31,305 nt of DNA. It comes from a virus. The notes below the pieces were generated by a model. It saw nothing but the letters and a program-made list of their open reading frames with translations. It did no database searches and was not told the origin of the DNA. A program made the position numbers and the translations under genes. This document shows positions 1-31,305 of this stretch, one piece after another. Position 1 is the stretch's first letter; the number at the start of each line of letters is the position of its first letter. The stretch lies in IMG/VR virus record IMGVR_UViG_3300023196_002844, positions 1-31,305 of that record; one strand, written 5' to 3'.

Positions 1-371
1 ACAAGGAGATGCCTGAGTTGCTAACACCAACCACCATCTATGCCCGTCTCATTCAGCACCTGTTGGATGAGGTTCCTATCTTAGGCATGGCACACATTAC
101 AGGTGGAGGACTGCCTGAGAACCTTCCTAGGTGCCTTCCAGCAGGTCTTACCGTTGATGTTGACTATGGAGCATGGGATGTCCCAGAAATGTTTGAGACT
201 ATTCAACTTGCTGGTAATATCTCGGATGATGAGATGAGAAATGTATTCAATATGGGTATTGGATTCTGTTTAGTTGTTCCAAAAGAAGTAGCGACATTAA
301 CTCAGAATTTAATTGCTGACACACCATTTGGTATGAGATCTTGGATTATCGGAAATGTGAAAGAAAATTGA
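1..371 (+). CDS. purM: Phosphoribosylformylglycinamidine cyclo-ligase (AIR synthetase), C-terminal part
   Basis: This is the 3' end of a gene entering from the left; the frame is open from base 3, so the ATG at base 9 is an internal Met rather than the start. The visible stretch matches the C-terminal domain of PurM: an L(L/A)xPTxIY segment, then AHITGGGLPENLPR, the family's glycine loop, then a DVPEMF-like helix and an FNMGIGF strand. PurM closes the imidazole ring of 5-aminoimidazole ribonucleotide in purine synthesis, in the cytoplasm. Cyanomyoviruses are known to carry purM as an auxiliary metabolic gene thought to raise the nucleotide supply during infection. A tRNA gene follows six bases after the stop. 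Identification is firm; whether the upstream part is intact cannot be seen. Confidence 0.93.
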   Translation, partial: KEMPELLTPTTIYARLIQHLLDEVPILGMAHITGGGLPENLPRCLPAGLTVDVDYGAWDVPEMFETIQLAGNISDDEMRNVFNMGIGFCLVVPKEVATLTQNLIADTPFGMRSWIIGNVKEN

Positions 372-376
372 ATTAT

Positions 377-460
377 GGGAGTGTGGCGGAATCGGTAGAC
401 GCACCAGACTTAAAATCTGTTGAGAGTAATCTCGTGGGGGTTCAAGTCCCCCTACTCCTA
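377..460 (+). tRNA. trnL: tRNA-Leu (anticodon UAA)
   Basis: An 84-base cloverleaf with the long variable arm of a class II tRNA. The acceptor stem pairs GGGAGTG with TACTCCT (G-U pairs at both ends), followed by discriminator A at 460. The D-arm has GGCGGAATCGGTAGAC, the anticodon loop is CTTAAAA with TAA at 411-413, and the T-arm is GGGGG-TTCAAGT-CCCCC. CCA is not encoded. It would read UUA (and UUG by wobble), a codon favoured in AT-rich phage genes such as the oxygenase clusters further right. It lies between purM and the late structural genes. Confidence 0.95.
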
Positions 461-470
461 TTTAAAGCGT

Positions 471-478
471 GATAAATA
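471..478 (+). promoter_or_regulatory. T4-type late promoter motif (GATAAATA)
   Basis: GATAAATA lies 28 bases before the ATG of the large virion protein. It fits the NATAAATA consensus of T4-like late promoters, which are read by host polymerase carrying the phage gp55-type sigma factor and sliding clamp. The -35 region carries no consensus, as expected for this class. Related copies precede other structural genes in this window. Confidence 0.6.
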
Positions 479-506
479 ACTAACAACAGCAAGTTGCGAT
501 AGTAAG

Positions 507-3500
507 ATGCCTCTTAGTCGTCTAGATAATTTTTTAAAGAATGCGCGTGGCAACATTCTCTACGTTAATCCAAACGATTTAGACGCCACAGATTCAATTG
601 AGAATCAGGGAAATTCGTTAACTCGTCCTTTTAAAACTATTCAAAGGGCATTAATTGAGGCAGCTAGATTTTCATATCAGAGCGGATTAGATAATGATAG
701 GTTTAGTAAAACAACGATACTTTTATATCCTGGAGAACACCTTGTAGATAACCGTCCTGGATGGATTCCGGATGGATCTGGTAATTTTAGACTTAGAAAC
801 GGACTTACTTCTTCAGACTTCCCTAATTTTTCATTAACTACTAATTTCGATCTTACTACAGAAAATAACGCATTATATAAGCTTAATAGTGTACATGGTG
901 GAGTCATCTTACCGAGAGGTACCTCTCTTGTTGGTTTAGATCTTAGAAAAACTAAAATTCGTCCAAAATATGTTCCTGATCCAGAAAACGTAAATGTTGA
1001 AAGAACTGCAATTTTCAGAGTAACAGGCACCTGTTACTCATGGCAATTTTCAATTTTTGATGGTGATCCAAATGGGGTTGTTTACAAAGATTACACTTCT
1101 AATTCATTTGTCCCTAATTTTTCTCACCATAAACTTACTTGTTTTGAGTATGCTGACGGAAAGAATGATGTAAAAATTAATGATGCATTTATAACTGATT
1201 TTGATGCTGGTAGAACTGATCTTGATATTTTTTATGAAAAAGTTGGATTAGCATATGGGCCCTCCTCTGGTAGAGAGATTCAACCTGATTATCCAGATGC
1301 TGGACTTGACATTCAACCTAAGATTGATGAATACCGTATTGTTGGCCCTAAAAGTGGCGCAATTGGAATTACTAGTATCAAAGCAGGCGATGGTGTAACA
1401 CCTTCAACAGAGATAACTGTAACTTTAGAAAATGCTTTATTTGGACTTGATGTTGATACCCCTATCAAAATTTCAAATGTAGCAACAGATTCATACAACG
1501 GACAATTTGTTGTTAGTGATGTCTTAGCTTCCACAGCAGAAGGAACTACCCAGTTTAAGTATAGTGTCTCCAATGCACCTGCTGATGCACTTCCCACTGC
1601 AACTGGATCTCAAGTTGACTTACAGTCTGACACTGTTACATCTGCATCTCCTTACATTTTCAACATCTCTTTGCGTTCCGTCTTCGGCATGTGTGGTATG
1701 CACGCTGATGGAAGCAAGGCTCTTGGATTTAAATCCATGGTTGTTGCTCAATTTACAGGTATTGGACTTCAGAAGGACAAGAACGCTTTTGTAAAATATA
1801 ATAGTAATACTGGAGAATATAAAGATTCTACTTTTGCAGGTAATGCAAATTTACCTGAAGACAGTTCTGCTATCTTCAAACCTGATTATGAAAACTTCCA
1901 TATTAAAGCATCGAATGACTCTGTTATTCAGATCGTTTCATGTTTTGCCATCGGTTATGCAAATCATTTCGTAACTGAGAGTGGTGGTGATTTATCTGTA
2001 ACAAACTCAAACTCAAACTTTGGTGCTAAAGCACTTGTTTCTAAAGGATTCAAGCAAAATTCATTTGTTAGAGATGATGTTGGATATATTACTCATATTA
2101 TTCCTCCAAAGGAACTTGAAACTTCGCAAGGTGCTATTGAATTCAATGCTATTGACGTAGAAAAAACTGTTGTTGGCGTTGCATCTACAAGCAGACTTTA
2201 TCTTTATAACCAAACAAACGAAGATGCACCCCCTGATCATGTTATTGAAGGTTATAGAGTTGGTGCAAAAGAAAATGATACTCTTAATGTTTTAATTCCA
2301 GATAGTACAGGCACACCTACGAATTATTCAGCTCGTATTGTTATGCCCAATACTGAGTTATCAACAACTCAGGACACATTCCAGAAAATTCATAAGGTTG
2401 GTAGAACATCTGGTATTAATAGTATCACATCAAGCACAATTACTTTAGATTCTCCACATAATTTTCTTTCTGGAGAAAATATTCGTATTGTATCTGAGAA
2501 TGCTCATTTACCTGATGGACTAGAGAGTAATGCAATTTACTTTGCAATTACGTCGGGTGTTGGAACCGATCAGATTAAGATTGCAAAAACTCTAAATGAT
2601 TCTATTAGTGGTGACTCTCTTACTATTAATAACAAGGGTGGCATCTTAAGAGTACAGAGTAGAGTATCTGATAAGAGTGCTGGTGATATTGGACACCCAA
2701 TTCAATTTGACTCTAATGAGTCACAATGGTACGTTACTGTTGGAACTGCTACCACAGACAATGATATCTACTCTACACTTGTAGGACTCGGTACAACTTC
2801 TCTTGGTGCTGCAACTCCTAGAACATTCATCAATCGTAAACCTGATACAAGAAATGTCATTGATACGATTTATAGAGCACGTTATGTAATTCCCTCAGGA
2901 TCTGGAATTACCTCTGCGCGTCCTCCTGTTGATGGATATGTTCTTCAAGACTCCTCCTTTGTAACTGGCGCGACTGATGCGGAAGTTGCTTCTTATTTCA
3001 GTCCAACCACAGTTAGCATCTCTAATGTTAATGAGCAAAGAAACTTTAGTTTCATTGCCAATGCGAACTGGAACAGCAATACAGCAAATATTCTTACTGA
3101 ACTTCCTCACAAACTCAAAGTTGGTTCAGAAGTAGAAATCAAGAATATTGTTAGTGCAAATAATCCTGTTGGAACCGCTAACTCTGGTTTTAATGGCAAA
3201 TTCAATGTTACTGGTATTACTAGTGCTAGAGAATTTGCAGTTTCCTTAGTAAGTTCTTCTGGCCCTGGAACATTTGATAGTGATACATCCGCAAGAACCA
3301 CAAGTCTTCCTACTTTCACTCAAACAAGAACTAAAGGAACATACCAAGTTTATCGAGCTCAGCAAGTTCAAAGATATGTTGCTGGTGAACAGGATGGTAT
3401 CTATCATCTGCTGATAGTTAATAATTCTAACTCTCCTTCAGTAGCACCCTTCTCTACTGAAAGATTCTCTCAGTCAATTCAGCAACTTTATCCTCAGACT

Positions 3501-6386
3501 AATAGAGATAATCCAAAGAGTGATCCTACAGAATCTGCATCATTCGCTCTACCTACACCAATTGGTGAGACTGTAATTGATGATTCTCAAAACAGCGTCA
3601 CTAGGGAAACTATAAATTCTCAGATCTTTGACTATAATATTGGTTTTGGTGTAACTGAAGTTCAGTCGAATAGTGCTGGTGCTGCCCATACATTCTTCTC
3701 TACTATTGATCATGGACTAAATCGTGTTATTAATATTGGTATCGCTGATAGTGGTGCTGGGTATGGTAATGGAAGTGCTGGTTTCATTTACAATGCTAAA
3801 TTAGTATCTGCTGGATCTGCTTCAACGCAAGGACAAAACGCAACTGCCAGAATTCAAGTTAACTCATCTGGTAATTTGGTTGCTGCCAAGATCATGGATG
3901 GAGGTAGTGCATATACATTAGGTGATTCTTTACAGATTGTTGGTGTTGGAACTACTGCTCCTCATAGTGTTGGTATTGTCACAGTCACTAAGGTTTACGA
4001 TAACACTGGTGATGTACTTCAATTAGTTAACGCTAAACCTTCATCAAATTATCCTTATAATACTCTTTATAGAATTACTGGAATTACTGCAGGATCTGCA
4101 AAGGAAGTTAAAGTAGCATCTGCATCAACTATAAGTGGGGCTGGAATTGGCGTTACAAATCTCGTCAATGCTGCAGTAGTAAATGTTGGAAGATCACTAA
4201 ATGTAAGTTCATTTAACTACAATCAAGTTACTGGTGTTGGTGTTGTTACAACCACTGAGAATCATGGACTGAGAGTTAACAACAAAGTTAACATTTCAGG
4301 TATTGATCAATCTCTTTATCAGGGAGACTTTATTATTAAGAAGACTGATGCACTTAACTCTTTTGAGATTAGTGTTGGTGTAGGCACCACTGCTCCTAAT
4401 CCTTCTGGAACAATCAAAGCACTTCCTAATGGATATTGTGCTTCTGGAGGAAACATTGTCCTAGAAGATGAAAATCTTAGTGGAAGACAGCAAACAACAT
4501 ATGCAGGTATTACCACTACAGTATCCGCTGCCGTTCTTACTGCCGCAACCGCCTCTATTGACATCTTGAATGTCACAGAAACTGATATTAATATTGGTGA
4601 TTATCTACTCATCGATAAAGAAATTGTAAGGGTAAAGTCAACTGTTACTGGAAATCCTGTTACCGTTTTCCGTGGTGTTCTTGGTACTAGAGCAACATCA
4701 CATGCAACAAATTCTGTAATCAAGAGAGTTACTTGTCGTCCGGTTGAATTTAGAAGAAACTCTATAATTCGTGCTTCTGGACATACGTTTGAATACGTTG
4801 GTTATGGCCCTGGTAACTATTCTACTGCATTACCAGAAAAGCAAGATAGATCTCTTACCACTAGAGAAGCACTCATTTCACAATCTCTGAAGATGGATGG
4901 CGGTGTAAACGTTTACACTGGTATGAATGATGCTGGTGACTTCTATGTTGGTAATAAGAAAGTAAGTTCTGCTACGGGGCAAGAAGAAGTCTTTGATGCA
5001 CCTATTCCCACCGTTACTGGTGAAGATGTATCGACAAGTGGAGTTAGTGTTGGATTTGACGTTCTGACTCCACTTGAGGCGTCAATTAGTCGTTCTTTAA
5101 GAGTTGAGGGTGGCCCCGAAAACAATATTGTTTCTGAGTTTGACGGCCCTGTAATCTTTAACAATAAGATTACTTCTACTTCAAATAAAGGTATTGAGTC
5201 TAACTCTTTATTCTTGCAAGGTGATACGACTGTATCTAGAAAATATACTGTAGGTATTGCAACTCCTTCTCTTGCTGGAAACCCTGGTGATCTTGTTTAT
5301 AATGCAAATCCATCTAAGGGTGGATATGTTGGTTGGATTTACACAACTAATAATGACTGGTATAGATTTGGTAACGTAAGTCTTGAGAAGACTTTAAGTG
5401 TTGGTATCTTCGATCAAGTAGGTATCGCTACTACTACACCTGGAGACTTTACACTCAAGGTTGGAAACGGATCTACATCATTCTCTCTCGATAAGTCTGG
5501 AAGAGCAGGTGTTGGAACAGATGCAAATGTATTTAAGTTCAGAGTAGAGGGTGACTCTTACTTTGGTGGAAATGTCAACTCTGCAGGTATAATTACTGCC
5601 GCACTATTTAAAGGTGATGGTTCTGGACTTAATAACCTACCCACTGACAGTCTGTTTAGTTCTGTTCCTCTTGGTATTGGAACTGGTATCTACCCTAATA
5701 ACTTGGTTCGCGTAGGTGTTGGAACTTCTGTCCCTCACTTTAATCTTGATCTTGGTACAACAGGTGCGGGTACAACCGACATTAAGGTAAGAAACAATGC
5801 TGTCTTTGATGGTAGACTTGATGTTGTTAATGTAAATGTTAGTGGAGTAATTACTGCTACATCTCATAAATTAGATAGTACAACTGGTGAGATTCGCACT
5901 GGTATTATCACTGCAACTAACATTGTTGTAGGAACTGCTCTCTCTACATCTAGTAATCAAACTGGATTTGGAACAGCATCACCTAGAGCAAAGGTTGATA
6001 TTGAAGGATCTGTCAAGTTTAAGACATACTCGGAATTCGTTCAAACGCTTGATATCTCAAGTGGTAATGTCAATATTAACTTGTCTGACGCACAATCTTT
6101 CCATCTGATTGTTGATGAAGATGTAACACAATTTACTCTTCTCAATCCACCCACTGGAGCAACTGCTTTCTCTATCTTAATTGATCAAGATAGCACGGGT
6201 GGCTACTCTGTTGGCATTGCTACATTCAAAGATAGTGGAGGAACGGTAATACCTACCAAGTTCCCCGCTGGTGGAGTCTTACCCATTGTTACAACAACCG
6301 CAGGTAAGTCGGATATCTACTCATTCAAGACGTTCGATGGTGGTTCAACACTCTATGGTGTAGTTGGAGGACAGAACTTCGCATGA
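507..6386 (+). CDS. Very large virion structural protein, likely baseplate/tail-fibre associated
   Basis: 1959 aa. The N-terminus (about residues 15-75) has YVNPNDLDAT...RPFKTIQRALIEA...TTILLYPGEH, a layout typical of right-handed beta-helix (pectin-lyase-fold) proteins, and it resembles a large virion protein conserved in T4-like cyanophages. The middle is beta-rich with many VGVGTT(A/S)P-type turns and no clear enzyme motif. The C-terminal quarter has the fibre repeat AGIITAALFKGDGSGLNNLP and ends in a small domain common at fibre ends (an FTLLNPP...ILIDQD segment, then a GGSTLYGVVGGQ-type tail). It therefore looks like a trimeric shaft-like structural protein. The ATG at 507 follows a late promoter motif; no strong ribosome site is seen. 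Its stop overlaps the next gene by four bases (ATGA). The exact position in the virion is not shown by sequence. Confidence 0.85.
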   Translation: MPLSRLDNFLKNARGNILYVNPNDLDATDSIENQGNSLTRPFKTIQRALIEAARFSYQSGLDNDRFSKTTILLYPGEHLVDNRPGWIPDGSGNFRLRNGLTSSDFPNFSLTTNFDLTTENNALYKLNSVHGGVILPRGTSLVGLDLRKTKIRPKYVPDPENVNVERTAIFRVTGTCYSWQFSIFDGDPNGVVYKDYTSNSFVPNFSHHKLTCFEYADGKNDVKINDAFITDFDAGRTDLDIFYEKVGLAYGPSSGREIQPDYPDAGLDIQPKIDEYRIVGPKSGAIGITSIKAGDGVTPSTEITVTLENALFGLDVDTPIKISNVATDSYNGQFVVSDVLASTAEGTTQFKYSVSNAPADALPTATGSQVDLQSDTVTSASPYIFNISLRSVFGMCGMHADGSKALGFKSMVVAQFTGIGLQKDKNAFVKYNSNTGEYKDSTFAGNANLPEDSSAIFKPDYENFHIKASNDSVIQIVSCFAIGYANHFVTESGGDLSVTNSNSNFGAKALVSKGFKQNSFVRDDVGYITHIIPPKELETSQGAIEFNAIDVEKTVVGVASTSRLYLYNQTNEDAPPDHVIEGYRVGAKENDTLNVLIPDSTGTPTNYSARIVMPNTELSTTQDTFQKIHKVGRTSGINSITSSTITLDSPHNFLSGENIRIVSENAHLPDGLESNAIYFAITSGVGTDQIKIAKTLNDSISGDSLTINNKGGILRVQSRVSDKSAGDIGHPIQFDSNESQWYVTVGTATTDNDIYSTLVGLGTTSLGAATPRTFINRKPDTRNVIDTIYRARYVIPSGSGITSARPPVDGYVLQDSSFVTGATDAEVASYFSPTTVSISNVNEQRNFSFIANANWNSNTANILTELPHKLKVGSEVEIKNIVSANNPVGTANSGFNGKFNVTGITSAREFAVSLVSSSGPGTFDSDTSARTTSLPTFTQTRTKGTYQVYRAQQVQRYVAGEQDGIYHLLIVNNSNSPSVAPFSTERFSQSIQQLYPQTNRDNPKSDPTESASFALPTPIGETVIDDSQNSVTRETINSQIFDYNIGFGVTEVQSNSAGAAHTFFSTIDHGLNRVINIGIADSGAGYGNGSAGFIYNAKLVSAGSASTQGQNATARIQVNSSGNLVAAKIMDGGSAYTLGDSLQIVGVGTTAPHSVGIVTVTKVYDNTGDVLQLVNAKPSSNYPYNTLYRITGITAGSAKEVKVASASTISGAGIGVTNLVNAAVVNVGRSLNVSSFNYNQVTGVGVVTTTENHGLRVNNKVNISGIDQSLYQGDFIIKKTDALNSFEISVGVGTTAPNPSGTIKALPNGYCASGGNIVLEDENLSGRQQTTYAGITTTVSAAVLTAATASIDILNVTETDINIGDYLLIDKEIVRVKSTVTGNPVTVFRGVLGTRATSHATNSVIKRVTCRPVEFRRNSIIRASGHTFEYVGYGPGNYSTALPEKQDRSLTTREALISQSLKMDGGVNVYTGMNDAGDFYVGNKKVSSATGQEEVFDAPIPTVTGEDVSTSGVSVGFDVLTPLEASISRSLRVEGGPENNIVSEFDGPVIFNNKITSTSNKGIESNSLFLQGDTTVSRKYTVGIATPSLAGNPGDLVYNANPSKGGYVGWIYTTNNDWYRFGNVSLEKTLSVGIFDQVGIATTTPGDFTLKVGNGSTSFSLDKSGRAGVGTDANVFKFRVEGDSYFGGNVNSAGIITAALFKGDGSGLNNLPTDSLFSSVPLGIGTGIYPNNLVRVGVGTSVPHFNLDLGTTGAGTTDIKVRNNAVFDGRLDVVNVNVSGVITATSHKLDSTTGEIRTGIITATNIVVGTALSTSSNQTGFGTASPRAKVDIEGSVKFKTYSEFVQTLDISSGNVNINLSDAQSFHLIVDEDVTQFTLLNPPTGATAFSILIDQDSTGGYSVGIATFKDSGGTVIPTKFPAGGVLPIVTTTAGKSDIYSFKTFDGGSTLYGVVGGQNFA

Positions 6387-8035
6387 TTGGATTAGGGTTT
6401 TACAACGTCACACAGACGACAACCGATCTCAACGGGCCTTTCCTTAGATTTACTGAGGAACCAAGTTCATCTACAATAAATGATGGTGGTAGCGTTACTT
6501 TAACTGGTATCGCTACTGCTGAGTTCAAACATAACCCATCAACTATTCCAGGAGAAAGAGTTACTAACACAGGAGATATTGCATATCAATGGTACATTGA
6601 AGGCATTGCTGCTCAGGATATTTCTGGAAAAATTAGTGGTTCTCAAACTAATAGTTTGACATTAACGAACCTTTCAAATCCCACAGATACAAATAGATCT
6701 ATAGTTTTACGTGCAACATACGATGGATCTGCTTATCAATCAGAAGAGGGTGGTATTTCAGCAGGTATTGCAAGATCAACAGGTAATGGTGTAAATCAAC
6801 CTGTTGATTCATCTGCTGCAGTAGTTACGATAAATCCCACAATTTCTATTGATACTCAACCTGTAGAGGCAACTGCTGCTCAAGGACTTGATGCAACATT
6901 CACTGTTGTTGCATCTGCTTCCGATGGAAGTGATGTTAATTATCAGTGGACTAAAGATGGTGATTCACTGTCTGACGGTACTGATGTAAGTGGATCAAAT
7001 ACTCCGACACTTTCTATCTCAGATACAACTCTTGGTACATCAACAATAGGTGTTACAGTATCTCATCCTACTGCAGGTAACTCTCCTGTCACGTCAGATG
7101 GTGTAGATTATACTGTTGTATCGGCCAGAACTATTATTGATTATTACTTCCATGATGATAGTGGAAATTACTATGGATCTGGATCAAAAAATCTATTTGA
7201 TGCTAGTCTGCCATTTACTGCTAATCCTAACAGATCAACTCAGGGAATATCTTTCCATTCACCGGAACAAGATATTACAGTTAAAGTTAAAATGGGAGCT
7301 GGCGCAGGTTCAGGTAGAAATGGGAACAATGGTGGACAAGGTGGAATATCTGAATTTATCATTACATTAGAGAAAAATACAGAATATATTCTCAAACTTG
7401 GTTCGGCGGTAATGCCTACTGGTGGTGCTAATGGTGGTGGTGGAGCTGCGTACATCTATAAGAAAGCTAGATTGCTCGTGGCATTAGGTGGAGGTGGTGG
7501 TGCTGGTTCAAGTGGTAATGGAGGAACAGGTGGGGGAATCGGTATATCTGGCACAAGAGGTGGTGGAAGAAGTGGAGGAAGTGGAGGATCAACATATGAT
7601 ACTGGATCTCTTCCAACAATTGGTGTTTTCCCAGGTGGACAAATCTATGGTGGTGTAAACTGGTCTTCTCCAACTGCTGGTAGAATCTCTGGATGTACGA
7701 TCGGAAGTAATTATTTTACAAGTAGATTTTCACCATGTGATGACATGGGAATATCAAGATTCAGAGTTGGATCAGGTTCTGAACTCAGTCAGACGCCACT
7801 AATTGAAAGAGGATACAAACCGGGAGTTGGACATAGAAATAATGGCGGTAACGGTTCTGGTAACAATGGTGGTGGTGCATCTGGAGCAAACGGTGGAAAC
7901 GCAGGAAGTAATAACTCGGCAGGTGGTGGAGGAAGTGGATATTCAAGTGGAGATGTTGAGTTACTAACTACTCAGTTAGGAGGAAATTCAAATGGTAATG
8001 CATATTGTACATTTGAATATTATATACCTGACTGA
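6383..8035 (+). CDS. Ig-like/glycine-rich fusion protein, putative virion surface adhesin
   Basis: 550 aa, starting inside the stop of the preceding gene (ATGA), so translation is probably coupled. Two Ig-like domains can be seen: residues about 20-150 with YQW at 68-70, and about 152-248 with YQWTKDGDSL at 187-196 and a PTLSISDTT strand. Residues about 300-535 form a glycine-rich domain with ALGGGGGAG-type blocks and GxGG spacing, and the chain ends in a short hydrophobic strand. Ig-like domains on tailed-phage virions are known and often bind surface sugars weakly. Poly-glycine blocks of this kind occur in phage tip adhesins that fold as polyglycine II helices. The fusion suggests a binding or decoration protein on the structure formed by the gene before it. 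No enzyme motif was seen. Confidence 0.75.
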   Translation: MIGLGFYNVTQTTTDLNGPFLRFTEEPSSSTINDGGSVTLTGIATAEFKHNPSTIPGERVTNTGDIAYQWYIEGIAAQDISGKISGSQTNSLTLTNLSNPTDTNRSIVLRATYDGSAYQSEEGGISAGIARSTGNGVNQPVDSSAAVVTINPTISIDTQPVEATAAQGLDATFTVVASASDGSDVNYQWTKDGDSLSDGTDVSGSNTPTLSISDTTLGTSTIGVTVSHPTAGNSPVTSDGVDYTVVSARTIIDYYFHDDSGNYYGSGSKNLFDASLPFTANPNRSTQGISFHSPEQDITVKVKMGAGAGSGRNGNNGGQGGISEFIITLEKNTEYILKLGSAVMPTGGANGGGGAAYIYKKARLLVALGGGGGAGSSGNGGTGGGIGISGTRGGGRSGGSGGSTYDTGSLPTIGVFPGGQIYGGVNWSSPTAGRISGCTIGSNYFTSRFSPCDDMGISRFRVGSGSELSQTPLIERGYKPGVGHRNNGGNGSGNNGGGASGANGGNAGSNNSAGGGGSGYSSGDVELLTTQLGGNSNGNAYCTFEYYIPD

Positions 8036-8043
8036 AAATATTT

Positions 8044-8051
8044 GATAAATA
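8044..8051 (+). promoter_or_regulatory. T4-type late promoter motif (GATAAATA)
   Basis: GATAAATA sits in the 45-base gap before the fibre gene at 8081, ten bases ahead of a conserved G-rich leader. It has the same form as the motif at 471-478. Confidence 0.6.
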
Positions 8052-8061
8052 TATAAAACAA

Positions 8062-8080
8062 CGGGGGATAGTGAACCCAA
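8062..8080 (+). promoter_or_regulatory. Conserved leader/ribosome-binding segment, copy 1
   Basis: The 19 bases before the ATG read CGGGGGATAGTGAACCCAA. A near-identical segment (17 of 19 identical) stands directly before the fibre ATG at 14414. The GGGGGA part can pair with the 16S rRNA tail, and GGG...CCC could close a small hairpin. The shared leader suggests common control or descent of the two fibre genes. Confidence 0.5.
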
Positions 8081-9631
8081 ATGGCAGTAGATAAGAGTTT
8101 TGTCGTAAAGAATGGCTTAGAGGTTAACTCTGATCTTATTGTAACTGATATATCCGACAGTCAAAATAAAAAAGTCGGTATCGCGAGCACAGGACCACGC
8201 ACGACACTAGATGTTCGTGGTGGAATTGCTGCAACAGATGGTAACTTCAGTGGTATTCTTACCGCAGCAAGTGTAGATATCTCAAGCTTTGGTGCTATTA
8301 GAGGTACTGAAGCAACAATCACCGGATTCTCCACACTAGGAGGATTGACGGTAGATCAATTAACCGTATCTGGTGTAGCAACCTTTGCAGATCTTTCTTA
8401 TGATGAGATAACAGGTAGAAATATTAATATCACAGGAATCGCTACGATTCCTGTTTTTGATGGAACTACGGCATTTAATGATGGTGTAACTGTTGTTGGC
8501 GTAGTAACCGCAGCACACTTTGATGGGGGTGGACTTGGCGTTGGTGTTGCTGATTCCACTGGCACCATTATTGGGTATGGATTTACCATGCTCAACTTTA
8601 TTGGCGCAGGAAATACCTTTGCCGTTGATGGAACATCCGTTGATATCAGCATCGCCGGAGGTGGCGGTGGTAGCGGAGGAGGTGGATCCGCTAGTATTGG
8701 TATCGGTACAACAGTAGGGGATGCTTTCTCTGGTATTGTCACCGCAGGTAATCTTTGGTATAATACAGGTGAAGGTAGATTATTCATCTATTATCAGGAT
8801 ATAGATTCTGCACAATGGGTTGATGCTGCACCATTCAATGTTGGTATTATTACCTCTCTATCGGAAATATCATTTATTGCCGGTTCTGCTGCAGCACCCT
8901 CAATTTCGTTTGGATCTGATTCAGATTCTGGTTTTTTCTCTGCTGGTACAGATCAACCAGGAGTTACTGCTGCTGGTTCCCAGGTTGCTAGATTTAATCC
9001 TAGTGGATTAAGTGTCACTGGTGTTGTAACCGCTACCAGTTTCTCTGGTGATGGTGCTGGACTAACAGGTGTTGCAAGCACAGATAATATACAGACTGCC
9101 ACTGAAGCATCATTTTTAAGTGGAGTTAAAATAGCAGGCGTTACCACTGCATCTGGAGGTGTTGTTGGTAATGTAACTGGTAATGCAACAGGATTATCTG
9201 GTTCTCCAAACATTGTAGTTGGTTCTATCACTGCATCATCAGGAACTGTAAGTGGTAATTTGAGTATTGGTGGTACACTAACGTACCAAGATGTCACCAA
9301 CATGGATGTGTTGGGTATTGGTACATTCCAGCAAGGTATTCAAGTTCTTGCAAATGGTGCTAATGTCACAGGTATTGTGACTGTAGGTTTAACCACTATT
9401 AAGAGTGGTGAAGTAGAAGTTACTGGTGTTGTCACTGCCTCTCACTTTAGTGGAGGTGGATTGGGAGTTGGTATTAAAACTACCGGTGGAGTTATTGGTT
9501 ATGGATTCACTAACCTTAATTTTATTGGAGCAGGAAATACCTTCTCTGTTGATGGAACAACAGTTGATATCAGCATCGCTGGCGGCGGTGGTGGTGGTTT
9601 TAGTATGCTACAATATATTCTTGCCCTTTAA
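8081..9631 (+). CDS. Repeat-type tail fibre protein
   Basis: 516 aa. It is built almost wholly from short beta repeats of the GVVTATSFSGDGAGLTGV type separated by Gly/Ser/Thr-rich turns, the usual make-up of trimeric fibre shafts in cyanophages. A module (GYGFxxLNFIGAGNTF, a VDGTxVDISIAGGGGG end) occurs twice, about 8492-8680 and 9418-9600, so the C-terminal part repeats the middle. The segment at about 9250-9450 (TYQDVTNMDVLG...FQQGIQVLANGANV) also recurs in the fibre at 17816. The protein ends right after the second poly-Gly block with a short hydrophobic tail (FSMLQYILAL). A late promoter and G-rich leader precede it. Which fibre it forms is not shown. Confidence 0.8.
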   Translation: MAVDKSFVVKNGLEVNSDLIVTDISDSQNKKVGIASTGPRTTLDVRGGIAATDGNFSGILTAASVDISSFGAIRGTEATITGFSTLGGLTVDQLTVSGVATFADLSYDEITGRNINITGIATIPVFDGTTAFNDGVTVVGVVTAAHFDGGGLGVGVADSTGTIIGYGFTMLNFIGAGNTFAVDGTSVDISIAGGGGGSGGGGSASIGIGTTVGDAFSGIVTAGNLWYNTGEGRLFIYYQDIDSAQWVDAAPFNVGIITSLSEISFIAGSAAAPSISFGSDSDSGFFSAGTDQPGVTAAGSQVARFNPSGLSVTGVVTATSFSGDGAGLTGVASTDNIQTATEASFLSGVKIAGVTTASGGVVGNVTGNATGLSGSPNIVVGSITASSGTVSGNLSIGGTLTYQDVTNMDVLGIGTFQQGIQVLANGANVTGIVTVGLTTIKSGEVEVTGVVTASHFSGGGLGVGIKTTGGVIGYGFTNLNFIGAGNTFSVDGTTVDISIAGGGGGGFSMLQYILAL

Positions 9632-9632
9632 T

Positions 9633-9640
9633 TATAAATA
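9633..9640 (+). promoter_or_regulatory. T4-type late promoter motif (TATAAATA)
   Basis: An exact TATAAATA directly follows the fibre stop and lies 15 bases before the ATG at 9656. The leader would be very short, and no good ribosome site is present. Confidence 0.6.
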
Positions 9641-9655
9641 ACTCAAAAGATATTC

Positions 9656-10027
9656 ATGGCCAATCCCAATCTAGTAGAAGCTTCCGTATTAAAGGGGCAT
9701 ACAGTCATTAGACAATTAGATACTACCACTACCACTGGTATTGTTACTTGTCCTTCTAGCACAATTTACAAAATAAATTCCATTTATGCTGTAAATATTG
9801 ATGGAAGTAACAATGTTGATATAACTATTAAATTTTTTGATGCTGATACTGGTGGAAGTGGAACTAGTTATGACATTGCAAGCACAGTAGTTCTTCCTGC
9901 GGATGCAACATTAACTGTCATTGCAAAAGACGCACCAATTTATCTTGAAGAAGGTGATAAAATTCTTGCTGGAGCAAGTTCTAATAGTGATGCAAATATT
10001 GTTGTGTCATGGGACGAAATTTCGTAG
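9656..10027 (+). CDS. Small virion-associated protein of unknown role (123 aa), paralogue 1
   Basis: 123 aa, starting MANPN and ending VSWDEIS. A second protein of exactly the same length, with matching ends (MANPN...VSYEVIS), is encoded at 25088-25459. Both have alternating hydrophobic strands, an IYKIN/IYKVN strand near residue 40 and an IYL(E/K)E strand near residue 97, consistent with a small all-beta fold (jelly-roll or Ig-like). Both sit among fibre genes. I know no function for the family; a small decoration, collar or fibre-tip protein is a guess from context. An exact late promoter motif precedes it, and a Gly-rich adhesin follows nine bases later. Confidence 0.7.
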   Translation: MANPNLVEASVLKGHTVIRQLDTTTTTGIVTCPSSTIYKINSIYAVNIDGSNNVDITIKFFDADTGGSGTSYDIASTVVLPADATLTVIAKDAPIYLEEGDKILAGASSNSDANIVVSWDEIS

Positions 10028-10036
10028 AGGAGAATT

Positions 10037-10900
10037 ATGGGAGTTCAAAGAAGAAGCGCAGGATTTATTGGTACAGATAGTAACACTTGGGTTACTTCTC
10101 CATCACCAGTTTATTATGGTATATGGGAACCTAATCTTGTTGTTCAATATAGTGAAGTAAACGAGTGGGCTAGCCCTGGATCATTACCAGCTCAAGAACC
10201 TATCAGTGCATTCCTTTACGGGCCTGCAGAACCTGCAGGATCTGGCCCAGGATCTATAACTATTCCAGCTAGCACACCACATGTCTACGTATTTGTCGCT
10301 GGTGGTGGCGGTGGTGGCGGTGTAGATCATGATGATGGCCAAGCACGTCCTGGAGGAACAGGAGGACAAAGATATGCATTATTTGCAAGGCCTGCAGTAG
10401 CGAATAGTGGACAAACCACTATGAACTACAACGTCGGAAACGGTGGTGCTGGAGCTCCTAATAGATCTAATGATGGCAATGGTGGTGGCGGTAATAACTC
10501 ATCAGTAACCTTTGGAAACTTTAATATGAGTGCCAACGGTGGCGGTGGTGGTTGTGGTAAATGTAATAGTAATGGAAGTACTGGGAACACAAACCAAAAT
10601 GGAACTGTTGTGTTTGGTGGCAACGGTGGTGCTGCGAATAATTATATGACAGGATCTAATGAACCAGCTAATTATGTACCTGTAGTTAATATTCCAGTAA
10701 GCAGTGAAGGCGTTAATTTTAGCAACGGTGCTCCTGGTGGTAACGGTGGATCACAACCCTCCCCTGGCGGCCCTGGTGGAGTCTATGTTAGATTTGGAAG
10801 AGGTATAAATGCTTCGACTGCCCCAGGATCTGGTAATGATTATGGCATACCTAATCCTTCATATGGCGTACCAGATGCGGCTAAATTGTTAGATATTTAA
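10037..10900 (+). CDS. Glycine-rich putative tip adhesin
   Basis: 287 aa with a strong ribosome site (AGAGGAGAATT before the ATG). Residues 1-75 are Gly-poor (MGVQRRSAGFIGTDSNTWV...) and probably attach the protein. After a VYVFVAGGGGGGG strand, residues about 88-250 are runs of Gly with Asn, Ser and Pro, the pattern of the Gly-rich domains proposed to fold as polyglycine II helices in phage adhesins. A CGKC pair (10553-10564) lies inside the Gly-rich part. It is followed at once by the first oxygenase cluster (two bases between stop and next ATG), so adhesin and oxygenases are probably on one transcript. Receptor unknown. Confidence 0.72.
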   Translation: MGVQRRSAGFIGTDSNTWVTSPSPVYYGIWEPNLVVQYSEVNEWASPGSLPAQEPISAFLYGPAEPAGSGPGSITIPASTPHVYVFVAGGGGGGGVDHDDGQARPGGTGGQRYALFARPAVANSGQTTMNYNVGNGGAGAPNRSNDGNGGGGNNSSVTFGNFNMSANGGGGGCGKCNSNGSTGNTNQNGTVVFGGNGGAANNYMTGSNEPANYVPVVNIPVSSEGVNFSNGAPGGNGGSQPSPGGPGGVYVRFGRGINASTAPGSGNDYGIPNPSYGVPDAAKLLDI

Positions 10901-10902
10901 TT

Positions 10903-11559
10903 ATGGAACAATTTATATTTACCAGAATGTTGAAAAATACATCCTGGTGTGAAGAAGGTATTAAATGGTTTGAAAAATTTAAAGATAAACAAACACCTGG
11001 AGTTTGCTCAAACGGATATAAAGGTGATGTTTTTGAGGACACTAAAAAATCCACCGACATAAGTGTCAGAATGGTGGATTTAAAGTGTAATATGTTTAAA
11101 CTGGAAGAAAAAGAAGATTTTTTTAAACCTATATTTACTGAAATAAAAGAATTATATTTTGATTATACAAAAATATATTCTGAAATATTAAATATGGATC
11201 GTCTTGAGATTATGCCAGTTTTTAATATGCAAAAATATATTGATGGTGGACACTTTAAACAATATCATTTTGAAAGTAGTAGTAGACTTACTAGGCATCG
11301 TGTGCTAGTGTGGATGATATACTTGAATGATGTAGAGGAGGGTGGAGAAACTTATTTTCCATATCTTGATCTACGATTCAAACCAAAAAAGGGGCAAATT
11401 TTATTGTGGCCTGCAGATTTTACTCATACGCATTGCGGAGAGGAAGTTATAGAAGGGCATAATAAATATATTATGACAGGATGGATCGGACTTACCCCAT
11501 CTTGCGTCAACGAAATTAATTTTAATAAATTACCTGAAGGTACGATTCTTTATGACTGA
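10903..11559 (+). CDS. 2OG-Fe(II) oxygenase, prolyl-4-hydroxylase-like, HxE variant
   Basis: 218 aa. The C-terminal half has the prolyl-4-hydroxylase double-stranded beta-helix order: MPVFNMQKYIDGGHF, YHFE (H122, E124), a VWMIYLNDVEEGGET strand, KPKKGQILLWPADFTHTH (H175 or H177 as distal ligand), then K188 in NKYIMTGW as the likely 2OG-binding base. The family normally has HxD; here the acid is Glu, which is rare and may lower activity or change the reaction. Members use O2 and 2-oxoglutarate to hydroxylate proteins or small molecules in the cytoplasm. It is the first gene of an overlapping set of five and follows a Gly-rich adhesin by two bases. The next gene starts eight bases before its stop. 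Substrate unknown. Confidence 0.82.
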   Translation: MEQFIFTRMLKNTSWCEEGIKWFEKFKDKQTPGVCSNGYKGDVFEDTKKSTDISVRMVDLKCNMFKLEEKEDFFKPIFTEIKELYFDYTKIYSEILNMDRLEIMPVFNMQKYIDGGHFKQYHFESSSRLTRHRVLVWMIYLNDVEEGGETYFPYLDLRFKPKKGQILLWPADFTHTHCGEEVIEGHNKYIMTGWIGLTPSCVNEINFNKLPEGTILYD

Positions 11560-12157
11560 AATAAATGAACTGGTAAATCTTTATCCAACACCAATATGTG
11601 TTCATAATTTTAATTCGGATATTTTTGTAAAATATAAGGGAGAAATTTTAAAAACTTACTCTGATATTTGTACTGATGAAAGTAATTCTTTTGTCACAAC
11701 TGATGATGGAAGCGATACTAATGAGCAAAAAACATCTATCGGATTCAATATATTTTCAAGAGAGGATTTGCAAGAATTAATTGGTGAATATTTTGTACCA
11801 CAAATTCTTCTTGATTATTGCATATCCTTATCAATTAAAATGCCTGGGCGATTGAGATTCTCACGTATTTGTAAACTTAAAAAAGGTGAGAAAAAAAGTT
11901 TTAAAGATCTTGGTTCTGTTTTATCATTAATTTTCGCAGTTCATTGTGATCCTGAGGATTGTATCGATATTATCAATCCTGCGTTTTATTTTCAGTCTAG
12001 TAAAATGATTCCTGAAATTATAAATGGAGCTAATGCACAAGTTATTTCTTTTCCTTTAGTTGGAAAAGCATATATGTTCCCATCAGCAACTAATTATGAT
12101 ATTGCAGCAAAAAATCAAGATTTGACATTTGTGCAACTAGGATTCATGTATGACTAA
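11552..12157 (+). CDS. Degenerate 2OG-Fe(II) oxygenase-like protein (probable pseudoenzyme)
   Basis: 201 aa, overlapping both neighbours by eight bases. It starts with LVNLYPTPICVHNF, like the (Y/F)PTPI opening of the phage 2OG-FeII_Oxy_5-type oxygenases, and keeps strands that fit the core (LSLIFAVHCDP, AQVISFPLVGKAYMFPS). Where relatives have HxH it reads KSFKD, and after the FPS strand there is no His and no Arg before the final LGFMYD. The iron and 2OG ligands therefore seem to be gone although the frame is intact. It could be a partner or scaffold for the enzymes beside it, or an unrelated protein with a chance resemblance. The assignment rests on pattern and position only. Confidence 0.5.
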   Translation: MTEINELVNLYPTPICVHNFNSDIFVKYKGEILKTYSDICTDESNSFVTTDDGSDTNEQKTSIGFNIFSREDLQELIGEYFVPQILLDYCISLSIKMPGRLRFSRICKLKKGEKKSFKDLGSVLSLIFAVHCDPEDCIDIINPAFYFQSSKMIPEIINGANAQVISFPLVGKAYMFPSATNYDIAAKNQDLTFVQLGFMYD

Positions 12158-12692
12158 TGTCTTACCATTTTTTGTTCCAATTTCAATATTAAAAGTTCAA
12201 AATTGGCAAGACAAAAGAAAAAAATTAGAGAAATCTTTGTTAGATTTAAGAAAAATAGATAGCAAAGATGAATTCATTAGTACAGATTATCATGATTTTA
12301 AAGGTGACAAGATAAATGCATCTGAAATATTTGAAGATGAACTAAATGAATTTTGCAAAACAATTAACGCAAGTTCTTTCAGTGTAAAAAAATCCTGGAT
12401 TGAAGATCAAGATAAGAATATGTACCATAGTGTTCATAATCATGGTGCAATAGGATTTAGTGCTATATGTTATTTAAATTTTGATCCAGAAGTTCATCGC
12501 TCCGTTAAATTTGTCTCTCCATTTAGTAATTGGCAGAATGGGGTTCAAATGGATTGGAGTCCAGAGGATGATGATATACAAGTAGAAGAATCAACCATTA
12601 TATTTTTTCCATCGTTTTTACTTCATTATACATTCTCTAATGTTTCGGATAAAAGAAGAACAGTAGTCTCATTTAATTTTGATTATGTTTAA
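12150..12692 (+). CDS. 2OG-Fe(II) oxygenase (HxH type, 2OG-FeII_Oxy_5-like)
   Basis: 180 aa. The motif set is clear: HNH (H96, H98) within SVHNHGAIGFSAICYLNF, then a VKFVSPF strand, then STIIFFPSFLLHYTF with distal H159, then KRRTVVSFNF with R169/R170 for 2-oxoglutarate. HxH instead of HxD is usual for this phage and marine-bacterial family. The N-terminal 75 residues are helical. It starts inside the stop of the preceding gene (ATGACTAA overlap) and shares eight bases with the next one, so it is translationally coupled. Likely a cytoplasmic hydroxylase; substrate unknown. Confidence 0.82.
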   Translation: MTNVLPFFVPISILKVQNWQDKRKKLEKSLLDLRKIDSKDEFISTDYHDFKGDKINASEIFEDELNEFCKTINASSFSVKKSWIEDQDKNMYHSVHNHGAIGFSAICYLNFDPEVHRSVKFVSPFSNWQNGVQMDWSPEDDDIQVEESTIIFFPSFLLHYTFSNVSDKRRTVVSFNFDYV

Positions 12693-13170
12693 TATAACAT
12701 CAGAACCAGTTCTTTATAAAAATTTCTATAATAACGTTGTAGAATGGGATGAGGCACTTCAGCATATTGATGCGCTTGAAAAGGATGGGGGAATAAATGA
12801 CAAATCAATTGTGTTGAAGCATAGTCATGGATTTATCTCATATAAAGCAGAAAGACTAGAGAGTGTTCAATCACTGTTTAAAATTTTACAAGAAAAAATA
12901 CATAATACAGATTACCCTGTTGCATCTGCACATCTTTATGGGGGTATAACTTCAAACAGTAAAGTATCTGAACGCCATTGTGATTATTGTCATGTCTGGT
13001 ATTGGCAATGTAAAGGACAGACTAAATGGATTATTGATGGTGAAAAATTTAATCCCCAATCTTTTATATTGAATGAAGGTGACTTAATATATGTACCACC
13101 CAAATTTAATCATGAAGTTATTCCTCTATCTCCAAGATTAGGTATATCGTTTGGATCAGAATTACGATGA
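12685..13170 (+). CDS. JmjC/cupin-like Fe(II) oxygenase
   Basis: 161 aa from the ATG at 12685; a TTG at 12679 is possible but unlikely, because the ATG gives the same eight-base overlap as the neighbouring junctions. The C-terminal half shows the JmjC/cupin_4 pattern: YGGITSNSKVSERHCD (H98, D100), WYWQCKGQTKWIIDG, a FILNEGDLIYVPPKFNHEV strand pair with distal H143, and a PRLGISFG end. In this class HxD...H binds Fe(II) and the reaction is hydroxylation, often of protein side chains (ribosomal oxygenases, for example). At 161 aa it is a minimal core. It is the only member of the row from this branch of the superfamily. Its last bases overlap the next gene by four (ATGA). Confidence 0.75.
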   Translation: MFNITSEPVLYKNFYNNVVEWDEALQHIDALEKDGGINDKSIVLKHSHGFISYKAERLESVQSLFKILQEKIHNTDYPVASAHLYGGITSNSKVSERHCDYCHVWYWQCKGQTKWIIDGEKFNPQSFILNEGDLIYVPPKFNHEVIPLSPRLGISFGSELR

Positions 13171-13679
13171 AATATAGAGTAGTTGATAATTTTATGCCGG
13201 AGGACTTTCATAGTGCTCTTTGGGAATTAGTGTCAAGTTTTAGGTTCCCTTGGTTTTATGGTGCAAAATCAAATTATAATCCAGAATGCCCATATATTGA
13301 ACAGAAAGATAGTTTAGATGATTATCATTTTGTACATCACTTCTACGATAATGATAAACCAGTTAGTCCTTTTCATGAGCAATTGATAGTTCCATTATTG
13401 GAAGAAATGGGTGCCATATCTAGTATAAGAATAAAAGCAAATTGGCACCCAAGAACTGAAACTGTTTATGAAAATCCTCTCCACAAAGATTATCCTTTTG
13501 AACATAAAGGAGCAGTCTATTATATAAACAGTAATGATGGATATACTATCTTTGAAGATGGGACAAAGATAGAAAGCGTTGCCAATAGAATGCTATTATT
13601 TGAATCATTTAATTTTCATCGCTCCACTACATGTACCAATGCAAGAGGACGATTCAATATAAATTTTAATTACTTCTAA
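13167..13679 (+). CDS. 2OG-Fe(II) oxygenase (FPWFY family), paralogue 1
   Basis: 170 aa. It has an N-terminal FRFPWFY box (residues 25-31), then IRIKANWHP, HKD (H106, D108), GAVYYINSNDGYTIFEDG, NRMLLFESFNFHRS (H151) and RGRFNINFNYF (R162). This is a full Fe and 2OG ligand set in the order of prolyl-4-hydroxylase-like phage enzymes. The protein at 29667 has the same FPWFY box and the same ligand spacing, so the two are paralogues placed at opposite ends of the island. The start overlaps the previous stop (ATGA). It closes the first oxygenase row; a fibre-associated gene follows 25 bases later. Substrate unknown. Confidence 0.82.
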   Translation: MKYRVVDNFMPEDFHSALWELVSSFRFPWFYGAKSNYNPECPYIEQKDSLDDYHFVHHFYDNDKPVSPFHEQLIVPLLEEMGAISSIRIKANWHPRTETVYENPLHKDYPFEHKGAVYYINSNDGYTIFEDGTKIESVANRMLLFESFNFHRSTTCTNARGRFNINFNYF

Positions 13680-13704
13680 ATACTAAAAAGAAGTATTGGA
13701 AAAA

Positions 13705-14367
13705 ATGGCACTTTACTCATATAAAGGAGCTGAACCTACTGAATTGCCCACTAGACTAAGAATTGCTCCAGAAGATGCTCCAAGTGGTGCTACAGAGACT
13801 CGTACTCGGTTAGACGAACTTAGTGATGACGAACTAAAAGATCTTAAGTTTATTCGTGTTGATCTTACAGAATATGATGATACAAAATATTATCGGGAAT
13901 GGGATTCTGAATTTTGTAAATATGATTTTCTTGAACTTGATAACCAAGAAAAGATAGCTAGACAGTATACTCCTCAACCAGATCTGGTTGCAGATTGGGT
14001 GGCTTTTGAAGAAAAATTTTCTTCACTTGAAATTAATAAAAAACTTTATGAATCTGGAGATCCATTTTTAGTTCAAATTATTTCTCAAACAAAATTGATG
14101 ATTACCTATATGAGATGTGGTGTCAAAATCCAGAATTCGTTAGGTGCTCCTAACTTACAGCAGGGTATTGATATTCTTTCTGTGATTGAAGAGAATGGAG
14201 TTACTCAGAATGATAGAGATCAATTCATTGCAGATATGAAGTTAACTAATTTAGATGCTGAAATCAATATTCCAACTGATGAATGGATGGAACATCATTG
14301 GTATGAAAACACTGGAGACATATTCACTTGTATTAAAGCAGATTCCCACAATATCGGGGGAGAATGA
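13705..14367 (+). CDS. Fibre-associated protein with YSYKGAEP N-terminus
   Basis: 220 aa from ATG 13705; a TTG nine bases upstream is in frame but less likely. The opening YSYKGAEPTELPTRLRI followed by TRTRLDELSDDELKDL parallels the YYAFGGAEPIYVESIKL...RTD...SDELADVG opening of the tail-assembly-chaperone-like protein at 25500. The rest is mainly helical and acidic (VADWVAFEEKFSSLEI..., VIEENGVTQNDRDQFIADM) and differs from that protein. It stands directly before a fibre gene, where phages often place fibre-assembly factors. I infer an assembly or accessory role; no enzyme motif was seen. A CTAAATA element at 13676-13682 could be a weak late promoter. Confidence 0.62.
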   Translation: MALYSYKGAEPTELPTRLRIAPEDAPSGATETRTRLDELSDDELKDLKFIRVDLTEYDDTKYYREWDSEFCKYDFLELDNQEKIARQYTPQPDLVADWVAFEEKFSSLEINKKLYESGDPFLVQIISQTKLMITYMRCGVKIQNSLGAPNLQQGIDILSVIEENGVTQNDRDQFIADMKLTNLDAEINIPTDEWMEHHWYENTGDIFTCIKADSHNIGGE

Positions 14368-14372
14368 ATGAC

Positions 14373-14380
14373 TATAAATA
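14373..14380 (+). promoter_or_regulatory. T4-type late promoter motif (TATAAATA)
   Basis: An exact TATAAATA follows the stop of the preceding gene and lies 33 bases before the fibre ATG at 14414, ahead of the second copy of the G-rich leader. Confidence 0.62.
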
Positions 14381-14394
14381 ATAAAAAGAATTTG

Positions 14395-14413
14395 CGGGGG
14401 AGAGTGAACCCAG
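14395..14413 (+). promoter_or_regulatory. Conserved leader/ribosome-binding segment, copy 2
   Basis: CGGGGGAGAGTGAACCCAG stands directly before the ATG. It differs at two of 19 positions from the segment at 8062-8080, which is also directly before a fibre ATG. GGGGGAGA is a strong ribosome-binding candidate. Confidence 0.5.
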
Positions 14414-15364
14414 ATGTCTAAAGTTAGAGCCGATAATTTTACTAACAGGGTAGGCACAGGTGCTCCAACCTTTCCACAAGGAGCCAATGTAACCGGTGTC
14501 GTCACTGCTACCACATTTAGTGGTAATGCAACCAGTGCAACAACAGCAACAACAGCAACAACAGCAACTAATGCTCAGGGACTTACTGGTTCTCCGAGTG
14601 TTACTGTAGCCACTGTTTCCGCAGCAGTTGTCAATACTACAGGTGATGTTTCCATTGGTGGTTCGCTAACTGTCAATGGCGACTTAACTACTATTAATAG
14701 TGTTGAGTTAAATATTGAAGATAAATTGGTAGGTATTGCATCTACTTCTTCACCAACAGACATCACTTGTGATGGTGCGGGACTTCAGATATTTGGTGCA
14801 ACCAATAAAACATTTACATGGGAAAGAGACACTGGATGTTTCGAATACAGTGAACCTAATAAGTTCAAAGGTGTCATTGAAACAGTAGCAATGGCTGCTA
14901 CCTCTAATGATGCTGCTGGTAGATTAATTGTTGAATGTGATTTAGCGCAAGCAACCACTTTTACTCACTCAATGTTGGGTGGAAATATTGGTATCGTTTC
15001 GTTTAAAAACTTACCAGCAGACAGTGGTGTTCAAAATGGAACTACTGCCACAATTATCTTCACTCAAAATTCCGCAGTTCCACAAGCTGGTGTAGGAAAT
15101 ACACAATTCCCTGCAGGTATTGGTACTTTCGTTACTGTTAAAGGATTTGAAAATGGATCTGCTATTGCAGGTGTCAATACCGCTTCCTTAGTTGCTGCAT
15201 CTGCTGGTTCTGCGTCAACTGTGTTCTTGTCAAATATTGCTAGTCAAAGAGACTTTGTTTCTTTCTTCATTCATTATAACGGTGGTACTAATACTGTTGC
15301 AAATAGTTATCAAGTATATGCCACTAAGAATGGCAACTTTGCTCAAGGTAATATCATAGTATAA
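14414..15364 (+). CDS. Tail fibre protein (repeat shaft with distinct C-terminal domain)
   Basis: 316 aa. Residues 1-60 (RADNFTNRVGTGAPTFPQG, then VTGVVTATTFSGNATS) match the start of a module also inside the fibre at 17816 (RADNYINSAGTGAPTFPSG). An Ala/Thr tract coded by a 9-base tandem repeat follows. Residues about 100-316 form a separate beta-rich domain with aromatic residues (KTFTWERDTGCFEY, FVSFFIHYNGG, NSYQVYATKNG), a likely fibre-end or head-binding domain. It has a late promoter and G-rich leader, and a Gly-rich adhesin follows ten bases later, giving a shaft-then-tip gene order. Confidence 0.78.
   Translation: MSKVRADNFTNRVGTGAPTFPQGANVTGVVTATTFSGNATSATTATTATTATNAQGLTGSPSVTVATVSAAVVNTTGDVSIGGSLTVNGDLTTINSVELNIEDKLVGIASTSSPTDITCDGAGLQIFGATNKTFTWERDTGCFEYSEPNKFKGVIETVAMAATSNDAAGRLIVECDLAQATTFTHSMLGGNIGIVSFKNLPADSGVQNGTTATIIFTQNSAVPQAGVGNTQFPAGIGTFVTVKGFENGSAIAGVNTASLVAASAGSASTVFLSNIASQRDFVSFFIHYNGGTNTVANSYQVYATKNGNFAQGNIIV
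14537..14568 (+). repeat. 9-base tandem repeat (GCAACAACA) in a fibre gene
   Basis: Three perfect GCAACAACA units and a partial fourth. It codes for an Ala-Thr-Thr tract. The unit is a multiple of three, so slippage would alter fibre length without shifting the frame. Confidence 0.85.
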
Positions 15365-15374
15365 TATAGTAGAT

Positions 15375-16340
15375 ATGAGTATTTTCAGCAACTTTTTTGT
15401 AAAACAAAAACCAATTTTTACTGGTTTGCGATTTGGTTTTGGTTCAGGTTCTGGCGAGGCGGCTCCAAAGCTTCCTGCGGTTGTTACCAGTAATGGAACT
15501 GTTGTTACAGTTGGTGATAAAACAATTCATATTTTTACTTCACCCGGAACACTAACCGTAGCGGATGGAAGTGTTGTTGCTGATTACTTAATTGTTGGTG
15601 GAGGTGGCTCAGGCGGAGGAGGAGCATCCCCTGGTGGTGGTGGAGGTGGTGCTGGTGGTATGTTGAATAGCACTGGTACTATACCTGTTGGAGTTCATGC
15701 TATTACTGTTGGTGATGGTGGTACTTTTGCCCCAGGTAGTGTTCAGTCAGGAGATCCATCTCAAATTGGATCTGTTTTTGTAGCTCAAGGAGGAGGACAT
15801 GGCAGCCGCACTGGCACTGGAGGAAATGGTGGATCCGGTGGTGGTGGTAATGGTGGAGATAACACACATCCTATGACTGGACCTGGGGGATATGGAAATA
15901 GAGAAACCGACACTAACAATGCAGTACCAGATCAAGGAAATAATGGAGGAAATAGTCACCCCTCTGGATCTGAAGGTTACGGAGGATCTGGTGCTGGCGG
16001 TGGCGGAGCTGGCGCTGGTGGTTCGAATGCACCTAATCCTCGGGGTGGTGGTAACGGTGGTAATGGGCTTCCTAATTCTTGGATTCCTAGTTCATATGGA
16101 ACAACTGGGCCATCACCTGGAAGATGGTTTTCAGGTGGAGGCGGTGGATCTTCCAGAAGTGACTCTGGTGGTAATTGGCCTAATCCTAGTGGAACTACTG
16201 GTGGATCCGGTGGTGGAGGCCGAGGAACAGGCCAAAGTAATCCTTCAGTGGCCGGAACCGCCAATACAGGTGGAGGTGGCGGAGATAACAGAAATGGTGG
16301 ATCAGGATTTGTTGCTATTAGAATAGATACTGAGCAGTAA
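15375..16340 (+). CDS. Glycine-rich tip adhesin with shared N-terminal docking motif
   Basis: 321 aa. The N-terminus KQKPIFTGLRFGFGSGSG belongs to a motif (KxKP-x-x-G-L/S-x-FG-x-G) that also begins the proteins at 19418, 20391 and 21993. After a VHIFTSPGTL-like strand pair (TIHIFTSPGTLTV), VADYLIVGGGGSGGGG opens a long Gly-rich domain (about 70-315) rich in Gly, Asn, Ser and Pro, ending in GGSGFVAIRI. A Gly-rich block between such strands is known in phage tip proteins and other secreted Gly-rich proteins. It directly follows a fibre gene, so it is a good candidate for a gp38-like adhesin on that fibre. Antisense proline-rich frames here are artefacts of the Gly codons. Confidence 0.75.
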   Translation: MSIFSNFFVKQKPIFTGLRFGFGSGSGEAAPKLPAVVTSNGTVVTVGDKTIHIFTSPGTLTVADGSVVADYLIVGGGGSGGGGASPGGGGGGAGGMLNSTGTIPVGVHAITVGDGGTFAPGSVQSGDPSQIGSVFVAQGGGHGSRTGTGGNGGSGGGGNGGDNTHPMTGPGGYGNRETDTNNAVPDQGNNGGNSHPSGSEGYGGSGAGGGGAGAGGSNAPNPRGGGNGGNGLPNSWIPSSYGTTGPSPGRWFSGGGGGSSRSDSGGNWPNPSGTTGGSGGGGRGTGQSNPSVAGTANTGGGGGDNRNGGSGFVAIRIDTEQ

Positions 16341-16364
16341 GGATTTTTATAGAATAGATTTATA

Positions 16365-16393
16365 TTGACATTCTAACTTAACTGATATATAAT
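16365..16393 (+). promoter_or_regulatory. Consensus host-type (sigma-70) promoter
   Basis: TTGACA at 16365-16370, a 17-base spacer and TATAAT at 16388-16393: a perfect consensus for the vegetative sigma factor. The start point would be near 16400, giving a leader of about 17 bases for the ATG at 16417. This is the form of cyanophage early promoters and differs from the TATAAATA late motifs around it. It implies that the two following oxygenases can be made early. Confidence 0.8.
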
Positions 16394-16416
16394 ACAATTG
16401 AATACATTATAGGTAT

Positions 16417-17043
16417 ATGGCATTTCAATCTGTTTGGTACTACACCGAATTGCCCCAAGATGTAATAGAGATTATTGAAAAAGAGTTGTCTGTGCAGTTT
16501 GATCCCCAAATGGCAGACTCTAAACTACATGGTGATGCTCTGAATAAAGAGAAAAGGAACTCACAAAATGCCTGGATCCCTACCACTCATTGGATTGGTG
16601 GATTTATGTGGCATTATATTCAGAGAGCAAATCGTGAGAACTTTCTATATGATTTAAAATGTATTGATGGGGAATCAATGCAATATACTCGGTATGGTGA
16701 AGGACAATTTTATGGATGGCATAATGATGCTGGACTTTCTACTCAATACAAACCCGTAACCGCTGGTAATAGAGGATTTGACGGTGGTATTGCACAAGAT
16801 TTTATGAATGAAAATTGTGAGATGGTTCGTAAATTATCTTTTTCATTACAACTCTCTGATCCAGATGATTATGAGGGAGGAAATGTACAACTTCTTGATG
16901 AAGCAGGTAATAATTATTTTGCACCACGAAGACGTGGTTCGGTTATTCTATTTGACTCTCGCACACAACACCGAGTTCTGAAAGTTACGAAAGGTGTTCG
17001 TAAGTCTATTGTCGGATGGACTGTTGGCCCTCGTTGGAAGTAA
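16417..17043 (+). CDS. 2OG-Fe(II) oxygenase, PKHD/prolyl hydroxylase-type, early gene
   Basis: 208 aa. WHND (H102, D104) in YGWHNDAGLS, LSFSLQLSDPDDYEGGNVQL as the central strands, RRRGSVILFDSRTQHRV with distal H185, and RKSIVGWTVGP with the 2OG-binding base (R195 or K196). This closely fits the PKHD-type/prolyl-4-hydroxylase family commonly seen in T4-like cyanophages. Members hydroxylate protein or peptide targets; the phage substrate is not known. Unlike the other oxygenases here, it has its own perfect sigma-70 promoter and codon use closer to ordinary phage genes. The next oxygenase starts one base after its stop. Confidence 0.88.
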   Translation: MAFQSVWYYTELPQDVIEIIEKELSVQFDPQMADSKLHGDALNKEKRNSQNAWIPTTHWIGGFMWHYIQRANRENFLYDLKCIDGESMQYTRYGEGQFYGWHNDAGLSTQYKPVTAGNRGFDGGIAQDFMNENCEMVRKLSFSLQLSDPDDYEGGNVQLLDEAGNNYFAPRRRGSVILFDSRTQHRVLKVTKGVRKSIVGWTVGPRWK

Positions 17044-17044
17044 T

Positions 17045-17782
17045 ATGACACAAATTAATATGTCTGCAGAAGAGATAGCTCTTCAGGAAAAATTTCATAG
17101 CGGATCTTCTTGGACTAGAAATGAATCTTTTGACAAAAATGGATATTTTGTTGTTAAAGATCTCTGGGATCCGAAAGATCTGACTGAATTGCCACCCGAA
17201 AATAAAGGGCAATATTCCTTCAGAGGGAAAACTATGGAGTTTGAATATATGGATGAGGAAAAACAAGTAAACGGATCTACATCTAGATACTGGTTTCCTC
17301 CATATCGCCCAATTCATTCTCAAATTAGGAGAAAAATTGAAGAAGTAATCGGTAGAAAACTTTATAATACTTATTTTTACGATAGATTTTATAATCCTGG
17401 ACAAGACTTAACTGTACATTGTGATCGCGCTGCATGTGAAATATCTGTCACACTTCATGTTAGTACCAATATTGAAAGTGATGATAAAAACTGGCCAATT
17501 TGGATTAAAACACCTGATACTTATACTGATGAAACCAAAACGGAGATATTAGTACCAGGTGAAAATCGATCTGTTGTTCTTCAACCTGGTGATGGAATGA
17601 TATATAAAGGTTGCGAACGTCCTCATTGGAGAGAACCACTACCTAAGCAATTTAAAAAGAATTGGTATAGGAAAAATGTTGAAATTGATGGATGCTACTA
17701 TCATCAAGTATTTTTTCATTATGTTCTTGCTGATGGACAAAGATCACACTTTGCATATGATTCATATCAAGGACTAGCGTAA
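17045..17782 (+). CDS. 2OG-Fe(II) oxygenase-like protein, second gene of early pair
   Basis: 245 aa from ATG 17045, one base after the preceding stop; the frame is open further upstream inside the previous gene, but that is not a likely start. Candidate ligands are VHCD (H125, D127), a VVLQPGDGMIYKG strand followed by RPHWREP (H194), and GQRSHFAY (R233). The spacing fits a 2OG oxygenase with an insert between the HxD and the distal His. Strands CEISVTLHVS and YYHQVFFHYVLAD complete the core. It shares the early promoter at 16365 with the preceding hydroxylase, so the two probably act together. Substrate unknown. A CTAAATA element after its stop may serve the next gene. Confidence 0.72.
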   Translation: MTQINMSAEEIALQEKFHSGSSWTRNESFDKNGYFVVKDLWDPKDLTELPPENKGQYSFRGKTMEFEYMDEEKQVNGSTSRYWFPPYRPIHSQIRRKIEEVIGRKLYNTYFYDRFYNPGQDLTVHCDRAACEISVTLHVSTNIESDDKNWPIWIKTPDTYTDETKTEILVPGENRSVVLQPGDGMIYKGCERPHWREPLPKQFKKNWYRKNVEIDGCYYHQVFFHYVLADGQRSHFAYDSYQGLA

Positions 17783-17815
17783 ACTCCTAAATAACTAAAA
17801 AAATAAAGGGTAATA

Positions 17816-19408
17816 ATGTCACAAAAGCAGGCACAATTACTTAATCCCATCAATGGGAATATAAACGTTAGTGGTGTTGTGACTGCTACTTCATTTTCTG
17901 GTGATGGTAGTAGTTTAACAAGTTTGCCAGCTGGACTTGGAACGGCACTTAGTTCAACTCAGACGAGTCCTCTCAACAAAATTTATTATACGGATCAAGT
18001 TCTTGGAATTGCATCAACAATTACCATTGATCCACCAGCAACAGCAGTTGTAGCATATACACAATATGCTGATATTCAGGTAACTGATGATGCTGATTTA
18101 ATTGTTGCAGATGGCGATGAGTTCGTTCCAAATATTTTGGGAATTGGGACAGATGAAATTAATAGTTTAGGTGGAAGTGGTGGTAGAATTAGAGCAGATA
18201 ATTATATAAATTCCGCTGGTACTGGAGCACCTACTTTCCCTAGTGGGGTTAATATAACTGGCGTTGCAACTGCCACACAATTTAAAGCAGATAGTGCAAT
18301 CTTCAGTGGTAATGTCACTATTGGTGGAACTATTACTTACCAAGACGCCACTAACATGGACGTTCTTGGTATTTCAACATTCCAGCAAGGTATTCAAATT
18401 CTTGCTAATGGAGCAAATATTGCTGGAATTGTTACAGTTGGTGTTACCACTATTAAAAGTGGTGAAATAGAAGTTATTGGAGTTGTAACTGCAACTACTT
18501 TTAAAGGAAATGTTGAAGGAACCACTGGAACCTTTACTGGTAGTGTAACTTCAGGAAACGTAAATGTAACTGGTGTTGCAACTGCCTCTAGATTTGGAGG
18601 TTATGATTCATTAGTTGCCACAGCAAGTTCCGACAAAACAACGTATCTTACAACTGTTGCTGCTAAGACAGCAGATCACAGATACTTTGGCACTGGTTCA
18701 TCAAGTGGTTACTTCTTTGATGGAATACAGTCTCCCATTGTTACACTAACACCAGGAAAAACATATTTCTTCGATCAAAGCGATAGTTCAAATAGTTCAC
18801 ACCCATTAAGATTCTATCTAGAATCTGATAAGACTACTCAAATCACAGATGGTGTTACTGCAGGTAGTGTTAGTGCAGGAACTGCTGGTGCTGGTGTAAC
18901 AATTGTAGTTGGTGATTCCACTCCCTCTGTATTACATTATCAATGCACGAACCATGGATACATGGGTAATGCAGTTACCAATACTGCTAATGTTGTTAAT
19001 ACAAATCACGATACGAGATTTGGTGGTTTCTTAAGAGAAGGTGTTAAGGTTACTGCTGCTAAACTTAGTGATGGTGCTAACATTGATGTAGAAAATGGAA
19101 ATGTCTTCCTTTTCACTACCACAGAAACTACAACATCTACACCTAATATTAGATATAACGCTTCTACATCATTTAATAGTAAGGTAGCAATCGGTGAAGC
19201 AGTTTCTGTAACAATTGTCACCACTGCAGCTGCAGCAGGATACTCTGCTCAACTTACTATTGATGGTGGTGCAGTTACAGAAAATTGGACTGGAGGAAGT
19301 GCTCCTTCTGATGGGGGTTCAAGTGGTGTTGATATTTACGCATATACCATCATTAAAACTGCTGATGCCACATTTACAGTTATCGCCACTCAAACTAAAA
19401 CTTCATAA
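17816..19408 (+). CDS. Tail fibre protein with cupredoxin-like domain
   Basis: 530 aa. Repeat modules fill residues 15-260 (SGVVTATSFSGDGSSLTSLP, ITGVATATQF, TYQDATNMDVLGISTFQQG...). Residues about 285-385 look like a cupredoxin: TPGKTYFFDQSDSSNSSHP (H329), a long strand region, then VLHYQCTNHGYMG with C377, H380 and M383, the His...Cys-x2-His-x2-Met set of a type 1 copper site. The C-terminal 130 residues are a separate beta domain (REGVKVTAAKLSDG..., NWTGGSAPSDGG...) of the kind seen at cyanophage fibre ends. An AAGGG ribosome site precedes the ATG. Three candidate tip adhesins follow downstream, the first nine bases later. Copper binding is inferred from the motif alone. Confidence 0.8.
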   Translation: MSQKQAQLLNPINGNINVSGVVTATSFSGDGSSLTSLPAGLGTALSSTQTSPLNKIYYTDQVLGIASTITIDPPATAVVAYTQYADIQVTDDADLIVADGDEFVPNILGIGTDEINSLGGSGGRIRADNYINSAGTGAPTFPSGVNITGVATATQFKADSAIFSGNVTIGGTITYQDATNMDVLGISTFQQGIQILANGANIAGIVTVGVTTIKSGEIEVIGVVTATTFKGNVEGTTGTFTGSVTSGNVNVTGVATASRFGGYDSLVATASSDKTTYLTTVAAKTADHRYFGTGSSSGYFFDGIQSPIVTLTPGKTYFFDQSDSSNSSHPLRFYLESDKTTQITDGVTAGSVSAGTAGAGVTIVVGDSTPSVLHYQCTNHGYMGNAVTNTANVVNTNHDTRFGGFLREGVKVTAAKLSDGANIDVENGNVFLFTTTETTTSTPNIRYNASTSFNSKVAIGEAVSVTIVTTAAAAGYSAQLTIDGGAVTENWTGGSAPSDGGSSGVDIYAYTIIKTADATFTVIATQTKTS

Positions 19409-19417
19409 GGATTAATA

Positions 19418-20371
19418 ATGTTTGAAAGACATATAAAAGAATCCCCAGTTTTTACTGGATCTAGATTTGGTATAGGTAAAGGTGGTAATATAGTTGTGCC
19501 AGATCCACCAATTATTTTTGGTGGAAGCGGAACGTGGGGTACTAATTCTGCCTCACAATTTTCAAGTAATGGTGTTTATCAACTCAAGGATACGACTTCA
19601 GAAGAAATTTTTTATGGTTATATAAAAACAATCAATAGTAAAAAGGCATTATGTGTGATGGCTAATAGGACGTTTGATGGTAATTCTGAATTTTATTATG
19701 GTAATTCTTGGTGGAATAGTAGAACAAAAGTTGGTGATACCGCCATCAAAGCAGACATTACTTCAAATACTACAGCAAATTTTTTAAGTCAAGGATTTTT
19801 TGAAGTACCTCTCCAAGGAGCATTTGTCACTAGTGTTAATGATAGTAATAATCCAGATGGTTGGGTTGAGTATACTGGAACAGCAACAGATACTAATAGT
19901 CTTCCAAATGGATCTGATTCTAGTATTCCTAGTGGAACTCTTGAACATGCAGGAGACTCCACGAGTAGTATAGTCGAAAGCGGCAATTGGCGGGAAATAA
20001 TTAAAAATTCAGATCCTGAATACTTCCGATCTGGGCAAGGGGCCCCAGAGTATTGGGGATTTTCATTGAGAGCTGCAAATGCTAATGGAAGTAATAGTAT
20101 TTCCAGATCTAAATTTGGTTTTGCCTTAGCTCAGGAAGAATATCCCGGAGGATCTGGTACTTGGTATAGCGCAAATGGATATGGTTTTGGTATTGCTGCT
20201 GATGATCAAGATCTCGGAACATCCGCACCGGGATTAGAAGGGGCTTCTGGATATAATAATGCAAGAAGTAATGCTGGAAATAGTGGTGGAAGTGAGACTG
20301 CATATCCATTTCCTTTGGAATTTTGGGTAATACCTCAAAATAGTTGGACGTATGAATACAATGCAATGTAA
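19418..20371 (+). CDS. Putative tip adhesin with shared N-terminal docking motif
   Basis: 317 aa. The N-terminus KESPVFTGSRFGIGKGG fits the same docking motif as the proteins at 15375, 20391 and 21993, but the body is not glycine-run rich. Residues about 40-315 look like one globular domain rich in Gly, Asn, Ser, Trp and Tyr (EFYYGNSWWNSRTKVGD, APEYWGFSLRAANANGS, YPFPLEFWVIPQ). The GxGxPEYWGFSLR and PFPLEFWV segments recall sugar-binding or fibrinogen-like folds, but I cannot assign a family. It lies directly after a fibre gene, in the tip-adhesin position. Confidence 0.62.
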   Translation: MFERHIKESPVFTGSRFGIGKGGNIVVPDPPIIFGGSGTWGTNSASQFSSNGVYQLKDTTSEEIFYGYIKTINSKKALCVMANRTFDGNSEFYYGNSWWNSRTKVGDTAIKADITSNTTANFLSQGFFEVPLQGAFVTSVNDSNNPDGWVEYTGTATDTNSLPNGSDSSIPSGTLEHAGDSTSSIVESGNWREIIKNSDPEYFRSGQGAPEYWGFSLRAANANGSNSISRSKFGFALAQEEYPGGSGTWYSANGYGFGIAADDQDLGTSAPGLEGASGYNNARSNAGNSGGSETAYPFPLEFWVIPQNSWTYEYNAM

Positions 20372-20377
20372 TAAATA
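20370..20377 (+). promoter_or_regulatory. Late promoter-like motif (AATAAATA)
   Basis: AATAAATA overlaps the stop of the preceding gene and fits NATAAATA. It lies only 13 bases before the ATG at 20391, so a transcript from it would have almost no leader. Confidence 0.4.
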
Positions 20378-20390
20378 CTTAAAAAGATAA

Positions 20391-21338
20391 ATGTTTCATA
20401 ATTTCCATTTAAAACTTAAACCATTCCAAGGTTTATTGGGACTTGGAGGAGGTGTTGCTTCTAGATCAACAGGAGCTGTAAATGTACCGCCACTTACCTC
20501 TCTTCGAATAAAAGCATGGGGAGCTGCGGGTGCTGCTTCATATGGTTGTGGTTCTTATAGTCCAAGTAGTAATGGTGCTGGGGGTGGATTTGTTGATATT
20601 ACTTATACAGTAGGATCATTTGCTAGGGGTGATATACTCCGCATTATGGTTGGACAATCTGGAGTTCGTGATAAACAATCGCAACCATATGGTGGTGGCG
20701 GAGCTGCTGGCGGTTCTGGTGGTTCTTCTGGTGGAGGTGGAACTTTTATTGGTTTTAATCCAGGAGGATCTAATCCCAGTTCAATAACTGCTCCAAATTT
20801 GATTCTTGCCGCTGGTGGTGGTGCTGGTGGAAGCACTGGTACTGGTGGACCTGGCCAACCTGGTAACAATGGCGGCGGTGGCGGGACTACTGGAGCTAAC
20901 GGTTCTGGAAGTGGTGGTACTCAATCTGCTGGTGGTGCTGCTGGAACAGGTGGATTTGGTGGTGGTGGATCTGCTGGTACGGCAGGTAGTTTTATGAACG
21001 GCGGCACGGGTATGAGTTGTAAGGGATCTGGTGGTGGATCAGGATACTATGGAGGCGGCGGTGGTAATGGTGACTGTGGTGCTTGCTCTTCTGGTGCTGC
21101 TGGTGGTGGATCTAGTTATGTGGGACATCCAACAGTTAATACAGTTAATAGTAATGTTCAAGCATGGGGATCTAATCAAAATCCAGTATCAGTAGCAGAT
21201 CCTCATTTTTCTGCCGGGCCTGGTGCTTGGGGTGTAGGTGATTTTGATGGAAATCCTGGACATGTTACCGTTATTGCGAATGGAACTGAGGTAACACACT
21301 ACGATTACACAGGTTCAGATCAATATCACACTATTTAA
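20391..21338 (+). CDS. Glycine-rich tip adhesin resembling the ALK-type Gly-rich domain
   Basis: 315 aa. The docking motif is at the N-terminus (KLKPFQGLLGLGGG). Residues about 38-255 follow the order of the Gly_rich (PF12810) domain known from ALK/LTK receptors and some bacterial proteins: LRIKAWGAAGA, GGGFVDITYTV, GDILRIMVGQSG, GGGGAAGGSGG, GTFIGFN, NLILAAGGGAGG, then AGTGGFGGGGS, GGGSGYYGGGGGNGDCG and GGGSSYVG. In ALK this domain is a bundle of polyglycine II helices joined to a beta sandwich. A CGAC pair is at 21075-21086. The C-terminal 60 residues are Gly-poor. Likely a fibre-tip receptor-binding protein; an oxygenase gene follows seven bases later. Confidence 0.75.
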   Translation: MFHNFHLKLKPFQGLLGLGGGVASRSTGAVNVPPLTSLRIKAWGAAGAASYGCGSYSPSSNGAGGGFVDITYTVGSFARGDILRIMVGQSGVRDKQSQPYGGGGAAGGSGGSSGGGGTFIGFNPGGSNPSSITAPNLILAAGGGAGGSTGTGGPGQPGNNGGGGGTTGANGSGSGGTQSAGGAAGTGGFGGGGSAGTAGSFMNGGTGMSCKGSGGGSGYYGGGGGNGDCGACSSGAAGGGSSYVGHPTVNTVNSNVQAWGSNQNPVSVADPHFSAGPGAWGVGDFDGNPGHVTVIANGTEVTHYDYTGSDQYHTI

Positions 21339-21345
21339 AATTTAA

Positions 21346-21984
21346 ATGAATTATTTACAATCATACTCTATCGATAATCGTCTTAGTGAAAGTGCTATTA
21401 ATAATCTAGTTACCTTTCTTATTAGTAAAGAGCAGGAAATACTTGATTCATATCCTTTTATGAGTGATTATGGCACAAGTCTTACTACCGAGCATGTGTC
21501 TACACGCTCAAATGCATATAATATTTTTAAGTATATTGATGAGTATCCAGATCTTAACATTATTTTTGAGTTTATAAAAACATCCTACTGGAATTATATT
21601 GATAATGTATTTTCTCCTAAAAACTTTACGAATGATCAGCTAGATCCTTCAGTTAGTGCATGGTTAAATGTAATAAGAGAAAGTGAAAGGATTGGAATGC
21701 ACAAGCATTCTGATCAACATCCATCAGGACTTTGGAGTTTTGTTTCTGGAACCATATCTTTAGGTGTATCTAACACTTCTACATTTTATAATGATGGAAG
21801 TTCTACGCATGAAGTTGAAAATGTAGCAGGAGAACTTACATTATTTCCACCATATTTTACACATTGGACTAACCTCCATACTTCTTCGGAACCAAGAGTT
21901 ACTCTAGGATTTGACGTTTTATTCAGACATGATCATGCGCCAGAAGGTATTGATTTTACAAACAATTTGAAAAAATTTAATTAA
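21346..21984 (+). CDS. 2OG-Fe(II) oxygenase (HxH type) placed between two adhesins
   Basis: 212 aa. The core has GMHKHSDQHPSGLWSFVSG (H119, H121), GTISLGVS, AGELTLFPPYFTHWT (H173) and EPRVTLGFDV (R184), the ligand order of the 2OG-FeII_Oxy_5-type enzymes and of the gene at 12150. The N-terminal 105 residues are helical with many aromatics. It stands alone between two adhesins with the same docking motif, seven bases after one and eight before the next, so it is almost certainly co-expressed with them. This is the clearest pairing of one oxygenase with adhesin genes in the window. Substrate unknown; the neighbouring adhesins are the obvious candidates. Confidence 0.8.
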   Translation: MNYLQSYSIDNRLSESAINNLVTFLISKEQEILDSYPFMSDYGTSLTTEHVSTRSNAYNIFKYIDEYPDLNIIFEFIKTSYWNYIDNVFSPKNFTNDQLDPSVSAWLNVIRESERIGMHKHSDQHPSGLWSFVSGTISLGVSNTSTFYNDGSSTHEVENVAGELTLFPPYFTHWTNLHTSSEPRVTLGFDVLFRHDHAPEGIDFTNNLKKFN

Positions 21985-21992
21985 GAAGAATC

Positions 21993-22913
21993 ATGATAAA
22001 CTTTCACAAAAAAGAAAAACCACTTCAAGGTTTGCTGGGTTTGGGTGGTGGTACTAGTGCTTGGTTAGCACCAAAAGGTTCTAGTGTCCCAGTCTCAGAT
22101 GAGTATCTTTATCTACCTTTTAATGAGAGTTCCAGTAGCAGAAATAAGTTTGGTGATTATGCATCATCTATAACACTTAATAGTGGTGGATCTGTCGCAT
22201 CTGATCACCCATATACTATTACTGGTACCACGTACAATAGTGGAAATGCTAAGACACATCACTGTGATGGACAATCTGATACTGCTTATTTAAGTGCAAA
22301 TACAAAACTTGGAAGTGTAGGTACAGGCGACTTATGTTTTGATATGTACTATAAGTGGGTGTCAGAAGGAAACGGTGGTGGATCATATGGTTATGTCGGA
22401 GACTATGCTGGAGCGGCTCTTTATTCTGGTAGTCATACAGGTATAAGTAATGATAATTATATTGCCATGGGTGCTATAGGTTCTAATGTTCTAGGTAGAT
22501 ATAATTATCAAGCTACGGCCAATGAGAAATGGAATGAATCAATAACTACAAATGGTAGTGGTATGAATGTGTGGTACCACGTATTAGTTCTTAGACAATC
22601 TAATAAATGGTACTCATTTGTAGATGGTGTTCTTGATGGATATTTTGCCGAACCTTCTTCCCGTAATATTGCAAACGGTGGCGGTTTCCACTTTGGAACG
22701 ATCGATAGAAGCGGACACTGGTGGGATGCTTATGTCAGCGATTTTATGTGGCAGAAAGGATCAGATATTTTCTATAACGTGTCTGGTTTAGATGCCTCTG
22801 ATATCGGAACAACATATTTTACGGTGCCAAAATATAAGAATAAGTTAATGGCGATTCCATCAAATAGTAATTTTAGTATTGTACTAGCACCAACAGGATT
22901 TACAGCATCATAA
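21993..22913 (+). CDS. LamG/concanavalin-like lectin adhesin with docking motif
   Basis: 306 aa. The N-terminal HKKEKPLQGLLGLGGG is the docking motif, nearly the same as in the protein at 20391. Residues about 38-270 look like a LamG/concanavalin A jelly roll: EYLYLPFNESS at the start, DLCFDMYYKWVS, then NVWYHVLVLRQSNKWYSFVDG (W194-Y-H), GGFHFGTIDRSGHWWDAYVSDFMW near the end. WYHV...F.DG and the final strand are hallmarks of LamG-like carbohydrate-binding domains. The same docking end is thus joined to a wholly different binding domain, which supports a modular tip system. Ligand unknown, probably a surface polysaccharide. Confidence 0.75.
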   Translation: MINFHKKEKPLQGLLGLGGGTSAWLAPKGSSVPVSDEYLYLPFNESSSSRNKFGDYASSITLNSGGSVASDHPYTITGTTYNSGNAKTHHCDGQSDTAYLSANTKLGSVGTGDLCFDMYYKWVSEGNGGGSYGYVGDYAGAALYSGSHTGISNDNYIAMGAIGSNVLGRYNYQATANEKWNESITTNGSGMNVWYHVLVLRQSNKWYSFVDGVLDGYFAEPSSRNIANGGGFHFGTIDRSGHWWDAYVSDFMWQKGSDIFYNVSGLDASDIGTTYFTVPKYKNKLMAIPSNSNFSIVLAPTGFTAS

Positions 22914-22931
22914 ATGATAGATAGGATTGGA

Positions 22932-22939
22932 TATAAATA
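22932..22939 (+). promoter_or_regulatory. T4-type late promoter motif (TATAAATA)
   Basis: An exact TATAAATA in the 50-base gap before the GTG start at 22964, at the spacing usual for the late motifs in this window. Confidence 0.62.
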
Positions 22940-22963
22940 AGAAAAAGTGTGGTATAGAGAATC

Positions 22964-23887
22964 GTGGCAAATTTTCCTATTAATCCGGGTATAGGTAGCA
23001 TTTTTGCTGACACTACCTCTGGTTTTAGGTATAAATGGACTGGAACAGTTTGGAAAAGTTTTACTCCATCTGCAGGAAATAATGTAACTAAACTTGATGA
23101 CATTAGTTCAAGTTTTAATAATAGTACGACAACATTTGCATTAACTTCTAGTAGTGCTGCAATAAGTCCTGTAAATGCCCAAAGTTTAACAGTCTCTTTG
23201 GGTGGTGTTGTTCAAGAACCAGTAACAGATTATACAGTCTCCGGTTCTAATATTACATTTGCAACAGCACCTAACGTTGGACTTGATTTCTTCGCAATTA
23301 ATCGTGCAGTTGCGACAGAAATTATTACTCAAATTGGGGTTTTAGATCACCTCAGTGTAAGTGGAATCAGCACACAATCAAATATTCAGGCAATAAACCT
23401 GAATGTTTCTGGTGTAAGTACTTTTAATTCATTATCTGAATTAAACGTAATTGGTGTTTCGACTCTATCTCAATTAAACGTAACTGGTGTTTCGACTCTT
23501 ACATCCCTCATCGTTGGTTCTGCTATTACAATGTCAGCAGAGGCCATAGATGGTGGCAGAACAGTAAGAATTTTAGGTGAAAACTTAAACATTGTAGGTG
23601 TAGCAACTGCACTAGACTTTAATGCTCTGTCAGATGTTAATTTTAAAGATAACGTTATCACTGTAGGTGGAGCACTTGATAAAGTAAGTGAACTTCGTGG
23701 TGTAAGTTTTAATTGGAAAGAGACTGGAGAAGCTTCTTACGGTGTTATTGCTCAGGAATTAGAGACAGTATTACCCGAACTCGTTCATGGTTCAGATCCT
23801 AAAACTGTGAACTATAATGGTATTATTGGCGTCTTAATTGAAGCAATTAAAGAATTAAAATCTGAGGTAGACAACCTCAAAGCATAA
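22964..23887 (+). CDS. Tail fibre protein with C-terminal S74 intramolecular chaperone
   Basis: 307 aa, starting at GTG (MANFPINPGIG follows). Residues 1-110 match a small N-terminal domain common in cyanophage fibres (SIFADTTSGFRYKWTGTVWKSF). Residues about 120-180 are tandem 11-residue repeats (NVSGVSTFNSL, NVIGVSTLSQL, NVTGVSTLTSL). Residues about 220-307 are a Peptidase_S74 chaperone: LSDVNFKDNV carries the Ser-Lys dyad (S223, K228), followed by GVSFNWK, YGVIAQELETVLPELV, VNYNGIIGVLIEAIKEL and a short coiled coil. Such domains trimerise the fibre and then cut themselves off. The gene ends the adhesin group and has its own late promoter. Confidence 0.85.
   Translation: MANFPINPGIGSIFADTTSGFRYKWTGTVWKSFTPSAGNNVTKLDDISSSFNNSTTTFALTSSSAAISPVNAQSLTVSLGGVVQEPVTDYTVSGSNITFATAPNVGLDFFAINRAVATEIITQIGVLDHLSVSGISTQSNIQAINLNVSGVSTFNSLSELNVIGVSTLSQLNVTGVSTLTSLIVGSAITMSAEAIDGGRTVRILGENLNIVGVATALDFNALSDVNFKDNVITVGGALDKVSELRGVSFNWKETGEASYGVIAQELETVLPELVHGSDPKTVNYNGIIGVLIEAIKELKSEVDNLKA
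23439..23499 (+). repeat. 33-base tandem repeat in a fibre gene
   Basis: Two 28-base copies (23439-23466 and 23472-23499) differ at one position and are 33 bases apart. They code for consecutive 11-residue repeats of the fibre shaft. The near-identity suggests a recent in-frame duplication. Confidence 0.8.
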
Positions 23888-23902
23888 GAAAAGAATATTC
23901 CT

Positions 23903-23910
23903 TATAAATA
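23903..23910 (+). promoter_or_regulatory. T4-type late promoter motif (TATAAATA)
   Basis: An exact TATAAATA after the S74-fibre stop and 34 bases before the ATG at 23945. A further TATAAATT at 24321-24328 overlaps the stop of that gene and could serve the mini-fibre genes, with one mismatch. Confidence 0.6.
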
Positions 23911-23944
23911 AACATATCTTAAGCCGAGTGGAGAAAGCACGAAG

Positions 23945-24325
23945 ATGGCTATTAAAATTTCAGGAACAACTGTTATTGATGATAGCAGGAATCTTGTCAA
24001 TATTAACTCTGGTTTAGGTGTCGGGATCCAATCTGCAGGAACTGCTGTTGGATATGGAATAACTCAGTTAAATTTTGCTGGGGCCGGTAATACATTCTCT
24101 GTAACTGGATCTACTGCATCTATCACTATTTCTGGTGGTGGAGGAGGTTCTGGTGTATCTTCTACGGGAGTTGCTACGGCATTTATTTTTTCTAATCCAT
24201 CATTTATATCGACAAGTGTTACCTTATCGACTGGGAATAATAATTATGGCGCATTCGGTCCAATAACTATTGGATCCGGACAGACTGTTACTGTTGGATT
24301 AGCTAATACGTTCACCATTGTATAA
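23945..24325 (+). CDS. Short fibre-module protein
   Basis: 126 aa. Residues about 20-70 (LGVGIQSAGTAVGYG, TQLNFAGAGNTF, TASITISGGGGGSG) are a third copy of the GYGxxxLNFxGAGNTF module found twice in the fibre at 8081. After the Gly run come about 55 further beta-type residues (SFISTSVTLSTGNNNYGAFG...). It resembles a fibre end without its shaft, so it is either a true short fibre or tip protein, or a piece left by recombination. The frame is intact and a late promoter is present, favouring a working gene. Confidence 0.62.
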   Translation: MAIKISGTTVIDDSRNLVNINSGLGVGIQSAGTAVGYGITQLNFAGAGNTFSVTGSTASITISGGGGGSGVSSTGVATAFIFSNPSFISTSVTLSTGNNNYGAFGPITIGSGQTVTVGLANTFTIV

Positions 24326-24342
24326 ATTTTGGAGAGAACCTA

Positions 24343-24561
24343 ATGTCTGACATTAGAGTAAATAAAATACAGACTGATAACGATTCCGCTGTGCAATTTA
24401 CAAAGGGATTAACAATGCCTTCAACTGTGAATATCACTGCGGGTGTTACTAATGTCACTGGAGTAGTTACAGCAACCCATTTCCACGGAGATGGTTCTGG
24501 ATTAACTAATCTTCCCGGAATTTCCATTGCAAAGGGAATAGGACTTTCATTTATAATATAA
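24343..24561 (+). CDS. Mini-fibre protein 1 (72 aa)
   Basis: 72 aa: a starter segment (MSDIRVNKIQTDN), one repeat module (VTGVVTATHFHGDGSGLTNLP) and a short tail (GISIAKGIGLSFII). GGAGAGAAC lies before the ATG, a fair ribosome site. The same three-part plan is seen in the next two genes. It could be a minimal fibre or spike subunit, or a spare module. Function unknown. Confidence 0.6.
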   Translation: MSDIRVNKIQTDNDSAVQFTKGLTMPSTVNITAGVTNVTGVVTATHFHGDGSGLTNLPGISIAKGIGLSFII

Positions 24562-24565
24562 AAAA

Positions 24566-24790
24566 ATGGCTTCTATACTTAACGTAAATAATATACAATC
24601 AGCCGAAGATTCGGCAGCTTCTCTAACTTTTGGTGGAGTCGTATCTTCTGGATATGCTCTTACATGTGCTGGAGGAATAAATGTTAGTGGTGTTGTGACT
24701 GCAACTTCATTTGTTGGGAACGGCAGTTCTTTGACGAGTTTACCATTAGCAGAATCATCAACAGTCGTCGCTCTGTATCTTATTCAGTAA
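24566..24790 (+). CDS. Mini-fibre protein 2 (74 aa)
   Basis: 74 aa: starter MASILNVNNIQSAED, a VVSSGYALTCAGGINVSG segment, the repeat VVTATSFVGNGSSLTSLP and a short hydrophobic tail (STVVALYLIQ). The SSGYALTCAGG segment is identical to that of the next gene, also at DNA level (36 bases). It starts four bases after the preceding stop. Function unknown. Confidence 0.6.
   Translation: MASILNVNNIQSAEDSAASLTFGGVVSSGYALTCAGGINVSGVVTATSFVGNGSSLTSLPLAESSTVVALYLIQ
24641..24676 (+). repeat. 36-base perfect direct repeat, copy 1
   Basis: Identical to 24867-24902. It lies inside mini-fibre gene 2 and encodes VSSGYALTCAGG. Flanking codons differ, so the copies look like a recent exchange between the two genes. 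Confidence 0.9.
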
Positions 24791-24791
24791 A

Positions 24792-25037
24792 ATGTCAACA
24801 TTAATAGTAGATCAACTCTCCAACAAATCTAATGATGGAGCTATAACTTTTACTAAGGGATTAGTTGTATCTTCTGGATATGCTCTTACATGTGCTGGAG
24901 GAGTTAATGTTGGTGGGGCATTAACTGCAACCTCTCTTTCAGGTGATGGTAATGCAATAACAGGATTGCCTGGAATGAGCACAAAAACTGCGATCGCTTT
25001 TAAAAGAATTCTTACGTTTAATGAGTTTAGAACTTAA
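24792..25037 (+). CDS. Mini-fibre protein 3 (81 aa)
   Basis: 81 aa: starter MSTLIVDQLSNKSND, the shared VVSSGYALTCAGGVNVGG segment, a diverged repeat (ALTATSLSGDGNAITGLP) and a tail with charged residues (TKTAIAFKRILTFNEF). It starts one base after the preceding stop. The three mini-fibres probably arose by tandem duplication. Function unknown. Confidence 0.58.
   Translation: MSTLIVDQLSNKSNDGAITFTKGLVVSSGYALTCAGGVNVGGALTATSLSGDGNAITGLPGMSTKTAIAFKRILTFNEFRT
24867..24902 (+). repeat. 36-base perfect direct repeat, copy 2
   Basis: Second copy of the repeat at 24641-24676, inside mini-fibre gene 3 and in the same reading frame relative to the protein. Confidence 0.9.
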
Positions 25038-25087
25038 ATTCTATACATAATTCTATAACTGTACACAACTCCAAACTATAAAAAACA

Positions 25088-25459
25088 ATGGCAAACCCAA
25101 ATATCGTTAACGTCAGCAGCATTCTTGGAGATATTGCTGGAGTAGATCTAACAGGTACTAGCGCAACTGTTCTGGTTTCTAATGCAGCATCTAGTGGTAA
25201 AATATACAAAGTTAACTTTGTCAGTGCTTGTAATGATAGTGGATCAACTGCAAACCTTACACTTCAATATACCACTGGAGCTGATGGTGGTGGAACAGGA
25301 TACAAAATCACTGATAGCGTCAGTATCACCGCAAATACTTCTCTTGTAATACTTGACAGAGCTTCTTCCATCTATTTAAAAGAGGCAAACTCACTTACTG
25401 TAACAGCATCAGCAGGTAACGCTTTTCATTGCGTTGTTTCGTATGAAGTTATTTCATAA
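25088..25459 (+). CDS. Small virion-associated protein of unknown role (123 aa), paralogue 2
   Basis: 123 aa, the same length as the protein at 9656 and with matching ends (MANPNIVNVSS, CVVSYEVIS). Shared internal points are a GKIYKVNFV strand near residue 40, a GGGTGYKITDSV strand near 70 and SIYLKEANSL near 97. It appears to be a small all-beta protein placed again next to fibre and adhesin genes. The pair may occupy equivalent sites on two structures, or one may be a replacement copy. Function unknown. Confidence 0.7.
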   Translation: MANPNIVNVSSILGDIAGVDLTGTSATVLVSNAASSGKIYKVNFVSACNDSGSTANLTLQYTTGADGGGTGYKITDSVSITANTSLVILDRASSIYLKEANSLTVTASAGNAFHCVVSYEVIS

Positions 25460-25499
25460 TAATGATTCTAGAAATATATACTAAAAAAGGAGAACAAAA

Positions 25500-25958
25500 A
25501 TGGATGGATTAAAGTATTATGCTTTTGGCGGAGCAGAACCAATTTATGTGGAGAGTATTAAGCTTTCTACAGGACAAATAAGAACAGATCCAACTTCCTG
25601 GACAAGTGATGAACTGGCAGATGTTGGAGCAACAGGGCCTTATACAAAACCCTCATATAATATAGATACCCAAGAATTGCAGTGGGATCAAAGCGCACTG
25701 GACTGGAATGTGGTTGCAATTACGTTAGATACGCCAACTGCAATCGAACAGTGGACACAAGTAAGACTTGACAGAAATACTATGTTGGTTGATACTGATC
25801 AATTAATGAATGAAGATTATCCTTTCGCTACAGGCCAAAAAGATGCTTTATTGACTTACAGGGCAGCATTAAGAGATGTTGGAAGTCAATCAGATCCATA
25901 TAATATAACATGGCCTACTCCACCTCAATGCATTAAAGATCACTTTAATTTAGATTAA
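25500..25958 (+). CDS. Tail fibre assembly chaperone-like protein (Phage_tail_APC type)
   Basis: 152 aa with a good ribosome site (AAAGGAGAACAAAA before the ATG). Residues 1-60 (YYAFGGAEPIYVESIKL, RTDPTSWTSDELADVG, a P-x-YN-x-x-TQELQWD end) form an N-terminal domain also seen in the gene at 13705. The C-terminal half matches phage tail assembly chaperones (PF16778-like): WTQVRLDRNTMLVDTD (85-100), LLTYRAALRDV and ITWPTPPQ. Such proteins help fold or attach fibres and are often coded beside the fibre tip gene. A Gly-rich adhesin follows after a one-base gap, the expected client. Confidence 0.75.
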   Translation: MDGLKYYAFGGAEPIYVESIKLSTGQIRTDPTSWTSDELADVGATGPYTKPSYNIDTQELQWDQSALDWNVVAITLDTPTAIEQWTQVRLDRNTMLVDTDQLMNEDYPFATGQKDALLTYRAALRDVGSQSDPYNITWPTPPQCIKDHFNLD

Positions 25959-25959
25959 A

Positions 25960-26877
25960 ATGAATTTACTAAGACGTTTAAATACACTATTTCACGTTAC
26001 TAGTGATCTTTCAGGAAGTGCATCTGCTCTCACATCAGCGGCCGTTTCTTCCGCCAGCGGAACTGGATATGAAGCTGTGCAAGGCACTGATGCTGATTTT
26101 CATAGATGGATCAATTCAAGTGGCCAGCAGGGTGCTGGAAATCAAACAGGTGCTATTACTCTGGGATCAAATGCAACTTGCAGCTTTTATAAAGAAACCA
26201 AATTTATAAAAGGTGCTGGCACTGCTGGTGGAGCTGGTGTCTTAATGGTTGGTGGCGGCGGTGGTACTGGCGGGATGCCGGTTGGACACTCTTCAGGTGG
26301 TGGTGGAGCTGGTAGACTTGTTTTATATGATGACAATTATGTTTCACCTGGACCTAATCAAATAACTGTTGGATACGGCGGACAGAGAACAACTAACCAG
26401 AATGGTACCGGACATCCTGGAGGTACTTCTTCAATACAAGGTGCCTTAGATATTTCTGCTCCTGGTGGTGGCGGTGGTGGCACTTCTTCTGGACAACCAG
26501 CTGGTAACTACCATGGACGCCCTGGAGGCAGTGGCGGTGGCGGTGGATGTGGACATAACAACCAGAACGCTGGTGGTGGTGGCGGTGGACAAGCTCCTGG
26601 TGCTTCCTTTAACGAAGGATCTGGTGGTTCTGGTGGTTGTGGCGCTGGTGGTGGGCCCAATAAGGACTGTGCTCCTTTCGGGTATAATTCCACAAACCTT
26701 AATCTTCCTTCGATATCTCCAAAAGGTGGCAAATTTGCTGCAGGCGGAGGAAGTCCTACAGCCCAAGGCTCAGGTTTAGACGGGACAGGAAATGGAGCAT
26801 ATGGATCGAATGATGGTGGACATGGTATAGTGGTTATAAAAGTAGGTAAACCAAAAACGTTTGATGTTAGAGAGTAA
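25960..26877 (+). CDS. Glycine-rich putative tip adhesin
   Basis: 305 aa. The N-terminus (MNLLRRLNTLFHVTSDLSG) lacks the KxKP docking motif of the other adhesins. Residues 20-85 are Ser/Ala/Gly-mixed (FHRWINSSGQQGAGNQTG), then AGVLMVGGGGGTGG opens a Gly-rich domain (about 90-290) with Pro, Asn, Ser and His, ending GGHGIVVIKV as in other Gly-rich phage tips. Cysteines occur inside the Gly-rich part (GGGGCGH, GGCGAGGG, NKDCAPF). It starts one base after the assembly-chaperone-like gene and is followed 23 bases later by the oxygenase/halogenase row, repeating the adhesin-then-oxygenase order seen at 10037-10903. Confidence 0.73.
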   Translation: MNLLRRLNTLFHVTSDLSGSASALTSAAVSSASGTGYEAVQGTDADFHRWINSSGQQGAGNQTGAITLGSNATCSFYKETKFIKGAGTAGGAGVLMVGGGGGTGGMPVGHSSGGGGAGRLVLYDDNYVSPGPNQITVGYGGQRTTNQNGTGHPGGTSSIQGALDISAPGGGGGGTSSGQPAGNYHGRPGGSGGGGGCGHNNQNAGGGGGGQAPGASFNEGSGGSGGCGAGGGPNKDCAPFGYNSTNLNLPSISPKGGKFAAGGGSPTAQGSGLDGTGNGAYGSNDGGHGIVVIKVGKPKTFDVRE

Positions 26878-26900
26878 TTTGTAAAAGAATTGAATTTTTT

Positions 26901-27428
26901 ATGATAATAAAATTATTGGATATTCTAAGTGATGAAGAAAAATGTCAATTAACTGATGTAATAGAGAATTATTGTGTTGACGATAATTCTCCCGGATGGA
27001 AACTTAATGGATCCAGTAATAGTGATAACGAAGATAAATTATTTTGGTACTTAAATGTAGAAAATAATAAATTTTTTAATGAAGTACTGTTTTCTAAAAT
27101 AAAAGAGATAATAAAAGAATATCTTGATGAAGAAATAGTATATACTAGAATATATTTAAATGGACATACTTTTGGACAACAAGGATATTTCCACACTGAT
27201 GATGATGACTTGGAAGGTAGAACTCTTTTAATTTATTGTAATAATTCTTGGAAAGTAGAGTATTGCGGAGCTACTGTTTTTGATAACGGAAATGAAATAA
27301 TTTCAATGTATCCAGAACCTTTTTCTGCAGTTTATTTTAATGCAAATATCAAACATTTTTCTCAACCAATATCAAAAGATTTTTTAGGATTAAGAATAAC
27401 ACTTGCATATAAATTAAAAGTCATATAA
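26901..27428 (+). CDS. 2OG-Fe(II) oxygenase, prolyl-4-hydroxylase-like
   Basis: 175 aa. It reads YTRIYLNGHTFGQQGYFHTDD (H98, D100), RTLLIYCNNSW, CGATVFDNGNEI, SAVYFNANIKHFSQPI (H152) and LGLRITLAYKL (R165), a complete set of Fe and 2OG ligands with the CGATVF turn typical of prolyl-4-hydroxylase-like enzymes. It is short for the family, nearly only the core. It follows a Gly-rich adhesin and leads the row that contains the halogenase. No ribosome site stands out, and the gene is AT-rich compared with the fibre genes. Substrate unknown. Confidence 0.84.
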   Translation: MIIKLLDILSDEEKCQLTDVIENYCVDDNSPGWKLNGSSNSDNEDKLFWYLNVENNKFFNEVLFSKIKEIIKEYLDEEIVYTRIYLNGHTFGQQGYFHTDDDDLEGRTLLIYCNNSWKVEYCGATVFDNGNEIISMYPEPFSAVYFNANIKHFSQPISKDFLGLRITLAYKLKVI

Positions 27429-27434
27429 ACTGAG

Positions 27435-27470
27435 GTATTAAATAATGAATCTGAGTATTAAATAATGAAT
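27435..27470 (+). repeat. Duplicated start region with six-codon upstream ORF
   Basis: The 16 bases GTATTAAATAATGAAT occur at 27435-27450 and again at 27455-27470. The first ATG (27445) opens a six-codon ORF (MNLSIK) whose TAA overlaps the second ATG (27465), the start of the next oxygenase, as TAATG. This layout could couple or dampen initiation. Confidence 0.75.
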
Positions 27471-28082
27471 ATTCACCATTTTGAGACTCCTATTCCATAC
27501 ATTACAATTAATGATTTATTTGATAGTGATGAATTAGATCTAATATGGGAAGAACTAAAATTTCTTGGACATAAGGAAAAACTTTTTTCTCCAGAAGATA
27601 CTGGATCAGCTTCTAATACAACTGAGAATAACGAAAAGATTCTCTTAAAGAAAAATAATGGAGTTTGGGTAGATCATGTTTATACTGACAGAAAATTTTC
27701 AAATATTTTATCTTTAAACAGAAAAATTTATTCATATCGGCAATTTATTTGGTTGAATCATCCACATTGGTTTTTTAAACAAGATAGTTCATTTACTGAT
27801 ACTACTTTAATTTCATATTATGAAAATTCTGATTACTATCACTCCCATAAAGATCAAGCATATTTTACATGTATAACTTGGTTTTTTAATAATCCAAAAA
27901 GATTTGAAGGAGGTAATTTATTCTTTGATGACTATGATACCAAAATAAAAATAGAAAATAATAAAGCAGTAATATTTCCATCGGTGATTAAACATAGTGT
28001 AGATGAAATAAAAATGAGTTCAGAATATCAAAATAAAGGTATGGGAAGATTTTCTATGACTCAATTTGCTAACATTTCCTAA
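27465..28082 (+). CDS. 2OG-Fe(II) oxygenase directly before the halogenase
   Basis: 205 aa. It shows LISYYENSDYYHSHKD (H128, D130), FTCITWFFNNPKRFEGGNLFF, NKAVIFPSVIKHSV (H177) and GRFSMTQFANI (R195). This is a full 2OG oxygenase signature, with the FEGGNLFF strand characteristic of prolyl-4-hydroxylase-like enzymes. The start at 27465 is the second of two duplicated ATG sites. The halogenase begins five bases after its stop, so the two are co-transcribed and may act on the same target. Strongly AT-rich. Substrate unknown. Confidence 0.84.
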   Translation: MNIHHFETPIPYITINDLFDSDELDLIWEELKFLGHKEKLFSPEDTGSASNTTENNEKILLKKNNGVWVDHVYTDRKFSNILSLNRKIYSYRQFIWLNHPHWFFKQDSSFTDTTLISYYENSDYYHSHKDQAYFTCITWFFNNPKRFEGGNLFFDDYDTKIKIENNKAVIFPSVIKHSVDEIKMSSEYQNKGMGRFSMTQFANIS

Positions 28083-28087
28083 TTGTT

Positions 28088-29674
28088 ATGAAAAATAAAG
28101 AATTAAAAAATATTGTAATCGTTGGTGGAGGTTCTGCCGGATGGATGACGGCCGCCACTCTTGTTAATTTTTTTCCAGAGAAACAAATTGCTTTAATCGA
28201 AAATTCAACAGCACCTTCTTTAGGCGTTGGAGAGAGTACTTTACAGCATATCAAATATTGGATGTATGCTCTAGGTATAGATGAAAAAGAATTTATTGCC
28301 GAGACAGATGCATCTATCAAGTTGAGTATTAAATTTACAGATTTTTATGAAAAAAATTATGGATATTTTCATTATCCATTTGGAAACATTCATTATGAAG
28401 ATAGATCCATGTATAATAATAATACTTGGTTACTTAAAAAAAACTTATATAAAGACACATCTCCACAAGATTATGCAAGAACATTTTTTCCTGCAATGTC
28501 TTTGATTGAAAAGAATAAAATAAGTAAAAATGTTGATGGAAAATTTGGTGATTTCAATTTAAAACACGATTCTGCATATCATTTTGATGCAGTAAAGTTT
28601 GCGAATTGGTTAAAAGACAAATATTGTCTTCCAAAAGGGGTTAAACATATCAATGCAAATGTGGATCACGTTATTTCAAATGAAGATGGGATATCAAATA
28701 TTATTTTAGATAGTGAATTGTCTGTTTCTGCTGATCTTTTTATTGATTGTACTGGATGGAAAAGTTTGTTATTAGGTAATTCTCTCGATATTAAGTTTAA
28801 ATCATATAGTGACATGCTACCAAACAATAAAGCATGGGCAACTAAAATTCCTTATGTAGATAAAGAAAAGGAGTTAGAACCATATACTAACTGTACTGCC
28901 ATTGATAATGGTTGGGTATGGAATATTCCTTTATGGAGTCGTATTGGAACAGGATATGTTTATAGTGACAAATATATAACTGACGATGAAGCTTTAATAG
29001 AATTTAAAAAATATTTAAAAACAAAAACCACAATCTCAAATGAAGAAAGAATTTCAGATGAACTGGAATTTAAAAATATTCAGATGAGAATAGGAATTCA
29101 TGAAAAAACCTGGCATAAAAATGTTGTAGCAATTGGACTTGCAGCTGGATTTGTAGAACCCCTAGAGAGTAATGGTTTATTTACAGTCCATGAATTTTTA
29201 TTAAAATTAGTTGATACCCTAAGTAAGGGAAAAATAAATCAATGGGACATAGATGTTTACAATGATTCAGTTTTTAAACTGTATGATGATTTTGCTAAAT
29301 TTGTAGCACTACATTATAAACTTTCCGTTAGAAATGATACTAGATATTGGAAAGATATTACAAGTAGAGAAGTTAGTACACATTCTATTCTAAAAAATTG
29401 CCAGTTTAGATTGGCAATGGATGTAAAAAATAATAATAATTATCATGTTGATAGTGGAGGATTTCATTGTATAGCAAATGGAATGAACTATAATGCCATT
29501 TCCATTAATACTATCATGCAAAAAGAATTTTATGAAAATAAAGAAACTACTGAAAGTGAAATATCAAAGATTATAGAATATTGGGACAATCTAAAAGAAA
29601 AATGGAATAAAAACGCAGAAGACGAATTAAGTTTATATAAATTTATGAAAAATGAATTTGATTTGAATGATTAG
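28088..29674 (+). CDS. Flavin-dependent tryptophan halogenase-like enzyme
   Basis: 528 aa, the usual length for the family. The FAD-binding GGGSAGWM is at 13-20, GVGEST at 46-51, the catalytic lysine in SIKLSIKF is K78 (PrnA K79), the halogenase signature GWVWNIP has W276 and W278 (WxWxIP), and FVEPLESN holds E360 and S361, matching the PrnA Glu/Ser pair that orders the active site. All landmarks are intact, so it should use FADH2, O2 and halide to make HOX and halogenate an aromatic or activated carbon; a flavin reductase must come from the host. The substrate end (PrnA H101/W455 region) differs, so free Trp is not a safe guess. VirX1, a halogenase from cyanophage Syn10 reported to favour iodide, is the known precedent and a likely relative. 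It is embedded between 2OG oxygenases and overlaps the next by eight bases. Confidence 0.92.
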   Translation: MKNKELKNIVIVGGGSAGWMTAATLVNFFPEKQIALIENSTAPSLGVGESTLQHIKYWMYALGIDEKEFIAETDASIKLSIKFTDFYEKNYGYFHYPFGNIHYEDRSMYNNNTWLLKKNLYKDTSPQDYARTFFPAMSLIEKNKISKNVDGKFGDFNLKHDSAYHFDAVKFANWLKDKYCLPKGVKHINANVDHVISNEDGISNIILDSELSVSADLFIDCTGWKSLLLGNSLDIKFKSYSDMLPNNKAWATKIPYVDKEKELEPYTNCTAIDNGWVWNIPLWSRIGTGYVYSDKYITDDEALIEFKKYLKTKTTISNEERISDELEFKNIQMRIGIHEKTWHKNVVAIGLAAGFVEPLESNGLFTVHEFLLKLVDTLSKGKINQWDIDVYNDSVFKLYDDFAKFVALHYKLSVRNDTRYWKDITSREVSTHSILKNCQFRLAMDVKNNNNYHVDSGGFHCIANGMNYNAISINTIMQKEFYENKETTESEISKIIEYWDNLKEKWNKNAEDELSLYKFMKNEFDLND

Positions 29675-30191
29675 AGAACTCAAAAATCCACTAACAGAAA
29701 ACTATTTTGCTCTTAAACATCAAGTTTTAAGTAAAACTTTTCCATGGTTTTATTTTCAATACAGTACAGATAATACAAAAATTGAAGGATTTACTGATGT
29801 TCCATTTTATAGTCATACCGTTTTAGAAAGGCCGGGTGAAGGTAATTTATATCCCAAAGTGACATCGAGATATAGTGATTTAGTTGATAATGTTTTAAAA
29901 GAAATTTTAGAATTTAATTCTATTGAGATAAATTGTTTTTTTAGAATTAATTTCAATTGCTCTCATTACTTTGATGGAAAACCAACAATCCCACATTTTG
30001 ATCATAATTTCTCACATAAAAATTTATTAATTTATTTTAATGAATGTCAAGGAGATACTTTCCTTTATGATAAGGAGACATATAAATTTTCCCCTAAAGA
30101 GGATTTAATTATTTCTTTTGAAGGATTGCATGGTTCTGGACAACCATTATTAGGACAAAGGAGAATAGTTATGGTTGCAACTTATTTTTAA
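29667..30191 (+). CDS. 2OG-Fe(II) oxygenase (FPWFY family), paralogue 2
   Basis: 174 aa, starting eight bases inside the halogenase (ATGATTAG overlap). The FPWFY box is at 25-29, then CFFRINFNC, IPHFDHNF (H110, D112), LLIYFNECQGDTFLYD, EDLIISFEGLHGSG (H155) and QRRIVMVATYF (R165/R166). The ligand set is complete. Box and spacing match the gene at 13167. Tight coupling to the halogenase suggests that they act in one pathway. Substrate unknown. It closes the second oxygenase row; a possible promoter lies right after it. Confidence 0.84.
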   Translation: MIRELKNPLTENYFALKHQVLSKTFPWFYFQYSTDNTKIEGFTDVPFYSHTVLERPGEGNLYPKVTSRYSDLVDNVLKEILEFNSIEINCFFRINFNCSHYFDGKPTIPHFDHNFSHKNLLIYFNECQGDTFLYDKETYKFSPKEDLIISFEGLHGSGQPLLGQRRIVMVATYF

Positions 30192-30194
30192 TCT

Positions 30195-30220
30195 TTGACA
30201 GATTGCTAAATTATTATAGT
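30195..30220 (+). promoter_or_regulatory. Possible early promoter with poor spacing
   Basis: TTGACA at 30195-30200 is exact, but the best -10 (TATAGT at 30215-30220) leaves a 14-base spacer, shorter than the usual 16-18. It lies upstream of a 49-codon ORF that is followed by a terminator, which is why it is listed. Low certainty. Confidence 0.3.
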
Positions 30221-30241
30221 ACTTTATTGTAATTGATAAAA

Positions 30242-30391
30242 ATGGATAAAGATAATTCAGAGGAGATGAAGAAAAAAATAAAAACTCTTAGGACAATAGA
30301 TTGGAAGGATGAGGACATTTGCCATATATTCAAACTCACTCCCGCAGAACTTATAAAACTTTCTGGTACTAACCTTTGGGGCGGCGGTTAA
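30242..30391 (+). CDS. Small hypothetical protein (49 aa)
   Basis: 49 aa: a charged start (MDKDNSEEMKKKIKTL), WKDEDICHIFKLTPAELIKL and a Gly-rich end (SGTNLWGGG). There is no good ribosome site before ATG 30242; an in-frame ATG at 30266 has AGGAG touching it. It sits alone between a possible promoter and a clear terminator hairpin, which makes it more credible than its length alone. Not recognised; perhaps a small early regulator or host-takeover protein. Confidence 0.4.
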   Translation: MDKDNSEEMKKKIKTLRTIDWKDEDICHIFKLTPAELIKLSGTNLWGGG

Positions 30392-30418
30392 GTGTGACAA
30401 TAAAATAAGTGTCCTATG

Positions 30419-30446
30419 CCCGTCAAGTTTTTGCTTGACGGGTTTT
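30419..30446 (+). terminator. Intrinsic terminator
   Basis: A nine-base perfect stem, CCCGTCAAG (30419-30427) with CTTGACGGG (30434-30442), loop TTTTTG, followed by TTTT. It lies after the oxygenase/halogenase row and the 49-codon ORF and probably separates the island from the conserved genes to the right. Confidence 0.75.
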
Positions 30447-30473
30447 ATAATATATGCATACACATGGAGGAGG

Positions 30474-30572
30474 ATGACTGCCGCTGAAAAACTTTTGTTT
30501 ATCATATCATTTTTCTGGGTAATGAACTGGGGGACTCGTGTAACTTATGCCACGATCAATGCTGTATCTTGA
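30474..30572 (+). CDS. Possible small membrane protein (32 aa)
   Basis: 32 aa with GGAGG close before the ATG (three-base spacer). Residues 6-19 (KLLFIISFFWVMNW) would form one membrane-spanning segment. It overlaps the start of the next gene by 26 bases in another frame. Small membrane peptides are common in phages, but the length leaves real doubt. Confidence 0.35.
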   Translation: MTAAEKLLFIISFFWVMNWGTRVTYATINAVS

Positions 30573-31017
30573 TATACAAGGAAAGGCACCTAGAAGGCGC
30601 TGTAATGAGGTTGTAAAGTGGTTTAAGGCAAAGTATATGCCTTTACATCATTTGGACATTACAATCACTCATAGGGGCATGAAAAAAGAACATGCTATGG
30701 GTTTATGTACTGTCATAGATTGTGATCATCGTCCTCGTGAATTTCTCATTGAAATGGAGACAACACTTTGCAAAGAAGATTATATTTCTACTCTGTTGCA
30801 TGAACTTTGGCATGTCTGGCAGCATGTAAACGGTTCACTTCGTGACAAACGTGGAATTCGACATTGGAAAAACATTGACGCAGATCACTTATCTTATGAG
30901 GATCAACCTTGGGAACATGAAGCAAAAATGATGGAGAACATTCTTTACAATGATTTTATGAGTGTTAACGATGATCCCATCATTTTTTACAATCGCTTGA
31001 CAAAACCATCAATTTAA
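30547..31017 (+). CDS. HExxH zinc metallopeptidase-like protein (SprT-like)
   Basis: 156 aa. STLLHELWHVWQHVNG has the HExxH zinc site (H85, E86, H89), and PWEHEAKMME about 35 residues later supplies a Glu or His as probable third ligand (E123-E125). The arrangement resembles SprT-like and other small gluzincin proteins. The N-terminal half is alpha/beta (MLYLDIQGKAPRRRC, LDITITHRGM). Possible roles are protein cleavage or processing, or a DNA-linked role as in SprT/Spartan; the sequence does not decide. Codon use is less AT-rich than in the oxygenase row, so it is probably a conserved phage gene. A promoter overlaps its 3' end. Confidence 0.68.
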   Translation: MPRSMLYLDIQGKAPRRRCNEVVKWFKAKYMPLHHLDITITHRGMKKEHAMGLCTVIDCDHRPREFLIEMETTLCKEDYISTLLHELWHVWQHVNGSLRDKRGIRHWKNIDADHLSYEDQPWEHEAKMMENILYNDFMSVNDDPIIFYNRLTKPSI

Positions 31018-31024
31018 CTATAAT
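30997..31024 (+). promoter_or_regulatory. Consensus host-type (sigma-70) promoter
   Basis: TTGACA at 30997-31002, a 16-base spacer and TATAAT at 31019-31024. The start would be near 31031, giving a short leader with GGAGG (31033-31037) for the ATG at 31049. An early promoter for the last genes of the window. Confidence 0.78.
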
Positions 31025-31048
31025 ACCTTTGTGGAGGTTAATCGAAGT

Positions 31049-31261
31049 ATGAACACTATGAAAGCTCAAAAAGCAGAATTTCTTTGCGTCAAACCAATTA
31101 GTTCCAAAGCAAAGAATCGTTTTGCTAATGAAATGGATCTATTACATTCCTGTCGTATTGAGAAACGACAAGATGGTAAAGTTTTCCTTGCATCAATCAG
31201 TGGTAAATACTTCTTTTGGATGAACGAATCATCCGATGATCATTGGGAAATTATCAAATGA
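31049..31261 (+). CDS. Small conserved-type hypothetical protein (70 aa)
   Basis: 70 aa from ATG 31049. A GTG at 31031 is in frame but would place the start at the transcript's first base and inside the GGAGG ribosome site, so the ATG is preferred. The protein is small and basic-to-neutral with a C-terminal beta pair (GKVFLASISGKYFFWMNESSDDHWEII). Not recognised. A consensus early promoter lies just upstream and the stop overlaps the next ATG (ATGA), so the two are coupled. Confidence 0.65.
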   Translation: MNTMKAQKAEFLCVKPISSKAKNRFANEMDLLHSCRIEKRQDGKVFLASISGKYFFWMNESSDDHWEIIK

Positions 31262-31305
31262 AGGACCAAAACAGTCTTGAGGACAACGAGAGTAAACAAG
31301 ATAAA
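31258..31305 (+). CDS. Start of a gene running off the right edge
   Basis: An ATG overlaps the preceding stop (ATGA) and the frame stays open to the end of the window: MKDQNSLEDNESKQDK, a hydrophilic, charged start. Only 16 codons are visible, so no assignment is possible. Confidence 0.5.
   Translation, partial: MKDQNSLEDNESKQDK

Follow-up and report, generated by a model that had tools for sequence, protein, structure and literature searches.

A VirX1-clade halogenase in a row with three 2OG oxygenases behind an adhesin-like tail-fibre gene

The locus and its gene order

The window, by which we mean the whole stretch of 31,305 nucleotides analysed here, carries on its plus strand at 26901-30191 a row of four genes, an oxygenase (ox1), a second oxygenase (ox2), a flavin-dependent halogenase and a third oxygenase (ox3), and this row forms the end of a series of tail-fibre/adhesin genes. 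The features of the series are as follows.

10903..13679, plus strand: run made up of 2OG oxygenases, a JmjC-like gene and one gene left unassigned, following the glycine-rich ORF 10037-10900
16417..17782, plus strand: 2OG oxygenase (PF13640) and an oxygenase-like gene labelled ‘ferrochelatase’, behind the glycine-rich ORF 15375-16340
21346..21984, plus strand: 2OG-Fe(II) oxygenase (PF13759, by Pfam), directly behind the glycine-rich ORF 20391-21338
25500..25958, plus strand: tail-fibre assembly chaperone, Phage_tail_APC (PF16778, E 3e-12; phrog_4912)
25960..26877, plus strand: glycine-rich adhesin-like tail-fibre protein, candidate target (phrog_2295, E 2e-10; composition)
26901..27428, plus strand: ox1, phrog_274 family, 2OG-Fe(II) oxygenase-like, 175 aa (H98, D100, H152, R165)
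27465..28082, plus strand: ox2, 2OG-Fe(II) oxygenase (PF13640), 205 aa (H128, D130, H177, R195)
28088..29674, plus strand: VirX1-clade halogenase, FAD-dependent, 528 aa (domain, profile, alignment, tree, model)
29667..30191, plus strand: ox3, phrog_274 family, 2OG-Fe(II) oxygenase, 174 aa (H110, D112, H155, R166)
30418..30443, plus strand: terminator-like hairpin of 11 pairs followed by a T-rich tail (consensus scan only)

The ORF coordinates agree with the four-gene order given in a preliminary description of this DNA, including the gap of five bases between ox2 and the halogenase (28083-28087) and the eight-base overlap of the halogenase with ox3 (29667-29674), and adhesin-like genes do adjoin the row as had been proposed. 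The hairpin, which was found by consensus scan only, begins 227 bases past ox3. All four modifying-enzyme runs in the window begin directly behind a glycine-rich adhesin-like ORF, an arrangement with a chance of about 1/10,626 for classes that were set post hoc, and junctions between two enzyme genes overlap in 6/8 cases as against 1/23 for other junctions (p 2.5e-4). No sugar enzyme was found in the window. The adhesin directly upstream of ox1 is 28% glycine and contains eight Tyr and one Trp, the fewest Trp among the four glycine-rich ORFs (the other three have three each), and comparison with the PDB and with phage sequences gave no match. A Trp-rich adhesin as target of the halogenase is unsupported, as the protein at 25960 has a single Trp.

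The halogenase

Most of the protein (residues 8-442) is covered by the Pfam family Trp_halogenase (E 4e-106), and among the PHROG profiles it matches phrog_2928, ‘tryptophan halogenase’ (E 9e-145). Its best solved relative is VirX1 of cyanophage Syn10 (PDB 6qgm; E 1e-99, 338 bits), with lower scores for PyrH (275 bits), PrnA (223) and RebH (216). The motifs are placed as follows.

28124..28141, plus strand: GxGxxG flavin-binding motif, G13-G18 (alignments)
28319..28321, plus strand: catalytic Lys78, the same in every sequence of two alignments (15 and 18 sequences) and matching in position the Lys of VirX1 and of PyrH
28913..28930, plus strand: WxWxIP motif, W276, W278, I280 and P281 (alignments)
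29165..29170, plus strand: Glu360-Ser361 pair, PLES (alignments), in a model loop of low pLDDT

The catalytic motifs are thus all intact, and the four that had been claimed from the letters were each found and are conserved in the alignments; among 15 aligned halogenases K78, W276, W278, P281 and E360 never vary, and at S361 conservation is at least 90%. The fold and these motifs are common to PyrH, PrnA and RebH, but, unlike halogenases of that type, the window enzyme has no free-Trp pathway genes nearby. Sequence alignments to four Trp-halogenase chains end near residues 422-462 whereas that to VirX1 runs on to residue 520, and the C-terminal part is therefore VirX1-like in sequence. Fold alignments of the model extend to about residue 526, over a region of low pLDDT; the longest, covering 503 residues at 2.1 A, is with VirX1, the Z score is higher for PrnA, and the relatives in fold and core include free-Trp halogenases.

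In a quick tree, in which a Syn9 homologue stands in for VirX1 and from which PrnA and RebH were left out, the window gene falls inside the VirX1-containing phage clade (SH-aLRT 100), apart from bacterial halogenases. The clade has 32 rows and includes a few genome-assembly contigs, L073 among these. VirX1, which had been named as the precedent for the enzyme, accordingly shares its clade, FAD-dependent halogenase fold and motifs, but the two are only 34-37% identical and the window gene belongs to another sub-clade.

The oxygenases

Of the three oxygenases, ox2 clears the Pfam cut-off (PF13640, 28.9 bits vs 27), and by inspection its HxD...H triad and downstream Arg are present. Pfam gave only E 0.15 for ox1 and no useful match for ox3; both match phrog_274 (E 1e-21 and 2e-30, respectively), and ox1 also matches the NCBIfam model for FlmC-type 2OG oxygenases (E 8e-13, under the cut-off of that model). 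In alignments the HxD...H...R signature is invariant across phrog_274 members, ox1 and ox3 included. The AlphaFold model of ox3, the one in which the fold was examined, has a mean pLDDT of 92.9 and a double-stranded beta-helix, and its nearest 2OG-Fe(II) oxygenases have Z scores (VIA) of 15.9 for 6n1f and 14.8 for PHD2. Given the invariant signature and the model, the earlier assignment of three 2OG oxygenases is correct, with ox2 identified by Pfam, ox1 and ox3 by the conserved motif and ox3 also by its model. PHD2 and bacterial P4H share the beta-helix and the HxD...H...R signature with ox3 (Z 13.8-14.8) but are just 12-18% identical to it. The 2OG-Fe(II) oxygenases closest to the ox3 model, PHD2 and prolyl-4-hydroxylases among them, include some that act on proteins. 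A homologue of ox2 (49.5% identical) is found in Synechococcus phage ACG-2014b, which is absent among the halogenase-bearing records listed.

As a side observation, ox1 and ox3 could not have been called oxygenases from Pfam alone.

Recurrence of the halogenase and oxygenases in other phages

Halogenase and oxygenase lie within 2.5 kb of each other in 12/17 phage genomes where random placement expects 4.2, although the compared genomes are kin and P values are consequently optimistic. An oxygenase-type gene stands within three genes of the halogenase in 21/32 dereplicated members of the VirX1 clade, and a glycine-rich ORF no more than six genes upstream in 20/32; an oxygenase was detected within three genes in only 9/74 bacterial halogenase loci. 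The motif-only oxygenase label is unspecific and was left out of these results, and three contigs from genome assemblies (L074, L075 and L076, the last with the layout of P-TIM40) have a gene layout that suggests phage DNA and were left out of the bacterial evidence.

A close parallel is Synechococcus phage Sf-CH11 (PV340848, L056), where the order is fibre, glycine-rich protein, two 2OG oxygenases, halogenase, 2OG oxygenase and ‘ferrochelatase’, with a halogenase 47.7% identical to ours; it differs in that a second glycine-rich protein comes afterwards and the adhesin is not immediately preceded by a Phage_tail_APC-type gene. The halogenase is flanked on both sides by oxygenases in the window, Sf-CH11 and L075, and the order oxygenase-halogenase-oxygenase is found again in Sf-CH11, L075, L023/L024 and L010. 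Laboratory phages with the layout include Syn9, S-CREM1 and S-SZBM1. In the Syn9 relative a second halogenase stands in tandem, and the oxygenases are further downstream than those of the window.

The preliminary description had read the row as successive tailoring of one target, a reading to be weighed against relatives regularly found without oxygenases. Such relatives do occur in part: in 11/32 dereplicated clade members there is no oxygenase, JmjC or ‘ferrochelatase’-type gene within three genes of the halogenase, and seven of these also have no glycine-rich gene upstream. The link between halogenase and hydroxylases is non-random, whereas an obligate pairing is ruled out. Among the members with no oxygenase nearby, S-B64 has recombination genes as neighbours, S-MbCM6 has psbA adjoining, and the bacterial contig L073 has an AMP-binding enzyme and a methyltransferase. 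The halogenase of L028 is near zwf/gnd-like genes, away from fibres and oxygenases. More distantly related phage halogenases, in S-PM2 and S-SRM01, have no oxygenases nearby, the latter standing between a tail fibre and the gp37/gp38 adhesin tip.

Discussion

The row would represent the distal end of a tail-fibre/adhesin series in a marine Kyanoviridae-like (T4-like cyanophage) virus, running from tail-fibre chaperone through glycine-rich adhesin, two hydroxylases, VirX1-type halogenase and third hydroxylase to the terminator-like hairpin. Much of this layout recurs in relatives, so that the enzymes may alter the chemistry of the protein with which the virus holds on to its host, and our tentative preference is for post-translational action on the tail-fibre/adhesin protein of the same gene series. 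Observed are the families of the enzymes, the intactness of their catalytic residues, the clade of the halogenase, and the order and recurrence of the genes; to these the reading adds, as what we infer, enzyme activity, a protein as substrate, the adhesin as target and joint action of all four enzymes. With FADH2 supplied by a host flavin reductase, the halogenase would form hypohalous acid and, via Lys78, halogenate an electron-rich aromatic ring with chlorine, bromine or iodine, while ox1-ox3 would hydroxylate side chains, consuming 2-oxoglutarate and O2; the outcome might be a receptor-binding tip whose chemistry exceeds that of the 20 amino acids, or a stabilised fibre. The single Trp of the adjoining adhesin weighs against this reading, as do the relatives in S-B64, S-MbCM6, L028 and L073, which stand apart from fibres and oxygenases. 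The halogenase is probably an optional member of the enzyme set serving the tail-fibre module, modifying a virion protein.

It is also conceivable, if somewhat unlikely, that the halogenase is an auxiliary metabolic gene acting on a free small aromatic such as a host indole, phenol or pigment precursor, for instance to protect the infected cell, and that its neighbours are incidental. The free-Trp halogenases among its fold and core relatives, the metabolic neighbours in L028, S-MbCM6 and L073, the many small substrates that VirX1 is reported to iodinate in vitro (PMC8407142) and published entries for cyanophage prnA, which name antibiotic protection, as a speculation (PMC2984593), or cell protection (PMC9146016), all fit such a role. 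However, the sequence match to free-Trp halogenases weakens ahead of the C-terminal part, the recurring site is one of fibre genes and no metabolic cluster, and the literature found gives no in vivo substrate for any phage halogenase, the natural substrate of VirX1 and its like included. That the enzymes modify a glycan or some other molecule at the surface of the host or the virion, and not the adhesin protein, appears quite improbable; other phage halogenases do lie beside carbamoyltransferases, heptose enzymes and glycosyltransferases (S-SSM7; L009, L012), with a glycosyltransferase (L007) or with an NAD-dependent epimerase (L002), but no sugar enzyme was found in the window and flavin-dependent halogenases are known to act on aromatic substrates.

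Tail-fibre regions gain insertions readily, and the neighbourhood may therefore mirror where genes can be gained, with halogenase and oxygenases adjacent but not acting jointly. Oxygenase arrays that are free of a halogenase are found at the fibres of S-SM2 and ACG-2014b, behind the same large fibre in SynMITS9220M01 neither an oxygenase nor a halogenase is annotated, phage records with an ox relative number 254 vs 69 with a halogenase, and gene order varies widely. Against this, the enzyme runs are tightly spaced and overlapping and the oxygenase-halogenase-oxygenase order repeats between phages, such that we regard a mere insertion hotspot as unlikely.

The kind of enzyme is already known, and its recurrent fibre-side context is apparently undescribed. 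Sullivan et al. (2010; PMC3037559) list a prnA-like ‘tryptophan halogenase’ cluster, T4-GC 212, in T4-like cyanophages alongside many 2OG-Fe(II) oxygenases, for which they suggest roles in 2-oxoglutarate balance and DNA repair; in the portions of that account available to us the halogenase, in contrast to the one here, is not tied to fibre genes. No published link from phage halogenases or oxygenases to fibre modification was found in literature that covers subscription journals little. The recurrent place behind tail-fibre genes turns the function of phage halogenases into a directly testable question, by way of mass shifts in fibre proteins, and phages would, if modification of the fibre protein is true, widen their receptor-binding chemistry through protein halogenation. 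A more general proposal, which we consider rather unlikely, is that T4-like cyanophages diversify the fibre tip through adhesin-specific sets of modifying enzymes, hydroxylases with an optional halogenase, thereby bringing halogenated and hydroxylated residues into host recognition.

With phrog_274, a large phage family, identified as 2OG oxygenases, the label ‘DNA endonuclease V’ attached to this family is untenable. For ox1 and ox3 the evidence against it is the 2OG motif, the PF13640 matches of 7/12 phrog_274 members, and the ox3 model, whose listed matches are 2OG oxygenases.

The tail-fibre locus and its enzyme row

The window, 31,305 bases long, stands alone as a virus record. Its large fibre ORF (507-6386) shares 50-56% identity with the fibres that T4-like phages of Synechococcus and Prochlorococcus carry, and upstream of the row the majority of genes are fibre-, adhesin- or oxygenase-like (Pfam, PHROGs); by these sequence likenesses the window comes from a Kyanoviridae-like phage and covers a tail-fibre region. 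The ORF list agrees with the gene order, five-base gap and eight-base overlap that the preliminary description gave for four ORFs:

26901-27428, + strand, putative 2OG-Fe(II) oxygenase (ox1)
27465-28082, + strand, putative 2OG-Fe(II) oxygenase (ox2)
28088-29674, + strand, halogenase
29667-30191, + strand, putative 2OG-Fe(II) oxygenase (ox3)
30418-30443, + strand, terminator-like strong hairpin (consensus scan)

The scan found no + strand terminator-like site from 26041 up to this hairpin, which, with the anatomy of the run, makes the row the apparent end of the transcription unit of the upstream glycine-rich adhesin (25960-26877); the two look like one unit. All four enzyme runs in the window start directly 3' of a glycine-rich ORF (10037, 15375, 20391, 25960), for which the chance is about 1/10,626 if four runs are placed randomly after 24 other genes, the gene classes having been picked after the pattern was seen. 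Junctions overlap in 6/8 cases inside enzyme runs as against 1/23 elsewhere in the window (ORF lists; p 2.5e-4), a count in which the start of ORF 16994 is uncertain.

Between 10037 and 30191 four units follow in succession, each of fibre genes, a glycine-rich ORF and an oxygenase run, an arrangement that resembles a tandem stack of alternative adhesin cassettes. Three adjacent short ORFs at 24343-25037 (72, 74 and 81 aa), mutually similar in sequence, seem to be one piece of a fibre duplicated in tandem. Just 5' of the small ORF 31031, the sequence at 30997-31024 matches the sigma-70 type consensus for promoters perfectly (TTGACA, 16-base spacer, TATAAT); it overlaps the end of an SprT-like metallopeptidase ORF (30547-31017).

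The halogenase and its relatives

Pfam, PHROGs and PDB searches alike identify a flavin-dependent halogenase, and its described motifs hold in alignments of relatives, where K78, W276, W278, P281 and E360 never vary and S361 hardly does. Among relatives with a solved structure the top sequence score goes to VirX1 of cyanophage Syn10 (338 bits; PyrH 275, PrnA 223, RebH 216), whose alignment reaches residue 520, whereas in the four tryptophan halogenase alignments shown the match fades at residues 422-462. The AlphaFold model (mean pLDDT 82.5) has a halogenase fold. In structural comparison it aligns over the greatest length and most tightly with VirX1 (2.1 A over 503 residues, Z 42.4) but has its top Z with PrnA (46.0; 477 residues, 2.7 A), and the two are therefore inseparable by fold alone. 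The suggested VirX1 precedent is upheld by phylogeny: in a quick-method tree of 81 rows, with PrnA and RebH left out, the halogenase falls in a 32-row clade with the Syn9 VirX1 relative (SH-aLRT 100), consisting mainly of phages and separate from marine bacterial halogenases. Its closest rows are IMG/VR contigs (L028, 55% identity) and L073, a contig from a Deltaproteobacteria/Myxococcota assembly, in which the neighbouring genes are bacterial (AMP-binding enzyme, AcrB) and no oxygenase was detected.

Recurrence and limits of the neighbourhood

T4-like cyanophages are already known to carry halogenase and oxygenase genes (PMC3037559, PMC2984593, PMC10452541). In Sf-CH11 the order oxygenase, oxygenase, halogenase, oxygenase stands 3' of a glycine-rich protein, much as in the window, and similar layouts occur in the compared loci L075 and L022-L026; the halogenase precedes an oxygenase array in Syn9, S-RIM44, S-CREM1, Sf-FP1, P-RSM6, P-TIM40, S-SZBM1 and S-WAM1. 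An oxygenase lies within 2.5 kb of the halogenase in 12 of 17 whole phage genomes, with 4.2 expected (P ~6e-5 against random placement, the true significance being lower because the genomes are related), and in 9 of 11 genomes of the VirX1 clade alone (expected 2.9). Among bacterial loci one was detected within three genes in only 9/74, using profiles built from phage proteins, which may miss bacterial oxygenases.

Locus L076 (NZ_RMVE01000006.1, a 188 kb 'Nonlabens xiamenensis' contig), has the gene layout of P-TIM40 in the stretch seen and is probably a phage contig inside a bacterial assembly. Loci L009-L011 and L029 hold at least three halogenase-like genes per cluster, with oxygenases; the L009 cluster also carries a carbamoyltransferase.

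The proposed halogenase-oxygenase link stands as non-random in phages but not as universal: in 11 of 32 dereplicated VirX1-clade members no oxygenase-type gene lies three genes or fewer away, although short contigs may conceal some neighbours. In seven of the 11 the six genes upstream include no glycine-rich ORF either, namely S-B64 (recombination genes), S-MbCM6 (psbA), L014, L027, L028, L073 and L077; in L027 a glycine-rich domain protein lies downstream. In L007 both fibre and glycine-rich protein are present with no oxygenase detected, and S-SRM01, on a more distant branch, has fibre, halogenase and adhesin tip without one, whereas S-SM2 and ACG-2014b have fibre-side oxygenases and no halogenase in the stretch. 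As each enzyme occurs without the other, and phage records with oxygenase relatives number 254 against 69 with halogenase relatives, the more widespread trait of fibre regions is the oxygenases, with the halogenase as an optional extra. In L007, L013 and L017, where no oxygenase was detected, the halogenase adjoins a glycine-rich protein and one with collagen repeats (PF01391 in L007).

Possible function

The halogenase has been suggested to serve in antibiotic (PMC2984593) or cell protection (PMC9146016), the oxygenases in DNA repair or 2-oxoglutarate balance (PMC3037559); the portions of the literature searched yielded no published tie of either to fibre modification. Judging from gene position, the likeliest reading is that the enzymes of the row modify protein of the tail-fibre module post-translationally, which we hold tentatively, at somewhat less than even chances; that all four act jointly on one adhesin is less likely still. 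Fold relatives include protein hydroxylases for the oxygenases and, for the halogenase, MibH (entry title, lanthipeptide tryptophan 5-halogenase), and by these structure comparisons protein substrates would be plausible for both enzyme kinds. The neighbouring adhesin has a single Trp, a point against a simple Trp target, and eight Tyr, which are possible targets.

Oxygenases and family labels

Whilst ox2 scores above the PF13640 cut-off in Pfam, ox1 and ox3 belong to phrog_274, labelled 'DNA endonuclease V'. Its members were noted at 26901-27428, 29667-30191 and 13167-13679 of the window and in loci L058 and L060-L067. The residues H, D, H and R are kept in 12/12 diverse members aligned, 7/12 match PF13640, and structural matches of the ox3 model (pLDDT 92.9) include 2OG-Fe(II) oxygenases as well as prolyl hydroxylases (6n1f, Z 15.9; PHD2, Z 14.8); the label is therefore untenable and was rejected. 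By motif and predicted fold this family, widely annotated denV, is one of 2OG-Fe(II) oxygenases, and its label should not be a basis for reading a DNA-repair role.

ORF 11552-12157 (201 aa), within an oxygenase run, has no clear family in Pfam or PHROG and carries an HCD motif without a clear full signature. Genes labelled 'ferrochelatase' (phrog_2954, T4-GC 615) stand inside oxygenase arrays in L056, L058, L153 and the window, where the copy at 16994-17782 has an HCD motif and an oxygenase-like setting; this label, too, looks wrong.
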